NCBI GenBank assembly: GCA_001799675.1 | Contig: MGTX01000002.1 | Coordinates: 127,878 to 191,877, forward strand | Direction of reading: 5' to 3' | Source of the DNA: Elusimicrobia bacterium GWA2_66_18 | GTDB lineage: Bacteria; Elusimicrobiota; Elusimicrobia; UBA1565; UBA9628 | DNA length: 64,000 bases | In this document: piece by piece, positions 1-64,000 of the stretch | Position numbering within the stretch: position 1 is the first letter of the stretch | Layout: the number at the start of each line of letters is the position of its first letter | Program-made: the position numbers and the translations under genes | Notes under the pieces: generated by a model | What the model was told of the DNA's origin: nothing | What the model saw: the letters and a program-made list of their open reading frames with translations, nothing else | Database searches by the model: none

Positions 1-2366
1 TCCAGGGCGCGGGCGCGTTCGCTGAGGGAGGACTCCAGCGCGCGCTTGCGCGCCGACAGGGACTTCTCCATTTCCGCCATGCGCTCGGTGAAGGCGAGGG
101 CGCGCTGGCGCTCGGCCTCTTCCAGGGCTTTGGCGGTCTCGCCGGAGGCGAGGAGGCGGCACTCCTCGAGGGTGCGCGCGCTGTCGAGCTCGCGCAGGCG
201 ATCTCGCTCGGCCAATTGTGCGCGCAGGCAGGCGCTGTCTCGCTCGCGCGCGCAGGCCTCGTCGGCCAGGGCGCTGCGGTCCTTCTCGGCCGCCGCCAGG
301 CGCGTCTCGAGATCCTTGATGCGCGCGGCGTCCGTGAGGGTCTTGCGCTCGCTCTCCGCGTGCAACGAGTGGAGGCGTTCCTGCAGGCGGGCGGTCTCAT
401 CCCGGAGTCCGGCGCGTTCGCGGACAAGGTCCTCGAAGGCCTTTTCACGAGCGAGACGCAGGGCCTCGTCATGATGCTGGCGCATCTCTCCCAGACGCGA
501 TTCGTGCGCGGTCATGCGCTGGGCGGCGTCGCGCGCGTGGGCGTCTCGCAGATCCGCCAGGCCACGGTCGAAATCCGCGCGCAAGGCCTGCTCCCGGCGC
601 AGGGCCTCTTCCTCGCCGCGGCGGCGGGCGATCTCCGCCTGATCGCGGGTCCGCGCGTGCTCGGCCGCGAAGGTCCGTCGCTGTTCGTCGAGGGCCGTCT
701 CATATTTACGCACGAGCTCGGCCTCGCGCGAAGACCAACGCGCGTCTAGATCCTTCTCCTTGCGGAGGTATTCCTCGCGCAGTCCGGCCTTCCACCCCTC
801 GTACTGCTCGGCCAGGGCGCGCGCGGAGCGATCGCACTCCGCGACCTTGCCTCGGTGCTCCTCGTCGAGGGTCTTTTGCCGCTGGTCGAAGGCCGCGGAG
901 AGGGCGGAGGTCTCGGCCGAGGCCGCGCGGCGGTGCTCCTCCAGGAGCTCGACGCGGCGACGCTCGTGCTCCGTTGTGAGCGCGGCCTGGCGCGCGAGGA
1001 AGTCGTCCTGGCGCTGCTCTTCGCGGGCGCGGGCTTCCTCCTCCAGGGCGCGGCGGCGCTCGGAGAGTTCCGCCAGGCGCTCCTCGCGCTCCTTTTGAAA
1101 TTCGGACGACTTCAGGGAGACAAACTCATCCTGTGCGCGCACGCGCTCGGCGTCCTTGCGAGCGGCCTCCTCGAGGAGGCGCTGGCTCTTGTGCTTCAGT
1201 TCGGTCTCCGCCTGTACGCGCAGGACGTCGAGCGTGCGCAGGCGTTCGCCATGCTCGGTCTCGAGGGCCTTGCCGCGGGCGAGCCACTCGGCCTGCAGGG
1301 CTTGGCGCTCGGCATCCAGGTCGGCGCGGGCGCCGGCTCCGAGGCGCCGCTCTTTCTCGGCCCAACCGTCGATGAGGCGGCGTTCGCTGTCGGCGTAGCG
1401 GGCCTCTGCCTCTGTGCAGCGGCGCTTGAAGTCCTCATCGAGCTCGGCGCGCCGCGAGAGCAGGAGCTCCTCGATCTCCTTGGAACGGTCGGCCAGTTGC
1501 CGCGAACGCTCCTCGAACTGCTTGGTGACGGCGCTGTCGAGTTGGGCGCGAGATTGCTTGGCCTTAGCCCACAGCCCCTGCTCCAGTTCCGACCACTGCG
1601 CCTGGAGCTCGGTCTCGCGGCGCTGGTAGCGCTCCACGAGATCCTTCTCCTTGAGTTGGTGGGCCTTGACCAGCAGTTCCTCGCGGGCCTTGAGCCTCTG
1701 CTCCTGGTCCTTGGCGACGGCGCCGAGAGTGCGTTGGGCCTCGTCGTTGGCGCGCTTGAGGGACTCGATCTCGCCCTCGCGGTCCTGGAGTTCAAGCTCG
1801 CGCGAACGCACGGAGGCCGCGATCTCCCGGTCGCGGGCGCTGCGCAACTGCTCGACCATGTCGAGCTCGTGGCGGGCGCGTGCAAGGGCCTCATCCTTGG
1901 CGCGGCGCAAATCCGCCATCTCGGCGTCGCGCTTCTCGAGTTCCGCGCGGAGCTGTGACCAGGCCTGCTCCTTGTCCTGCTGGGTCTTGGCCATGGCGGA
2001 GAGGTCGGCGCGCAGGCGCGCGAGGATCTCCTCGGTGGCCCGGCGGTCCTCTTCGATGCGAGCGCGCTCCTCGGCGCGGACCTCGGTGCGGGCCTCGGCC
2101 TTCCAGCGCTCCATGGAACGCTCGCGCTCGACGCGTTCCTTCTCCCAGGCTTCTGCCTGCTTCTGCCATTCGGCCAGGCGCTCGTCGAGCTGGGCTAGGC
2201 GCGTCTCGAGATGCTTGCGCTTGGCGACCTCGTCCTGGGCCTGCCCCTTGAGGGCGCCATTGGCGTCCTGCAGGTCTCGAATGGTGGCCAGCGCGCCCCG
2301 GATGGCCAGGCGCGCTGCGTCCAAATTGTTGATCTCACGCAGGGCCTGCTCGTCCCACTGCTCCAT
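1..2366 (-). CDS. Very long coiled-coil protein, C-terminus beyond window edge
   Basis: The minus strand is open from an ATG at 2366 to the left edge, giving 788 codons with no stop, so the gene is cut by the window. The product begins MEQWDEQALREINNLD and is almost entirely E, K, R, A, L and Q, in heptad-like patterns typical of a continuous coiled coil. I see no signal peptide, membrane segment or catalytic motif in the visible part. Phe, Gly, Pro and Cys are very rare. It is likely a cytoplasmic structural or scaffold protein (SMC-like arm, filament or tether), but the family cannot be named because coiled-coil composition hides homology. It is transcribed divergently from the gene at 2511. 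No clear ribosome binding site precedes the ATG, so the exact start is uncertain. Confidence 0.75.
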   Translation of the reverse strand, partial: MEQWDEQALREINNLDAARLAIRGALATIRDLQDANGALKGQAQDEVAKRKHLETRLAQLDERLAEWQKQAEAWEKERVERERSMERWKAEARTEVRAEERARIEEDRRATEEILARLRADLSAMAKTQQDKEQAWSQLRAELEKRDAEMADLRRAKDEALARARHELDMVEQLRSARDREIAASVRSRELELQDREGEIESLKRANDEAQRTLGAVAKDQEQRLKAREELLVKAHQLKEKDLVERYQRRETELQAQWSELEQGLWAKAKQSRAQLDSAVTKQFEERSRQLADRSKEIEELLLSRRAELDEDFKRRCTEAEARYADSERRLIDGWAEKERRLGAGARADLDAERQALQAEWLARGKALETEHGERLRTLDVLRVQAETELKHKSQRLLEEAARKDAERVRAQDEFVSLKSSEFQKEREERLAELSERRRALEEEARAREEQRQDDFLARQAALTTEHERRRVELLEEHRRAASAETSALSAAFDQRQKTLDEEHRGKVAECDRSARALAEQYEGWKAGLREEYLRKEKDLDARWSSREAELVRKYETALDEQRRTFAAEHARTRDQAEIARRRGEEEALRREQALRADFDRGLADLRDAHARDAAQRMTAHESRLGEMRQHHDEALRLAREKAFEDLVRERAGLRDETARLQERLHSLHAESERKTLTDAARIKDLETRLAAAEKDRSALADEACARERDSACLRAQLAERDRLRELDSARTLEECRLLASGETAKALEEAERQRALAFTERMAEMEKSLSARKRALESSLSERARAL

Positions 2367-2433
2367 GTCAGCGTCAATATAAGTGAAAAGTGTTACGGAA
2401 AAATGGCGCCGTGGCGGTTGCGGCAGCGGCAAC

Positions 2434-2462
2434 TGGACGGGGAGGAGCGTTTGAGCTACAAT
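2434..2462 (+). promoter_or_regulatory. Sigma70-like promoter for the 2511 gene
   Basis: TGGACG (2434-2439) and TACAAT (2457-2462) are separated by 17 bases, a good match to the housekeeping consensus. Transcription would begin near 2469, downstream of the in-frame ATG at 2402 but upstream of TTG 2511. This supports TTG 2511 as the start. Confidence 0.5.
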
Positions 2463-2510
2463 GTCCTACCGCCGAGGGAGCCGCCAGGCCCGACGGGGGG
2501 AGGGATCGCG

Positions 2511-3410
2511 TTGAAATCCGAGGCCACGCCGCAGAAGATCGAGGTCACCGCCGCAGCAGCCGGTGTCGTCCGCGTCAGAATTCCCCAAGGCAAGGGTTTC
2601 TTTAAGGTCGCAGTGGAGAAGCGCCACGGCGAGTCCAACTCACTCTTCCTCGAAATCAACGGGGCGCGTAAGTTCGAGGTCGGCAACGACTGCGACACCT
2701 GCCACTTCTGGTTCAAGATGGTCCAGGAACCCCGCCTGCCGACCACGCGCAAGATCGCGAACCTCCCGAAGACCATCCAGCTGCCCCGCCCCGTCGACGA
2801 GTCCCTCGTCATGGAACTGGCCCCCCTCCTCGAGCTCATGGAGAAGGGCGAATACCTGGTCTTCGAGACCTCCGTCAACCTCGCCGGTCCCTTCGACTCC
2901 GAGGATGAGGGATCCTATTTCTTCCAAAGCGAGTTCATGGAACTCTGGGACATCGAGGACCCGAAGGAGGAAGGCCTGCTCTCCGGCTGGGAGCACTACG
3001 AGGGCCAGCGCCCCCGCGTCTTCCGCCACGGCGACACCGGCGTCGTCGAGAAACAGTTCGACTTCGTCATCCCGCTCGTGCCCCGGGCGGCTCTCAAGGA
3101 AGAGTACGTCAAGCTCTACCAACAGATGATCCAGAACGGTGACCGCCCACGCGTGTTGATGCTCGGGATGTACCAGCGAGGCATCCCCGAATCCGTCAAG
3201 AAGGGCGCGTCCAAAGTCCTCCACTCCTTCATGGCCGGCTTCCTTCTAGACGGTCACCACAAAGTCGCGGCCTATCGCCGCGCGGGGGTCCCGGCCAAGT
3301 TCCTGGTCATCCTCTCCCCCAAGGCCAGCAAGTACCATCTCCTTAAAGAGGAGAGCGGGAAGGCCCAGCAGCGCTTAGAGGAGCGTCTTTCCACCCTCAA
3401 GCCGGTCTGA
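2511..3410 (+). CDS. Hypothetical protein with a ParB/sulfiredoxin-like C-terminal motif
   Basis: A 299-residue soluble protein with no signal peptide or membrane segment. I do not recognise the full-length family. Visible marks are a CDTC pair near residue 61 (GNDCDTCHFWF), which could bind a metal, an acidic middle region, and LLDGHHKVAAYRRAG near residue 248. The latter resembles the (D/N)G-(H/N)-(H/R) loop of ParB/sulfiredoxin-fold nucleotide-binding domains. I chose TTG 2511 because a purine-rich stretch (ggggggaggg) lies just upstream and the promoter at 2434-2462 starts transcription after the alternative ATG at 2402. Codon bias is like its neighbours. The ParB-like suggestion rests on one short motif. 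Confidence 0.7.
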   Translation: MKSEATPQKIEVTAAAAGVVRVRIPQGKGFFKVAVEKRHGESNSLFLEINGARKFEVGNDCDTCHFWFKMVQEPRLPTTRKIANLPKTIQLPRPVDESLVMELAPLLELMEKGEYLVFETSVNLAGPFDSEDEGSYFFQSEFMELWDIEDPKEEGLLSGWEHYEGQRPRVFRHGDTGVVEKQFDFVIPLVPRAALKEEYVKLYQQMIQNGDRPRVLMLGMYQRGIPESVKKGASKVLHSFMAGFLLDGHHKVAAYRRAGVPAKFLVILSPKASKYHLLKEESGKAQQRLEERLSTLKPV

Positions 3411-3453
3411 AAATAAGCCTTGAAAGGGCGGGGATCCGGGGTTATGATTCGAA

Positions 3454-3502
3454 GGACCCCTCGCAATGATCTAGGACTTTAGACCTAGGTAACGAGGGGT
3501 CC
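3454..3502. repeat. Nested inverted repeat ahead of the giant exported gene
   Basis: GGACCCCTCG (3454-3463) is the exact reverse complement of CGAGGGGTCC (3493-3502). Inside the 29-base gap, CTAGG (3471-3475) pairs with CCTAG (3484-3488). Together they could fold into a two-tier hairpin. There is no T-run after it, so it is not a classic intrinsic terminator. It lies 44 bases after the stop of the upstream gene and 44 before the ATG at 3547, so it may act as a leader structure, an operator or a factor-dependent terminator. Confidence 0.55.
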
Positions 3503-3546
3503 AGGGCCCCTGACCGTATAGGCCCAAGAGGAATACTCTACTCGTG

Positions 3547-6500
3547 ATGAGACCCCGCCGCCTGGCAGCCCTCCTCGCCGCGGCCGCGCTCGCTTGCGCG
3601 GATCTTCCCGCGTCGGCGGATGAAGCTCGGACCGTCACCGCTCGGGGCGCCGTCGCGACCTCGGTCAATCTCGGCGCCTTCAGCGCCCCGGCCAAGAAGC
3701 TCAACGACCAGCTCTCCGAGCAAGAGAAGGACATCCTAGCGCACCTGACGGGGGCCAAGACCAAGTCCTTCGCGGAGTTGAAGGCGCGCCACTCGAATCT
3801 CAAGTCCCGGCTGGAGCAGGCGCCGGAGCTTCGCCTTGATGAGAAGGCGCTCCTGGGCGAGAGGCTGCGCCGGCACGAGATCCTCCTGGCCCGGGCCGAG
3901 GCCCTCGCCCGCGGGGGAGCCCGCCTCGACCCCCGCCTCGAGAAGGTCCTCAAGAACGCCGAGAACGCCTCGCCGCAGGGGGCCTTCGACGCCCTCGATC
4001 AGGTCACCAACCAACTGATGACGGCGGCGACCAAGCCCGCCGAAGCGGGCAAGGTCTTCGACAACCTGCGCGCTCGCTTGGGCGCGACGCCTCAGGACCG
4101 GCAAGCGCTGGACGCCGTTCGCTTGGACTTCGCCGCCAAAGACAAGGAGCCCATCGTTTTCACTCCTCCCGGAACCAAGGGCACGAACGCGGCCCGTCTG
4201 CACGGCGCGAATGTCGAGATTTCGGCGCCCGTGACGGCTCGGACCCTGAACACGCCGCCGGCCTCTCGTCCGCCCGTGAGCCTGGCGGCGCTCAACGCGG
4301 CCGCCTGCGAAGCCTGGCAACCCTTCCGTCTCGCCCTGCCCGACGGACAGGAGAAGGCGTTTCTAGACGCCCGAGGGCTGAGGCTCGAGGAACTGCGCCG
4401 GTTGGCCTACGGGGCCGAGCGGTCCCTGGGAGGCGACCCCGAGTCCTATCGCAGCTTCGACGACCTCGTCGCGCGCCTGCAGTCCTTCGAGCGGTCCCTG
4501 GCCGCCGCGCTGGGCTTGCCCGCGGACATCAAGGACTTCAGCGAACTGCGCCCCCGCCTGGAACGCGTGCGCATCGCGCAGCCCAACTTGGGGGCCTTCG
4601 TGGCCGCCCTCTGGCTGTATCGCGGCTTTCTGCGCGAGAGCCTGGTGGCCGGCGCCGTCCCCATCGGCGCCCGCTTCAAGCCGTGGGAGACCTTTCCGAA
4701 CGGCCAGGGAGGAACCGGAGCAGAGGTCATGGGGGCCCAGCGCGGCGGCGTGGGTTATGTGGGTCTGCGCTACGATGCCGCCGACGGGTCCTCCCGCTTC
4801 CAGGGATTTTCGCGCGACCGGCGCAAGGGCCTGATCCTTCTCGTCGACCAGGCCAAGACCCAGACGGTGACGCAGGTCGACTTCGACGGCGAGGGCAAAG
4901 TCCGCCAAGCCTTCACCGAGGTCTTCGCGCTCGGGGTCAGGGTCCGCTCCGAGACCCTGGACATGCTCCAGGGCGTGGGCGAGGTCCATCATTATGATTC
5001 CTGGGGCAAGGAAGTCCGCGTCGAGCGCAACGACGTCAAGAAGGGCGTGCGCGACATCTCGGACCTGGTCAACGGTCTGGACATGCGCATCGACCAGGAC
5101 CAGCGCGTCGAGATCCGCGGCGTGCCGGCCCCGGACGGGACTCCCCCCGCCGTCTCCCTGCGCATCGGCTCCATCGACGGCCAGGGCCGCTTCGAACTGG
5201 AGAAGATGGTCCTACAGGACGGCACGCAGGTCGTCGTCCGGTCCCAGCGCGTCACCCAACTCCTCGATCAGGCAGGCAAGACCTTGGGCTGGGAAGCCCG
5301 GATCGCCGACCTCCTCACGGACCCGGACGCCCGCGCGCGCCTGGCCGGCGCCGCGGCCCAAGACATCGTCGAGGCCCTCGGCTACGACGATCAACTGGGC
5401 TACTCGACGGTCCTGGCTGAATTCCTGCGCGACCATGCCAAGCTCGAGCCGGGGTCCGACGATGCGGGCGTGCGATTCTTCGTCAGCGAGGTCAAGAGCG
5501 GAGGCGTCGACCCCCTCAAGAACTTCCAGCTCATCTTCAGCTACAAGAACGGGACTAAGCGCGTCGTCAGCGGCGTCTTCAAGCGCGCCCCGACCTTCGA
5601 AGGGCGGGTCCAAGACGGGGGCAAGGGGCAGGTCTCCTTCGGCGTCATGGGCGAGATCCTGGTCGACAAGGACGGGCAGGCCCGACAGAACGAGCGCAAG
5701 ATCGAGCTCGAATATCTCTTCGACGGCAGCCGCGTGCGCTGGCTGACCCTGACCCAGGAAGCGGTCGCGGCCGAGTGGTACAAGCCCTGGCAGAACAGCC
5801 TCACCGTCTTCCATCAGTTCATGCAGCGCGAACGGCGCGCGCCCGGAGGCGCCTGGGCCGGGGCGACCAAGAAAGGCGCGGACGGCAGGCCCGTCGCCGA
5901 CCTATGGGAGTCCGCGGAGAAGCCCAAGGATGCCGAGGAATATTCCACCCTCGGCGCCTGGGCCAATGGCATCAACAGCACCCCCATTCTCGGCCACGGC
6001 CTGCGCTTCATCGGCGACGGCCTGGAGACCGTCTACTCCGGCGTCCACGCGGGAGCGGACTACGCCATCGCGGGTATGACCGGCTCAGACCAAATGCGGC
6101 TGGAGGCCGACGCGAGCCTCTCGCGCAACCCGCTGGTCAACCTCTTCGTGGCCGGCTTCCAGCCCGACCCGGAGGCGGATACGGAGGGCTACCGGAGATG
6201 GCGCGAGAAGGTCTCCGGCTTCCACACCGCGGGCATGACGCCGGGTGAGACCGAACTGCTGGACGCCCGCGCCCGCCGCGACCTCGCCAAGAACCTAGAG
6301 GAGCGGGGGACGACGCTCGACCGCGACCCCCTCGGCTTCTACGCGGCTCAGGATGCTCCCGTCAGCCAGGACGAGCGCTTCGAATCTTTTAAGCACTTCG
6401 GCGCGGACTCCTACGGCGAGCGCCTGGCCGAGAACGGACATCCGGTCCTGGGAGGTCTGACGCGCGGCGCCGAGACTTTCGCCAAGAGCGCGCCCGCCGG

Positions 6501-8340
6501 AGCGCTGCTGGGCGTGGTGGGGAAGGCGGCCCAGGGCTTGGAGGCCATGGTCCCGACCATGACCGGGCTTTCCCGCGTGGGCGTCGAGGCCCTGGCCGTG
6601 ACCGCCCGCGCAACGAACTGGGCGTTGACGGGCGCCATGGTGACCCAATACGGCTTGACCGCCTTGGATCATCTGGGCAAGACGTTCCAGTACTGGGGCG
6701 ACCCGATCAAGATGTCCATGAACGGAGGCGACTTCCTGGCCGACCTGGCTTTCGGCGGCTTGATGGTGAAGGGTTTCATGGACAGCCGCGCCAAGATCGA
6801 CCTGGAGGGACTGAAGTCGGAGCCCGAGACTTCTCTCCCCGTCAAGTCCAAGGTCGTGCGCGCGGTCGAAGTCGTCGCTCAGGGAGAGGCGTCGTCGGCG
6901 TCGGTCGATGTGACGCCGGACGCCGTCGCCCCGCGCGGCTCGACCGGGCAAGGGACCTCGGCCCCGATGGTGGGCGTGCGCGTCGACCCGTCGGCCCCGA
7001 ACGGGGGCTCGGGATCGAGCGGCGTCAAAACCGGGCTCGTGAACTCCGTCAAGCAGGGCTTGCGCGGGTGGGTGGACTCCCATTTCGGCAGCAACGGAGC
7101 TCAGAATTTAGCCTCCCGGGCGGAGATCCCCGGCGGGGGCCTCAACCTGAAAGTCGAGGCCAACGGTCCTCCCGCGGTCCGCAGCCGGATGAGCGGCGTC
7201 GGCCGTTGGTTGGAGGCGCGCACGCCCACCTCCATCGCTCGCGCCCTGCCCATGACGCCGGCCATGAAGAAGCCCTACCTCCCTGCGCCGGGGCGCGAGC
7301 CGCGCAAAGATTCAGTCGAGGCAGTTCGCACGGTCGCGCAGGGCGACGGCGAAGGCGCCGGCACGGAGTCCGACTTCCCGGAAGATTCCTCCCCCCACAA
7401 CCACGATCCCAATGAAGACCAAATTTACGACAAGACATCTGACCCCGACAGGAATACGGGCGCTGAGATCCCGACGGATTCCATCGACACCTCCAACGGC
7501 GATCACACTAAGGGAGAAGGGGCGGATTCCGGAAAGTCTCCGACGGCTCCTAAGCCCGGTGATTTCGGCGGCAAGGGAGGAGGAGGAGGAGGAGGTGGTG
7601 GTGGTGGTGGAGGGGGCGGAGGGAGCGGAGAAGATGGAGGAGCGGCGGGCGGCGAGGGCGCAATAGCCGGCAAGGGCGGCGAGGGCGGAGGCTTCGGCAA
7701 GGCCGGCGACGGGGCCCCGGCTTTAGACAGCGCGGAGGTTGGTCCTGCGCCTGCGAGAGGCGCGCACCCGGCTGGATTCGGGAAAGACTCGAATCCGGCG
7801 CGGACCTCCCAGACTCTGCCCAGCGAGTCGGTCATCAGCGGCGGGCACGCCCCCACTCCCAATTTGGCCCGACGTTTCGACGGCGCGTCTGAGCGTCCGG
7901 GCACGGCATCCTCTGTTTTGGCCCCGACACCGATGAGGGGCGTGGGGGCCGGGGATTCTCCGGCTCTGCCGCGGCTCGTGAGCCGGGCCTCGGAGCTGAA
8001 TCATCCGGGGGAGGCCATTCCCGCGCCCGTGATCGACGCGACCGCAGGCGCGGCGCGCGCGTCCGCGCCGACGCCGGCCGCAAGACCGGGCAAGCCGGAG
8101 GAAGAGGACTATAGCTACACCTATCTTGCTCCCGCGCGGCACAAGTACGAGCTTCCTGACAAGGACACGCCGCGTTCCGAGGACTGGCGCTATCTTCTTT
8201 CCCTCGGCCTGCGCATCTCGGCGGCGATGGCCGTAGGCTACTTGATCTATCACTCCGACGTCGCCTATCTTCTCGGCGTCACGCGCCGCCGCCGCCGCGT
8301 TCCCGGTCCCATATCGGGCGGCGATGATGATGGAAATTAA
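3547..8340 (+). CDS. Giant exported protein of unknown function with poly-Gly tract and C-terminal membrane segment
   Basis: About 1597 residues. The N-terminus (MRPRRLAALLAAAALACADL, then PASA|DE) is a clear Sec signal peptide, with likely cleavage near residue 24. A long mixed alpha/beta body follows (to roughly residue 850), then a region with two hydrophobic stretches around residues 975-1045, and a low-complexity Pro/Gly/Ser/Thr/Ala tail containing 16 consecutive glycines (residues 1344-1359). Near the C-terminus a hydrophobic segment (ISAAMAVGYLIYHSDVAYLL) is followed by RRRRR, a stop-transfer pattern. The product is probably periplasmic and anchored at its C-terminus. I recognise no enzymatic motif. 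GTG 3544 is immediately upstream in frame; ATG 3547 is chosen, with AGAGGA at 3527-3532 as the ribosome site. The zinc-ribbon gene at 8375 follows 34 bases after its stop and may be cotranscribed. Confidence 0.85.
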   Translation: MRPRRLAALLAAAALACADLPASADEARTVTARGAVATSVNLGAFSAPAKKLNDQLSEQEKDILAHLTGAKTKSFAELKARHSNLKSRLEQAPELRLDEKALLGERLRRHEILLARAEALARGGARLDPRLEKVLKNAENASPQGAFDALDQVTNQLMTAATKPAEAGKVFDNLRARLGATPQDRQALDAVRLDFAAKDKEPIVFTPPGTKGTNAARLHGANVEISAPVTARTLNTPPASRPPVSLAALNAAACEAWQPFRLALPDGQEKAFLDARGLRLEELRRLAYGAERSLGGDPESYRSFDDLVARLQSFERSLAAALGLPADIKDFSELRPRLERVRIAQPNLGAFVAALWLYRGFLRESLVAGAVPIGARFKPWETFPNGQGGTGAEVMGAQRGGVGYVGLRYDAADGSSRFQGFSRDRRKGLILLVDQAKTQTVTQVDFDGEGKVRQAFTEVFALGVRVRSETLDMLQGVGEVHHYDSWGKEVRVERNDVKKGVRDISDLVNGLDMRIDQDQRVEIRGVPAPDGTPPAVSLRIGSIDGQGRFELEKMVLQDGTQVVVRSQRVTQLLDQAGKTLGWEARIADLLTDPDARARLAGAAAQDIVEALGYDDQLGYSTVLAEFLRDHAKLEPGSDDAGVRFFVSEVKSGGVDPLKNFQLIFSYKNGTKRVVSGVFKRAPTFEGRVQDGGKGQVSFGVMGEILVDKDGQARQNERKIELEYLFDGSRVRWLTLTQEAVAAEWYKPWQNSLTVFHQFMQRERRAPGGAWAGATKKGADGRPVADLWESAEKPKDAEEYSTLGAWANGINSTPILGHGLRFIGDGLETVYSGVHAGADYAIAGMTGSDQMRLEADASLSRNPLVNLFVAGFQPDPEADTEGYRRWREKVSGFHTAGMTPGETELLDARARRDLAKNLEERGTTLDRDPLGFYAAQDAPVSQDERFESFKHFGADSYGERLAENGHPVLGGLTRGAETFAKSAPAGALLGVVGKAAQGLEAMVPTMTGLSRVGVEALAVTARATNWALTGAMVTQYGLTALDHLGKTFQYWGDPIKMSMNGGDFLADLAFGGLMVKGFMDSRAKIDLEGLKSEPETSLPVKSKVVRAVEVVAQGEASSASVDVTPDAVAPRGSTGQGTSAPMVGVRVDPSAPNGGSGSSGVKTGLVNSVKQGLRGWVDSHFGSNGAQNLASRAEIPGGGLNLKVEANGPPAVRSRMSGVGRWLEARTPTSIARALPMTPAMKKPYLPAPGREPRKDSVEAVRTVAQGDGEGAGTESDFPEDSSPHNHDPNEDQIYDKTSDPDRNTGAEIPTDSIDTSNGDHTKGEGADSGKSPTAPKPGDFGGKGGGGGGGGGGGGGGGGSGEDGGAAGGEGAIAGKGGEGGGFGKAGDGAPALDSAEVGPAPARGAHPAGFGKDSNPARTSQTLPSESVISGGHAPTPNLARRFDGASERPGTASSVLAPTPMRGVGAGDSPALPRLVSRASELNHPGEAIPAPVIDATAGAARASAPTPAARPGKPEEEDYSYTYLAPARHKYELPDKDTPRSEDWRYLLSLGLRISAAMAVGYLIYHSDVAYLLGVTRRRRRVPGPISGGDDDGN
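7576..7623 (+). repeat. Trinucleotide repeat encoding 16 glycines
   Basis: Six GGA units (7576-7593), five GGT units (7594-7608), then GGA GGG GGC GGA GGG. All units are in frame with the exported protein, so gain or loss of units would change linker length without a frameshift. Two pure runs of different codons suggest growth by strand slippage. Confidence 0.9.
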
Positions 8341-8374
8341 GTAGAATCGCATTGCCGCCTCGCGCGGAAGGACG

Positions 8375-9505
8375 ATGCTCTCTCGCTGCCCCAGTTGCGG
8401 ATCTCAGACCCAGGAAGACGAGCGCGTCTGCGCTGCGTGCGGCTGGGATTTCGTCTCCCACAAGCGCATCGAGCTCCCGGCAAAGAAGCCTTCTGCGGCC
8501 CCCGCGGCGGACGGAGACTTGGCCGCAATATTGCCGCCGTCACGCGAGGCTCCGATCCCCGTGGAGCGCCAGAAGCCGTCCGGGCCTGAGTCTGAGAGCG
8601 CGCGGCCGGAGGATAAAGTCGCCGTCGATCTGCCGTCCGTGAAGGCTCCTCCGGAAGTCGTTGCCGAGCCCGAGCCTGCGCAGGTCAGTGCGGACGAGTC
8701 GCCGCTCGAGGCCACGCCGCAGGCGAAGACCGCAGGCGCGCCGTCCGCCCGCCGTTATTCGCCGGTCCACATCGCGGCCGTGGCGGGCGCAGCGATCGCC
8801 GTCGTGAGCCTGCTTAACGTCTATCTCCTCCGGCGCTCCGAGACCACTCTCGTCTCCAATCCGCCGATGGGAGTCTCGCCGTCTGGCAAGGCCCCGGCTC
8901 CCGACGCGGCCCCTGTCGCGCCGCAGCCCGTGCCCGAGCCGACAAGCCGGCCTCGCGTCGAGAGCCGCCCTGCGGCCGCCTTCATCGCGCCTTCGCGCGT
9001 GAGAATTCTTTCTGCGGTCAACGTTCCCTCGCCCGCCCCGGAGACCGCAGTCGAGCCGGCCAGCCCTCCCGTTGCGACCGCGACGCAGGAGGACCCCGAG
9101 GATCCTGCGCCCGCGCGTCGTGCCAAACCCACCGGCCCGACCTGGTCCTTCGAAGGGATGGTCTTCGACCTCATCACCGCGCGCGGCGTCTTCGCCGTCA
9201 AGCTGTCCTTGCGCGACCCTGACGGCAACGTCGTTGGAGAGACCGAGACGGGCGGAGACGGGCGCTTTAAGATCGTCGTTCCCGCTGGAGGCGCCCGGGG
9301 CTACAGGCTCAGTCTCGCTCATGGAGACTACAGCGACCGCTACATCGACGAGGGCGACGCCATGAGCTCCCTGCGCAACGCGACACCCGACGAACGCGGG
9401 ATCCTCATGAAGGCCGCGGCGCGAAATCTCCCGTGGGTCGGCACGCCCAAGAAGATCGTGCGCCGCGATCTAGCCGTCGTCCCGCGCTCTCATGAGGAGC
9501 CTTGA
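8375..9505 (+). CDS. Zinc-ribbon single-pass membrane protein with C-terminal beta-sandwich-like domain
   Basis: 376 residues. The N-terminus holds a CxxC-x10-CxxC zinc ribbon (C5, C8, C19, C22; CPSCGS and CAACGW). A Pro/Ala/Glu-rich linker follows, then one transmembrane helix near residues 130-150 (HIAAVAGAAIAVVSLLNVYL), a long Pro-rich spacer, and from about residue 265 a domain with repeated short strands (VKLSLRDPDGNVVGETETGG, then DGRFKIVVPAGG). That last pattern resembles carboxypeptidase-regulatory-like or Cna-B folds. This topology suggests a cytoplasmic zinc ribbon and an outside domain. GGAAGGA at 8366-8372 sets the ATG start. The stop overlaps the TTG start of uppP (TTGA). Function is unknown; proximity to the giant exported protein hints at a shared envelope role (inference). 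Confidence 0.8.
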   Translation: MLSRCPSCGSQTQEDERVCAACGWDFVSHKRIELPAKKPSAAPAADGDLAAILPPSREAPIPVERQKPSGPESESARPEDKVAVDLPSVKAPPEVVAEPEPAQVSADESPLEATPQAKTAGAPSARRYSPVHIAAVAGAAIAVVSLLNVYLLRRSETTLVSNPPMGVSPSGKAPAPDAAPVAPQPVPEPTSRPRVESRPAAAFIAPSRVRILSAVNVPSPAPETAVEPASPPVATATQEDPEDPAPARRAKPTGPTWSFEGMVFDLITARGVFAVKLSLRDPDGNVVGETETGGDGRFKIVVPAGGARGYRLSLAHGDYSDRYIDEGDAMSSLRNATPDERGILMKAAARNLPWVGTPKKIVRRDLAVVPRSHEEP

Positions 9506-10284
9506 CCTACGGCCAGTCCGCCCTTCTCGGGGCCCTGCAGGGCTTGGCCGAGTTCCTCCCCATCTCGAGTTCCGCCCACCTCGCCTTGGCGCCGTGGGCC
9601 CTGGATTTCCGCGATCCGGGCCTGACCTTTGACGTGGCCTTGCACCTGGGCACCCTGCTCGCGATCACGGCGACCTATGGGCGGCGCTGGACGGCTCTCC
9701 TCGTCGGCGCGGCGCGCGACCCGCGCGGCGAGGACGCGCGCCTGCTGAGCCTCCTCGCCCTGGCGACCGTGCCGGCCGTCGGCGCCGGTCTCGCGCTCGA
9801 GTCGAGGGCGGAAGAGTCTTTCCGCGATCCGCGTCTTATCGCCGGCATGCTCATCGTCTTCGGACTGATCCTGGAGGCGGCCGAGCGCTGGGGCGCGCGG
9901 CGCCGCGAATGGGCGGACGCGGGCTGGAGGGTCTTCCTCGCCGTGGGCGCGGCGCAGGCGCTGGCGATCGTCCCTGGGGTCTCGCGCTCCGGCGTCACGA
10001 TCAGCGCGGCCTTGGCGCTGGGACTGACGACGGCCGGCGCCGCGGACCTCTCCTTCATGCTCTCGGCGCCCATCATCGCGGGCGCGGCCGCGCACAAGCT
10101 CAAGCACCTGACGGGCGCAGACCTCACCGGGCCCTTCGTCTTCGGCGTGGCCGTCTCCAGTTTGACGGGGTGGGCCGCGATCCGATTCTTCCTGAGAGGG
10201 CTTTCGCGCTGGGGCCTGCGTCCCTACGTGCTGTACCGCGCGGCCCTGGGGGCGGCGGTCCTAGCGCTCTCCTTCGCCCGCTGA
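9502..10284 (+). CDS. uppP: Undecaprenyl-diphosphatase
   Basis: UppP/BacA removes a phosphate from undecaprenyl diphosphate at the inner membrane, recycling the lipid carrier used for peptidoglycan and surface polysaccharides. The 260-residue product is a polytopic membrane protein of normal length for the family. It carries both hallmark motifs: GLAEFLPISSSAHL near the N-terminus and PGVSRSGVTISAAL in the second half. The start is a TTG overlapping the previous stop in TTGA, a pattern used repeatedly in this genome. The gene converges on pepP, and the two stop codons are directly adjacent (10282-10284 and 10285-10287) with no base between them. Confidence 0.95.
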   Translation: MTYGQSALLGALQGLAEFLPISSSAHLALAPWALDFRDPGLTFDVALHLGTLLAITATYGRRWTALLVGAARDPRGEDARLLSLLALATVPAVGAGLALESRAEESFRDPRLIAGMLIVFGLILEAAERWGARRREWADAGWRVFLAVGAAQALAIVPGVSRSGVTISAALALGLTTAGAADLSFMLSAPIIAGAAAHKLKHLTGADLTGPFVFGVAVSSLTGWAAIRFFLRGLSRWGLRPYVLYRAALGAAVLALSFAR

Positions 10285-11547
10285 TCAGCGCGCGCAGGCG
10301 GCCTCGACGTCGCCGACCTCCTTAGGAACGCAGGTGAGGTTCAGGGGCGGTCCGTCGGCCTGGACGACGACGTCGTCCTCGATGCGGATGCCGCCGAAAT
10401 CGAGGAAGGTCTCGGCCTTGGCGAAGTTCACGGAGGTCTTGTGCTTGCGCCGCAGGGCCGGGTCCTTGATCAAGGCCTCGATGAAATACACGCCGGGCTC
10501 CATGGTGATGACGAAGCCGGGCTCCAGCTTGGCGACGAAGCGCACGGGAATTTTGGTGGGGTTGGGCATCTTCCGGCGCTTGCCGCCCGTGGTGTCGTGC
10601 ACGTCGAGACCCAGCATGTGCGTCAGGCCGTGCGGATAGAAGAGACGGGTCGCGCCGTTCTCGACGAGGCCGTCGGTCTCTCCTTTAAGCAGACCTAAAG
10701 ACTTCAGACCTTCAGCGATAATCCTCATCGAGTGGACGTGCAGGTCGGCGGAAACGATCCCGGGCCGGGCGGCGTCGATGCACGATTTCTGAGCGGCAAG
10801 CACGACCTGGTAGACGTCGCGCTGTCGGCGGGTGAAGCGGCCGTTGACGGGGAAGGTGCGCGTGATGTCCGCGGCGTAGCCCTTGAGTTCCGAGCCCGCG
10901 TCGATCAGCAGCAGATCGCCGCTCTTGAGAATGGCGTCGTTGCGGCGGTAGTGGAGGATGGCGGCGTTGGCCCCGCTGGCCACGATGGAAGGGTAGGCAA
11001 GGTGCTTCATCCCCGCCTTCAGGCACTCCGCGTCGAAGACGGCCTGGAGCTGGTACTCGCGCATGCCGGGGCGCGCCGCGGCCATGACCGTGCGGTGGGC
11101 GGCGCCGCTGACCGCGCTGGCGCGGCGCATGAGCGCGAGTTCGCCCTCCGTCTTGCAGGCGCGCAGGTCGTCAAGCGCGTCGCGCAGAGCCGCCTTCGGC
11201 GCGATCTTGCGGCGGCTGATCACTTTCTTGAGCTCATCGGCGTACATGACGCGATCCACGCCGAAGAGAGCGCGCGCCTCGGTCGGGCTCGGCACATGGC
11301 CTTCCCATACGCGATGGTGGTTGTCGATGCGCGGCACGAAGAGGATCTCGCGGCTGCGTTCGGCATCGAGGACGAGATGGCAGCCTGGATCCTCGACGCC
11401 GGTGAGGTAGAGGAAATCCGAGTTCTGGCGGAAGACGTAGTCGACGTCGCGGTTGCGCGGCTGGGGAGTGCCGCCTACGATGTGGATCAGGCCCGAACCC
11501 GCGAGTTTGCGCGTGAGCGCCGCGCGCAGCGTCCGATAATGGTTCAC
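10285..11547 (-). CDS. pepP: Xaa-Pro aminopeptidase, M24B family
   Basis: A cytoplasmic metallopeptidase that releases N-terminal residues preceding proline. 420 residues, normal for the family: an aminopeptidase-P N-terminal domain (from DVDYVFRQNSDFLYLTGVED) followed by the pita-bread catalytic domain. The five metal ligands are visible: two Asp in LLIDAGSELKGYAADITRT, His in THMLGLDVHDT, Glu in TMEPGVYF and Glu in GIRIEDDVVV. The start is GTG 11547. A perfect TATAAT on the minus strand (11559-11554) puts the transcription start at or next to this GTG, so the mRNA may be leaderless; GAGG directly abuts the GTG, too close for normal ribosome binding. Confidence 0.92.
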   Translation of the reverse strand: MNHYRTLRAALTRKLAGSGLIHIVGGTPQPRNRDVDYVFRQNSDFLYLTGVEDPGCHLVLDAERSREILFVPRIDNHHRVWEGHVPSPTEARALFGVDRVMYADELKKVISRRKIAPKAALRDALDDLRACKTEGELALMRRASAVSGAAHRTVMAAARPGMREYQLQAVFDAECLKAGMKHLAYPSIVASGANAAILHYRRNDAILKSGDLLLIDAGSELKGYAADITRTFPVNGRFTRRQRDVYQVVLAAQKSCIDAARPGIVSADLHVHSMRIIAEGLKSLGLLKGETDGLVENGATRLFYPHGLTHMLGLDVHDTTGGKRRKMPNPTKIPVRFVAKLEPGFVITMEPGVYFIEALIKDPALRRKHKTSVNFAKAETFLDFGGIRIEDDVVVQADGPPLNLTCVPKEVGDVEAACAR

Positions 11548-11553
11548 CCTCGA

Positions 11554-11561
11554 ATTATACT
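11554..11561. promoter_or_regulatory. Overlapping divergent -10 elements of pepP and the response regulator gene
   Basis: On the minus strand TATAAT occupies 11559-11554, six bases before the pepP GTG. On the plus strand TATACT occupies 11556-11561, ten bases before the ATG at 11572. The two share four bases, so both directions cannot be occupied by polymerase at once. I see no convincing -35 box in either direction. Confidence 0.45.
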
Positions 11562-11571
11562 AAGCTTTGAT

Positions 11572-12726
11572 ATGGTCGACGCGCTCATCTTCGACGACGA
11601 TCCCGACGTGGGCGAACTGGTCGGCGAGGTCCTGCGCGCGCGCGGCCTCAACTCGGCCCACTTCCCGAGCGGCGCGGGCGTGGTCCAAATCGTCAAGGAC
11701 ACCCGGCCGCGCCTGGTTGTCCTCGACATCATGATGCCGGGCATCGACGGCCTGACCGCTTGCCGCGCCATCCGCGAGACGCCGGCCACGAGGCACGTCA
11801 AGATCGTCATACTCACGGCCAAGCATTTCGTCCAGGACTGCGAGGCGGCCGAGCGCTACGGCGCGGACCTCTTCGTCCACAAGCCATTCGACGCCGCCGC
11901 CCTGGGCGAGGCCATCGGCAAGCTCCTCGGCGTCGCGCCGTCCTTTGCCGCGCCCGCACCCCCGGCCGCGCCCCTCGTGATATCTCTTCTTCAGGGCGGG
12001 GCCGTGCTCGAAGCAGCGGGTCTGTGGGTGTTTTTCGACGCAGGCGCGGGCTGCGTGCACTGGCTCTCCAGCCGCTCGACGCCGCCCACCGCGGTCTGGG
12101 TGCTCCTCTCGCGCTACGATGAGGAGTCCCTCGCCGATCTCGCGGCCTTCGCGCCCTTGCTCTCTGCGGGCGTGCGGATTAATCTCGCGGGCCCCGACGA
12201 CGCCGACTCCATGCTCCAGCGCCTGGCCCCGCGCATGGGAGGGACCCCGGGCCTGCGCGCATCGCGCACGCCTCTCCTTTATCCCCAACGCGAGGGGGAG
12301 CTCCAGCTCGCGCCCGGGATCACCGCCGCGACGCGTTACACGCAGCACGCAGGCTCCTGCCTCGCTTGGCGCCTCGATGCCCAGGCCCGGCGCCTGATCT
12401 GGTGTCCGGCCAACGAGATTCCGCCCGTAGCCGCGCAGTGGAACCGTCACGAGAGAGAAAAGTTCCGGACCCTCTTTGCCGGCGCCGACCTCCTCATCCA
12501 CGGCTTTGGCCGGGGACTGCGCCGCGAGGCCGCCCTGAGCGACCGCTATCGCGGGGCCTGGGAGCCGGTGGTGGCCCTGGCGCGCGAGGCCCGGGTCACG
12601 CGTCTGGCCCTGATGCCCATGGGCGGGGCCAAGACCGAGGGTTTAGCCGACGAGTTGGCGAGATCGTCCGGGCCGGGCCTAGTCGAGTGCCGCCTGGCGC
12701 CACCGGGCTCGGGCTGGATTCTTTAG
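11572..12726 (+). CDS. Response regulator fused to a metal-ligand-less MBL-fold domain
   Basis: 384 residues. Residues 1-120 form a receiver domain: acidic pocket FDDDPD, phospho-acceptor D52 in VVLDIMMPG, Thr in ILTAK, and Lys in HKPFD. The remainder lines up by eye, strand by strand, with the cyclic-nucleotide-phosphodiesterase type of metallo-beta-lactamase fold. However, the metal-binding positions look lost. The HxHxDH position reads SRYDEES, the later LIHDAQ position is LIHGFG, the WGHS position is WEPV, and the LFHHDP position is LMPMGG. It is therefore probably a non-catalytic ligand-binding or protein-binding output domain. No helix-turn-helix is seen. The start has no ribosome site and a short predicted leader. 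It is divergent from pepP, and no sensor kinase lies next to it. Confidence 0.8.
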   Translation: MVDALIFDDDPDVGELVGEVLRARGLNSAHFPSGAGVVQIVKDTRPRLVVLDIMMPGIDGLTACRAIRETPATRHVKIVILTAKHFVQDCEAAERYGADLFVHKPFDAAALGEAIGKLLGVAPSFAAPAPPAAPLVISLLQGGAVLEAAGLWVFFDAGAGCVHWLSSRSTPPTAVWVLLSRYDEESLADLAAFAPLLSAGVRINLAGPDDADSMLQRLAPRMGGTPGLRASRTPLLYPQREGELQLAPGITAATRYTQHAGSCLAWRLDAQARRLIWCPANEIPPVAAQWNRHEREKFRTLFAGADLLIHGFGRGLRREAALSDRYRGAWEPVVALAREARVTRLALMPMGGAKTEGLADELARSSGPGLVECRLAPPGSGWIL

Positions 12727-12906
12727 GCCCAGGAGCGCTCGGACCTGGAAGCAAGGATCATCGTCGCGGGCCAAAGCGCAAGGACCGTAAGTCCTAAATT
12801 TCCCAGGCCAAAAGAATTCCCCCAATGACCCCTTTGGTCCCATGCTCTCGTACGCCATTTCGCGATAAAAATGATAGTGTCACCTAAATTGCGGAGGTGC
12901 ACTCGC

Positions 12907-13578
12907 ATGTTGAAGAACTCCATCGTCTCGTTCGTCTCGGCCGCCTTTCTCGTGGCCGGACCTAGTCATCTGACCCCCGAAGCCGCCGCCCAGATCATCT
13001 CTCGAGGCCCTGTCACGGGCACGTCCGTGACTTCGGCGATCGGCACGGGTCTCAACAGCTCGGTCCCGTCCGCGCTCTCCCCCATTATGCCGGCGTCCTC
13101 GCAGGGCGCGCTAAGCGCGCCCACCCTGCTGCCCGTGAAGGGCTTGCCACTGGCCGTGATTCAATCCCAGGACTCCTCGGTTGGCGTGGCCGAAAAGGCC
13201 ACCGCCCTCGGCATCATGTTCGACGACTCTGTTCGCACCGGAGCCGAGACGTTCGGCCAGCCCGCTCAACCGGTCTATCAGCATTCTGAGCGAATTCCAC
13301 AGAAAGCGTCGTCGGGACGGTTCTGGACTATGGAGATGCTTGAGGGTTTTGTAAAAGAGCATGGCGAGACTCTTCGCAATGTTCCGGGAGTGCGGGATGT
13401 CGTTGTTGGACAGAATGAGGCGCTGGGCGGGAAGTTGGCGTCCCTGACCATCATTGTTGATTCATCCAAGGATATCGCCGAGGTCAAGAAGGCCATTGAA
13501 AAAGCGGTGCCGGATATTAAGCGAGTCTATGGAGTCTTGGGTGCGCCCAATCAAGCGGTCTATCAGCATTCTGCGTAA
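12907..13578 (+). CDS. Small exported protein with repeated YQHS segments, function unknown
   Basis: 223 residues. MLKNSIVSFVSAAFLVAGPS is a signal-peptide-like start, followed by a Ser/Ala/Pro/Thr-rich linker to about residue 90. A compact alpha/beta domain (residues ~135-215) then shows two strand-helix units, GVRDVVVGQNEALGG and LASLTIIVDSSKDIAEVKKA. The decapeptide-like segment PAQPVYQHS near residue 120 recurs as PNQAVYQHSA at the very C-terminus, encoded by an exact 18-base direct repeat. The stretch between the repeats looks lower in GC than the rest of the window and uses A/T-ending codons more often, a possible mark of insertion or transfer. ATG 12907 is chosen over the in-frame ATG 12871 because GGAGGTG lies at 12892-12898. 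I do not recognise the family. Confidence 0.75.
   Translation: MLKNSIVSFVSAAFLVAGPSHLTPEAAAQIISRGPVTGTSVTSAIGTGLNSSVPSALSPIMPASSQGALSAPTLLPVKGLPLAVIQSQDSSVGVAEKATALGIMFDDSVRTGAETFGQPAQPVYQHSERIPQKASSGRFWTMEMLEGFVKEHGETLRNVPGVRDVVVGQNEALGGKLASLTIIVDSSKDIAEVKKAIEKAVPDIKRVYGVLGAPNQAVYQHSA
13271..13288 (+). repeat. Direct repeat copy 1 (18 bases)
   Basis: CGGTCTATCAGCATTCTG is identical to 13556-13573 and codes for the VYQHS segment. Upstream bases are also similar (GCCCGCTCAAC here, GCCCAATCAAG in copy 2), extending the repeat imperfectly to about 30 bases. Confidence 0.9.
13556..13573 (+). repeat. Direct repeat copy 2 (18 bases)
   Basis: Identical to 13271-13288, offset by 285 bases (a multiple of three), so recombination between the copies would delete a 95-codon segment in frame. 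Confidence 0.9.
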
Positions 13579-13667
13579 ATTGCTCCCGCCACAGCGAAGG
13601 GCGAGGCCTTTCTTGGGCCGACGCGGCATTACAAAAGCTTACGTGATCTTTGGGCCAGCGGCGGCAT

Positions 13668-13697
13668 TTGCGTTCGCAAACCTCGGCATGCTATAAT
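13668..13697 (+). promoter_or_regulatory. Promoter upstream of the hairpin and typA
   Basis: TTGCGT (13668-13673) and a perfect TATAAT (13692-13697) are 18 bases apart. Transcription would start near 13704, at the first base of a terminator-like hairpin. Confidence 0.6.
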
Positions 13698-13704
13698 AAT
13701 TTTT

Positions 13705-13757
13705 GAAAGCCGTCGCCCCTCAACTTGTCCGGCACCCTGAGGCGGCTTTCATTTTTT
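13705..13757 (+). terminator. Terminator-like hairpin with T-run
   Basis: GAAAGCCG (13705-13712) pairs with CGGCTTTC (13743-13750), followed by six T at 13752-13757. It can be the terminator of the upstream small exported gene. Because a strong promoter ends just before it, it can also be a short transcribed hairpin RNA or an attenuator in the typA leader. Confidence 0.6.
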
Positions 13758-13852
13758 CACGAGATCGTCAATGACGGCTGAATGCGTCAGCGGGGCGTGC
13801 GCCGGAAGGCGTACGCCTCGTTCGTTTGTCTAGGACCAAGGAACGATAATCC

Positions 13853-15682
13853 ATGATCTCTTCCCGCCGCAAAGACGTTCGCAACATCGCCATCATCGCT
13901 CACGTCGACCATGGCAAGACCACTCTCGTTGACGCGCTCCTGAAGTACACCGGCGCCTTCAACGTGAAGGCCGACGCGGCGCAAGAGCAGGTCCTCGACA
14001 GCAACGACCTGGAGCGAGAGCGCGGCATCACCATCCTGGCTAAGAACACCTCGATTAAGTTCGAGGGTGCTGCGATCAACATCGTGGATACCCCCGGTCA
14101 CGCGGACTTCGGCAGCGAGGTCGAGCGCATCCTCAAGATGGTCGACGGCGCGCTCCTCGTCGTCGACGCGGTCGAGGGTCCCATGCCTCAGACACGCTTC
14201 GTCTTGCGCAAGGCTCTGGCTCTCGGCCTGCACCCCATCGTCGTCATCAACAAGATGGACCGGCCGCATATCCGCCCTCAGGAGGCGCTCAACAAGATCT
14301 TCGACCTCTTCATCGATCTGGGGGCCACCGACCCGCAGATGGACTTCGCTGTGGTCTATGCCGCGGGCAAAGCCGGCTGGTCGAGCCACGACGCGGCCGT
14401 GACGGGCGTCGACATGAAACCCCTCTGCGAGACCATCCTCAAATCCGTGCCGGGACCCATGGTGGACCCGGACAAGCCCCTGCAGATGTTGATCACGATG
14501 CTCGACTACAGCAGCTACATCGGCAAGATCGGAATCGGTCGCGTCCAAAACGGCGAGATCGTCAAAGGCGGGACCGTGGCGCTCATCAAGGCCGAGGACG
14601 GCAAGGTGATCCCCGGCAAGATCACCATGCTCCAGATGTACGACGGTCTCAAGCGCAAGGATGTGGAGGCGGTGAAGGCCGGCGACATCGTGGCCCTGGC
14701 GGGCCTGGAGTCGATCAACGTCGGCGACACGGTTTCCTCCGTTGATAACCCCGTGGCGCTCCCCCCTCTCGAGATCGACGAGCCGACGCTGTCCATGGAG
14801 TTCATGGTCAACAACAGCCCGTTCTCGGGCCGCGAGGGCAAGCTCGTGACATCGCGTCACATCCGAGAGCGCCTGCTCAAGGAGCAGCAGATCAACGTGG
14901 GCCTCAAGATCGAGCAGTTGAGCGGCGAGGGTCACTTCAAGGTGTCGGGCCGGGGCGAGTTGCATCTGTCGATCCTCATCGAGACGATGCGCCGCGAAGG
15001 TTTTGAACTTGCCGTCTCGCGCCCGCAGGTCATCTTCAGGGAAATCAACGGCAGGGTCTGTGAGCCGATGGAGAACCTCGTCGTGGATGTGCCCGCCGAC
15101 TATCAGGGAACGGTCATCGAGACCCTCGGCCGCCGCATTGGGCAGCTCCAGAACATGGCTCCCGAGGGCCGCTCGCGCGTGCGGCTGGAATACGTGATCT
15201 CCTCGCGCGGCCTGATGGGTTTCAAGTCCGAGCTGATGGCGATGACCAAGGGCACGGGCATGATGCACCATAGCTTTCACGGCTACGGCCCGAAGGGCTC
15301 CGAGCCGCCTCCCCGTCCCAACGGCGTGCTCATCGCCATGGGGCTAGGCTCGACGACCGGCTACGCCCTGTCGGGGCTGCAGGAGCGCTCAGACTTCTTT
15401 CTCGCGCCCGGCGTGGAGGTCTACGAAGGGATGATCGTCGGCACGAATTCGCGCGCCACCGACATGATCGTCAACCCCTGCAAGGCCAAGGCGCTGACCA
15501 ACATGCGCTCGAAGGCGACCGACGACGCGATCCAGCTGGAGCCGCCTCGGATCCTCAGCCTGGAGCAGGCCCTGGAGTTCATCGACGAGGACGAGTTGCT
15601 TGAGGTTACGCCCAAGAGCATCCGCCTGCGCAAGAAGGTCCTCAACGGCTCCCTGCGCAAGCGCTCGGAAGAGAAGGGCTAG
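13853..15682 (+). CDS. typA: Ribosome-associated translational GTPase TypA/BipA
   Basis: TypA/BipA binds the ribosome like EF-G and helps large-subunit assembly and growth under stress. 609 residues, normal for the family. GTPase motifs are intact: G1 [10 protein letters not shown]3 [10 protein letters not shown]4 NKMDRP. The EF-G-like domains II, III and V and the TypA-specific C-terminal region ([19 protein letters not shown]) follow. AAGGA at 13838-13842 precedes ATG 13853. A promoter and hairpin lie upstream. The stop TAG shares the tetramer CTAG (15679-15682) with the stop of the convergent barrel gene. Confidence 0.96.
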
Positions 15683-16845
15683 TAGATCCAACCCGGTACG
15701 CCCTGCGGGCGTTCGCGGGACGCCGGGCGGGGACGCGGGATGTCCTCCATGACGGGCTGGCGCTCATCGAGGCCCGAGAATTTCTCCCTTTCGGGGGCGT
15801 TCTCGATGAAAGGCCGACGCTGTCGAGCTCGGACCGAGGGCGGCATCCCGCCGAAGCGGTAAGTGATGGTGAATCGGTGCGCTGCCGAGAAGGAGTCCGC
15901 AAGGGCCCAGGCGTAATCAAGCAAAACGGATTCCTTCCAGCGCAGACCGAAGCCCATCGTCAGCCCCCCCTGGTCGCCCCGGCGGAACTGGTAGCCCAGG
16001 CGCAGGCCGTAGCTCTTGACCCATAAATACTCGAAGCCGGCGTTGGCGTGCCAGGTCTTCTCGTCTAGGAGGTAGTCCGCGTCTGCGGCGGCCACGATGT
16101 CGTGGAGCGAGGGCGCACCGCCCTGCCAGGCGAACCCCGCGCGGACGGCGGCGGGCAGAGGATCCATTTGCTCCACGTACTTGAGCTTGCCCCCGAGGTT
16201 GAGAACCGAGGAGCCGAAGCTCCAGCCCGTTTCCGGAGCGGAGACGAGATAGCCCACGTCGCCTGCAAAAGCGCTGGCGTGATAGCTTTCCACCAGGGTC
16301 GAGCGGATGAACTTGGCGCCGACGCCCAGGAAGTGGTCGATGGCGTAGGTCGACTCGCGCAGTGCGATGGGGGTCATCCCCGCGCGCTCGGCGTATGCGA
16401 GAGAGGCGACCATGTCGCTGCCCGCGGAGAGGTTCTGGGTCGACTGAAGCGAGCCGTCGGACTGGAGACGATTGACCTCGATGTTGCCGCCCTGCGACAG
16501 GAGGAGGCTGGCCCCGAAACTCGTGTAGCCGTTGCCCGAGATGCCCGTCAAAGGAGTGGGCCCGGCATAGGCGAGGTTCTGAAGTTGAGTCTCTCCCGCT
16601 CCGGCTATGTAGGTAAAGCCGGCTTCGTGCGCGTTGAGGCGCGCCAGGCCCGCGGGATTGTAGCTCAGAGCTGATGCGTCCGCGCTGACGGCCGTGTAGG
16701 CGGTCCCCATGCCCAGGGCCCTCGACCCCAGCGGGACCTGAAGGATGGGCGCCGCCGTGACGCCGGGGTTGTCGGCCGAGCGCACCGGTCCCCCGACGGC
16801 CAGAGCCGTCAGCGCGAGCATCCCGGCGCGAAGACGTCGTCTCAT
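15679..16845 (-). CDS. PorV/PorQ-family outer-membrane beta-barrel protein
   Basis: 388 residues with a signal peptide (MRRRLRAGMLALTALAVGG, then PVRSA|D). The start of the mature part, with GSRALGMGTAYTAVSADASA and LSYNPAGLA, is the typical N-terminus of the PorV/PorQ (UPF0164-like) family, related to FadL-type barrels. Alternating hydrophobic strands ending in aromatic residues run through to about residue 325 (HRFTITYRFGG). A charged Pro/Arg tail follows and may be periplasmic. In Bacteroidota, PorV carries type IX secretion cargo to the cell surface. Here the gene directly follows, with an ATGA overlap, a protease bearing a FlgD-Ig-type C-terminal domain, which suggests a dedicated pair (inference). 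It is the last gene of the tRNA-HEAT-M36-PorV unit. Confidence 0.85.
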   Translation of the reverse strand: MRRRLRAGMLALTALAVGGPVRSADNPGVTAAPILQVPLGSRALGMGTAYTAVSADASALSYNPAGLARLNAHEAGFTYIAGAGETQLQNLAYAGPTPLTGISGNGYTSFGASLLLSQGGNIEVNRLQSDGSLQSTQNLSAGSDMVASLAYAERAGMTPIALRESTYAIDHFLGVGAKFIRSTLVESYHASAFAGDVGYLVSAPETGWSFGSSVLNLGGKLKYVEQMDPLPAAVRAGFAWQGGAPSLHDIVAAADADYLLDEKTWHANAGFEYLWVKSYGLRLGYQFRRGDQGGLTMGFGLRWKESVLLDYAWALADSFSAAHRFTITYRFGGMPPSVRARQRRPFIENAPEREKFSGLDERQPVMEDIPRPRPASRERPQGVPGWIY

Positions 16846-19800
16846 TTGATAATGGCGATCTTCTGGGTCTTGTTGATGCCGGGACCCTCGGCGCGGATCA
16901 GGTAGATCCCGCTGGCGACCACGTTCCCGTTAAGGTTGCGGCCGTCCCAATCCACCGAGCCCTTTCCGGCTGGGACCACGTCGTCGAAGAGGGTGAGGAC
17001 GTGCGCCCCCGTGATCGTGTAGAGCTTGAGGGTCAAGCGTCCTGGGGCGTTCACGGCGTATTTGACGGTGGCCTTCTCCGCGCGCAGCGGGTTGAAGAGG
17101 TTGTTGTAGGCGGTCAACTCCGGCTGCGAGGACGTCAGGTTGATGGGGTTCGACAGGCCCAGGGAATGAGTGCTGCCGTCGACCGAGTACTGCGCGGGCG
17201 CGGAGTCGGACGCGTTGTAGCCGAAGACCTCCAGATACACGGTGCCCGCCGACGGGAATCGAGACGCGAATCCGGGGGCCAGCCGGACCTGGCCGTTGAT
17301 TCGGCCGGCGGAGTTGGACGTGCTGACGAGCAGCAGGAAGGAGCCCGCAGCCGACGTGGTGCTGGTGGCCGTGTTCTGCATCGCGGCAAAAGACTGGTTG
17401 CGCAGCTGGGCGTGATCGAAGCGCCAGTCCTGATTGCTGATGAAGGTCGATACATCGACCACGAAGGAGATGACGTCGCTGTCGAACGCCGCGCTGATGA
17501 TGCCGCCGGAGAGGGCGCCGCTCCGGGGGTAGACGACCTTGAGGGCGTAGGGCGTCGTCGAGTTGACGCCGCTGGCCGAACCGTTGAGCGAGTCGCCCCC
17601 GACCACCTGAAGATAGAGCAGGCCGCCGGCGGGGTTGTTGTAGCTGAGGCGTACGCTCGAAGCGGTGGTCGTGCAATCGCCGACGTCGCAGAAGCCGTCG
17701 ATGGTCCCGAAGCCGTTGTAGGGAGGGGCAGAAGCGGCCACCTGGCGCCGCGAGCGGTCGAAGAGTTTGAGCTGATACCCTTTATAAAAGGAGTCCGAGC
17801 GCGGCAGGTCCAGCGTGGCCTCGACGAGGCCGGGACCCGCGCCGAAGGACCAGAAGTCGGCGTCGGCCGTGGGGTAGATCGTGGCGGCGACGGAAGAGAG
17901 GGTGCTGATGTCCACGGCGCTGCTGAAGCCGTCGTTAGGCTCGTAGGCGTCGCCGCTGCGGGTCAGGCCGTGAGCGTTGAAGGCCGCGTTGATGAAGCCC
18001 TGGTTGGAGTTCGGCGTCCCGCAGGCCGTCACGCGGCCCAACTGGTCGACCCGAAGCAGGGCGTCCTGGAATTCTTGGAAGCTTTCCGGGAAGAAGAGCA
18101 GCGACTGGAAGACGAGGCCGTCCGCGCAGGAGCGGCCGTTGGCGTAGCCGAGGTTCTGGATGCGGTCGCGGCGGATGTCCCAGAGGGCCTGGGAGAAGAA
18201 GATGCTGTCGTCGTGGATTTCGCCCGCCCAGGTCCCCGCGCTGAGGACTTTCACCCCGTTGCGCACGCTGTCGAGCTCGCGCAAAACCGAGACCCCATCG
18301 CCGCAGAATCCCGACGAGCATACGTAGCTGCCGATAGACGATCGATCCAAGGAGCTGGCCGAGAAATAGTCTGCGAAACCCTCGGAAATGGCCCCAGCCT
18401 GGCCGAAGTTCTGGATGGGCCAGATTTTCTCGACGAGATAGTGAACGTACTCATGGTGCGAGACCGTCGCGTCGTCGGTGAAGAGGTCCGAGGGAGAGAG
18501 TTGGCTGACGTCGCCGAAGAAGAGGTTGTCGTAGTCCGGGTTGTAGAAGGCGTTGATCATGTTGGGCCCGACGTGGGCCATGGCCACGACGGGGCGGACG
18601 ACCGGCGCGGCGCTCGACTTATTGACGTCGCCGAAGAAATAATCGTGCATCAAATTGAGGTGGTAGAACAGGTTGATCTCGCTGCGCAGGGAATTGGAGG
18701 TGTCGGCGGGGACCCAGGTGTGGCTGGAGTTCGCGAGCTGGGTGTCGGCGTCCGTCAGGGTGAGGAAACTCGACACGGCCACGTCGTAGCCGTCTTCCTG
18801 CCCGGATTCGTTCGACATGAGCGCCAAGTGCATCTTCTTGCCGTGCACGGCGGCGGCGCGGAACGCGCCGCGGTTGCCGATGTAGTTGGCCACGGGTTCG
18901 TCGTATTGGTTGTAAAGGGTCATCTGGTCGTCGTCGGTGATGTCTCCTCCCTCGGTGGCGCTGCCCGAGAACCCGCCGACCCGGAAGCTCGAGAAGAAAG
19001 GCAGGAACTTGACGGCCGCGGGCGCGGCGACGGTCAAGTCGATGGTGGAGACCAGCACCGAGGAGTTTGGATAGGGGTGGGGCGAGGCGACGGGCGTGGC
19101 GACGCTGCTCCACGCGCCGCTGCCGTTGTCGAAGTGCGCGCTGGGCCCCGTGAACTGAGCGACGTTGACGAAGGGGCCTTGAAGAGACATCACGACCTTG
19201 CCCGTGGCGGTCCCGCAGAAGTAGCCCTGTCCGGAGGTGGCGTCTTCTCTCGTCTCGACTCGGGTCGCGTTGCTGCCGATGTAGACGTACTGATGGTTGA
19301 AATGGCGGCCGACCGGCCCCGGGGTGGTGCTGGGGTCGACGTCGTAGACCATGCCGTCCACCGTCCCGCTCGTGAGGCAGGCGAAGCGGAGGTTGTTGTA
19401 GCGGAAGAGGACCTGCCCCGTCATGGCGTCGAGGTAATAGCGCCACGCCGCCCCGGGAGACTGGACCTTCACCTTCCAGGCCAGATGAGCGCGTCCCGTC
19501 GTCTCAACCGGGAGGATCACGAGCTCCGGCGAGCCGAGAGTTTTGCCATGGGAGTCCAACTCGGCGGCGCGCGCGGCGGCTTCGGCCGCGAGCGCGGGGG
19601 TCGTGGGGATGTTCAGGTCCGGTTCATAAGTGGAATGAGCTCCGAGGACGGAGCCCTGCTCATCGAGGTGGACCTTCACGGAGGCGAACTCCACCGGGAT
19701 GCCGCGATAGTTCTGACGATAGAGGACATGGCGGTGGCCGTCTCCGGTCGTTTGACGCGAGTCCGTCAGGTTCGCGGTCTCCACGCCGAGCATGGCGGCG

Positions 19801-20108
19801 TGCGCGTTCAGGAAGGCGCGCGCCGCAGCCTCCGGGCGGCCGGGGCGGGGGATGGTCCTGCCGCCGACGACGGCGAAGGGGTTGCCGGTGCGCGCGTCAT
19901 AGCGGATCTTCCAATGCCCCCCCTCGGAGGCGTTAAAGGCGCTGAAGGCGCTCTGAGATCGGGCGGAGGGCGCGCGGCGATGGATCTTCTCCAGACGGTT
20001 TAGACCGAAGCGACGGGCTTCCGAGCGAGACTCCGCGGTCGGACGAATGGCGAGGGCCGGCAGCGAGGCGAGTGCCACGAGGGCGGCAGTCAGCGGCAAC
20101 CGCCTCAT
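16842..20108 (-). CDS. Secreted M36 (fungalysin-like) metalloprotease with FlgD-Ig sorting-type tail
   Basis: 1088 residues. A signal peptide (MRRLPLTAALVALASLPALA) is followed by a fungalysin/thermolysin propeptide region (GIPVEFASVKVHLDEQGSVLG; LAWKVKV; YYLDAMTGQVLFRYN). The catalytic domain has zinc motif H552-E-Y-V-H556 and a downstream EGFADYF that supplies the third ligand, as in gluzincins. The C-terminal third holds beta domains and ends in a FlgD-Ig-like module: YNNLFNPLRAE, LYTITGAHVLTLF, VDWDGRNLNGN, SGIYLIRAEG. This last module resembles type A sorting domains of type IX secretion cargo. Its role is probably extracellular protein degradation for nutrients. It overlaps the HEAT gene upstream and the PorV-like gene downstream by ATGA, so the three are translationally coupled. 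Confidence 0.9.
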   Translation of the reverse strand: MRRLPLTAALVALASLPALAIRPTAESRSEARRFGLNRLEKIHRRAPSARSQSAFSAFNASEGGHWKIRYDARTGNPFAVVGGRTIPRPGRPEAAARAFLNAHAAMLGVETANLTDSRQTTGDGHRHVLYRQNYRGIPVEFASVKVHLDEQGSVLGAHSTYEPDLNIPTTPALAAEAAARAAELDSHGKTLGSPELVILPVETTGRAHLAWKVKVQSPGAAWRYYLDAMTGQVLFRYNNLRFACLTSGTVDGMVYDVDPSTTPGPVGRHFNHQYVYIGSNATRVETREDATSGQGYFCGTATGKVVMSLQGPFVNVAQFTGPSAHFDNGSGAWSSVATPVASPHPYPNSSVLVSTIDLTVAAPAAVKFLPFFSSFRVGGFSGSATEGGDITDDDQMTLYNQYDEPVANYIGNRGAFRAAAVHGKKMHLALMSNESGQEDGYDVAVSSFLTLTDADTQLANSSHTWVPADTSNSLRSEINLFYHLNLMHDYFFGDVNKSSAAPVVRPVVAMAHVGPNMINAFYNPDYDNLFFGDVSQLSPSDLFTDDATVSHHEYVHYLVEKIWPIQNFGQAGAISEGFADYFSASSLDRSSIGSYVCSSGFCGDGVSVLRELDSVRNGVKVLSAGTWAGEIHDDSIFFSQALWDIRRDRIQNLGYANGRSCADGLVFQSLLFFPESFQEFQDALLRVDQLGRVTACGTPNSNQGFINAAFNAHGLTRSGDAYEPNDGFSSAVDISTLSSVAATIYPTADADFWSFGAGPGLVEATLDLPRSDSFYKGYQLKLFDRSRRQVAASAPPYNGFGTIDGFCDVGDCTTTASSVRLSYNNPAGGLLYLQVVGGDSLNGSASGVNSTTPYALKVVYPRSGALSGGIISAAFDSDVISFVVDVSTFISNQDWRFDHAQLRNQSFAAMQNTATSTTSAAGSFLLLVSTSNSAGRINGQVRLAPGFASRFPSAGTVYLEVFGYNASDSAPAQYSVDGSTHSLGLSNPINLTSSQPELTAYNNLFNPLRAEKATVKYAVNAPGRLTLKLYTITGAHVLTLFDDVVPAGKGSVDWDGRNLNGNVVASGIYLIRAEGPGINKTQKIAIIK

Positions 20109-21256
20109 CGGCTCGACTCCACGCGCCTCAGCCTCGCCACGATGGCGACAGCGGCCTGGACGCGCACGAGAGCGGCGGGATCCTCCCGCATGACTCTGAC
20201 GAGGAGGCCGGTCGACTGGGGACGCTTGGAGGCGGCCAGAGCCGCCACGGCGAGAGCCTTGAGTTCGGGATCTTGCTGTCCCAAGGTCAGTTCGGGGAGG
20301 TTCAAGTCCGTCTCCTCGCCTCGAGCGGACAACGCCGCGGTGGCGATGAGGGCGGGCTCCGGAGCCGGGGACTTGGCCAAGAGTTCCCTGAGCGAGGCCG
20401 TGGACTCGGGCTCCTCCCGGCGCGCCAGGGCGCGCAGTGCCGCCAGGCGCACGCGCCCGTTCTTGTCCTTGAGGGCGGAGGCGAGCTGAGACGCCGAGGA
20501 GGGGTCGCCCTTGAACGATCCGAGAGCCGCCGCGGCTTCGGTCCTGACGGCGACCGAGACGTCGGTGGCGAGGGCCTTCTTGAGCGATTCGAGACCTTCG
20601 CGGCCGATAAGGCCGAGGGACCGGGCCCCCGAGGCGCGCACGGTCTCGTCGGGGTCCTTGAGCGCCTCGAGGAACTGACCGGCGGAAACCAGACCCAGCC
20701 GCCCCAGGGCCACCGCCGCGGCGTCGCGGACTTCTCCGGCGGGGTCGGCCAGGGCGGCCTGGAGCGCTTCGCGGGCGGTCTCGCCTCCGGCCTCCCCGAG
20801 TCTCAGCGTGGCGCGCGCGCGCGCGGCGTCGCGGGCCATGAGGCGCAGTTCCTCGGCGGGAGTGGCGGAGGCGACGGTACGGACCGCCTTCATCTCATCG
20901 ATGAGAGCGGTGAGGCCCTGTACGTCGCCCAGGATGCGCAGGCTGACGGCCGCGGCAATGCGAACGTCGGGCTGGGCATCTTGAAGGGATCGCTTGAGCA
21001 GGGGGATGGCGGCGCGGCTGCCCAGCCCCCCCCACGAGGCGGCCACGGCGGCGCGGACCTCGGGATCGGGGTCCGACGCGAGGCGAGAGAGAAGCGCGAT
21101 GGCCTCTCGGCCCAATGCGGCGGGAGCAGGGCTCGTGGATTGACTCACGCTCGCCTGGGGGCGGGCGGCATGGACGGCCGGGACGAGGGCCGGGAAAGCG
21201 CTCAGCAGGAGCATTCCTAAGAATATTATCAGGGATGCGTTACAGGAGTATTTCAA
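20105..21256 (-). CDS. Exported HEAT-repeat protein
   Basis: About 383 residues. After the signal peptide the protein is a string of ~30-residue HEAT/PBS-lyase-type repeats, with patterns such as LASDPDPEVRAAVAASWGGL, LQDAQPDVRIAAAVSLRILG and LADPAGEVRDAAAVALGRLG. These build a protein-binding solenoid with no enzymatic motif. It is likely periplasmic and may hold or regulate the protease or barrel encoded next in the operon (inference). TTG 21256 (MKYSCNASLIIFLGMLLLSA) is preferred because it yields a signal peptide with a positive charge. ATG 21214 would start inside the hydrophobic core, with AGGA only one base away. The start lies 20 bases after the tRNA-Arg 3' end. The reading frame stays open upstream through the tRNA, but that part is not protein. 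Confidence 0.8.
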   Translation of the reverse strand: MKYSCNASLIIFLGMLLLSAFPALVPAVHAARPQASVSQSTSPAPAALGREAIALLSRLASDPDPEVRAAVAASWGGLGSRAAIPLLKRSLQDAQPDVRIAAAVSLRILGDVQGLTALIDEMKAVRTVASATPAEELRLMARDAARARATLRLGEAGGETAREALQAALADPAGEVRDAAAVALGRLGLVSAGQFLEALKDPDETVRASGARSLGLIGREGLESLKKALATDVSVAVRTEAAAALGSFKGDPSSASQLASALKDKNGRVRLAALRALARREEPESTASLRELLAKSPAPEPALIATAALSARGEETDLNLPELTLGQQDPELKALAVAALAASKRPQSTGLLVRVMREDPAALVRVQAAVAIVARLRRVESSR

Positions 21257-21276
21257 TGCGCCGCCGGAAGAAATCG

Positions 21277-21348
21277 TGGGCCCGCCAGGAATCGAACCCG
21301 GATCTCTTGGTTCGAAGCCAAGTGCTCTATCCGTTGAACTACGGGCCC
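21277..21348 (-). tRNA. tRNA-Arg (anticodon UCG)
   Basis: The minus strand folds as a complete cloverleaf. The acceptor GGGCCCG (21348-21342) pairs with CGGGCCC (21284-21278). The anticodon stem CTTGG/CCAAG holds loop CTTCGAA with anticodon TCG, and the T arm is CCGGG-TTCGATT-CCTGG. The discriminator base is A and the CCA end is not encoded. It reads CGN arginine codons, which are frequent in this GC-rich genome. Confidence 0.95.
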
Positions 21349-21357
21349 TCGGGAGCG

Positions 21358-21363
21358 ATTCTA
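21358..21363 (-). promoter_or_regulatory. Extended -10 of the tRNA-Arg promoter
   Basis: On the minus strand TGG precedes TAGAAT (21363-21358), an extended -10. It places the transcription start near 21351, about three bases before the mature tRNA 5' end. No strong -35 is visible. The same transcript probably continues into the HEAT-M36-PorV operon. Confidence 0.5.
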
Positions 21364-21464
21364 CCACACTAATCTCTCATATGACCGTTGGGCCTAGGAC
21401 CAATGCCGCGTCGGGCTTCCCGAAAGTCCCTGGGCTTCCCGCCGCGAACGGGTACCCTATCCGT

Positions 21465-24400
21465 ATGCGCAAAGCGCTCGTATTCGTGCTGGCCGCCTGC
21501 TGTCTGTCGAGCGGCGTTGCTGCTCGCGCGGCCTTCATCGCCGAGATCGCCCGCGCTCCATCGGCCTCCGGGACTGGGGCCTTGGCGAAATGGACGCGCC
21601 CTCTTGGCGACTTTCTCAACGCAAGCGCGCCCTCTCTCGACTCGGTCCGTGAACTCTCAGGCGATCTGAGCCGGATCGACTTGGGCGATCCCGCAGCGCT
21701 TTCGCAACTCGAGCCGCTCCGGGCGCAATTGCGCGCCGCGGCCTCGAGCCTGCTCGCCTCTCCTGATCCGACCTCCCGCGAAACCGATCTCCATGCCGCT
21801 TCCCTCAAGCTCACTCTGCTCAACCAACCGTCCGTCCGCAGTTTGCTGACCGAGGAGCAGCAAGGGCGAATTCCGGTGGTTTTCTGGATCTACCAGAACC
21901 ATTTGATCGAGGATGTACGCCTGCACGATTGGGCTGCGTCGAAGCTCTCCGTCGCGGAGAAGATCGCGGGGATATCCAAAGCGCTTGACGACTCCCGCGT
22001 CCTGAATCCCGACGGCAAGCCCGCGGCTCTGCGGCCCGATGCGGGCGTCGAGGTCGAGATCCTCGACGGAGACATTTCGCAGGTCAAGGCCCACGGCCTG
22101 ATCTCCGCGGTCCAGCTCAGCGGCTTCTGCCGCGGAGGCATCAACGCGATGCTCGAGCGCGTCGGCGGCCCCGGCTTTGGCCGGCAGGTCTCGGCGGCCA
22201 CGCCGCTCAGGGACGGCCAAACCCTTCTCGTCCGCGGCGACTCCGAAAATAAGGGCCGTTTCGAGAACGTCGTGTTCGTCGCGGACGATATGCGTCGGCC
22301 TCTTCGTGAACTCGTGTCCCTGGGCCTCAAGGCCGCGGACGCGGCCGGATTGACGCAGGTCTCCCTTCCCGCCCTGCGCGCGGGCTGGAATTTCGGCTTC
22401 CTCGAGAAGACGTATGAGCAGGTCGTCTCCGAGACGGTCAAGGGTGTCAATTCCTTTCTGGCAGGCCGACCTGCGAATGTCAAGAAGATCTCCTTGGTGG
22501 TCCACAGCAACCCGAGGCTGCTCGATCTCATGCGCGCCGCCGCGGCTCCCGCCGATCTCGAGCCCCTCGCGTCAAGCCTGCGTCAGAATCCGATCAACGG
22601 CGCGAGCTACGCCTCCGAGGCCGACTTCCTTTTCGAGTTCGCGAAAGCCGCCCGCAAGAAGTTTGAATTCAGCGAAGGGCTCTCGCCGCAGGCGCAGCTC
22701 CTGCTCGGATTGGAGCGACAGGGCGATCAAGGCTCCTCGATATTCCTGAAGAACCTCGCTATCGTGTCGGATGACCTCTACCTCTGGAGCGACGCGAGGA
22801 ACGCTCCCGAGCGTCTGGCGCTTGCGGGGCTGCGGGCGCGCTTAGGCGCGGCCTCGGTCAAGGCGTCGGGCCCGACGAACTCCGAGCCGGTCGCGCCCAT
22901 GAGGGGCCTGTGGATTTCGCGCTTGGCGCCGGCGAGCTTCGGAAGCGCGTTGCGCGAGGCGCTGGAGTTCATCTCGGCGCGAGATCTCGCCGTGGCCGGG
23001 TTTCCGTCCGTCATCGAGCGGTGGGCGCGTTCTCCCGCGCTGAGGGCGCGGATCGGTCGGTTCGAGGAGGGGCTCGCCGCGCTCAACGACGGCTTCGATA
23101 CCCTGCCCGAGACCTCCGTCTGGCGGCTTGCCCTGGAGGTCAACGACGGCGACGTTCTCGATGCCGCCGAGATGCTCGGCGGGATCATCGGCCAGACCAA
23201 GCGGCCCCTGCGCTACGTCGAGCGCGAGTTCATCCCGCGATTTCCCGAGGCCCTAGGAGCCCAGGAGGACTTCGTCAAGGCGGCGCGCTGCTACTACATG
23301 CTCGGCCTTATCCATGAGAAGGGGCTGGCGCGCTTCGGGCGCTCCGGCCTGTATCCGCCCGGTTCGTCCGCGACGGGGCCGAAGTTTTGGCATTTCTATG
23401 GGGCCGCCATGGTGGCTTCAAGGCTGCACCGGCATCCCGGCTATGCCGGCAAAGCCGCGGGAATCTTCATCGGCGCGGCCTACGAGGCGGTCAGCCTCCG
23501 TCACAATCTCGCCTTGCTCCGTTCCAGGGGACCGTTCCGCGGCCTGGCGCTCGGCCTGGCCGACGCAGGACGCGACATCATCGCCCACGCCCAAGGCCAC
23601 GATTTCGGACGCGGCCTCTTTTTGGGCGCCGCGTCCGAGCGCGTCCCCATCGTTGTCGCGGGCGGGGCGCGGGCGCGGCTGCGCCGCGCGCGCGGGTATG
23701 CTCTCAATGCCTGGTGGCAATTGTGGTGGGAGGCCGGACCGCCTGCAGCGAAGCTTTGGAACGGCTATCGCGCGCGGCTCAAGGCGGCCGAGACCGCAGG
23801 TCTCAAACCGACCGTCATAGATCCCAAGGGGCTCTTCATCTCGCTGCGCCTGCTCGGCCTTTCGGTTCGCACGGCGGCCGTGGCCGAAGGAGTCGCCTCC
23901 GATGAGACCGTCCTCTCCGAGGCTCGCGCCCTTTTCGCGCGCCACATCGCGGCCGGAGACGAGGCCCGCGCGGCCTTCAACCGGTTCCTGGACCGGGCCA
24001 GGCTGTACAACCCGCTCCAGAGCCGCGCCAAGCTCAGGAGCCTGGCCGCCTATTGCCTGCGCGAGAGTTCCGTCCTGCCCTCCGAGGATCTGGCGGCCTA
24101 CTACGATGGGCTGGCGCGAGACGACGCGGCCTTGGCCGAAGCCGGCGCGAGGAGCGCTCAAGTCCTGGCCGATTTCAAGCAGACGGCGGATCGGATCATC
24201 CGCGAAGCGAACCGGTCCGTCCGCCCTGGGCGGCGCGTCCTGGGCTTCGTCGTGTCCGGAAGCTTCGCCAAGGGCGGCCCGCGGCCGGGCAGTGATCTGG
24301 ATCTTCAGCTCGTCACCGAGGATGGAGGCGCTCAGGACGGGAATCTTATCTCCGAGTTGGAGGGCGCCTGGGCCAAGCTCCAGCCGACGGTTCCGCTGGA

Positions 24401-24674
24401 GGTCTTCTCCAACGCCTACCTGCCTCCAGATCCCGGTCTCATCGCGACCCTTCATCCCGAGCCGTATCTGATCGTCTCGCCCTACCCCGAGGCCGTGGCC
24501 CTGCTCTCCCGCGAGGAGACCCCGGCGCGCGCGCCGCCCGAGGGCCGCGACGGCGCGCTGAGCCGGGTCTCTCGAGTCCTTCTCAGAGGCTGGCTGCGCG
24601 CGTTGCTCACGGCAGGAGAATCCTTTCTTTCGGATTCCAGGATCCCCCCAGAGTCGCGTTGGGGTGAAATATGA
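21465..24674 (+). CDS. Exported protein with degenerate macro domain and C-terminal nucleotidyltransferase domain
   Basis: 1069 residues starting MRKALVFVLAACCLSSGVAA, a signal peptide. Residues ~193-357 read like a macro (ADP-ribose-binding) domain. EILDGDISQVKAHGLISAV matches the family's GDIT...DAIVNAA element, CRGGINAMLERVGG the GGGVdxAI helix, VSLPALRAGWNFG the aFPAistGvyG loop, and ISLVVHSNPRL the last strand. The usual NAAN and STG residues are altered, so binding may differ. The middle (400-900) is helical and unassigned. Near the C-terminus, G932-S933...S943-D944-L-D946 is the GS-x10-DxD signature of polymerase-beta-type nucleotidyltransferases, with E979 (PLEVF) as the probable third carboxylate. 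I chose ATG 21465 because the in-frame upstream part runs through the antisense of the tRNA. The 3' end overlaps the convergent radical-SAM gene by 68 bases. Confidence 0.75.
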   Translation: MRKALVFVLAACCLSSGVAARAAFIAEIARAPSASGTGALAKWTRPLGDFLNASAPSLDSVRELSGDLSRIDLGDPAALSQLEPLRAQLRAAASSLLASPDPTSRETDLHAASLKLTLLNQPSVRSLLTEEQQGRIPVVFWIYQNHLIEDVRLHDWAASKLSVAEKIAGISKALDDSRVLNPDGKPAALRPDAGVEVEILDGDISQVKAHGLISAVQLSGFCRGGINAMLERVGGPGFGRQVSAATPLRDGQTLLVRGDSENKGRFENVVFVADDMRRPLRELVSLGLKAADAAGLTQVSLPALRAGWNFGFLEKTYEQVVSETVKGVNSFLAGRPANVKKISLVVHSNPRLLDLMRAAAAPADLEPLASSLRQNPINGASYASEADFLFEFAKAARKKFEFSEGLSPQAQLLLGLERQGDQGSSIFLKNLAIVSDDLYLWSDARNAPERLALAGLRARLGAASVKASGPTNSEPVAPMRGLWISRLAPASFGSALREALEFISARDLAVAGFPSVIERWARSPALRARIGRFEEGLAALNDGFDTLPETSVWRLALEVNDGDVLDAAEMLGGIIGQTKRPLRYVEREFIPRFPEALGAQEDFVKAARCYYMLGLIHEKGLARFGRSGLYPPGSSATGPKFWHFYGAAMVASRLHRHPGYAGKAAGIFIGAAYEAVSLRHNLALLRSRGPFRGLALGLADAGRDIIAHAQGHDFGRGLFLGAASERVPIVVAGGARARLRRARGYALNAWWQLWWEAGPPAAKLWNGYRARLKAAETAGLKPTVIDPKGLFISLRLLGLSVRTAAVAEGVASDETVLSEARALFARHIAAGDEARAAFNRFLDRARLYNPLQSRAKLRSLAAYCLRESSVLPSEDLAAYYDGLARDDAALAEAGARSAQVLADFKQTADRIIREANRSVRPGRRVLGFVVSGSFAKGGPRPGSDLDLQLVTEDGGAQDGNLISELEGAWAKLQPTVPLEVFSNAYLPPDPGLIATLHPEPYLIVSPYPEAVALLSREETPARAPPEGRDGALSRVSRVLLRGWLRALLTAGESFLSDSRIPPESRWGEI

Positions 24675-25905
24675 GATCGTCGATAAAAGAAGAGTCCAGA
24701 TCGATCTTGTTCATATCGATGTCCTTGAAGACCACGGTTGCCTCGCCCCGAGATGTTTTGTACGTCCACACCTCGTAATTGTAGTGCGACCCCGATGCAA
24801 CCTTGATACGGCGGAAGCGCTGGTCGCGCCGGATCGCGTCCAATATCGGCCCAATCGAGACGCGATGGGCCGAGGAATATTTGACGACGGATTTCGCGAC
24901 GAGGCCTCCCTCTTCCGGGAGCGTCGCCAACTGGCTGAAAGCGATATGCGCGACCCCCAGATCGATCGCCCAGTCGAGGAAGCGGGTCACCCCCTCAGCC
25001 GAATCGATCCCCCCCTTGATGAGGTTTGCATTCAAACGGATCGAGATGCGCCGGTCGATCCTGCCCAGAACTTCCTTCAGGTCTTTCGTCGTCGGCGCCG
25101 TTTTGGAACCCATGATCGATCGGTTCTCGGCGTCTAAATAGTGATGCCGGCTGATGTTGATATGCGCCAATGTCGAGTCGTTGATTTCACGGACCCAGTT
25201 CTTCAGATAACTCCCATTGGTCGTGATGACCGGATCCCGGACCTTGTATCTCTTGAGAAGATCGAGGATCATGGGAAGCTTCCTGTCGATGGTCGGCTCT
25301 CCTCCCAGGACCAGGGCCGTGTGATCGATGCCCTGTTTCCTGAGGAACTTCAGGCTAGCCTCGAAACGCCGAAGGTATTCCTTGCCGTTATTCTCCCGGT
25401 CGATCGGCACATCGGAGCGAGCGATGCAGAAGGCGCACCGCGCGTTGCATCGCGGCGATGGGTTGACGTACAAATTAACGTTCGGATGAACCCTATATTC
25501 CTTATCTCCGACCTTGAGGACCTGCGCCGGTGCGGCAAAAGCCCCCCCCAACACCGCGGAAGGTTCCTCCGTCGCCGTCCGGCCCGCGTAGAGAGCTTCG
25601 ATGCCCGCGGCCGCCGCGTTCGGGTCCGGGTCGACGGGGAAGGCGGCCATTCGCAGGGGGCTAAGCAGAGACGTAAACTCCGCCCGGACAAAAGAAGGCA
25701 GCGCAAGGCCAAGTCCGGCGTCGAGCGTCGAGGGCGCACGTGCCGTCGCCAGGCTCGCGCCGCCGGCCTGAGGCAGGCGGATATCCGACGGGCAAGCAAC
25801 GATGCCTTGGGCCGCGGCGGGATTCACTGCGCTCCGGAGGACCTGCGCCCTCGCCGCAGACGACGCGACCATGAGAGCAAGGAGCATGCTTGCCGATTTT
25901 CTCAT
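24607..25905 (-). CDS. Radical SAM protein with an N-terminal signal peptide
   Basis: 432 residues. The cluster motif is C153-x3-C157-x2-C160 (SPRCNARCAFCIARS), followed by the GGEPT motif (VLGGEPTIDRKL) and later strands typical of SPASM-like/MoaA-like radical SAM enzymes (VITTNGSYLKNWV; ISIRLNANLIKGG). Unusually, the protein begins MRKSASMLLALMVASSAARA|Q, a standard Sec signal peptide. About 110 residues of Ala/Pro/Ser-rich linker separate that from the catalytic domain. Radical SAM enzymes normally work in the reducing cytoplasm. The substrate is unknown and no precursor peptide is seen nearby. It converges with the macro/nucleotidyltransferase gene, which also encodes a signal peptide. 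Confidence 0.85.
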   Translation of the reverse strand: MRKSASMLLALMVASSAARAQVLRSAVNPAAAQGIVACPSDIRLPQAGGASLATARAPSTLDAGLGLALPSFVRAEFTSLLSPLRMAAFPVDPDPNAAAAGIEALYAGRTATEEPSAVLGGAFAAPAQVLKVGDKEYRVHPNVNLYVNPSPRCNARCAFCIARSDVPIDRENNGKEYLRRFEASLKFLRKQGIDHTALVLGGEPTIDRKLPMILDLLKRYKVRDPVITTNGSYLKNWVREINDSTLAHINISRHHYLDAENRSIMGSKTAPTTKDLKEVLGRIDRRISIRLNANLIKGGIDSAEGVTRFLDWAIDLGVAHIAFSQLATLPEEGGLVAKSVVKYSSAHRVSIGPILDAIRRDQRFRRIKVASGSHYNYEVWTYKTSRGEATVVFKDIDMNKIDLDSSFIDDLIFHPNATLGGSWNPKERILLP

Positions 25906-25975
25906 AGCATTTAAGGATAGCAGCCGCGGCCGCGCTGGACAGGGGCTAGGGACCCTCCCGCATTAGGTCTAATGG

Positions 25976-26025
25976 GCCGCCGGGGTGGGCCTGCCGGGAA
26001 CACATTGCCCGGCAGACGGCGGCTA
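25976..26025 (-). terminator. Long two-part hairpin after the SGNH gene
   Basis: GCCGCCG (25976-25982) pairs with CGGCGGC (26017-26023), and CTGCCGGG (25991-25998) with CCCGGCAG (26008-26015), loop nine bases. The structure starts at the stop codon of the minus-strand SGNH gene. No U-run follows. The palindrome CATTAG-GT-CTAATG lies just beyond it (25961-25974). Confidence 0.45.
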
Positions 26026-27372
26026 CTGCGCTGCGGAGAGAACGCGCTCGACGACTTCGGCGATGAGGCGGTCTCCAGCCGCCGTGCAGTGTCCCCATTG
26101 CCCGAACGCCAGGTCCCGGAAGACGAAGGAGTAACCGCTCTCCGCGAGCGCCTCCCGGAAATTGCCCCGGTTCTCGGCGAAAAGGATATTTTCAGGATCG
26201 CGGAAGACGGCCCGCAGACCGGCGCCGGAGAGGGTGGGATACTGCATCGCGACCAGTCGGATTCCGCGCTTGCGCAGAATCTCCCTTAGCCGTCGATAAT
26301 TGGCCGCGGTCACCGGAGAGACGCCCTCGGGAGCTCCGCCGGCGGAATCTGAGGACGACAGACCCGCCTCGGCGCCCCTGCCGTGCGTTTCGAACGCGAC
26401 GACTTGACGGAAAGCTTCACCGATGAGGTCGGGCCGACCACGTGCTTGGAAGAGGCCGTCAAGGCTCATCAAGACCCGATTGACCATGGCGGGATCCGAG
26501 GAACGGCCTAGGACCGCCCACAGCAGTTTCTCAGCCTCCGGCGTCTTGTCCTGGAGGACCAGCATCTCCGCCAGCAACACCTGGCGCCACTCGGACTCCT
26601 GGGCGCGCGCGGCATTCCGGCGTAAGACCTGCTCCGCTTTCGCGTAGCGCCGTCGGGCACGGTAAAATTCCACGAGGTTGGAGTGCGAGGCCCAATCATC
26701 CGGGTCGGCCTCGACGGCGCGTTGGCAGGCCCGTTCGATGCGCGCGTCCTTCGCCTGACCCACCAAGAGACGGCGGCATTCCCTGCTCAGTCCCGGCGCC
26801 GGCAGCACATGTGACGGGCGCCGCCGGCGCAGGGTCGTAGCGAGAAGCGTGCCGCGCAGCAGCTCGTAACGCACATATCGCGCAAGCTTCCATACCCTGA
26901 GCCCGGCCATGAATCCTCGCCACCCGCCGGCTCTTCTGGCCGCGGTCTCGAGGACTCCGTACCATTTAGGATCATTGATGCCCATCATGACCACGACCGT
27001 CTGGGGAGTGTACACGTCCAGAAGGCCGGGCAGGCGCGCCAGGAGTACGGCGGAGTTGGTGGAGCTGCGTCCCGCGTTAATGACCGCGAAACGGCGGGCC
27101 CCGGCGCGCCCGTTGAGGATCGCCTCGAGTTGCCGCGGCCAAGAATGGTCCGGCCTGTCCGTCGGAGCGGTCGTGGATTCTCCCAGGCAGAGGATTCGCT
27201 CCCGCGTCCGTTCCCAGCCCGCGCTCACGGACGCGCGCTCCTCGAGAAAGCGCAGATGGCCTCCGGCCGCGCGCATCGACAGCTCGACGGCCGTCAAGAC
27301 CAGGAGAAGGGCAAGAATCATAGCCACGGCCCCGACCGGCAGATATCCACGCTTGCTCCGAGCCGGTCTCAT
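26023..27372 (-). CDS. Membrane-anchored SGNH-hydrolase-like protein with internal TPR-like insert
   Basis: About 449 residues. It starts MRPARSKRGYLPVGAVAMIL and continues with LALLLVLTAVELSM, a signal anchor, so the bulk is periplasmic. SGNH family blocks: CLGESTT (nucleophile Ser, replacing GDS), GRSSTNS, MMGINDPKW (block III GxND), and near the C-terminus FGQWGHCTAAG (block V His). Between blocks III and V sit ~130 residues of helix pairs (RACQRAVEADPDDWASHSNL; RRRYAKAEQVLRRNAARAQ) that look like tetratricopeptide repeats. This combination is seen in some envelope acyl-modifying or esterase proteins, but the substrate is unknown. ATG 27372 is chosen for the better signal anchor; ATG 27390 is in frame. 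Confidence 0.75.
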   Translation of the reverse strand: MRPARSKRGYLPVGAVAMILALLLVLTAVELSMRAAGGHLRFLEERASVSAGWERTRERILCLGESTTAPTDRPDHSWPRQLEAILNGRAGARRFAVINAGRSSTNSAVLLARLPGLLDVYTPQTVVVMMGINDPKWYGVLETAARRAGGWRGFMAGLRVWKLARYVRYELLRGTLLATTLRRRRPSHVLPAPGLSRECRRLLVGQAKDARIERACQRAVEADPDDWASHSNLVEFYRARRRYAKAEQVLRRNAARAQESEWRQVLLAEMLVLQDKTPEAEKLLWAVLGRSSDPAMVNRVLMSLDGLFQARGRPDLIGEAFRQVVAFETHGRGAEAGLSSSDSAGGAPEGVSPVTAANYRRLREILRKRGIRLVAMQYPTLSGAGLRAVFRDPENILFAENRGNFREALAESGYSFVFRDLAFGQWGHCTAAGDRLIAEVVERVLSAAQ

Positions 27373-27459
27373 AGGCGGTGAGCATAGCAATGTCGCCGAC
27401 TGATCTAGATCCGAATCAACGAATAAGGCCAGCCTTCTTCAGCATGGTTTGTAGGGATT

Positions 27460-27468
27460 TGGTATCAT
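27460..27468 (+). promoter_or_regulatory. Extended -10 upstream of yebC
   Basis: TGG followed by TATCAT (27463-27468) forms an extended -10 with no clear -35. Transcription would start near 27475, giving a leader of about 27 bases that contains GGAGGGA (27488-27494) before ATG 27502. Confidence 0.4.
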
Positions 27469-27501
27469 TTCCACAAGAATCCGACACGGAGGGACCCGAT
27501 C

Positions 27502-28257
27502 ATGGGCGGCCATTCCCACTGGGCGAACATCAAGCATAAGAAGGGCGCGGCAGACGCCAAGCGCGGCAAGGCCTGGACGAAGCTGTCGCGCGAGATCTCG
27601 ATCGCGGCCAAGCTGGGCGGCGGCGGCGACCCCGACTCCAACCCCCGCCTTCGCAAGGCGATCGTGGATGCGCGGGACCTGCAGATGCCCTCGGATACGA
27701 TCACGCGCGCGATCAAGCGCGGCGCCGGGGAACTGGAAGGCGCGGCCTTCGAGGAACTGGTCTACGAGGGCTATGCTCCCGGAGGCGTGGCGCTGCTCAT
27801 CGAGTGCACCTCGGATAACCGCAACCGCACGCGCGGCGAGATCCACACGATCATGGCCAAAAACGGCGGCTCGCTCGGCGCGCCCAACTCGGTGGCCTGG
27901 ATGTTCAAGTCCAAGGGATATCTCACGGTCAAAGCCGAGGGCGCTCCGAGCGAAGACGAGGTGATGGGCCTGGCCCTTGACCTCGGCGCCGAGGATTTCA
28001 AGACGGAGGACGATATCTATGAAATCTTCACGCCGCCCAACGACCTCCTCAAGGTCAAGGACGGCCTGGTCTCCAAGAAGATTGCCGTCGCTTCGTCGGA
28101 AGTGGCCATGATCCCCGATAATCTCGTCTCTGTGCTCGAGGGCGACGCCCCGAAGGTCCTGAAGCTCATTGAACTTCTGGAGGACTTGGACGACGTCAAG
28201 AACGTCTACGCGAATTTCGACATTCCCGACGCGGTGATGGAGAAGTTGGCCGCTTGA
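27502..28257 (+). CDS. yebC: YebC/PmpR-family regulatory protein
   Basis: 251 residues, normal length for the YebC/TACO1 family, a cytoplasmic protein linked to translation of difficult sequences and, in some bacteria, to transcription control. The N-terminus MGGHSHWANIKHKKGAADAK is the family signature, and GGGGDPDSNPRLRKAI and TSDNRNRT also match. GGAGGGA sits eight bases before ATG 27502. Its stop overlaps the TTG start of ruvC (TTGA), beginning a run of overlapped genes; the yebC-ruvC-ruvA-ruvB order is widespread in bacteria. Confidence 0.95.
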   Translation: MGGHSHWANIKHKKGAADAKRGKAWTKLSREISIAAKLGGGGDPDSNPRLRKAIVDARDLQMPSDTITRAIKRGAGELEGAAFEELVYEGYAPGGVALLIECTSDNRNRTRGEIHTIMAKNGGSLGAPNSVAWMFKSKGYLTVKAEGAPSEDEVMGLALDLGAEDFKTEDDIYEIFTPPNDLLKVKDGLVSKKIAVASSEVAMIPDNLVSVLEGDAPKVLKLIELLEDLDDVKNVYANFDIPDAVMEKLAA

Positions 28258-28769
28258 CCCGAGTCCTCGGAGTCGACCCGGGGATGCATGAGACCGGCTG
28301 GGCCGTCCTGGACGGCGCGGCGGCGCCGCCGCGTCTCGTCTCCTCGGGCGTCATCCGCACCCGGCCCGGCGTGCCGCTGCCGCTGAGGCTGAAGGCGATC
28401 CACGCCGAACTCACCGCCGTGATCGTCGAGCATGCGCCCGACTCCTGCGCAATCGAAGAGATGTTTTTTACGACCATCGCCGTCACCGTGCGCGCCACGC
28501 TCCAAGCCCGTGGGGTCGCTCTGCTCGCCTTTGCCCAGGCGGGCCTCGCGGGCCACGAGTACAACCCGCGGACCGTGAAGCTGGCGTTGACCGGTTCGGG
28601 GCGCGCTGAGAAGGCTCAAATGCAGGCGGCCGTGCAGAAGGCTCTGGGCTTGGCCGACAAGCTGCGTCCCAACGACGTCGCCGACGCCGCGGCGATAGCC
28701 CTGTGCCACTTGCGCACGGGGCGCATGAAGGGCCTGACGGTCCTGGACGCTTGGGGTGGAGGAAAGTGA
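28254..28769 (+). CDS. ruvC: Holliday junction resolvase RuvC
   Basis: RuvC nicks Holliday junctions after branch migration by RuvAB. 171 residues, normal length. The RNase H-like active site is visible: D8 in VLGVDPG, Glu in the IEEMFF motif (E68/E69), and the two Asp in NDVADAAAIA. The TTG start overlaps the yebC stop. GTGA couples it to ruvA. Confidence 0.95.
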   Translation: MTRVLGVDPGMHETGWAVLDGAAAPPRLVSSGVIRTRPGVPLPLRLKAIHAELTAVIVEHAPDSCAIEEMFFTTIAVTVRATLQARGVALLAFAQAGLAGHEYNPRTVKLALTGSGRAEKAQMQAAVQKALGLADKLRPNDVADAAAIALCHLRTGRMKGLTVLDAWGGGK

Positions 28770-29389
28770 TCGCGTCCTTGCGCGGTCTGGTGCTCTCCAA
28801 GGACCTCGAGTCGGTCGTGCTCGAGGCCGGAGGAGTGGGGCATGAGGTTCATGTGACGGCCGCGACGGCGTCGCGCCTGCCCGCGCCCGGCGGGACGGCG
28901 CTCCTGCATGTCGTGCCTTCCTATGCGATGTACGGCGGCGGCGAGACGCTCTACGGCTTCCTGGACGCCGCGGAGAAGGCGATGTTCTGCGCCTTCCGCG
29001 ACGAGATCCCCGGCACGGGCGCCAAGAAGGCGCTCGAGTATCTCGACAAGGCGTCGAAGTCCCTGCCCGATTTCCGCCGCGCCGTGATCGACCGCGACGA
29101 AGCGCTCCTCTGCGGCGTCTTCGGCTTCACGAAGAAGACCGCAGCCAAGATCATCGCCGCCCTGAAAGGCAAGATCGACGAGATGCGCATGGCGGGAGCC
29201 CCGCATCTTCAGAAGGTCTCCGATTGCGTCCCCGCGACCGGCTCCTGGGGTCAGGCCCTCAGCGCCCTCGTGGCCCTGGGCTATAAGCAGGCAGAGGTGC
29301 GCTCTGCGCTCCAGGCTCTCGCCGAGGAATGCAGCGGCAAGGACCTGAGCGCCGAGCAGCTCGTGCGCCAGGCGCTCAAGAAGCTCTGA
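28766..29389 (+). CDS. ruvA: Holliday junction branch-migration subunit RuvA
   Basis: RuvA tetramers bind the four-way junction and load RuvB. 207 residues. It has an N-terminal OB-fold ([20 protein letters not shown]), a helix-hairpin-helix region ([34 protein letters not shown]), and a C-terminal three-helix RuvB-contact domain ([19 protein letters not shown]) after a linker. The start GTG 28766 overlaps the ruvC stop (GTGA) and gives the conserved N-terminus. The stop overlaps the ruvB ATG by one base. Confidence 0.93.
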
Positions 29390-30420
29390 TGCCCGGCTTC
29401 GAGAAAGACGAATCGGTCTTGAGCCCGGCGGCCCTGGGCGAAGACGCGCCCGCCGACCGCGCCCTGCGCCCGAGGACCCTCGACGAGTTCATCGGGCAGG
29501 ACTCCCTCAAGGCGAACCTCCGAGTCTTCATCAAGGCCGCCAAGCAGCGCTGCGAACCGCTGGATCACTGCCTGTTCTACGCGCCGCCGGGCCTGGGCAA
29601 GACGACCCTCGCCAACATCCTGGCCCGGGAGATGGGCGTCAACCTGCGCGGCGCCTCGGGCCCCATCCTCGAGCGCATCGGCGACCTGGCGGCCCTGCTC
29701 ACGGACATTTCCGAGGGAGACGTCTTCTTCATCGACGAAATCCACCGTCTCAACGCCGTCGTCGAGGAAGCGCTCTACCCCGTGATGGAGGACTACACCT
29801 TCTTCATCTCCACGGGCAAGGGCCCCTCCTCCTCGACGCTCAAGCTGGCGGTGCCGCGCTTCACGCTCGTGGGGGCGACGACGCGCTCGGGTCTGCTGAC
29901 CGGACCGCTGCGCGACCGCTTCGGCATCGTAGCCCAACTCGGCTTTTACGGCCCCGAGGAACTGCGCCGCATCGTCCTGCGCTCGGCGGGGCTGTTGAAG
30001 ATCGCCGCCGACGCGGCCGGCGCCGACGAAATCGCGCGCCGCTGCCGCGGGACCCCGCGCATCGCCAACCGCCTTCTGCGCCGCGTGCGCGACTTCGCCC
30101 AGGTGGACGGCGACGGCCGGATCACGGGTGATGCGGCCCGTCACGCCCTGTCCAAGCTCGAGGTGGACGCCGAGGGCCTCGACGCGATGGACCGGCGTCT
30201 GCTCCGGGCCGTCATCGAGAAATTCGACGGAGGCCCCGTGGGCGTCGAGAATCTGGCCATCGCCATCAGCGAGGAACTGGACACGGTCACGGACGTCGTG
30301 GAGCCGTTCCTCATCCAGGCGGGCTTCCTCACCCGCACGCCGCGCGGCCGGGTGGCCGCCGCGAAAGCCTACCGGCATCTCGGCCTGAAGGCGCCGCGAC
30401 GCCCGCTCGACCTCCTGTGA
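29389..30420 (+). CDS. ruvB: Holliday junction branch-migration ATPase RuvB
   Basis: AAA+ motor that drives branch migration with RuvA. 343 residues, normal length. [11 protein letters not shown] is the family start. Walker A is APPGLGKTT, Walker [11 protein letters not shown], sensor I VGATTRSG, arginine finger region GPLRDRFG, and the C-terminal winged helix ends [15 protein letters not shown]. Its ATG overlaps the ruvA stop by one base (TGATG), and its stop overlaps the GTG of the next gene. Confidence 0.97.
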
Positions 30421-31547
30421 TCGTCATGGCCTTGGCGCTGCTCTCCTCCAGCGCCGGCGCGATGGATGCGGCGGGGAGAGCTCGAGTGCAGGTCGCCATC
30501 GTGCGCCAAGCCGAGTCCTCGACCTTGGCCCCCGACGGGGCGGTTCGCGTCGTGCTGCCCGATGGACGCAGGCGCCCCCTGGAGCGCAAGGGCGAGCTCA
30601 AGCTCCGGCCGCGGGAAGGCGGCCTGAGGCTGGCCGACCTCAGTATCCCCACCGAAACGAGGCTGGAGCCCTTGGACGGCACGACGGTGAAGGTCGGCTC
30701 GGACCTCCACCAAGGGTCCCTGATCCTGCGCCTGGACCCGGGCCAGACCGTGACCGTAGTCGAGGAGGTGGGCCTCGAGGAATACCTGGAAGGAGTCCTC
30801 CCTCACGAGATGGATCCCGAGTGGCCGCTCGAAGCTCTCAAAGCCCAGGCCGTGGTGGCCCGCACCTTCGCCTACGTGAACATGGGGAAATTCCGCAAGG
30901 ACGGCTTCGACCTGACCGCGGACACCCGCTCCCAAGTCTACCGAGGTCTGACCGCCGTCAACGAAAACATCCGCGCGGCCGTCCGCCAGACGCGCGGCGA
31001 GGTCCTGGGCTGGAAGGGGAGCATCCTGCGCGTCTTCTATCACTCCTGCTGCGGAGGCTACACCGAGGACTTCGCCCGGGCCTGGGGCGGCGACCCGAAG
31101 CAGACCCCCCCGCCCTTGCGCGGAGTGAAAGACCCTTGGTGCCGCGCCACGCCGCGCGCGCGCTGGACGGCTTTCTTTTCCTGGCCGGACCTGATGAGCG
31201 CCATCCAGGAGCGCATGTCCCTCGCAGGACCACTCACCGGGCTCAAGATCGCGCACAAGGATTTGTCGGGTTATGTGCTGAGATTCACCGCCCGCGCCGG
31301 GCGGTCGAGCGTGGAGGTCAAGTCCTCCGACCTGCGCCGGGCGCTGGGAGCCGGCGAGCTGCAAAGCACGAAGATACTCAAACTCGTGTCCAAGCGCACG
31401 GGCATCGAGTTTGTTGGCGCGGGTTCGGGCCACGGCGTCGGGTTGTGCCAGTGGGGCGCGCGGGTTCAGGCCGAGAAGGGCCGCTCCTACGACCGGATCC
31501 TGCGTTTCTATTTCCCGGGAGCCGAGCTCTCGGAGATCGCTCCTTGA
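30417..31547 (+). CDS. SpoIID/LytB-domain protein, probable peptidoglycan lytic enzyme
   Basis: 376 residues with a short signal peptide ([16 protein letters not shown]), so exported. The central region is a clear SpoIID/LytB domain: [45 protein letters not shown], and the C-terminal [13 protein letters not shown] motif. In spore formers SpoIID cleaves glycan strands; in non-sporulating diderms the homologues are thought to remodel peptidoglycan or activate amidases. GTG 30417 overlaps the ruvB stop (GTGA). The association with ruvB and queA is also known in other lineages, where spoIID-like genes sit next to ruvB. Confidence 0.9.
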
Positions 31548-32575
31548 AACAGAGCCTGCCGATCGCCGATTTCGACTTCGAGTATCCCGAAGAACTCGTC
31601 GCCTCGGCCCCGGCGGAGCCGCGCGATTCGTCGCGCCTCCTCGTCATTGACCGAGCCGCCCGCCGGCTTGAACACGCCGTTTTTTGGGATATCCCTCGAT
31701 TCCTTCGACCGGGAGATTGCCTGGTGCTCAACCGCACCAAGGTCCTGCCCTGCCGTCTGAGGGGGCGTAAATCCACGGGAGGAAAGGTCGACCTGCTTCT
31801 CGTGCGGGAACTGGGAAGCTCCTCTTGGTCGGCTCTTTCCGCGGACCTGAAGGCCGGCCAATCTCTGGAGTTCCCTGGAGGCCTTCAGGCCACGGTCGAG
31901 GGGCTGGGAGAGGAAGGCGAATACCGCCTGGCCTTCGCGGCGCGAGATCTGCGCTCCTATCTCGCCGAGCACGGCCTGCCGCCCCTGCCGCCCTACATCG
32001 CCAAGAGGCGCGCCCCCTCCCGCTCGGACCTCGAGCGATACCAGACCGTCTACGCCCGCGATGAGGGCTCCATAGCGGCCCCGACCGCCGGACTCCACTT
32101 CACGCCTGAGCTCCTTGGTCTGCTCCGCGCACGGGGCGTGGAGACGGCATGGGTCACGCTCCACGTGGGGCGAGGAACCTTCCGTCCCATAAGGGGAGAG
32201 GACGCCGCGGCCCACACGATGCTTCCCGAGAGCTACGAGGTGGAGGCCGCTCAGGCCGATACGCTGCGTGCCGCCATAGCCCGCGGGGCCCGGCTGGTCG
32301 CCGTGGGAACGACCGTCGCGCGCACCCTGGAAACGCTTGCCTCTTCTCCCTTCGGCCTCTGCGCCGGTCGCGGCGAGAGTGCCCTCTACATCGCTCCCGG
32401 CTACGGCTTCCGCGCGACGAACGCGCTCGTGACGAACTTCCATCTGCCGCGTTCGACGCCGCTGGTGCTGGCCTGCGCCTTCGCCGGCCGGGATCTCGTT
32501 CTTTCGGCCTATCGCGAAGCGGTCGCACGCGGCTACCGCCTCTACTCCTACGGCGACGCGACCCTCATCCTATGA
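31544..32575 (+). CDS. queA: S-adenosylmethionine:tRNA ribosyltransferase-isomerase
   Basis: QueA converts 7-aminomethyl-deazaguanine in tRNA to epoxyqueuosine, using the ribosyl part of SAM. 343 residues, normal. Family motifs: IADFDFEYPEELVA, DSSRLLVIDR, LNRTKVLPCRL, APTAGLHFTPELL, THVGxGTF-type sequence VTLHVGRGTFRPI, and TNFHLPRSTPL. The start is TTG 31544 in a TTGA overlap with the preceding gene. It is separated from tgt, the other queuosine gene here, by a hybrid kinase gene. Confidence 0.95.
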   Translation: MKQSLPIADFDFEYPEELVASAPAEPRDSSRLLVIDRAARRLEHAVFWDIPRFLRPGDCLVLNRTKVLPCRLRGRKSTGGKVDLLLVRELGSSSWSALSADLKAGQSLEFPGGLQATVEGLGEEGEYRLAFAARDLRSYLAEHGLPPLPPYIAKRRAPSRSDLERYQTVYARDEGSIAAPTAGLHFTPELLGLLRARGVETAWVTLHVGRGTFRPIRGEDAAAHTMLPESYEVEAAQADTLRAAIARGARLVAVGTTVARTLETLASSPFGLCAGRGESALYIAPGYGFRATNALVTNFHLPRSTPLVLACAFAGRDLVLSAYREAVARGYRLYSYGDATLIL

Positions 32576-34467
32576 GCTTAGAGGAGAATCTTGCCATCGC
32601 GCGGGCCGTCATGGACGCGAGCGCCGATGGGATATTGCTGGTCACCGACCAGGGGATGAAGTCCGTCGCCTTGAACCGCCGTTTCCTCGAGATGCTGGAT
32701 ATCCCCGAGGAAATGGGGCAGAAAGGCGACCTCCAGCGCATAGTGGATTTCATCAGTCCCCAGATGGAGGATGTCGGGCTTTTCAGGCGGTCGACGATTG
32801 ATCAGGCGTGCGATAGCTCGGCCCCGGAACGCCGTGACCTCCTCCGCATGAAGAACGGCCGCGTCCTGGAATGCATCTCCCTGCCTTTCTTCATCGCGGG
32901 CAAAGCGGCGGGACGCATCACCACCTTGCGCGACCTCACGCTCCACCACGAGGCGCTGCTCGCCCTCTCCCGCGCGCGCGACGAGGCGCTCGAAGCCGAG
33001 CGCTTGAAGATGAGCTTCCTCGCCAACGTCAGCCACGAACTGCGCACCCCCCTCAACGCCGTCGTCGGCTCCGCGGGACTTCTGCGCGCCACGGGACTCA
33101 GCCCCGCGCAGTTGGAATACATCGAGGTCATCTCCGCCGCGGTCAACAACCTGCTGGAGACGGTCGAAGGCATCTTGGACTTCTCCAAGATCGAGGCTGG
33201 ACGCATGACGATCGAGTCCACCCCTCTGCGCATCGGACCCATCCTGGCGGCCGCCGCCGCGCTGGTCGCGCCGGCCGCCTCCGCGAAAAATCTCAGGCTC
33301 CAGGTCGACCCGGGCGAATCCTCCTGCGAGGAGTTCCTGGGCGATCCGACGCGCCTGCGTCAGATCCTGATCAACCTCCTGTCCAACGCGGTGAAGTTCA
33401 CGCAGAGCGGCTGCGTCGAGGTCGGGGTGAGGGTCCTCTCGCGCCGGGGGTCCTCGACGGAACTGGAGTTCTCCGTCTTGGACACGGGCATCGGCATCAC
33501 GCCCGAGCAGGGCGCGCGGCTCTTCACGCCCTTCACCCAGGCCGACAGCACCATGACGCGGCGCTTCGGCGGAACGGGTCTCGGATTGGCCATCTGCAAG
33601 AGCCTCGTCGAACTCATGGGCGGAAAGATCGGCTTTGAGAGCGCTCAGGAACGCGGCAGCCGTTTCTGGTTTCGGCTCACATTGGAGCGCGCGCCGCTCT
33701 CCGCAGAGAGCCCCCTCGCCCCTAGCGCCGCGCCGCTCCCCGTCCAAGGGCCGCGCGAAAGGGTCCGGGTCCTCGTAGTGGAGGATAACGAGACCAACCG
33801 CCGGCTCCTCGTGCGCCAGATGCAGCAGCTGGGCTGCGGCGTCGAAGCCGTCGGCGATGGGGAGGAAGCCGTGACCAGGACTCGAGGCGAGGACTTCGGC
33901 CTGGTCTTGATGGACTGCCAGATGCCCGGCACCGATGGGCTGGAGACGACGCGCCGCATGCGCCTGACGGAGTCCGGTCAACGCCATGTGCCCATCATCG
34001 CGGTCTCGGCCAACGCGACGGAGAAAGATCGGCGCCACTGTCTCGAGGCGGGGATGGACGACTTCGTCTCAAAGCCCGTCACGCTGGAAACCCTCGCCGC
34101 CGCGCTGGATCGTTGGGACCGCCCCTTCGACGAGCCCTCCCTCTCCCGCTTCGCAGTCTTGACCGCCGATTCCCCCGAGGCATGCGCGCGCCTGCTCGAC
34201 GAGTTCCTCGCCGACGCCCGGGAGAGCTTCGCCGCGGCGCGCCGCGCGCTGGACCGCGGAGAAAACGAGGTCTGCGCCCGCGCGGCGCACACCGTCAAGG
34301 GCGCGGCCGCGGCCGTCGGCGCCCGCGGCCTTAGGGAACTCTCGCGCCTCCTGGAAAGGGCCGCCTCGCAAGGTGAGCCGCGGGAGCGGCTGCTCTGCCT
34401 TCTCGACCAGGCCGCCGCGGAAGCCTCCCGGGCCGCCGCGGACGTCGCTCTGCGACGGCCTTCTTGA
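32572..34467 (+). CDS. Hybrid sensor histidine kinase (PAS-HisKA-HATPase-REC-HPt)
   Basis: 631 residues with no transmembrane segment, so probably cytoplasmic. Residues 1-125 are PAS-like. HisKA follows with H155 in FLANVSHELRTPLN, then HATPase with N-box LINLLSNAVKF, DTGIGI and GGTGLGLAI. A receiver domain has D448 in LVLMDCQMPG and K in FVSKPV. A C-terminal HPt domain has H573 in AHTVKGAAAAVG. The phosphorelay is thus complete up to HPt, and a separate response regulator must be the final acceptor; none is adjacent. It sits between queA and tgt with ATGA and TGATG overlaps, an unusual place for a signalling gene. Confidence 0.93.
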   Translation: MSLEENLAIARAVMDASADGILLVTDQGMKSVALNRRFLEMLDIPEEMGQKGDLQRIVDFISPQMEDVGLFRRSTIDQACDSSAPERRDLLRMKNGRVLECISLPFFIAGKAAGRITTLRDLTLHHEALLALSRARDEALEAERLKMSFLANVSHELRTPLNAVVGSAGLLRATGLSPAQLEYIEVISAAVNNLLETVEGILDFSKIEAGRMTIESTPLRIGPILAAAAALVAPAASAKNLRLQVDPGESSCEEFLGDPTRLRQILINLLSNAVKFTQSGCVEVGVRVLSRRGSSTELEFSVLDTGIGITPEQGARLFTPFTQADSTMTRRFGGTGLGLAICKSLVELMGGKIGFESAQERGSRFWFRLTLERAPLSAESPLAPSAAPLPVQGPRERVRVLVVEDNETNRRLLVRQMQQLGCGVEAVGDGEEAVTRTRGEDFGLVLMDCQMPGTDGLETTRRMRLTESGQRHVPIIAVSANATEKDRRHCLEAGMDDFVSKPVTLETLAAALDRWDRPFDEPSLSRFAVLTADSPEACARLLDEFLADARESFAAARRALDRGENEVCARAAHTVKGAAAAVGARGLRELSRLLERAASQGEPRERLLCLLDQAAAEASRAAADVALRRPS

Positions 34468-35582
34468 TGTGCTTTAGGACGACGGCTTCGGACGGGCCGG
34501 CGCGGGTGGGGGTGCTCGAGACCCCGCGGGGGCCGGTCGAGACGCCGGTCTTCATGCCCGTGGCCACGCAGGCCAGCGTCAAGGCTCTCGACTCCGACGA
34601 TATGCGCCGCCTCGGCACGCGCGCGATCCTGGCCAACTCCTACCACTTGTATCTGCGTCCGGGAGTCGAGACGATCCGGTTGGGCGGAGGTTTGCACCGC
34701 TTCATGGATTACGAGGGCTTCATCCTCACTGATTCGGGCGGCTTCCAGGTCCTGAGCTTGTCGGACCTGCGCGAGATCGATAACGAGGGCGTGACCTTCC
34801 GCTCCCACCTCGACGGATCCAAGCACCGCCTGACGCCGGAGTCCGTGATCCGAGTTCAGGCCGAACTGGGTTCGGACGGCTGGACCACCCTCGACGAGTG
34901 TCCGCCCTATCCCTGCGATGAGGCGGCCGCGCGGCAGGCGCTCTCGCGCACCATGGATTGGACCGACAGGTCGATCCTGGCCGTGGCGGCCGCGCGCGAA
35001 GCGGGCGCCAAGTCCCTGTTCTTCCCCATATTGCAAGGCGGCTTCTTCCCGGAACTGCGCCGCCGCGCGGCCGAGCACATGAACGCGATCCCGGCCGACG
35101 GAGTCTCCATCGGAGGCTTCATGGTGGGCGAGGACAAGAATATGACGTGGCGCACGCTGACCGAGACGGTCTGCGCCCTGCGTCCGGATCGGGCGCGCTA
35201 CCTGATGGGCGTGGGCACTCCTCTCGACCTATGGGAAGCGGTCGCCTGCGGCGTGGACATGATGGATTGCGTCTACCCGACGAGGGTGGCGCGCACGGGA
35301 CAGGTCATGGCCTCCAGCGGCAAGTACAACGTGATCAACGCGCGCTTCCGCCGCGACTTCACCTCCTTGGACCCGGAATGCGACTGCTTCGTCTGCGCCC
35401 GCTACACCAAGGCTTATCTCGGGCATCTTCTCCGCGCCAAGGAGCTTGCGGCCTACCGCCTCCTCTCATACCACAACCTGCACTACATGGACCGAGTCAT
35501 CGCCCAGATCCGCGCCGCCGTCACCGCCGGCCGCTTCCAGGCCGCGCGCGCGGAGTTCCTGTCGCGTTATCGGCCGCTCTGA
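34467..35582 (+). CDS. tgt: tRNA-guanine transglycosylase
   Basis: Tgt exchanges G34 of GUN-anticodon tRNAs for the queuosine precursor preQ1. About 371 residues, normal. Catalytic Asp in ILTDSGGFQVLSLS, nucleophile Asp in DMMDCVYPTR, and the zinc site CDCFVCARYTKAYLGHLLR plus a later His (SYHNLHYM) are all present. ATG 34467 shares one base with the kinase stop (TGATG); TTG 34464 is an in-frame alternative. It ends the overlapped run that begins at yebC; hppA has its own promoter 8 bases later. Confidence 0.96.
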   Translation: MCFRTTASDGPARVGVLETPRGPVETPVFMPVATQASVKALDSDDMRRLGTRAILANSYHLYLRPGVETIRLGGGLHRFMDYEGFILTDSGGFQVLSLSDLREIDNEGVTFRSHLDGSKHRLTPESVIRVQAELGSDGWTTLDECPPYPCDEAAARQALSRTMDWTDRSILAVAAAREAGAKSLFFPILQGGFFPELRRRAAEHMNAIPADGVSIGGFMVGEDKNMTWRTLTETVCALRPDRARYLMGVGTPLDLWEAVACGVDMMDCVYPTRVARTGQVMASSGKYNVINARFRRDFTSLDPECDCFVCARYTKAYLGHLLRAKELAAYRLLSYHNLHYMDRVIAQIRAAVTAGRFQAARAEFLSRYRPL

Positions 35583-35589
35583 GGTTTTC

Positions 35590-35619
35590 TTGACGTTTTT
35601 CACGGGGAAATGTCATAAT
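35590..35619 (+). promoter_or_regulatory. Strong promoter of hppA
   Basis: TTGACG (35590-35595) and CATAAT (35614-35619) are 18 bases apart, and TGT directly before CATAAT makes an extended -10. The start would be near 35626. GGAGG (35637-35641) is the ribosome site for ATG 35647. Confidence 0.7.
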
Positions 35620-35646
35620 CGCGGGCCGTTAGAATTGGAGGATTGA

Positions 35647-37812
<2,166 letters not shown>

Positions 37813-37834
37813 ACTGCAGCAGGAGGAACCACAT

Positions 37835-38422
37835 ATGACGGATACTCTCGTTCAGAAGGACGCGCCGGACTTCAAAGCGGAGGCGCTGGTAGGCAAGGGT
37901 TTCAAGGAGATATCCCTCTCCGATTATAAAGGAAAGTGGGTCGCGCTGTTCTTCTACCCGCTTGACTTTACCTTCGTCTGTCCGACGGAGATCGTCGCGT
38001 TCTCCGAGCGCTACGAGGACTTCAAGAAACTGGGCTGCGAGGTCCTGGGTTGTTCGGTGGACTCCAAGTTCACCCACCTGGCCTGGACCAACACGGCCCG
38101 CAAGGAAGGGGGCCTGGGCGCGATCAAGTATCCCCTGCTGTCCGACCTCACCAAGAAGATCGCCCGCGACTACGGCGTGCTGGTCAATGACGCCCTGGCC
38201 CTGCGCGGCCTGTTCCTCATCAACGCCAAGGGCAAGGTCGTCTACGCCGTCGTCCATGACCTCGGCGTGGGACGTTCGGTCGACGAGACCCTGCGAGTGC
38301 TGGCGGCCTTCCAACAGACCGAGAAGACCGGAGAGGTCTGCCCGGCCAATTGGTCCGAAGGCAAGAAAACCATGAAGCCCGACCCGGCCAAGTCCAAGGA
38401 GTACTTCGCGACCGTCGCCTGA
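37835..38422 (+). CDS. 2-Cys peroxiredoxin (AhpC/Prx1 type)
   Basis: Reduces H2O2 and organic peroxides in the cytoplasm. 195 residues, normal. Peroxidatic Cys in [10 protein letters not shown], resolving Cys in GEVCPANW, and catalytic LDVR-like region present as DDSK-type CSVDSKFTH. No ahpF/thioredoxin reductase gene is adjacent, so the electron donor is elsewhere. AGGAGGAA at 37821-37828 precedes ATG 37835. It is probably cotranscribed with hppA and closed by the terminator at 38438-38469. Confidence 0.95.
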
Positions 38423-38437
38423 GCCGTTGCGGCGCCA

Positions 38438-38469
38438 GAGCCCCGGCCCGTCAATTCCGGCCGGGGCTC
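38438..38469 (+). terminator. Hairpin terminator after the peroxiredoxin gene
   Basis: GAGCCCCGGCC (38438-38448) and GGCCGGGGCTC (38459-38469) form a perfect 11-base-pair stem with a ten-base loop. The following sequence is pyrimidine-rich but has no pure T-run. Confidence 0.7.
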
Positions 38470-38513
38470 GCTATTCCCCCCTAATTTTCCCCCTTCCCGA
38501 CCCCACCAGAAAG

Positions 38514-38522
38514 TGGTAGGAT
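38514..38522 (+). promoter_or_regulatory. Putative extended -10 for yajC-secDF
   Basis: TGG plus TAGGAT (38517-38522) is an extended -10-like element following the terminator. No good -35. The start near 38529 would leave a short leader with AAGGAG before ATG 38545. It may drive the long envelope gene run. Confidence 0.35.
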
Positions 38523-38544
38523 TTACGGCGATTAAGGAGAACAA

Positions 38545-38844
38545 ATGCAACCTGCCGCCCCGAACCCCCTGATGAATCTGGCGCCCATCGTGGCCATCTT
38601 CGCCATCTTCTACTTCCTGCTCATCCGCCCCCAGCAGAAGCAGCAGAAGGAGCATGAGGCGATGCTCAAGAACCTCAAGGCCGGCGAAAAGATACTCACG
38701 ACCGGCGGCCTGTACGGCGTCATCACGGGCTTCAAGGGAGACGATCTCGAGGTCCAGTTCTCCCAGACCGTGAAGCTCACCGTTGCCCGCTCCGCCGTCG
38801 CCCGGCTCGTCTCCTGCGAGACATCCGCCGCGGTCGCCGCCTAA
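38545..38844 (+). CDS. yajC: Preprotein translocase accessory subunit YajC
   Basis: 99 residues with one transmembrane helix (LAPIVAIFAIFYFLLIRPQQ) followed by the family signature RPQQKQQKEHEAMLKNLKAG and GGLYGVITG. YajC associates with SecDF-SecYEG at the inner membrane. Normal length. TAAGGAGA precedes the ATG. It is followed by secD after 29 bases, the common tgt-yajC-secD-secF order, although hppA and a peroxiredoxin separate it from tgt here. Confidence 0.95.
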   Translation: MQPAAPNPLMNLAPIVAIFAIFYFLLIRPQQKQQKEHEAMLKNLKAGEKILTTGGLYGVITGFKGDDLEVQFSQTVKLTVARSAVARLVSCETSAAVAA

Positions 38845-38873
38845 ACCCGACCGGGAAGTCCAAGGATATCCCC

Positions 38874-40289
38874 ATGTCCAAGACCCAGACGAAATGGATA
38901 GGCCTGCTCGCCCTCGTCGTCGGCGCCCTCTTCATGCTCTACCCTTCCATCAACTGGTACTCCCTCGACGCCGTAGAGCGAGCTAAACTCGAGGCTCTGC
39001 GCGAGCGCCCGAAGTACTTGGTGAACCTGGGCCTCGACCTGAAGGGCGGCACCCACATGGTCATGGAGCTCGAGGTCGATAAGCTGGACGCCAAGACCCC
39101 CCTCAACGACGCCATGAGCCAGGCGATCGAGATCCTCCGCAACCGCATCGATCAGTTCGGCGTGGCCGAGCCCCTCATCGTGCGGCAGGGCGCGCGCTGG
39201 ATCGTCGTCCAGTTGCCCGGCGTGACCGACTCCGTGCACGCCAAGGAACTCGTCGGCAAGACCGCGATGCTCGAGTTCCGCATGGTTGACGACACGGAGA
39301 AGGGTCGAACGGAACTCAATAAGATCCTCGAGCTCGGCAATCCTTTCGACGCAAACGGCGTCGTGAGCCCCGCCGCTGCCAAGCTCGTCCCCGAGGGGCT
39401 GGTCCTCTTCAAGGGCAAGGACAGCGCCATGTACCTCCTGCAAAAGGAGTCGCCGCTGACCGGCGCGTCCCTGGAGACCGCCAAGGTGGAGACCGGCGGC
39501 GAATACGGGCTGCCCGTCGTGGCCTTCAAGTTCAAGCCGGAAGCCGCGGGCAAGTTCGCGGCGCTCACCGCCGCCAACGTCAACAAGCACATGGCCATCG
39601 TGCTCGACGGCATCGTCTACTCCGCGCCCGTCATCAAGGGCCGCATCTCCGGCGGCTCGGGCATCATCGAGGGCCAATTCACCCCCGAAGACGCCAAGTC
39701 GCTGGCCATCGTCCTGCGCGCGGGCGCCCTGCCCGCGCCCGTCAAGGTCATCGAGGAACGCGTCGTCGGCCCCACGGTCGGAGAGGACTCCATCAAGGAC
39801 GGCGTGCGCTCGGGCGCGATCGGGTTCATCCTGGTCGTCCTTTTCATCATCATCTACTACCGCGCCTCCGGCCTGGTCGCGGTCATCGCCCTGGGCCTGA
39901 ACCTGGTGCTGTTGGTCGCGATCATGGCCTATCTGCGCTCGACTTTGACCCTGCCGGGCATGGCCGGCATCATCTTGTCGCTCGCCATGGCCGTCGACGC
40001 GAACGTCCTGATCTTCGAGCGCATCCGCGAGGAGCTGAGGCTGGGCAAACCGGTCAAGACCGCGCTCTCCGTGGGCTATGATCGCGCCTTCTCGGCCATC
40101 CTGGACTCCCATATGACCTCGCTCATCTCCTCGGTGTTCCTGTTTCAGTTCGGCACGGGACCCATCAAGGGTTTTGCCGTTACCTTGACCATCGGCCTGA
40201 TCCTCTCGCTCTTCACGGCGATCGTGATCACGCGGATGATCTTCGACTACTACCTCGAAAACAACGAGGTCGAGGAGCTCTCGATCTAA
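38874..40289 (+). CDS. secD: Protein translocase subunit SecD
   Basis: SecD works with SecF to complete protein export, using the ion gradient. 471 residues: one N-terminal transmembrane helix, a large periplasmic part beginning with the D1 motif LGLDLKGGTHMVMEL, then five helices. D4-region sequence GPTVGEDSIKDGV and the D5/6 motif SLAMAVDANVLIFERIREE are present. It is shorter than the Escherichia coli protein but normal for most phyla. The stop overlaps the secF ATG by one base. Confidence 0.96.
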   Translation: MSKTQTKWIGLLALVVGALFMLYPSINWYSLDAVERAKLEALRERPKYLVNLGLDLKGGTHMVMELEVDKLDAKTPLNDAMSQAIEILRNRIDQFGVAEPLIVRQGARWIVVQLPGVTDSVHAKELVGKTAMLEFRMVDDTEKGRTELNKILELGNPFDANGVVSPAAAKLVPEGLVLFKGKDSAMYLLQKESPLTGASLETAKVETGGEYGLPVVAFKFKPEAAGKFAALTAANVNKHMAIVLDGIVYSAPVIKGRISGGSGIIEGQFTPEDAKSLAIVLRAGALPAPVKVIEERVVGPTVGEDSIKDGVRSGAIGFILVVLFIIIYYRASGLVAVIALGLNLVLLVAIMAYLRSTLTLPGMAGIILSLAMAVDANVLIFERIREELRLGKPVKTALSVGYDRAFSAILDSHMTSLISSVFLFQFGTGPIKGFAVTLTIGLILSLFTAIVITRMIFDYYLENNEVEELSI

Positions 40290-41203
40290 TGGAACTTTTC
40301 AAAAAACCCAACATCGACTTCATCGGACTGAGATGGATTCCCATAGGCGCGTCCGTCGTCGTCATGGTCCTGAGCGTGGCGACCATGACGATCAAGGGCT
40401 TCAACTACTCGATCGAGTTCACCGGGGGCTCCTTGGTGCAGGTGAGCTTCCCCGCCTCATCAAAGGTGGACGTCGACGGCGTGCGCAAGGCCCTCGAGGC
40501 GGCCGGCGTGAGCTCCGAGATCCAATCCGTCCAGGGCGAGCGCCCGACCTTCATCCTGCGAGAGAAAGGCACGGACACCGCCGCGGTGGACGCCTTCGTA
40601 ACCAAGATCCTGGACGCCCTGCGCAAATCGTATGCGGGCGTCGAGCCGAATCTGGACCGCAAGGACGTCATCGGCCCCGTCGTGGGAAAGGACCTGCGCC
40701 GCCGCACGGTCTGGGCCATCCTCTTGAGCCTCCTCGGCATCGTGGTCTACGTCGCCTACCGCTTCGAGAACCCTATCTGGGCCATCGCGGGCGTGCTGGC
40801 GCTCTTCCACGACGTGATCGGCGTCTCCGGCCTCTTCTCCTTTCTCGGTCTGCCCATGGACCTGCTCATCGTCACGGCGCTGCTGACCATCGCCGGATAC
40901 TCGATTAGCGACACCATCGTCATCTTCGACCGGATGAGAGAGAAGCTGCGCACGACCCGCGGCATCCCCCTGGCCGAACTCATCGACTCGTCGATCAACG
41001 AGACTTTGTCGCGCACCATCATTACGGTCTTGACCGTCCAGATCGTAAGCCTGGTCCTGCTCTTCGCGGGCGGGCCGGTTCTTCGGAACTTCGCGCTGGC
41101 CATGGTCGTCGGCAACCTCCTGGGGACCTACTCCTCCATCGCCGTGGCCGCGCCCCTCGTCTACGAGTACCAGACGCGCTTCGGAGGTCGCCGGCACAAG
41201 TGA
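40289..41203 (+). CDS. secF: Protein translocase subunit SecF
   Basis: 304 residues, six transmembrane helices, normal length. Motifs: GFNYSIEFTGGSLVQV, GPVVGKDLRR, and the conserved SISDTIVIFDRMRE segment (YSISDTIVIFDRMREKLR). It forms the SecDF complex with the product of the preceding gene. The stop overlaps the GTG of the following gene (GTGA). Confidence 0.96.
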   Translation: MELFKKPNIDFIGLRWIPIGASVVVMVLSVATMTIKGFNYSIEFTGGSLVQVSFPASSKVDVDGVRKALEAAGVSSEIQSVQGERPTFILREKGTDTAAVDAFVTKILDALRKSYAGVEPNLDRKDVIGPVVGKDLRRRTVWAILLSLLGIVVYVAYRFENPIWAIAGVLALFHDVIGVSGLFSFLGLPMDLLIVTALLTIAGYSISDTIVIFDRMREKLRTTRGIPLAELIDSSINETLSRTIITVLTVQIVSLVLLFAGGPVLRNFALAMVVGNLLGTYSSIAVAAPLVYEYQTRFGGRRHK

Positions 41204-41763
41204 GGAAGATCAAGAGCTTCAAGCTCATCCTGCGGCCTCACGAGGTCAAGAGGCGCGCGAAGAAGGCAGGCCTCGACCTTGAGACCGCGGGCCTGGGTGA
41301 TCCCGCCCTCGCCAAGCTCCTGGAGCGCCTCGCCAAGGCGCTCGCGCCCGGCGTCCTCTTCGATACTTTCGGGTCCGCGGACCCCGACCAGTCAATCCTC
41401 TCCCCCATGCCCGGCTTGGCCTACAGCCTCATCCTGGCCGGCCTGGGCGAGGCCTTCACGCCCGTGCGCGCCGCGCAGACCGGCGTGCCGGAGGGCCTCT
41501 GGCCCCTGCTTGAAGAGGCCGCCCTCGACGAGTCAGTGCGCTTCGCGTCGGGGATCATCGCCGACGAGGCCGAGCAGGACAACTGCGAACTGTCTCCCCT
41601 CACCCCGCTGGCCGAAGTCGCGGCGCTGGAGGCCGTGGTGCGAAAACTCGACGGCGTCAAGCTCGGCATCTCGTTCCAGGACGGGAAGCTTTTCCCCGCG
41701 GCCTCGCTCGCGGTGAGCCTCTCCTGGCTCGCCAAGTCCAAAGCGAAGGGCCGCTCAAAGTAG
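41200..41763 (+). CDS. Hypothetical protein, possibly MetH-activation-domain-like
   Basis: 187 residues, soluble, no signal peptide. I do not firmly recognise it. The layout, a basic N-terminus (KLILRPHEVKRRAKKAGLD), a helical middle, and a C-terminal LSPLTPLAEVAALEAVV followed by GVKLGISFQDGKLFPAASLA, recalls stand-alone vitamin-B12-dependent methionine synthase activation-domain proteins (LSPGYGD...iGvxLt...mxPxxSvS). The GYGD core is missing, so this is only a weak suggestion. GTG 41200 overlaps secF (GTGA), and its stop overlaps the next start (TAGTG), so it is an integral member of the operon. Confidence 0.6.
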   Translation: MRKIKSFKLILRPHEVKRRAKKAGLDLETAGLGDPALAKLLERLAKALAPGVLFDTFGSADPDQSILSPMPGLAYSLILAGLGEAFTPVRAAQTGVPEGLWPLLEEAALDESVRFASGIIADEAEQDNCELSPLTPLAEVAALEAVVRKLDGVKLGISFQDGKLFPAASLAVSLSWLAKSKAKGRSK

Positions 41764-42392
41764 TGCTCCAGGCGCTCGGCGCCTGCCTCGCCTACGCCTA
41801 CGTCTCCTTCGTCGGGCTCACGACGCGACTGAGCGTCGTTCGGGGAGATAGCCGCGAACGCCTGCGCTCGCGGGGCCGCCGCTTCATTTACGCCTGCTGG
41901 CACCAGCGCCAGATATACTTCACCTACCTCCACCGCGGCGCGGGCGCCGCCGTGCTCGTCAGCCGCTCCCGGGACGGGGAACTGATCGCTAAAATCCTGG
42001 AACTTTCGCGCCTCGCGACGATTCGCGGCTCGTCCTCGCGCGGAGGCGCTGCGGCCGTGCGGGAGATGATGGAGGCCGTCCAGTCCGGCCTCGACATCGC
42101 CATCACCCCGGACGGGCCGCGGGGCCCCGCGCGCGAGGTCAAGGAGGGCGCGCTCTTCCTGGCCCAGAGCCTGGGCATTCCCATCCTGCCCCTGACTTGC
42201 GCCCTGTCGCGCAAAATCGTCGTCAAGAAGGCCTGGGACCGCTTCCATTTTCCCCTCCCCTTCGGGCGCGTCGCCGTTGTCTACGGCGAACCCATCGAGG
42301 TGCTTCCCCACGACGACCTGAAGGCCAAGGCCGCCGAGCTCAAGGCCGTCCTCGACCGCCTCACCGACGAGGCGGACGCCCTCGTCTCGTGA
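41763..42392 (+). CDS. DUF374-family lysophospholipid/lipid A acyltransferase-like protein
   Basis: 209 residues. Motifs of the family: ACWHQRQIYF (the HxxxxD-like site of the superfamily), VSRSRDGELIAKIL, RGSSSRGGAAAVREM and the highly conserved ITPDGPRGPAREVKEGALFLA. The N-terminal hydrophobic stretch suggests membrane association. Relatives lie next to KDO transferase genes in many diderms, so it probably acylates lipid A or a related lipid. GTG 41763 shares one base with the previous stop, and its stop overlaps the waaA GTG. Confidence 0.85.
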   Translation: MLQALGACLAYAYVSFVGLTTRLSVVRGDSRERLRSRGRRFIYACWHQRQIYFTYLHRGAGAAVLVSRSRDGELIAKILELSRLATIRGSSSRGGAAAVREMMEAVQSGLDIAITPDGPRGPAREVKEGALFLAQSLGIPILPLTCALSRKIVVKKAWDRFHFPLPFGRVAVVYGEPIEVLPHDDLKAKAAELKAVLDRLTDEADALVS

Positions 42393-43687
42393 TCCGGCTC
42401 CTCCTGGCCCTCGAGACCCTGCTCGCACCCTTCGTCGGGCTAGGCGTCGTCGCCGTATTCTCCTTCTCACGGCGCCGAGGCCTGATCGCGGGGCTGATCG
42501 CGGAACTGCCGGAGCGCTTGGGAGGTCTCTGCGCCGAGGGCCGCGCCAAGCTCTCCGGACGGCGCGTCTGGTGGTTTCACGCGGCGTCGGCGGGAGAGGT
42601 CGGCGGACTGGCCCCCCTCCTCGAGGAGCACGCCGCGCGGCCGGGCGCTCCCGCGATCTTTCTCACGACCATGACCGCGGCGGGACGGGAGGCCGCGCGG
42701 CGCCTGCCTTCGGTCGCCTGGGCCCAGTTGGCGCCGGTCGACGCGTGGCCCTGCGTGTCGCGCCTGCTCGGCGCGCTGAGGCCGGAGCGCCTGGTGCTGG
42801 CGGAGACGGAGCTGTGGCCGACGCTCATCCTACTCGCCGCGCGCTCGGGACTGCGCCCGGCGCTGGTCAACGCGCGCCTCACCGGGCGCACGACGGTCCT
42901 GCGCCCGCTCACGCGGATTCTCGCCCCCGTGCTCGCCTGCCTGGAGGCAGTCGGAGCGCAGAGCGAGCCCGAGGCGGAGCGCTTCCGCGCTCTCGGCGTG
43001 CCGCGCGAGCGCGTCCGCGTGACCGGCAACTGCAAGTACGACCGGGGCGAGGTCCCGTCCGCCGCCGCCGAGACCGACGAGCGCCTGCGTCTGTTGGGCT
43101 GGAAGGACGCCCCCCTTTTCGTGGCTGGGAGCACGCACCCGGTCGAGGAGGACGCCGTCCTGGCGGGATATCTCCAGGCCAAATCCATAAGACCCGAGTT
43201 GAGGCTCATCCTGGCCCCGCGCCATCCCGAGCGCGCGGCCGAGGCCTGGCGCGCGCTCATGGACGCGTCCTTGCGCGCGCAGCTCTGGAGCCGGCTCGGG
43301 CCCGATTCGACGGCCCTGGAAGGATCCGAGGCCCTGCTCGTAGACGAGATGGGGCCTCTGCCCTCGCTATTTGCCCGCGCTAGGGTCGCCTTCGTCGGCG
43401 GCACGCTCGTCGCGGTCGGCGGACACAACCTCCTCGAACCCGCCCTGGCCGCGGTCCCCGTCCTCTTCGGACCCCACACGGGGCACATTTCGGCTCCGGC
43501 CGACCTTCTGGAGGCCGGGGGCGGAGGCTTCCGTGTCCGGAACGCCGCGCAGATCGCGGATCGCCTCGTGGAGCTGCTCTCAGACGCCGGGCGCGCCCGC
43601 GCCGCCGGCGCCAAGGCCCGGAGCGCCGCGCAGACCCTGCGCGGCGCCACCACGAGAACCGCGGCCCTTCTCGAAATGATAAAATAA
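42389..43687 (+). CDS. waaA: 3-deoxy-D-manno-octulosonic acid transferase (KDO transferase)
   Basis: WaaA/KdtA transfers KDO from CMP-KDO to lipid A precursor on the cytoplasmic side of the inner membrane. 432 residues, normal. An N-terminal membrane-associated helix is followed by the family motif WWFHAASAGEVGG with the catalytic Glu, LVLAETELWPTL, VTGNCKYDR, LILAPRHPERA, and FVGGTLVAVGGHNLLEPAL near the C-terminus. GTG 42389 is used in a GTGA overlap. The donor is made by kdsA and kdsB further down the same gene run. Confidence 0.95.
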   Translation: MIRLLLALETLLAPFVGLGVVAVFSFSRRRGLIAGLIAELPERLGGLCAEGRAKLSGRRVWWFHAASAGEVGGLAPLLEEHAARPGAPAIFLTTMTAAGREAARRLPSVAWAQLAPVDAWPCVSRLLGALRPERLVLAETELWPTLILLAARSGLRPALVNARLTGRTTVLRPLTRILAPVLACLEAVGAQSEPEAERFRALGVPRERVRVTGNCKYDRGEVPSAAAETDERLRLLGWKDAPLFVAGSTHPVEEDAVLAGYLQAKSIRPELRLILAPRHPERAAEAWRALMDASLRAQLWSRLGPDSTALEGSEALLVDEMGPLPSLFARARVAFVGGTLVAVGGHNLLEPALAAVPVLFGPHTGHISAPADLLEAGGGGFRVRNAAQIADRLVELLSDAGRARAAGAKARSAAQTLRGATTRTAALLEMIK

Positions 43688-43690
43688 CGG

Positions 43691-45196
43691 TTGTCTCATC
43701 GAATCCTCGTCGTGCGCCTCTCCTCTCTTGGGGACGTCATCCTGACGGGCCCGGTCTATAAGAATCTCAAGGCCCATTGGCCAGACTGCCGCGTCTGCGC
43801 GCTGGTCAAACCCCAGTTCGCGGCCGTGCTGAAGGGCCATCCCGGCGTCGACGAGGTCATCGCCTACCGGGGTTTGGCGGACGCGCTCGCGCGCATCCGC
43901 GCGGGCCGCTTCACCCACCTCCTCGACCTGCACGCCACCCTGCGCTCCTGGCTGATCCGGCGCCTGTCCGGTATCCCGGAGCAGTCGGTCTACCGCAAAG
44001 ACGCCTTGGCGCGTCGACTCTTCGTGGCCTTTGGCGTGGCGTCCCCCTCTCTCCAACGCCACGCCGTGGACCGTTACCTGGAAGCCCTCGCGGTCTGGGG
44101 CGTACCGGCCCCGATGCGCGCCCTCTCCCCGGCGGACTGGGGCGCGCGCGCGGATGCGCCCTCCCCGCGCCGAGTCGTCGTCCTACAGACCTCCTTTCTG
44201 GGAGACAGCCTGCTCACCCTGCCCCTCCTGCGTCGCCTCAAGGAAAGCCTGCCGGGCGCGACGCTCGCGGTCCTGACTCTCCCCAAGCACGCCGAGGTCT
44301 TCCGCGGCAATGCCTGGGTCGACGAGGTCCTGCTCGACGACAAGCGCGGCGAGCACGCGGGTTTGGCGGGCCTCTGGCGCATCGCCCGGCGGCTTAAGCG
44401 CCGCTCCTTCGACCTCGCCGTCATCCCCCACCGATCCTTGCGCTCGACTTTGCTGGCGTGGCTGGCGGGCGTGCCGCGGCGCGTGGGCTTCTCCTCCAGC
44501 GCGGGGAGCTTCCTTCTCACCGACCGCGTTCCGTTCTCCTGGCTCGCCCACGACTTGGAGAGAAACCTCGCCCTCGCCCGCCCCCTGGGAGCGGCGAGCG
44601 CGCCGGCGCGAGACGAAGAGCGCTACATCGAGCCTTCCTCGCTCGGCTGCGAACTGTCGCGTCTGCTCGCCGAGAAGGACCTCTCCTCGACGGATCGGCT
44701 GGTCGGAGTGCATCCCGGCGCCGCCTGGAGTACGAAGAGATGGCTGCCCGAGCGTTTCGCGGAGCTCTGCCGCCGTCTGGCGCGCGCGGGTTTCAAGCCG
44801 GTGCTGGTGGGCGGCCCCGCGGACGCGCCCCTCGGCGCCGAAATCGCTCGGGCCTCCGGCGCGGCCGACCTCACGGGCAAGACCAGCCTTGAGGACCTTA
44901 AGTCCCTGATGGGAAGGTTCTCCCTCTTCGTGACCAACGATTCCGGACCCATGCACCTGGCCGCGGCGGCGGGCGTGCCGGTCGTGGCCGCCTTCGGCGC
45001 GACCACGCGGGAATTGGGCTTCTTTCCGTATGGGGCCGCGCACCGCGTCGTAGAGGCCGAACTCTCCTGCCGCCCCTGCGGCCTTCACGGCGCGCGCGCC
45101 TGCCCGCAAGGACACTTCCTGTGCATGAGGCTCGTCACCGTCGATCTCGTCTGGGACGCCTGCCGAGCGGCCCTGGGCGCGGGAACCGCGAAGTGA
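43691..45196 (+). CDS. Fused one-and-a-half GT9 heptosyltransferase
   Basis: 501 residues, about 150 more than a usual heptosyltransferase. Residues 1-~155 are a GT9 N-terminal lobe (ILVVRLSSLGDVILTGPVYK). From about 165 a complete GT9 enzyme follows: VVVLQTSFLGDSLLTLPLLR, GVHPGAAWSTKRWLPERFAEL, FVTNDSGPMHLAAAAGVPVV and a Cys-rich end CRPCGLHGARACPQGHF. The second part is WaaF-like (ADP-heptose:LPS heptosyltransferase II). The first part has lost its nucleotide-sugar-binding lobe. The start is TTG 43691, three bases after waaA. The ORF is continuous, so if this is a fusion it is not a simple sequencing frameshift. Confidence 0.88.
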   Translation: MSHRILVVRLSSLGDVILTGPVYKNLKAHWPDCRVCALVKPQFAAVLKGHPGVDEVIAYRGLADALARIRAGRFTHLLDLHATLRSWLIRRLSGIPEQSVYRKDALARRLFVAFGVASPSLQRHAVDRYLEALAVWGVPAPMRALSPADWGARADAPSPRRVVVLQTSFLGDSLLTLPLLRRLKESLPGATLAVLTLPKHAEVFRGNAWVDEVLLDDKRGEHAGLAGLWRIARRLKRRSFDLAVIPHRSLRSTLLAWLAGVPRRVGFSSSAGSFLLTDRVPFSWLAHDLERNLALARPLGAASAPARDEERYIEPSSLGCELSRLLAEKDLSSTDRLVGVHPGAAWSTKRWLPERFAELCRRLARAGFKPVLVGGPADAPLGAEIARASGAADLTGKTSLEDLKSLMGRFSLFVTNDSGPMHLAAAAGVPVVAAFGATTRELGFFPYGAAHRVVEAELSCRPCGLHGARACPQGHFLCMRLVTVDLVWDACRAALGAGTAK

Positions 45197-46245
45197 ATAT
45201 CGTCCACCTCGAAGACGAACCCTGGGACTCAGGCATCGCCCATTACGCCGTGACGCTGGCCGCTCAGCAAGCAAGCCGCGGCCACCGCGTTGAATTCTGG
45301 GGCGCGAACGATTCTCCCGTGCTCAAGGACGCAGCCGCGCGCGGCCTGCCGGTGCGCGCGTGGCAGCCCGGCCCCGCGGGCTGGCTGCAGATTCCCTCCC
45401 TGCGCCGGAAGATAAAGGCCTTCTTCCCGCAAATCCTCAACGCGCACACGGGTTCCTCCCATGCTCTCGCGCTGATGATTGCCCCCAAGGGGGCGGCCGT
45501 GGTGCGCACTCGCGGCGACGCGCGGCCGGTCATGGCCACCTCGCTGACCCGCTGGTCGGCCCGGCGCACCCAGGCCTTCATTGCGGCCAACAGAGCCATC
45601 GCGGCCCAGATCTCCTCCTCTTTCCCGCAAGCTCGCGTCAGCCTCGTCTGCCAGGGGATCGAAGGTCCCGACGCGAATGCCCCGATGCCGGGCGGACCCG
45701 TGGTAGGGATGATCGCGCGCTTCGACCCCGTCAAGGGTCACGGTTATCTTTTCGACGCGGCTCGGATTCTCAAACCGAGAGTGCCTCACTTGAAAGTCAT
45801 CTGCGCCGGCGAGGGCAGCCTGCTCGAGCGGCTGCGCTGGCAGCTCAAGCCCCTGGGCCTGGACGCCACCGTGCTCCTGCCCGGGCGCGTGCCCGACAAG
45901 TGGGTGTTCCTCTTAGGCTGCCGCATCGGAGTGACGGACTCCACGGGCTCCGAGGCGGTCAGCCGCGCGGCGCTGGAGTGGATGGCCGCCGGGCGCCCGC
46001 TGGTCGCGACCCGCGTCGGGTGCCTCCCCGACCTCGTCGAGGACGGAGTCACCGGGCTCTTGGCGCCCCCCGGCGACGCCGCCGCCCTGGCTTCGGCCGT
46101 GAAGTCGCTTCTCGACGATCCCGCCCGCGCCGAGGCGATGGGCGCGCGGGCCCGCGAACGATGGTCGCTCATGTTCTCGCTTGATGCGTTCTATCTGGCG
46201 ACCCAGGACGTCTATGGCGAGGCGCTCGACTCTCTTTCACGTTGA
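45193..46245 (+). CDS. GT4-family glycosyltransferase
   Basis: 350 residues, GT-B fold. N-terminal HLEDEPWDSGIAHYAVTLAA takes the place of the usual G-G acceptor loop. The C-terminal lobe shows VGMIARFDPVKGHGYLFDAA, VICAGEGSLLERL and EAVSRAALEWMAAGRPLVAT, where the E-x7-E nucleotide-sugar motif reads EAVSRAALE. It likely adds a sugar to the LPS core; donor and linkage are unknown. The GTG start overlaps the previous stop (GTGA), and its 3' end overlaps the next gene by 32 bases. Confidence 0.9.
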   Translation: MNIVHLEDEPWDSGIAHYAVTLAAQQASRGHRVEFWGANDSPVLKDAAARGLPVRAWQPGPAGWLQIPSLRRKIKAFFPQILNAHTGSSHALALMIAPKGAAVVRTRGDARPVMATSLTRWSARRTQAFIAANRAIAAQISSSFPQARVSLVCQGIEGPDANAPMPGGPVVGMIARFDPVKGHGYLFDAARILKPRVPHLKVICAGEGSLLERLRWQLKPLGLDATVLLPGRVPDKWVFLLGCRIGVTDSTGSEAVSRAALEWMAAGRPLVATRVGCLPDLVEDGVTGLLAPPGDAAALASAVKSLLDDPARAEAMGARARERWSLMFSLDAFYLATQDVYGEALDSLSR

Positions 46246-47347
46246 CGGCGAGCGCGGCCTGCGGGGCGGGGAGCGGCAGCTCCTGTACCTGGCGGCGGCC
46301 ATGCGCGCGCGCGGCCGCCGCAACGTCGTCTACTGCCGCGCCGGCCAGGAACTGGAAGGCGAGGCCCGCCGCCTGGGCTTCGAGGTCCGCACGCTCCCTT
46401 TTCTGGGCGAAGGCGACTTGTTCTCCGGCGTGAAGCTGGCCGCAGACGCCCGTCGCGAGAATGCCGTGCTCCACGCGCATACCGCTCACGCCGCCGGCGC
46501 CTGCGCTTTCGCCTCTTTGGCCGGAGTCCCTTTCGTGGCGCATCGCCGCGTCGACTTTCCCGTCGGGGCGCTCGCCCGGGCACTGAAGTACGAGTTTGCG
46601 GCAAAGACGGTCGCCGTCTCCGAGGCCATCGCGAAAATCCTGCGCGACGGCGGCCTGTCGAAAGAAAGGATCGCCGTGGTGCCGGACGGACTGCCGGTGG
46701 ACGCCGAGGAGAGCTCTTGGTGCGGGGTCGAGCCGGAGCGTTTTAAGCCGCCGACGACCGAGCAAAGAATGGACTATCGCCGGATGCTCGCGGCGGAGCT
46801 TCGCATCGATCCGGCGATGGCTTGGGTCGGCAATCTCGCCGCCCTCGTTGCCCACAAGGACCACGACACCCTGCTCGCCGCCGCGCTCATCATCCTGCTC
46901 AAGCGTCCCGGGACGCGCTTTCTCGTCGCCGGACGCGGACCGGAGGAGTCGCGCCTCAAGCAGAGAGCGCGGCGCATCGGCCTGGAGGGGAAGGTGCTGT
47001 TCGTCGGTCATCGCCCCGACCCGCTCCCCCTCCTCAAAGCTCTCGACGTCTACGTCCAGTCGTCGTGGGGCGAAGGCATGGGTTCCGTGCTCATCGAGGC
47101 CGCGGCCTGCGGCGTGCCCCGCGCCGCCACGACGGCCGGAGGCATCCCGGAGGTCGTCGTGGACGGCGAGACCGGCCTGCTCGTCTTGCCTCGCAACCCG
47201 CAGGCTCTGGCCGACGCGCTCATCAAGCTCCTCGATGACGGCGCGCTCGCGCGCCGCCTGGCCGCCGAGGGTCTCAAGCGCCTGCCGCGCTTCGGCCTGA
47301 AGCGGATGGCCGCGGATATGGAGAAGATCTATGACGCCGTCGATTAG
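46214..47347 (+). CDS. GT4-family glycosyltransferase
   Basis: 377 residues. It begins FHVDGERGLRGGERQLLYLA, with the acceptor Gly-rich loop. VGNLAALVAHKDHDTLLAAA, FLVAGRGPEESRL and the E-x7-E region SWGEGMGSVLIEAAACG mark the nucleotide-sugar lobe of a retaining GT-B enzyme. Probably another LPS-core or surface-glycan step. ATG 46214 lies inside the end of the previous GT4 gene and its end overlaps the next gene, so expression is tightly coupled. Confidence 0.9.
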   Translation: MARRSTLFHVDGERGLRGGERQLLYLAAAMRARGRRNVVYCRAGQELEGEARRLGFEVRTLPFLGEGDLFSGVKLAADARRENAVLHAHTAHAAGACAFASLAGVPFVAHRRVDFPVGALARALKYEFAAKTVAVSEAIAKILRDGGLSKERIAVVPDGLPVDAEESSWCGVEPERFKPPTTEQRMDYRRMLAAELRIDPAMAWVGNLAALVAHKDHDTLLAAALIILLKRPGTRFLVAGRGPEESRLKQRARRIGLEGKVLFVGHRPDPLPLLKALDVYVQSSWGEGMGSVLIEAAACGVPRAATTAGGIPEVVVDGETGLLVLPRNPQALADALIKLLDDGALARRLAAEGLKRLPRFGLKRMAADMEKIYDAVD

Positions 47348-48116
47348 CGCGATTCTCATCGCCAAGGACGAGGAGGCCGACCTTCCCGGCTGCCTGAAGA
47401 GTCTCCAGGGCCTGGCGGTCGAGGTCGTCATCGTCGTGTCCGAGGACACGACGGACCGGACCGAGGAGATCGCCCGCGCCGCGGGCGCCCGGGTCCTCCT
47501 GCGACGTTTCGATGATTACGCGTCTCAGCGCCAGGCCGGTCTCGACGCGGCGAGAGGCGAATGGTGCCTCTGGATCGACCCGGACGAGAGGGTCTCCGCG
47601 GCGCTCGCAGCGGAAATCCGAGCGGCGCTGTCGGGCCCCGCCTCGGCCGGAGGCTACGACATCTCCTTCGAAGTCGTTTTTCTCGGCCGGACCCTCCGGT
47701 GGGGCGGCCTCGGCTGCGAGAAGCATCTGCGCCTCTTCCGGCGCTCCCAAGCGCGCTTCGTCGGCGGCGCCCTGCACGAGGGCATCGTGGTCGACGGCCT
47801 CCTCGGCCGCTTGAAGGGCGTCATCGTCCACGAGCCCTACCGCGACATCTCCGACTATCTCTCCAAGCTCGACCGCTACACGACGCTGGCCGCTCGCAAG
47901 CGCTTCCAGGCGGGCCGGCGATCCAGCCCCCTGCATCACCTGATACTGCCTTGGAATTTCTTCTCCCGCGCCGTCCTCAAGCTCGGCGTCCTGGACGGCT
48001 ACCCCGGCCTGGTTTGGGCGGGGTTGGCTGCGTGCCACAGCTGGCTCAAGTCCATGAAGCTCCGGGAGCTTGAGCTTCGGCGTTTCAGCAAAAGGGCTCC
48101 AAATTTGGCAGACTGA
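47331..48116 (+). CDS. GT2-family LPS core glycosyltransferase (WaaE/KdtX-like)
   Basis: 261 residues, GT-A fold. ISAILIAKDEEADLPGCLKS is the typical start, WCLWIDPDERVS the DxD metal site, and GGALHEGIVVDG a family signature in WaaE/KdtX-type beta-glucosyltransferases acting on LPS inner core. Normal length. The C-terminal part is basic and may contact the membrane. It overlaps the previous GT4 gene by 17 bases. Confidence 0.88.
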   Translation: MTPSISAILIAKDEEADLPGCLKSLQGLAVEVVIVVSEDTTDRTEEIARAAGARVLLRRFDDYASQRQAGLDAARGEWCLWIDPDERVSAALAAEIRAALSGPASAGGYDISFEVVFLGRTLRWGGLGCEKHLRLFRRSQARFVGGALHEGIVVDGLLGRLKGVIVHEPYRDISDYLSKLDRYTTLAARKRFQAGRRSSPLHHLILPWNFFSRAVLKLGVLDGYPGLVWAGLAACHSWLKSMKLRELELRRFSKRAPNLAD

Positions 48117-48125
48117 GGCGGCCGA

Positions 48126-48938
48126 ATGATATCCGAATCCCTGGCCCTGCTCGCAGCCGCCGCCGCGGCCGGCGCCCGATGGAACTGGTGGCGTCCCGTC
48201 GTGTCCGGCGGCCTGCCGACGCTGATGTACCATAAGATCGGAGACCCCCCTCCGGGCTCCACGCTCGCCAAACTCTGGGTCTCCGCCGCGGATTTCCGCC
48301 GCCAGATCTCCTATCTGAAGGAACACGGCTACACCTCCATCACCTTCGCGGACTGGCGCGACGCAGAGAAGGGTCTCACAACCTTGCCGGAGAAGCCCGT
48401 CCTCATCACCTTCGATGACGGGTACATGAACAATTTCGAGCTGGCCTATCCGATCCTGCGCGAGTCCGGCATGAAGGGCTGCGTCTTCCTGGTCTGCGAG
48501 ACCATGGACGGCCACAACTCTTGGCACGATCCGGCGCTGGAGCCGTGGCTGAAGATGCTGACCTGGGCGATGGTCCGAGAGATGCAGGATTGCGGCGTCA
48601 TCGAGTTCGGCTCGCACACGATGCGGCACCGCAGCCTGGCGTCGATCCCCCTCGATGAGGCCCGCTGGGAATTGACCGAGAGCAAGAAGCGCCTGGAGGA
48701 CAAGCTCGGCCGCGAGATGCTCGGCTTCGCCTATCCGTACGGGGCGGGCGCCTACCAACCCGAGGTCCGCGCGGCGGCGCTCGCCGCCGGTTACCGCTTC
48801 GACTTTTCGATCAAGCAGGGGATCTCCCGCCTGCCTTGGGACCGCGAGAAGGAGGCCGTGCGGCGCTTGCTCATCCGCGGCGACGACACGATGGTCGATT
48901 TCCACCTGAACATGACGCGCGGGCGCGCGCGCCTTTGA
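48126..48938 (+). CDS. Polysaccharide deacetylase (NodB-homology)
   Basis: 270 residues. A hydrophobic N-terminus could be a signal anchor. The NodB domain has PTLMYHKIG, motif 1 LITFDDGYMNN (catalytic Asp and metal Asp), motif 2 GSHTMRHRSL with both metal His, and motif 3 FAYPYGAGAYQPEV. It removes N-acetyl groups from a sugar polymer or from a core or lipid-linked sugar; placed among core glycosyltransferases, the target is probably LPS (inference). Its stop overlaps the next ATG by one base. Confidence 0.9.
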   Translation: MISESLALLAAAAAAGARWNWWRPVVSGGLPTLMYHKIGDPPPGSTLAKLWVSAADFRRQISYLKEHGYTSITFADWRDAEKGLTTLPEKPVLITFDDGYMNNFELAYPILRESGMKGCVFLVCETMDGHNSWHDPALEPWLKMLTWAMVREMQDCGVIEFGSHTMRHRSLASIPLDEARWELTESKKRLEDKLGREMLGFAYPYGAGAYQPEVRAAALAAGYRFDFSIKQGISRLPWDREKEAVRRLLIRGDDTMVDFHLNMTRGRARL

Positions 48939-49936
48939 TGCCTCCCGAGGCCCCCAAGAGCATCCTCGTCGTCCAACTGCGCCGCCTCGGCGACGTGATC
49001 CTGGCCACCCCGGCGCTGGAGGCCCTCAAGAATCGCTTTCCCGGCGCCAAGCTCGACTTCCTCGTCGAGGCTCCGGGAGCCGAGGCCGTCGCCGGCAGCC
49101 CGGCCATCGACGAAACGCTGGTCTACGACGCGAAGGGCCCCGCGAGCGCGCTCGCCTGGGCGTTCAAGATCCGCGCGCGCCGCTACGACTGGATCATCGA
49201 CTTCCTCGCCAATCCCCGCACCGCCGTCCTGACCGCGCTCTCCGGCGCGCTGGTCAAGGCCGGCCCCGCGCACGTATCCCGTCGCTGGGCCTACAACCAC
49301 CGCATGGTCCAGTCTCCGAGGGCTTGTTACGCCGCCGCGGAAAAAGTCCTCTGGCTCTCGGGGCTGGGAGTCCTTGCCGAGGACGCCCCGGCGCTGCCGC
49401 GCATTCACCTGGCGCCGCGCCCCGCGACCCCCGAGAACGTGGTCGGGCTTGCGCCTGCTTCGAGAAAGATCACCCGTCGCTGGCCGGCCTCGTCCTACGG
49501 GCGGCTCGGCAAACTGCTGCACGACAAGCACGGCTGCCGGCTCAAGGTGTTCTGGGGCCCGGGCGAGAAGGACCTGGCCGACGAGGTCGTGCGCGCCGTC
49601 GGCGGGAGCGCGCTCGCGATTGCCGAAACGCGTTCGATCTCGGACCTCGCCCGCGAGCTCGTCTCGTGCCGGGTGCTGGTCGCCAATTGCGCGGGACCCA
49701 AGCACGTCGCCGTGGCGCTCGGCGTGCCGACCGTGACGATCCACGGGTCCTCGGATCCCGCCTCCTGGACTCCGCCGCATCCCGACCACCGCTTCGTGAG
49801 AATCGAGGAGTTGGCGTGCATCGGCTGCCGTCTCAACGAGTGCCCCTACCATCTCGAATGTCTTCGCCAGCTCTCGGTCGAGCGCGTCTTGCCGGTCGTC
49901 TCGGAGCTCCTGGCCCGCTCGCAGGCGACCCCATGA
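48938..49936 (+). CDS. GT9-family heptosyltransferase
   Basis: 332 residues, a normal single GT9 enzyme: ILVVQLRRLGDVILATPALE at the N-terminus, VGLAPASRKITRRWP, and VANCAGPKHVAVALGVPTVT in the donor-binding lobe, with a Cys-rich end (CIGCRLNECPYHLEC). Likely WaaC- or WaaQ-like heptose transfer to the inner core. The third GT9 lobe set in this cluster, after the fused gene at 43691. ATGA overlap with lpxK. Confidence 0.88.
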   Translation: MPPEAPKSILVVQLRRLGDVILATPALEALKNRFPGAKLDFLVEAPGAEAVAGSPAIDETLVYDAKGPASALAWAFKIRARRYDWIIDFLANPRTAVLTALSGALVKAGPAHVSRRWAYNHRMVQSPRACYAAAEKVLWLSGLGVLAEDAPALPRIHLAPRPATPENVVGLAPASRKITRRWPASSYGRLGKLLHDKHGCRLKVFWGPGEKDLADEVVRAVGGSALAIAETRSISDLARELVSCRVLVANCAGPKHVAVALGVPTVTIHGSSDPASWTPPHPDHRFVRIEELACIGCRLNECPYHLECLRQLSVERVLPVVSELLARSQATP

Positions 49937-51045
49937 CCGAGCACAGCGCCTGGAACAAGCGGCGCTCCCTCCTCAAGAAGACCCTTCCCGGGAGGGTCTT
50001 GCTCGGCGCCGCCTGCCTGGCTTACGGCGCGGGCGTGCTCGGGCGCCGGCTCCTCTACGACCTGAAGATCCTCAGGCGCAAGCGCCTGGATGCCCAAGTG
50101 ATTTGCGTGGGCAACCTGACGGCCGGCGGCACGGGCAAAACCCCGGCCGTCCTTCTCGCGGCTGAAACCCTGCGCCGCCGCGGCCACGAAGTGGCCGTCC
50201 TCTCGCGCGGCTACGGGCGCAGCGCGCCGAGAAAGGAAGTCGCCGTCCTCCTGGACGGGCGCCACACCGACTGGCGGCTGTGCGGCGACGAGCCCTGGAT
50301 GATCCACCAGTCTCTCCAGGGATTGGGCGTGCCCGTGCTGGTCTGCCCAGACCGGGCCAAGGCGGGCGAGCTCGCCGTCGAGATGTACGGCAGCCGGGTG
50401 CTCATCCTCGACGACGGCTTCCAGCACCTCAAGCTGCACCGCGACCTCGACGTGGTCCTGGTCAACGCGCGAAACCCCTTCGGCGGGCGCCGCCTCCTCC
50501 CTTTGGGAGACCTGCGCGAGCCCCTCTCGGCCCTGCGTCGCGCGCAGATGGTCATCATCACGCACGCCGATCGCGTCACGGCGTCCGAACTCTCTCTTCT
50601 GCGCGAGGAGATCTGGAAGGTCCATGCGGGAGTCAAGCTCCTTGAATCCGCGCACAAGGCCGACCATGTCCTGGACGTGCGCACGGAGAAGAAATACCCC
50701 CTCTCTCTCCTGAGGGGGAAGTCGGTGGCCGCCCTCTGCGGATTGGGCGACCCTCTCTCGTTTGAAGCTCAGTTGGAGGAACTCGGCGCCGAGCTCGCCC
50801 AGGCCTGGCGCTACCCGGACCACCATCCCTACACCGAGAGGGAAATGATATCCATTGAGGCCTTGCGCGGCGGCCTGCCCCTGGTGACCACATTCAAGGA
50901 CTTCGTGCGCCTGCCCGGAAACTGGCGCGATATCCTTAAGGGAGAGGTATTGGTCCTGGGCATCAAGCTCGTGATCCTCAAGGGCAGAAACGTCTGGATC
51001 GACACGCTCGATGCGCTGGCCAAGGACGCCGGGAAGCAGCCGTGA
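49933..51045 (+). CDS. lpxK: Tetraacyldisaccharide 4'-kinase
   Basis: LpxK phosphorylates the 4' position of the lipid A disaccharide at the inner membrane. 370 residues. It has an N-terminal membrane helix, the P-loop VGNLTAGGTGKTPAV, VAVLSRGYGR, DEPWMIHQSL, LILDDGFQHLKLHRDLDVVL and the second-domain Asp/His features. All key family residues seem present. Starts in an ATGA overlap. Its presence shows that phosphorylated lipid A is made. Confidence 0.95.
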   Translation: MTEHSAWNKRRSLLKKTLPGRVLLGAACLAYGAGVLGRRLLYDLKILRRKRLDAQVICVGNLTAGGTGKTPAVLLAAETLRRRGHEVAVLSRGYGRSAPRKEVAVLLDGRHTDWRLCGDEPWMIHQSLQGLGVPVLVCPDRAKAGELAVEMYGSRVLILDDGFQHLKLHRDLDVVLVNARNPFGGRRLLPLGDLREPLSALRRAQMVIITHADRVTASELSLLREEIWKVHAGVKLLESAHKADHVLDVRTEKKYPLSLLRGKSVAALCGLGDPLSFEAQLEELGAELAQAWRYPDHHPYTEREMISIEALRGGLPLVTTFKDFVRLPGNWRDILKGEVLVLGIKLVILKGRNVWIDTLDALAKDAGKQP

Positions 51046-52037
51046 GCCGTCGCTCAGCCCTCCTCAGCCTAGCCGCGGCACTCTCGGCCTGCGCCGTTCA
51101 CCGCATGGCCATCGATCCCGCGCCGACCCTGCCCGACCTTGCCGCCACGGCGCCCGCGGTCTCTCCAGAGCCGGCGCTCGCGCCGGCCCCGAGTCCGGCG
51201 ACGCCCGTCTCTGCGGCTGCGGCCTCCAACCCGGCGGCCGAGTCGCCCTCGGTCCAGACGGTTAAGAGACGCGCCTGGGGCCGCGTGTCGATTACGACCG
51301 CGGTGCTCTCCCCCTCTCAACTCATGGGCCCGGATGTCCCTTATTCCTCCGCCTTCATGCGCCTGCCCGTCTTCCCGGAGAAGATCGTCCTGCAGGTCTC
51401 CTGGGGGCTGCTCAGCGTGGGCGAAGCCACCCTCACCGTGGACAAGATCGTAACCTTCAACGGACGCCCGGCCTACCACATCGTCAGCGAGGCCCGTTCC
51501 AACTCCTTCTGCGACTCCTTCTATCCGGTTCGCGACCTTAATGAATCCTGGCTCGACGCCCGCACGCTGACTTCTCTCGGTTATTCCAAGAAACTGCGGG
51601 AAGGGCGTTTCTTTCGCGACGAGTGGGTGCTCTACGACCGCGACGCGGGAACGTTCATCGCGCGCCGCACCGACCGCGACGGCAACTTCGCCGTGCGCAC
51701 CGGCACCATCCCGGCCTCGGTCCAGGACATCCTCTCCAGCGTCTACTTCGTGCGAGCCCAGGAGCTCAAGAACGGCGACCAGGTTGTGGTGGACGTCAAC
51801 ACGCCGGACAACTGGCCCCTCGTGGTGAAAGTGACCTCCCGAGAGCAGGTTGAAACCCCCGCGGGCCGCTTCTCCTCGGTCCTCGTCGAGCCCGCCATGC
51901 GCCGGGAAGGGCTGTTCGTCCAGAAGGGCAAGCGCCTGCGTCTCTGGCTTTCGGACGACGCGGCCAGGCGGCCGCTGCTGATGAAGGTCGAGGTCTTCTT
52001 CGGCCATGTCACGGCGGTCGTGCGCGAAATGATATGA
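51042..52037 (+). CDS. DUF3108-like lipoprotein
   Basis: 331 residues. The N-terminus MSRRSALLSLAAALSAC is a lipoprotein signal with lipobox LSAC. A Pro/Ala-rich linker leads into a ~230-residue beta-rich domain that matches the DUF3108 layout: VLQVSWGLLSVGEATLTVDK, YHIVSEARSN, DLNESWLDARTLTSLGYSKK, and a C-terminal VETPAGRFSSVLVEP. DUF3108 proteins are periplasmic and unassigned; the fold resembles lipid-handling LolA/LptA-type barrels (inference). GTG start in GTGA; stop overlaps the hldA start. Confidence 0.82.
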   Translation: MSRRSALLSLAAALSACAVHRMAIDPAPTLPDLAATAPAVSPEPALAPAPSPATPVSAAAASNPAAESPSVQTVKRRAWGRVSITTAVLSPSQLMGPDVPYSSAFMRLPVFPEKIVLQVSWGLLSVGEATLTVDKIVTFNGRPAYHIVSEARSNSFCDSFYPVRDLNESWLDARTLTSLGYSKKLREGRFFRDEWVLYDRDAGTFIARRTDRDGNFAVRTGTIPASVQDILSSVYFVRAQELKNGDQVVVDVNTPDNWPLVVKVTSREQVETPAGRFSSVLVEPAMRREGLFVQKGKRLRLWLSDDAARRPLLMKVEVFFGHVTAVVREMI

Positions 52038-53026
52038 TGCCTTCCCGTAAGATGCGCAAAGAGCTTCTGCGAACCCTCGCCAGATTCCACGGGCGGCGCG
52101 TGCTCGTCGTCGGTGATCTCATGCTGGACCAGTACGTCCGCGGCACGGTCGGCCGCATCTCGCCTGAAGCGCCCGTCCCCGTCGTGCGCGTGACGGGCGA
52201 GACCAGCATCCCCGGAGGGGCCGGCAACGTCGTCAACAACCTGGCCTCCCTCGGCGCCTCGGTCTCGGTCGTCGGCGTCATCGGCGAGGACGAGGCCGGT
52301 CGGCGACTGGCCGAGCAGTTCCGCTCCAAGGGCGTGGACATGGAAGGAGTCTGCGTCGACGTGGATCGCCAGACCACGCAAAAGTGCCGCGTGGTCGCCG
52401 AACGCCAGCAGGTCGTGCGCTTCGACCGGGAGACCACGGGCCCCCTCTCGCACGCCACGCAGACGCGCCTTCTGGCCGGCCTCGCGGAGGAACTTCCCAG
52501 GACCGAGGCCGTCATCTTCTCCGACTACGGCAAGGGCGTCATCGGCCCGCGCCTGCTGGCCCTCGCCATAGGCGCCGCCAACCGCAGGAAAATCCCCCTG
52601 ACCGTGGACCCCAAGCCGGAGCACTTCCGCAGCTATAAGGGCGTCACCTGCGTGACCCCGAACACGGCCGAGGCCTGGGCCTGCATGCGCCGCGAGCCCA
52701 AACCGGGCCAGGACGCTCTCGTGGCCTTGGGCCGCGAGATTCTCCGCATGCTCAGGAGCCGCTCGGCGCTCATCACCCGCGGCGCCGAGGGCATGAGCCT
52801 CTTCGAAGCGGACGGGAAGGTCACCCACATCCCCACCGTGGCCCGCGAGGTCTTCGACGTCTCGGGCGCGGGCGACACCGTCATCGCCGCCTTCACCCTC
52901 GCCCTGGCCGCAGGAGCGCCGCTCGACCGCGCGGCGTCGCTCGCCAACCACGCCGCCGGCATCGTGGTGGGCAAGCTCGGCACCGCCGTCACGGACTGCG
53001 CGGAGCTCTCGGAGGCGGTGCGGTGA
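52034..53026 (+). CDS. hldA: D-glycero-beta-D-manno-heptose-7-phosphate kinase (RfaE domain I)
   Basis: PfkB-family kinase making heptose 1,7-bisphosphate for ADP-heptose. 330 residues, only domain I; the adenylyltransferase domain II found in fused HldE is absent. Motifs: VLVVGDLMLDQYVRG, GGAGNVVNNLASLGASV, SDYGKGVIG, VDPKPEHF, and the catalytic VSGAGDTVIAAF with its base Asp. Two adjacent ATGs (52034, 52037); the first overlaps the DUF3108 stop. Confidence 0.92.
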   Translation: MMPSRKMRKELLRTLARFHGRRVLVVGDLMLDQYVRGTVGRISPEAPVPVVRVTGETSIPGGAGNVVNNLASLGASVSVVGVIGEDEAGRRLAEQFRSKGVDMEGVCVDVDRQTTQKCRVVAERQQVVRFDRETTGPLSHATQTRLLAGLAEELPRTEAVIFSDYGKGVIGPRLLALAIGAANRRKIPLTVDPKPEHFRSYKGVTCVTPNTAEAWACMRREPKPGQDALVALGREILRMLRSRSALITRGAEGMSLFEADGKVTHIPTVAREVFDVSGAGDTVIAAFTLALAAGAPLDRAASLANHAAGIVVGKLGTAVTDCAELSEAVR

Positions 53027-53744
53027 ATCCCTGCCTGATCGTGATCCCGGCCCGCCTGGGCTCCACGCGATTTCCCCGGAAGGTGTTGGCTCGTCTCTCG
53101 GGGCGGAGCATGGTGGAGTGGTGCTGGCGAGCCGCCGTGGCCGCAGACCTCGGCCCCGTCCTGATCGCCGCCGACGCTCGGGAAGTCGCCGACGAGGTCC
53201 GCCGTTTCGGCGGGCAAGCCGTCATGACTTCCCCCTCCTGCCCTTCGGGCTCAGATCGCGTTTGGCTGGCTGCCCGCGGCCGTCGAGAACCGATCATTCT
53301 CAACTACCAAGGAGATATGCCGCTCTTAAAGGCAGCGACGCTTCGGGCCGTGGTGAAATCGCTGAGTCGCGGCTCGGACATCGCCACCGCCGTCATCCCT
53401 CTCGTCGATGAGCGCCGCGCGCGCGACCCGAACGTCGTCAAGGCCGTGCTGGCCGAGAGCGGCCGCTGCCTCTACTTCTCCCGATCCGCCGTTCCATTCC
53501 CTCGCGGCGGGGCCCCGGTCCGCCGCTGGGAACACCTGGGATTGTATGCCTATCGCCGCGAGGCCCTGCGCCGATTCGTCGCCCTGCCCCCATCCGAGCT
53601 CGAGAGGACGGAGAAGCTCGAACAGTTGCGCGCGCTGGAGGCCGGAATGACGATGCGCGCCGCGGTCGTCTGCGAGCGCCCGGTCTCCGTCGACGTGCCC
53701 GCAGATCTTCGACGCGCCCAACGACTCCTCCTCCGAGGCAACCA

Positions 53745-53748
<4 letters not shown>
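53023..53748 (+). CDS. kdsB: CMP-KDO synthetase
   Basis: KdsB activates KDO with CTP to CMP-KDO, the donor for WaaA. 241 residues, normal. Family motifs: [29 protein letters not shown] and [12 protein letters not shown]. The usual NVQGDEP appears as NYQGDMP, a variant next to the metal-binding Asp. GTG start in GTGA; the stop overlaps pyrG, whose product makes the CTP substrate. Confidence 0.93.
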
Positions 53749-55344
<1,596 letters not shown>

Positions 55345-55358
<14 letters not shown>

Positions 55359-56178
55359 GGTCCGCGTCGGCTCGGTCGTCTTCGGCGGGGGCCGCCCCGT
55401 CGCCTTCATCGGCGGGCCTTGCGTCATCGAGTCAGAGGCGCTTCTTCGCAAGGTCGGCCGGGCGCTCAAGAAGGCCAGCGAGGCGCTGAAGGTCGGCTTC
55501 GTGCTGAAGGCCTCCTACGACAAGGCCAACCGCACGTCGGTGAAGTCGTACCGCGGTCCCGGAATGGAGGAAGGCCTCCGCCTCCTCGCCAAGATCGGCG
55601 CGGAACTGGGCGTGCCCGTCGTCACCGACGTCCATGAGCCCTCTCATGCGGCCGTGGCCGCCCGCTACGTGGACATGCTCCAGGTTCCGGCCTTCCTGAG
55701 CCGCCAGACCGACCTCCTCGCGGCGTGCGGCCGCACCGGCAAGGCGGTCAACGTCAAGAAGGGGCAGTTCCTCTCCCCCTGGGACATGCGCCACGCCGTG
55801 GAGAAGATCTATTCGACGGGCAACAAAAACGTCCTCCTCACCGAGCGCGGCTCCACCTTCGGCTATGGGAACCTCGTCGTGGACATGCGCTCCTTCGAGA
55901 TCATGCGCTCCCTCGGCGTTCCCGTGGTCCACGACGCCACGCATTGCGTCCAGCTTCCCGGCGGCAGCGGCGCGACCACGGGAGGCCAGCGGGAGTTCGT
56001 CCGCCCCCTGGCGCGCGCCGCCGCCGCGGTCGGCGTCGACGGGATCTTCTTCGAGACCCACCCCGACCCGGACCAGGCTCTCTCGGACGGCCCCAACTCG
56101 CTCTTTCTCGCCGACGCGCCGGACTTCATGCGCGAGGTCCGAGCCTTTGACGCTCTTTCCAAGGAGACCCCCCGATGA
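55345..56178 (+). CDS. kdsA: 3-deoxy-8-phosphooctulonate synthase
   Basis: KdsA condenses arabinose 5-phosphate and PEP to KDO-8-phosphate. 277 residues, normal. The motif GGPCVIES has Cys where E. coli-type enzymes have Asn, indicating the metal-dependent class. [36 protein letters not shown] and [17 protein letters not shown] are all present. KdsC phosphatase and KdsD isomerase are not encoded in this window. Confidence 0.96.
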
Positions 56179-56492
56179 AATGCGCGAGTTGCGGAGTCGA
56201 GAACAAGGACGCCGCCAAGGCTTGCCGGAAGTGCGGCCGCGACCTGAGCGTGCCCCCGGCGTGGTTCCCGGACGCGCGTTGGCACGTCAAGGCCCTGGGC
56301 ATCATCTACGCCTGCCTGGTCCTCCTCTACCTAGGCGTTACGACCGTCCTCTCCGGCCTGCCCAAGCCCTATCATCTGCGCAAGATCCCCAGGGAGCTGA
56401 CGCCGTGGCTCAACCCCGGAGGCAAGGTCCATCTGCCCGAGGGGCAGTTGAAAGCTCCCCCGCGGTCAGCGGCCGTCCCCGCGGGCCGGTGA
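56175..56492 (+). CDS. Small zinc-ribbon membrane protein
   Basis: 105 residues. N-terminal zinc ribbon C3-x2-C6...C17-x2-C20 (CASCGV, CRKCGR), then a single transmembrane helix near residues 41-60 (GIIYACLVLLYLGVTTVLSG) and a short Pro-rich tail. Function unknown. It lies between kdsA and lptC with ATGA and GTGA overlaps, so it is likely expressed with LPS transport genes. Same N-terminal design as the larger protein at 8375. Confidence 0.78.
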   Translation: MKCASCGVENKDAAKACRKCGRDLSVPPAWFPDARWHVKALGIIYACLVLLYLGVTTVLSGLPKPYHLRKIPRELTPWLNPGGKVHLPEGQLKAPPRSAAVPAGR

Positions 56493-56995
56493 GACGCTCG
56501 GTCCTCGCCGTCCTGCTCGCCGCCGCGTCCTGCGCGCCGCGCAGGGAGCCTGCGCAGGACGGCCGGCGCCAGGTCATCGAGGGTCTGACCTTGAGCCAGT
56601 CGATGGGCGGACGACCCTCGTGGACCCTGCGCTCCCGCCTGGCGGTGCTGCACGAAGACGAGCAAGAGGCAGAACTCTCCGCGCCCTCCATGGACTTCTA
56701 CCGCGACGGCAGGATCGTCTCGCGCGTCGCCGCGCGCGGCGGCGCCGTGGACACCGAGAAGCACGACGTGCGCCTCTCCAGCTCCGTCGTCGTCGACTCC
56801 CTCGAAGACCACTCCCGCCTGACGACCGAGGAGCTCCTCTACTCCTGCGCCCGCGACCGGTTCTTCACCTCGGCCGACGTGCGTCTCCAGAGCCCCGAGG
56901 GCGTCATGCGCGGGCGCGGGCTGGAATCGTCTCCGGACCTCTCCGAGATCCGCATCTTCGACCAGAGCTCGGTGTTGAACGGCAAACCCCGATGA
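56489..56995 (+). CDS. lptC: LptC-like LPS export protein
   Basis: 168 residues. The N-terminus (MRRSVLAVLLAAASCAP) is a signal or lipoprotein-like anchor rather than a plain transmembrane helix. The beta-rich body (LTLSQSMGGRPSWTLRSRLA, AELSAPSMDFYRDGRIVSRV, LYSCARDRFFTSADVRLQSP) matches the LptC jellyroll pattern. It should receive LPS from the LptB-containing transporter and pass it to LptA. GTG start in GTGA; identification supported by lptA and lptB directly downstream. Confidence 0.85.
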   Translation: MRRSVLAVLLAAASCAPRREPAQDGRRQVIEGLTLSQSMGGRPSWTLRSRLAVLHEDEQEAELSAPSMDFYRDGRIVSRVAARGGAVDTEKHDVRLSSSVVVDSLEDHSRLTTEELLYSCARDRFFTSADVRLQSPEGVMRGRGLESSPDLSEIRIFDQSSVLNGKPR

Positions 56996-57675
56996 CCCTG
57001 CCCCTCCTGCTTCTGGCCGCCTCCTGCGCCGGCGCGCAGCCGCCCGTCGCCGCCGCCGGAAGCGTCGTTCGCAGCAAGGAATGGGTCATCCGTCGCGGCA
57101 AGAAGCGCGAGGAGGAGTTCAAGGGGGACGTGCGCTACGAATCCGCAGGCGCCCGGCTCGACGCCGACTGGGCCCTGTATCGTCATGCGACGCGGGATTG
57201 GCGGGCCCGCGGCGGCGTCCGCCTGCGCAAGACGCTCAAGGGCGGCGACGAGATCGAGGCGCGCGGGGAATCGGCGCGCCACGATGAGAAGACGCAGGAG
57301 GGCGCGCTCGACCCCGCCCCCGGGGGCCGCGTGGACCTCGTGCGCACTCCCTTGGAGGGCGGCCCGGACCGCGGCGAGGCGGGCCGCTTGTCCTGGAAAG
57401 GAGAGGAGACCGTCACGCTTTCCAATGGCGCGCGCGTCTGGGGGCCCCGCCTGGAACTGCTGGCCGATTCGGCCCGGTACGAGCGCCCCGAACGCCGCCT
57501 CGTGCTGGAGGGGGGCCGCCCCGTCCTGCGCAAGGTTTCGGGCGAGTGGACGACCGCCCTCAAGGCCGACCGCATCGTCGCCGCCGAGGTCCCCCGCCGC
57601 GTCGAAGCCATGGGGTCGGTGAGGGGCTGGCTGATCTTCAAGGACCCGGCCAAGCTCAAGGAACCGGCGAAATGA
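56992..57675 (+). CDS. lptA: LptA/OstA-like periplasmic LPS-binding protein
   Basis: 227 residues with a signal peptide (MTLPLLLLAASCAGAQ). It carries short beta repeats typical of the OstA fold: EEFKGDVRYESAGARLDADW, ARGGVRLRKTLKGGDEIEAR, GARVWGPRLELLADSARYER and LKADRIVAAEVPRRVEAMG. It forms the periplasmic bridge in the Lpt pathway. ATGA overlaps on both sides. Confidence 0.83.
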   Translation: MTLPLLLLAASCAGAQPPVAAAGSVVRSKEWVIRRGKKREEEFKGDVRYESAGARLDADWALYRHATRDWRARGGVRLRKTLKGGDEIEARGESARHDEKTQEGALDPAPGGRVDLVRTPLEGGPDRGEAGRLSWKGEETVTLSNGARVWGPRLELLADSARYERPERRLVLEGGRPVLRKVSGEWTTALKADRIVAAEVPRRVEAMGSVRGWLIFKDPAKLKEPAK

Positions 57676-58391
57676 GGCTTGAGGCTCGAGGCATTCGAAA
57701 GACCTACGGCGAACGCATGGTGGTCAAGGGACTCTCCCTCCAGGTGAATTCCGGGGAAATCGTGGGCCTTCTCGGGCCCAACGGCGCCGGAAAGACCACC
57801 ACCTTCTACAGCCTGGCGGGCTTCATCTCCCCCGACGAAGGCGCCATCATCCTCGACGGCCGGGACGTCACCCTGGAGCCCATGTACGCGCGCGCGCGCC
57901 TGGGCCTGGGCTACCTCGCGCAGGAACCGACCGTCTTCAAGGGCTTGAGCGTCGAGGAGAACCTGCGCGCGGTCCTGGAGCGCAAGGCGAAGAGCAAGCT
58001 CGAGCAGATGCGGCGGGTCAAGGCCCTCCTGGAGGAGTTCGGGCTCTGGGACCTGCGGCGCCAGAAGGCCTGGACGCTCTCCGGCGGCGAGAAGCGCCGC
58101 CTGGAAGTGGCGCGCGCCATGATCAGCTCGCCCAGGATCATCATGCTCGACGAGCCTTTCGTCGGCATCGACCCCATCACCGTGGGCGAGCTCAAGACGA
58201 TCATCCGCAAGCTCGTCGGGCAGGGCATCGGAGTCCTCATCACCGACCACAACGTGCGGGAGACCCTGCCCATCATCGATCGCGCCTACCTCATCTACGA
58301 CGGGCGCATCCTGGTGGAGGGCACGGCCCAATCCCTTCTCAACGACCCCAAGGCCCGCGAGCTTTACCTGGGCATGGACTTCACCATCTAA
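57672..58391 (+). CDS. lptB: LPS export ABC transporter ATPase LptB
   Basis: 239 residues, normal. Walker A GPNGAGKTTT, signature LSGGEKRRLEVARA, Walker B IIMLDEPFVGID, H-loop TDHNVRE, and the LptB end MDFTI. Powers LPS extraction from the inner membrane with LptFG, which are not in the window. The stop shares three bases with the stop of the convergent small gene at 58388. Confidence 0.95.
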   Translation: MRLEARGIRKTYGERMVVKGLSLQVNSGEIVGLLGPNGAGKTTTFYSLAGFISPDEGAIILDGRDVTLEPMYARARLGLGYLAQEPTVFKGLSVEENLRAVLERKAKSKLEQMRRVKALLEEFGLWDLRRQKAWTLSGGEKRRLEVARAMISSPRIIMLDEPFVGIDPITVGELKTIIRKLVGQGIGVLITDHNVRETLPIIDRAYLIYDGRILVEGTAQSLLNDPKARELYLGMDFTI

Positions 58392-58555
58392 GTCGCGACC
58401 CCTTGGCTGCAGGCGAAGACGAAGGTGCGAGCGCGGGGCGCGCGCGCTCGCAAAACGCCCAGGTTCTCGTCGGCGTCCAGCACCTTGCCGTCGCGGTCGA
58501 CCGCGACCCATTGGCCTTGGTACGTCTCGAGCACGCCCCAGATCGCCTGTCCCAT
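58388..58555 (-). CDS. 55-residue protein, DUF5678-like
   Basis: ATG 58555 to TAG 58388-58390 on the minus strand. The product begins MGQAIWGVLETYQGQWVAVD, continues RDGKVLDADENL, and ends FVFACSQGVAT. The pattern 'Leu-x-x-Tyr-x-Gly-x-Trp-Val-Ala-Val-Asp-x-Asp-Gly-Lys-Val' followed by a short helix and strand is that of small DUF5678-type proteins, whose role is unknown. No clear ribosome site. Its last codons overlap the lptB stop. Too short to be safe on coding statistics alone. Confidence 0.6.
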   Translation of the reverse strand: MGQAIWGVLETYQGQWVAVDRDGKVLDADENLGVLRARAPRARTFVFACSQGVAT

Positions 58556-58583
58556 GCGGACAGACTATGAAAGCCGCGTTGCC

Positions 58584-58598
58584 GACTTGTTACAAGTC
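58584..58598. repeat. Inverted repeat between the TPR gene and the small gene
   Basis: GACTTG (58584-58589), TTA, CAAGTC (58593-58598): a perfect six-base palindrome with a three-base centre. It is three bases past the TPR stop and about 28 bases before the small gene's start on the minus strand, so it could be an operator or part of a weak terminator. Confidence 0.4.
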
Positions 58599-58601
58599 CG
58601 T

Positions 58602-59681
58602 CTAGGTGAATATCTCGAGGTGGGCGTGGAGACCGGCGCCGCGGGCGCGGCGGACGGCCGCGCCGAAGAGCTTCTCGCCCTCGGCCGCGCGGCCGAGGGC
58701 GTGGACGACTTGGGCGAGGGACTGCAGGCAGAGGACCTCGCCGCGGGCCTCGCCGCCCGCGGCGAAGGCGGCCAGCGCCGCCCGGAGGCGGCGCTCGGCG
58801 GCGGCGAGTTCGCCGCGCCTCAAGTGGACTTGGCCGAGGCCCCAGTCCACGTAGGCCAGGTCGACGCGGTCGTCGAGCCTCGCGTACAGCGCGTAGGACC
58901 TATGGTAGCGGCGCTCCGCCTCGTTCCAGAGCCCGAGTTGGCGCAGGACGTTGGCCAGGCCGCAGTGCGCATAGGCCCGGCCGAACAGATCCGGTCCGGA
59001 GCCGAGGAGCCTGCCGGCCGCCGCGTAGGCCGCGCGGGCCTCGACGAAGAAGCCGCGCACGCGCGCGACGCCTCCCAGGCCGAACAGCGCGTAGGTCTGG
59101 CCCTCGAGGTCCTGCGCGCGGCGGAAAGCCCTCAATGACTCTTGGAAGTCGCGGTGAGAGCCGCGGAGGTCTCCCGCGAAGCGCCGGGCGCCCCCCATGG
59201 CCCAAAGGATAAAGCCGACGGCAGACCAGTCGCGGCGCCGGCGAGACGACCGCAGCAGCGGCGCCAGCCGGAGCAGGGACCGGGCATAGCGGCCCTCGGC
59301 TCGGTCGATGAGGGCGTCTTCGAGCGCCAGCGTCTCGAGCAGGTCCGCGTCGCCTTTGCGGACCGACGCGCGGGCGCGGCTCATTGCCTGCCTTGCCTCG
59401 CGGGTGGCTCCCAGGCTGCGCGCGCAGCGCGCCAGGCCGAGGAAAGCGAGGCTCGTCAGATCGAGGTCCTCGGGACCCAGCGCCTTCAAGGCCGCGCGGT
59501 AGTCGGCCTGCGCCCGGCGGAAAAAACCCTGAGCGCGCAGGGCCTCGGCGCGCAGGAAGCGCTTCTCCCCCGTCAAACTCGAGGGGAAACCGCCGGACAG
59601 CGCCGCGTAGGCTCGGTCGGGGCGTCCGGCGTCGAGGTCATCACGGGCGGATTCGAGACGGGAGATGGGGTCGCGGGGCAT
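58602..59681 (-). CDS. TPR-repeat protein
   Basis: 359 residues, soluble, built of helix pairs of ~34-40 residues matching tetratricopeptide repeats (KRFLRAEALRAQGFFRRAQA, AYALFGLGG-type units, VDLAYVDWGLGQVHLRRGEL, LCLQSLAQVVHALGRAAEGE). The later repeats resemble those of MalT/SARP-type regulators and Rap-like proteins, but no DNA-binding or enzymatic domain is attached. Probably a protein-interaction scaffold. ATG 59681 lies six bases after an extended -10 (TGATATCAT on the minus strand), so it may be leaderless. Divergent from feoA. Confidence 0.85.
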   Translation of the reverse strand: MPRDPISRLESARDDLDAGRPDRAYAALSGGFPSSLTGEKRFLRAEALRAQGFFRRAQADYRAALKALGPEDLDLTSLAFLGLARCARSLGATREARQAMSRARASVRKGDADLLETLALEDALIDRAEGRYARSLLRLAPLLRSSRRRRDWSAVGFILWAMGGARRFAGDLRGSHRDFQESLRAFRRAQDLEGQTYALFGLGGVARVRGFFVEARAAYAAAGRLLGSGPDLFGRAYAHCGLANVLRQLGLWNEAERRYHRSYALYARLDDRVDLAYVDWGLGQVHLRRGELAAAERRLRAALAAFAAGGEARGEVLCLQSLAQVVHALGRAAEGEKLFGAAVRRARGAGLHAHLEIFT

Positions 59682-59713
59682 TAAGGGATGATATCAAAGT
59701 CGCGAATCCCTTA
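59682..59713. promoter_or_regulatory. Inverted repeat, candidate operator between the TPR gene and feoA
   Basis: TAAGGGAT (59682-59689) and ATCCCTTA (59706-59713) are exact reverse complements, 16 bases apart (centre to centre about 24). The left arm covers the expected TPR start point and the right arm abuts the feoA -35. A dimeric regulator bound here could control both genes; an iron-responsive DtxR- or Fur-type protein is a natural guess but unproven. Confidence 0.5.
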
Positions 59714-59742
59714 TTGAACTATAATCTCAACAAGGGTATAAT
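59714..59742 (+). promoter_or_regulatory. feoAB promoter, predicted leaderless
   Basis: TTGAAC (59714-59719), 17-base spacer, TATAAT (59737-59742). The expected start, six or seven bases later, is at or next to the feoA ATG at 59749, and there is no ribosome site. A second TATAAT at 59720-59725 lies in the spacer. Confidence 0.65.
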
Positions 59743-59748
59743 GAAGCC

Positions 59749-59976
59749 ATGACGCTCGACCAGGTAGCCCTCGAGATGCCGGTCCGGATCGTCAACTTCA
59801 CCTCCATCGACGCGACGGAGGTCGCGCGCCTCTCGGGGATGGGTCTCAGGACCGGGACCACGGTGACCAAGCTCATCGCCACCCCGCTCCAAGACCCGGT
59901 CGAGTGCCTGGTCGGTCCGCAACTCCTGGCCTTGGATCGGCGGCTGCTGCGCCGCATCCAGGTGGAGGCCCTCTGA
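59749..59976 (+). CDS. feoA: Ferrous iron transport protein A
   Basis: 75 residues, the small SH3-like partner of FeoB. The pattern MPVRIVNFTSIDATEVARLSG and GLRTGTTVTKLIATPLQDPV is typical, with the conserved R-L-x-x-M-G-L core (ARLSGMGLRTG). Acts at the cytoplasmic side of FeoB. No Shine-Dalgarno; see promoter. The stop TGA overlaps the presumed CTG start of feoB. Confidence 0.92.
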   Translation: MTLDQVALEMPVRIVNFTSIDATEVARLSGMGLRTGTTVTKLIATPLQDPVECLVGPQLLALDRRLLRRIQVEAL

Positions 59977-61892
59977 AGCGGGTCGTCGCCCTCGCCGGGC
60001 GCCCCAACACGGGCAAGACCACCCTCTTCAACGCGCTGACGGGCCTGCGCCAGCGCGTGGCCAACTTCGCCGGCTGCACGGTGGAGAAGGCGGTCGGCGC
60101 CGTCACCGTGGCCGGTGCGGAACTCGAGGTCGTGGACCTTCCCGGCACGCACTCGCTGCTGCCCGCCACCGAGGACGAGAAGGTCTCCTTCCGATTCCTC
60201 TGCGAGTGCGCCGAAGCGGGCGAGGACCTGCTGGTCCTTTGCGTGGCCGAAGCGAGCAACCTCTCCAACGACCTGGCCCTGGCCGCGGGTCTCAAAGCCG
60301 CCGGCTTCCGCGTGGCCCTGGTCGTCAACATGATCGACGAGGCCCGGCTCAACGGCATCCGCGTGGACAAGGAGGCCCTCTCGGACGAGTTGGGCATGCC
60401 GGTGGTTCTGGCCTCGGCGCGCACCGCTGAGGGCTTGGACGCGGTCTGCGCCCTCCTGACCTCCCGCCCCCCGCGCGCGGACCCCTCCGAGGTCTTCGAC
60501 TTCCGCCGGGCCTCGCGCCGCGAACTGCGGGATTTGCAGGAGGACGCCGTGCGCGCGGCCGACCGCGCCTGCGCCGTCGCGGTGAGCCTGCCGCATCGGG
60601 TGGTCTTGCCCACGATCTCGCGTTCCATGCGCATCGACCGCGTCCTCCTCCATCCCGTCGCGGGGCCGCTGATCCTGGCCGCGGCGATGTTCCTCCTCTT
60701 TCAAGCGCTCTTCGCCTGGGCGCATCCGATCATGGACCTGCTCTCCGAGGGCTTGGCCGCCTTGGGGGAAGCCCTTCGCGCGCGCCTGCCGGCGGGCGCT
60801 TGGTCGAGCCTCCTCTGCGACGGCGCCCTGCCCGGCGTCTCGGCCGTGGCGGTCTTCGTGCCCCAGATCGCCATTCTCTTCACTTTGATCGGAGCGCTCG
60901 AGCAGAGCGGCTATCTTCCCCGCGCCGGGGCGATGGTGGACCGCGCTTTGCGTCCCTTCGGCCTCGACGGCAAGGTCTTCATCCCCTTCCTCTCCGGCTT
61001 CGCCTGCGCCATTCCCGGCATCATGTCGGCCCGAACCATCGCCAGCGAGCGCCGTCGCCTCGTCGCCATCCTGCTGACCCCGCTCATGACCTGCTCGGCG
61101 CGCCTGCCGGTCTATACCCTCATCATCACCGCCTTCGTGCCCGCGAGCCTGCGGCCGTGGGGGCTCGACGGCAGGGGCGTCGTGATGACGGGGATGTACG
61201 TCTTCGGCGTGCTCATGGCCCTCCTCCTGGCTCTGGCCCTCAAGTGGACGAGGCTCTATGAGGCGCACCCCTCGCTCGTGACCATCCTGCCTCCCTACCG
61301 CGTGCCGCGCCCCCGGGAACTGCTGCGGTACGTGCGCGCGCGCGTCTGGCACTTTCTCTCCCGCGCGGGTCAGATCATCTTCATGGTCAGCATCCTCCTA
61401 TGGGCCCTGGCCTCGTTTCCCCGCGCGCAGAGGACCCAAGAGGGCCTCGCGCCCGAGGCGGCGGCCGCGGTTCGCATCCAGGGCAGCGCCCTGGGCATGG
61501 CGGGCCGCGCCATCGAGCCCGTGTTCAAGCCCCTGGGCTGGGACTGGCGCGTCTCGGTCGCCGTGCTTTCCTCGCTGGTCGCGCGGGAGGTCTTCGTGGG
61601 CACCCTGGGGACCATCTACGCCATGGGCCATGAGACGCGCTCCACGCAAGGGCTGGTGCGCGCGCTTCAGGAGGCGAAGAAGGAGGACGGCACGCCGCGC
61701 TACGGGGTGCCGATGGCCGCGGGACTGATGATCTTTTTCGCGATCGCGCTCCAGTGCGTCTCCACCATCGCGATCGTCCGGCGCGAGACGGGCGGCTGGA
61801 AGTGGCCCGCGATCCAGTTCGCGACCCTGTTCGTCCTCGCCTACGGCCTGTCCTACGCGGCCGTGCGCGTGCTGACGGCGCTCGGCGCCTAA
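59973..61892 (+). CDS. feoB: Ferrous iron transporter FeoB
   Basis: Inner-membrane Fe2+ transporter with a G-protein domain. 639 residues. G1 GRPNTGKTT, G3 DLPGTHSLLP, G4 NMID, then the helical spacer and about eight to nine transmembrane helices with the two Gate motifs (IPFLSGFACAIPGIMSARTI; CSARLPVYTLI; VAREVFVGTLGTIY). The natural N-terminus (MKRVVALAGRPNTGKTT) corresponds to CTG 59973, which overlaps the feoA stop as CTGA, just like the TTGA/GTGA/ATGA junctions elsewhere here. The only in-frame ATG (59904) would lie deep inside feoA and add 23 residues of Pro/Gly/Ala-rich sequence. Confidence 0.94.
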   Translation: MKRVVALAGRPNTGKTTLFNALTGLRQRVANFAGCTVEKAVGAVTVAGAELEVVDLPGTHSLLPATEDEKVSFRFLCECAEAGEDLLVLCVAEASNLSNDLALAAGLKAAGFRVALVVNMIDEARLNGIRVDKEALSDELGMPVVLASARTAEGLDAVCALLTSRPPRADPSEVFDFRRASRRELRDLQEDAVRAADRACAVAVSLPHRVVLPTISRSMRIDRVLLHPVAGPLILAAAMFLLFQALFAWAHPIMDLLSEGLAALGEALRARLPAGAWSSLLCDGALPGVSAVAVFVPQIAILFTLIGALEQSGYLPRAGAMVDRALRPFGLDGKVFIPFLSGFACAIPGIMSARTIASERRRLVAILLTPLMTCSARLPVYTLIITAFVPASLRPWGLDGRGVVMTGMYVFGVLMALLLALALKWTRLYEAHPSLVTILPPYRVPRPRELLRYVRARVWHFLSRAGQIIFMVSILLWALASFPRAQRTQEGLAPEAAAAVRIQGSALGMAGRAIEPVFKPLGWDWRVSVAVLSSLVAREVFVGTLGTIYAMGHETRSTQGLVRALQEAKKEDGTPRYGVPMAAGLMIFFAIALQCVSTIAIVRRETGGWKWPAIQFATLFVLAYGLSYAAVRVLTALGA

Positions 61893-61895
61893 GAA

Positions 61896-63323
61896 TCAGC
61901 GAGAGGACTTCAGGAGCCGCGCCGCGGCCTCGCTCAGCAGTCCAGTCGCGGCGGGGCCGATCGAGTTGGTCTCCTCGTAGTGATGGCCGCGCATCCGGGG
62001 GAGCATCAGCTTGGACTGGCGCGCCTTGAAATCGTAGGCGGGAACCAGATAACCGAGCTCATCGTTGGCCAGCCCCGCCAGCATCGGGACGGGCGACTTC
62101 ACGAGATCTCGAAGGAACGGTCCCTTTGGGGCCTGAGATAAGTCCGGCGGATCGGGATTGCCGCTCGTGAGCACGGGACGGCCGAAGGCATATCTCCCGT
62201 CGTAGCCGCCCACGGCCAGCTCCGGAAAGACCTCTCCGGGCATGCCCAGGATAATGGCGGGGCCGATGCGCAGGACCGAGACCTCGCTCTCGACCCAGGG
62301 CTGGGTCTGCTCCGTCAGGCCGATCAGGAGATGGCGCAAAGCGAGGGACCATCGCTTCCATGAGGGCAGGGGGCGCCCCTCCGCGTTGAGCAAGCGGTGA
62401 CCGAAGGTCAGGGCGGGCAGGGCGAGGCGGTAGCGGGAGTTCTCCACCGGGACCAGCACGCGCTGCGAGCGAAAGAAAAGTCCCGCGCCCGCGGCGCCGG
62501 GCTTGAGCGCCAGGGCCGCGTCGGCCACCGCGGCGCCGACGCGGGCGGACTCATAGAAATTCTCCGAGCGAGTGTCGGGCGTCATGAGCCCGCCGATCAT
62601 CCCGTTGAGGAATAGGCAGGCGCCGCCCGTCTTCTCCTCCACGCGCGCGCAGAGCGGTCCCGGGAAGTCGGCCGTGATGAGATGATTCTCCTTGCCCAAG
62701 ACCTCGGGATGGCAGGACCAATTCACGATCGTAACGACGGTCTTGCCGGCCTTGTCCATCAGCCTCAGCACGGCGAGATCCGGATCGATGACCTGAGGAT
62801 CTCGCGAGTCGCGGCAGAGTCCCCGCGGGTCGAGGGCTCCCCGCGCTCCCGAGGCTCGAACGGGCCGCAAGCGGCTTTCCAAGAGCTTCAGGGCCGCGGA
62901 GACCGTCTCCTTGATCCGCCGGTGATAGCGGAGGTTCACGCCGGAGACTCCCGGGACCGGGCCCCAGAGTCCTAAAGTATCGGGGCCGGAATGGGTATGC
63001 GTGGCGTGAACAAAGAGGGAGCGGCCCGTCCGGTCGTAGCCCGCCAAGCGTCTGAGATCCTGCGTGTCGTTGATCGTCATGCCCAGCAGATCGAGACCGA
63101 CCAGGGCGACGGTCGTCGCCCCCTCGCGCAGGACGAGGAGGCGGGCGTAGAGGGGGTCATGGACGCCGGCGGGCTTGCGCCCGGTCGCGCCGAAGCCCGC
63201 CAGGAGGACCTTCTCGGTCCGCAGGTCCGGGGTGATGTCCACGCGGCCGGCGGCGGCTTCGAGGCAGCAGGCGGGGCGAGGCAGCGCCGTGAGGGCGCAA
63301 AGGGCGGCCGCCGCGAGTCTCAT
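61896..63323 (-). CDS. Neutral/alkaline ceramidase-like hydrolase, exported
   Basis: 475 residues with a signal peptide (MRLAAAALCALTALPRPAC, CLEA|A). AGRVDITPDL, FVHATHTHSGPDTLG with the zinc-binding His residues, NWSCHPEVLGKENHLITADF and ILGMPGEVFPEL are typical of the N-terminal domain of neutral ceramidases (PF04734-type). Only this domain is present, shorter than true ceramidases, so the substrate may be another amide or lipid. It overlaps the upstream CheY-like gene by ATGA and ends four bases from the feoB stop. Confidence 0.85.
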   Translation of the reverse strand: MRLAAAALCALTALPRPACCLEAAAGRVDITPDLRTEKVLLAGFGATGRKPAGVHDPLYARLLVLREGATTVALVGLDLLGMTINDTQDLRRLAGYDRTGRSLFVHATHTHSGPDTLGLWGPVPGVSGVNLRYHRRIKETVSAALKLLESRLRPVRASGARGALDPRGLCRDSRDPQVIDPDLAVLRLMDKAGKTVVTIVNWSCHPEVLGKENHLITADFPGPLCARVEEKTGGACLFLNGMIGGLMTPDTRSENFYESARVGAAVADAALALKPGAAGAGLFFRSQRVLVPVENSRYRLALPALTFGHRLLNAEGRPLPSWKRWSLALRHLLIGLTEQTQPWVESEVSVLRIGPAIILGMPGEVFPELAVGGYDGRYAFGRPVLTSGNPDPPDLSQAPKGPFLRDLVKSPVPMLAGLANDELGYLVPAYDFKARQSKLMLPRMRGHHYEETNSIGPAATGLLSEAAARLLKSSR

Positions 63324-63688
63324 GGGACGGCGAGAACTTTCGCGATCTTCTTGAATAGACGTTCGGAGTCGAACGGCTTGATGAGATAGTCGTCCGCCCC
63401 GGACGCGAAAGCCTTCTCCACGTCGCAGCCGCGGCCCAGTCCGGTGACCATGAGAATCTTGATCTTCTGGGTCTTGGGATCCGCGCGCAGGAACGCGCAG
63501 ACGTCGAAGCCGGAGAGCCTCGGCAGCATCACGTCTAGGAGCACCAGGTCCGGGGGGCTCTTGCGCGCGAGTTCGAGGGCCTCGGCCCCGTCGAGGCAGG
63601 TGGAGACTTCATGGCCCTTGGCGGTCAAGAGAGCGGCCAGATTGGCTGCGATGTCGATCTCGTCTTCGACCACCAGGATGCGGGCCAT
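63320..63688 (-). CDS. Single-domain CheY-like response regulator
   Basis: 122 residues, receiver domain only: acidic pair in LVVEDEIDI, phospho-acceptor D52 in LVLLDVMLPRLSG, Thr in MVTGLG, Lys in YLIKPFDSE. No output domain, so it acts by protein contact or as a relay. Overlaps the sensor kinase upstream (TGATG) and the ceramidase-like gene downstream (ATGA). Confidence 0.95.
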   Translation of the reverse strand: MARILVVEDEIDIAANLAALLTAKGHEVSTCLDGAEALELARKSPPDLVLLDVMLPRLSGFDVCAFLRADPKTQKIKILMVTGLGRGCDVEKAFASGADDYLIKPFDSERLFKKIAKVLAVP

Positions 63689-64000
63689 CAGGAGGACCGC
63701 CGCGTCGGGAAGATGATGGACAGGCGCGACTCGCCGCTTTTATCAACGGAGAACTTGAGGCGCCCACGGATATTCTCCACCACGGCGCGGACCAGCCCCA
63801 GTCCGAGGCCGATGGCGCAGATGAGTTCGTCTCTTCGCGGCCGGGCGGGGTAAAAGAGGTCGAGACTGCGGCCGACCTCGGCCGGACTCAGAGGCGGGCC
63901 CGTGTAGGCGACCTCGAAAGCGACGTCCGTCCCGACGCGCAGCGAACGGACCCGCACGGGCCCGGCCGTGCGGAACTTACGGGCATGGAAGAGGAGGCTT
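63688..64000 (-). CDS. Sensor histidine kinase, C-terminal end only
   Basis: The minus-strand frame is open to the right edge; 103 codons plus the stop are visible. The sequence is an HATPase domain end: a diverged N-box (SLLFHARKFRTAGP), PLSPAEVGRSLDLFYPARPR, then GLGLGLVRAVVENIRGRLKF (G2 box) and a final strand LSIIFP. The first part lies outside the window. Likely partner of the CheY-like regulator. Confidence 0.85.
   Translation of the reverse strand, partial: SLLFHARKFRTAGPVRVRSLRVGTDVAFEVAYTGPPLSPAEVGRSLDLFYPARPRRDELICAIGLGLGLVRAVVENIRGRLKFSVDKSGESRLSIIFPTRRSS

Follow-up and report, generated by a model that had tools for sequence, protein, structure and literature searches.

A radical SAM protein with a Sec-type leader and a disordered linker, and a candidate leader-linker-operator class in an order of Elusimicrobiota

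Organization of the locus

The window, meaning the whole stretch of 64,000 nucleotides that was analysed, carries a minus-strand open reading frame (24607..25905, ATG start) encoding a protein of 432 amino acids, hereafter the target, in which a Sec-type leader and an A/P-rich linker precede a radical SAM domain. Its features, together with those of two other leader genes of the window, are listed in Table 1.

Table 1. Coordinates of the target features and of related elements in the window (residue numbers refer to the target)
Feature	Positions	Strand	Basis or remark
Sec-type leader, residues 1-20 (MRKSASMLLALMVASSAARA)	25846..25905	-	Crude signal-peptide score 4.2, no twin arginine
A/P-rich linker, residues 21-125	25531..25845	-	72% A/P/G/S/T/V/L; pLDDT < 50 for 17-121
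ALYAGR, residues 104-109, within the linker	25579..25596	-	Degenerate copy of the linker motif
Radical SAM domain, residues 126-432	24610..25530	-	Pfam, 19 homologous loci, AlphaFold2, Foldseek
CNARCAFC cluster motif, residues 153-160	25426..25449	-	Sequence
GGEPT, residues 201-205	25291..25305	-	Sequence
-10-like TATCCT, ending 8 nt 5' of the ATG	25914..25919	-	Sequence; no Shine-Dalgarno
Proximal palindromic operator-like site, 35 nt from the target ATG	25941..25956	.	PWM 10.4-10.9 by strand
Distal palindromic operator-like site, 58 nt from the target ATG	25964..25979	.	PWM 8.5-9.1 by strand
Convergent neighbour: leader + macro + nucleotidyltransferase	21465..24674	+	68-bp overlap with the target at its 3' end
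Palindromic operator-like site upstream of the neighbour, 61 nt from its ATG	21388..21403	.	PWM score 12.6
Another leader + linker protein	12907..13578	+	Its leader recurs on two further proteins of this genome

An earlier note on this DNA had described an intact CxxxCxxC motif and GGEPT behind a signal peptide and a low-complexity linker, and both halves of that description are borne out. Pfam Radical_SAM (PF04055) matches residues 147-280 with an E-value of 5.5e-13, its 49.9 bits exceeding the cut-off of 29.5; the cluster motif reads C153-x3-C157-x2-C160 and the second motif G201-G-E-P-T205. The protein has four cysteines only (38, 153, 157 and 160), three of them within the cluster motif. 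In the leader, a short positive N-terminus is followed by a hydrophobic stretch and by the cut site ARA|QV, which together form n-, h- and c-regions with AxA. Under our own crude rule, which uses hydropathy, charge and AxA, MRKSASMLLALMVASSAARA|Q is predicted to be cut after residue 20 (score 4.2), while a start at codon 7 scores 0.07 and starts at codons 86 and 118 give no leader. Tat export was considered and rejected, as MRKSASML... has no RR. The leader is predicted to be of the Sec type and to direct the chain to the Sec/inner-membrane pathway, and the target has no hydrophobic anchor besides it.

The linker, of about 105 residues, is disordered in an AlphaFold2 model built on a 20-sequence alignment (pLDDT < 50, residues 17-121), with a low-confidence helix at residues 95-110; GC content by codon position is gene-like across leader and linker. 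The core is modelled as a confidently folded partial TIM-barrel, for which Foldseek ranks MoaA first, followed by SuiB, tetraether synthase and viperin. Among solved structures, MoaA (GTP 3',8-cyclase) matches best (phmmer 2.3e-7; Foldseek, E 6.9e-13), yet the target misses the NCBIfam equivalog cut-off for MoaA (51.8 vs 284.05 bits). MoaA carries a second C-terminal cluster, which the target, with its four cysteines, does not have. The viperin fold is matched with a TM-score of up to 0.71, again below the NCBIfam cut-off (36.4 vs 180 bits). Viperin, too, has its radical SAM core behind an N-terminal extension, one that binds a membrane (PMC9279394). Where viperin uses an amphipathic helix, the target carries a leader of the Sec type that includes a cut site.

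Homologues of the radical SAM domain

At E <= 1e-20, the 294 genomes of the phylum yielded the target and one other match, from the same order, with no match in the 12 same-genus genomes listed among them. The gene adjoining this same-order homologue (L008:2-1519, minus strand) encodes an Isochorismatase domain and a Ternary complex associated domain 9. No viral relatives of the target were found, and genome contigs scanned with the target protein alone gave no match. An alignment-based scan of the named collection returned 53 loci, of which 19 were counted as family members (L062-L078, L080 and L083); the other 34 (L079, L081, L082 and L084-L114) were dropped as weak matches, mostly confined to the cysteine region or to a short segment.

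All 19 homologues lack a leader and have about 15-50 residues before the cysteine motif, with starts chosen by the analyst; they align with residues ~126-432 of the target at 28-36% identity. Because all 19 start just before the domain, the comparison indicates that leader and linker are an addition to a radical SAM enzyme. The earlier note had counted orthologues without the leader against its reading; such homologues do exist, but they are distant and stand in another operon context, so that they argue for an addition instead of an error.

The homologues form a leaderless family from Betaproteobacteria, Planctomycetota, Myxococcota, Nitrospinota and Obscuribacterales, for which we found no family name. 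It has the cysteine motif and a conserved C-terminal region in common with the target, and differs from it in having no leader or linker, in its neighbourhood, and in 59 of its 118 near-invariant residues. With near-invariant defined as the same in at least 18 of the 19 homologues, the target keeps 59/118 such positions, compared with 102/128 to 118/118 in homologues scored alike against the others. Among the changes, VEELRPASRG after the cluster motif has become IARSDVPIDR, and YYYYVEVW has become SHYNYEVW. This loss is what would be expected of a decayed domain carried within an exported protein of some other role. Against that reading, which we consider highly improbable, all three cluster cysteines, GGEP, N250, S252, R253 and R290 are kept in the alignment with homologues, and the core folds confidently in the AlphaFold2 model. 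Since many family residues are altered and those of the catalytic core retained, the substrate has probably changed relative to the leaderless family, and the core is predicted, with reasonable confidence, to be catalytically competent.

At the homologue loci L064 and L083, the family gene follows genes for a small radical SAM protein and an AMP-binding-like protein, with a VWA protein upstream (by Pfam); the ORF lists of further homologue loci, not all, are similar by eye. Nothing of this context is seen at the target: the small radical SAM and AMP-binding-like neighbours are absent around 24607-25905. The operon itself, of VWA, AMP-binding-like and two radical SAM proteins (L064:346-7056 and L083:266-6954), is conserved across several phyla.

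The 2.79-Mb source genome holds 62 Radical_SAM Pfam places, many of them clustered on three contigs (C16, C22 and C25). No convincing leader was read at the 61 places other than the target, two of these reads being incomplete at the stretch end; a borderline score of 3.0 was obtained at one (L266), from a GTG 14 residues before the radical SAM domain. A genome-wide family of leader-bearing radical SAM proteins was therefore discarded, the target being the only one among 62.

Start codon and promoter

The ATG at codon 1 has no Shine-Dalgarno sequence upstream, while GTG codon 118 has GGAGG, a 5-nt match, 11 nt upstream of it, and a start there would fit the N-terminus of the leaderless homologues. 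The real product could on these grounds be a short form translated from GTG118, in which the leader is not made; this is the alternative start inside the linker that the earlier note had raised. An equally good match, however, precedes 78 of the 947 internal in-frame start codons of the window, which is the chance rate. Other leader genes likewise lack a Shine-Dalgarno sequence and have -10-like boxes near the start codon, and the operator-like sites lie at class distances from the first ATG. A TANNNT box at the start position was found in 19/38 leader + linker genes, 46/161 other leader genes and 79/486 leaderless genes, in four summed lineage samples with gene starts picked by a simple rule.

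As the promoter box stands in the class position and the GGAGG at GTG118 is explicable by chance, we take the first ATG as probably the true start, served by a leaderless-type promoter, and regard a mis-start inside the linker as very unlikely. Read as a claim that the start is wrong, the earlier suggestion that the leader is no secretion signal loses ground for the same reasons, and also through the class layout of the operators and the conservation of the leader type in the order. It is very probable that both the start and the added leader are real.

A leader-linker class in the order

The search for the same leader and linker on other enzymes, which the earlier note had proposed, was carried out with a fixed rule: a leader score >= 3.3, followed by 70 residues of low charge, high in A/P/G/S/T/V/L/Q/N/I and with no TM helix. 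The target passes it. In 464 kb of the source genome the rule selects 10 of the 286 ORFs that are 200 aa or longer, and, in relatives, 9/234 (G209, one contig), 7/52 (G187) and 12/132 (G257), compared with 2/215 in the controls, which were Enhygromyxa and a planctomycete (400 kb). The pooled count of 38/704 differs from the controls by Fisher's test (p 0.0017; p 0.055 for the source genome alone), with the reservation that the rule also catches some unrelated proteins, such as a PorV-like one at 15679-16845.

The Pfam domains behind class-type leaders are varied. They include Endonuclease I (two), PLD, Met-zincin, an EEP nuclease with MFS, a subtilase with M50, M48 with MFS, M28, PD-(D/E)XK, PHP and MFS alone; several class proteins have no Pfam match. 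NTP- or cofactor-dependent domains are also present, namely ATP-grasp (E 4e-17), GGDEF, nucleotidyltransferase/macro and a LonB-like AAA domain, and M50 is found as well. For the convergent neighbour, the domain calls fall below the cut-offs (Pfam NTP_transf_2, E 0.0023; NCBIfam macro model at 197-346, E 9.6e-4). The same-order Endonuclease I, PLD and Met-zincin proteins share with the target the type of leader and of linker and, in several cases, the context of the start codon; unlike the target, these exo-enzymes need nothing from the cytoplasm for activity. The earlier proposal that the lineage exports radical SAM proteins was accordingly too narrow: the leader stands on only one of 62 radical SAM places, and leader plus linker on many kinds of enzyme.

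Among the 56 genomes of the order, 34 have a match to the ATP-grasp protein, a leaderless paralogue accounting for some of these matches; 25 have one to the macro/nucleotidyltransferase protein and 14 to the GGDEF protein. A leader was scored in 8/14 GGDEF loci, the remainder being incomplete, weak or without one, and in 5/8 macro-domain loci, with one more by eye. Active-site motifs are largely readable: GGEE[FI] in 13/14 GGDEF loci and GS..SDxD in 24/30 nucleotidyltransferase loci. Across the order there are fusions of ~1600 aa (L195-L204) that combine leader, linker, a 12-TM MFS part and an ATP-grasp amino-acid ligase. In five ATP-grasp-MFS orthologues, pN/pS is 0.15 (leader), 0.59 (linker), 0.25 (MFS part) and 0.95 (vicinity of the linker motif), values that indicate purifying selection on the class leader and no conservation of the linker motif in these orthologues.

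This motif, in other leader proteins, is a short aliphatic-F/Y-D/E-G sequence. The ALYAGR of the target resembles LDTLYAGGQGR in one ATP-grasp-MFS fusion (L198), and the target linker has no match to the expression [LIVMAF][FY][DE][GNSD][ASVR]. That expression was tuned after viewing the source genome and G209, where it occurs in 4/10 and 5/9 class ORFs; once fixed, it was found in 2/19 class ORFs vs 2/165 others (p 0.054), which is suggestive. The LFDGA pattern at the DNA level gave 15 matches vs 7 in the control, only 4 of them in leader proteins. A motif of the LFDGA type was rejected as a class definition, being found in some families and too variable. One leader protein with LFDGAQ in its linker (L054:289-2922) carries a carbohydrate-enzyme-like domain, for which Glyco_transf_5 is reached only at E 2e-4 and a resemblance to glucan phosphorylase is seen by eye.

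Palindromic operator-like sites

Expectation-maximisation on upstream regions converged on a 16-bp palindrome, tGGGcCCtaGGgCCCa, and gave TGGGCCCTtnGnCCCA when the palindrome constraint was removed. The training set consisted of 45 upstream regions, from 38 class genes and 7 leader genes added by hand. At a score of 8 and within 110 nt, the operator is found before 29/45 class genes, an inflated figure since these are the training set, and is absent from 16/45; mono-shuffled class regions reach the same score in 3.9% of cases. It also precedes 30/160 other leader genes, compared with 17/480 leaderless genes and 3/206 control genes, the neighbour at 21465 being counted twice, among the 7 added training genes and among the 160. 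A strict form of the operator occurs at 39 places in the source genome vs 17 for the reversed pattern; in 15 such loci that were opened, a leader ORF lies just downstream in 3.

The two sites before the target are 23 bp apart, centred about 43 and 66 nt 5' of the start codon. Pairs at 22-26 bp number 12 in the source genome, where site density predicts about 1; G187 has 6 (0.2 expected), G257 has 8 (0.5 expected), G209 has 3 (1 expected) and the controls have 0. Tandem 16-bp palindromes ~23-24 bp apart were seen before leader genes in the window (25941-25979 and 3472-3511) and at two other loci (L128:4122-4161 and L321 around 1453-1562). Judged by this arrangement, the tandem palindromes are probable binding sites of a putative regulator. 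A PAS-GGDEF protein without leader (L134:14662-15672) also has tandem palindromic sites upstream, which hints at a possible c-di-GMP link of the leader set.

With a promoter/operator layout common to leader genes, and no convincing leader on the 61 other radical SAM places, the leader of the target goes beyond chance, and the target likely belongs to the leader/operator class. It would be transcribed from a leaderless promoter under two tandem palindromic sites and, given the common layout, made together with the other leader genes as a putative regulon. The literature searched contained no report of a leader/linker/operator class, and the set appears undescribed there.

Topology and predicted location

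In nine ATP-grasp-MFS orthologues the 12-TM MFS part comes after a leader and a linker of ~200 residues, except that in one of them, L198, no leader was scored from the chosen start. Their K/R counts (n=9) average 4.3, 4.6, 11.0, 3.6 and 5.7 in the cytoplasmic-type loops, and 1.2, 0.8, 1.0, 0 and 0.3 in the outer loops. With the K/R-rich loops on the cytoplasmic side, these fusions are predicted to be canonically N-in/C-in, the part before TM1 lying inside. An EEP-MFS fusion and an MFS-only leader protein have the same charge sign, the latter also GPAVDRWGVRP in loop 2-3, which we take to be MFS motif A; a nucleotidyltransferase-MFS fusion is less clear, and in M48-MFS fusions too few helices were detected for a topology assignment. 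Most MFS fusions have no segment between leader and TM1 hydrophobic enough to turn the chain back, while some of their linkers have A/V-rich stretches scoring 1.5-1.7. Since a linker behind an ordinary Sec leader would end up outside, the leader of these fusions would be non-translocating or otherwise handled.

SAM, the cluster assembly machinery and reductant are cytoplasmic, and Sec passes unfolded chains. The proposed arrangement joins the radical SAM domain to an N-terminal module common in the order, a Sec-type leader with a disordered Ala/Pro-rich linker of ~105 residues. The leader would direct the chain to the Sec/inner-membrane pathway, and the catalytic domain would remain on the cytoplasmic face of the inner membrane, with leader and linker holding it in much the way that an N-terminal helix keeps viperin on the ER. 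Our tentative reading is thus of an inner-membrane-associated enzyme facing inward, a plausible placement. The earlier note had named such inward-facing tethering among its options; it would best fit the topology of the MFS fusions. The target itself contains no element that reports its topology.

Speaking against an inward-facing enzyme, the class includes exo-enzymes (Endonuclease I twice, phospholipase D, Met-zincin and an M28 peptidase), and ARA|QV looks like their cut sites. With the leader as sole hydrophobic anchor, a cut at ARA|Q would set the domain free on the outside. True Sec export, with the leader cleaved and the domain working or carried in the periplasm or outside, is accordingly a possibility of some weight, though on balance a less probable one: the target leader resembles those of the class exo-enzymes, the operator is enriched before leader genes generally (30/160 non-class vs 17/480 leaderless), and yajC and secD lie within the window. 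It conflicts with the cytoplasmic location of SAM, cluster assembly and reductant and with the passage of unfolded chains by Sec, with the MFS fusions, which put the post-linker part inside, and with the active-site motifs retained by the ATP, GTP and NTP enzymes of the class. The yajC-secD-secF genes occupy 38545-41203 (yajC and secD by Pfam, secF by eye). A 1598-aa leader protein at 3544-8340 ends in a single C-terminal TM helix followed by RRRRR and, like the exo-enzymes, points to export.

If the class proteins were effectors, exported and then passed into the cytoplasm of a neighbour or host, where NTPs and SAM are present, nucleases, phospholipase, proteases and NTP-/SAM-dependent enzymes would be united in one co-regulated set. 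We consider this unlikely: the analysis identified no delivery system, the producer's own membrane would retain the polytopic MFS fusions, and the literature searched offered no support.

Returning to the inward-facing reading, its generalization would be that the order has a dedicated module, made up of leader and disordered linker together with leaderless promoters and the tandem operator. Enzymes that depend on ATP, GTP, SAM or nucleotides would by this means be placed inward at the inner membrane, or delivered elsewhere, in spite of leaders with the look of cleavable Sec signals; we put this forward as a doubtful extension. By signal-peptide prediction, the target would be assigned to the exterior of the cell, as would many of the lineage's NTP-dependent enzymes. 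If such an assignment is right, they act in a place where neither SAM nor NTPs should be present; if it is not, having a Sec-type leader does not equal export in this lineage. An inward-placing module, if true, would put Sec-type leaders to a use that the predictors of today would label 'secreted'. With the common palindromic operator as a guide, the members of the set could be catalogued in each genome and the regulator of the set traced. CTP synthase identities weakly favour an assignment of the source genome to Elusimicrobiota, being 62% across the full length with one record of that phylum and 61-68% with fragments of two more, compared with 55-60% for records from five other groups. Elusimicrobiota belong to the phyla for which the fewest extracellular proteins are predicted (PMC11495043). 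Elsewhere in the window, a minus-strand pair at 15679-20108, a thermolysin-type protease that carries an FlgD Ig-like domain at its C-terminus and adjoins a PorV/UPF0164 protein, looks like secretion of the type IX kind.
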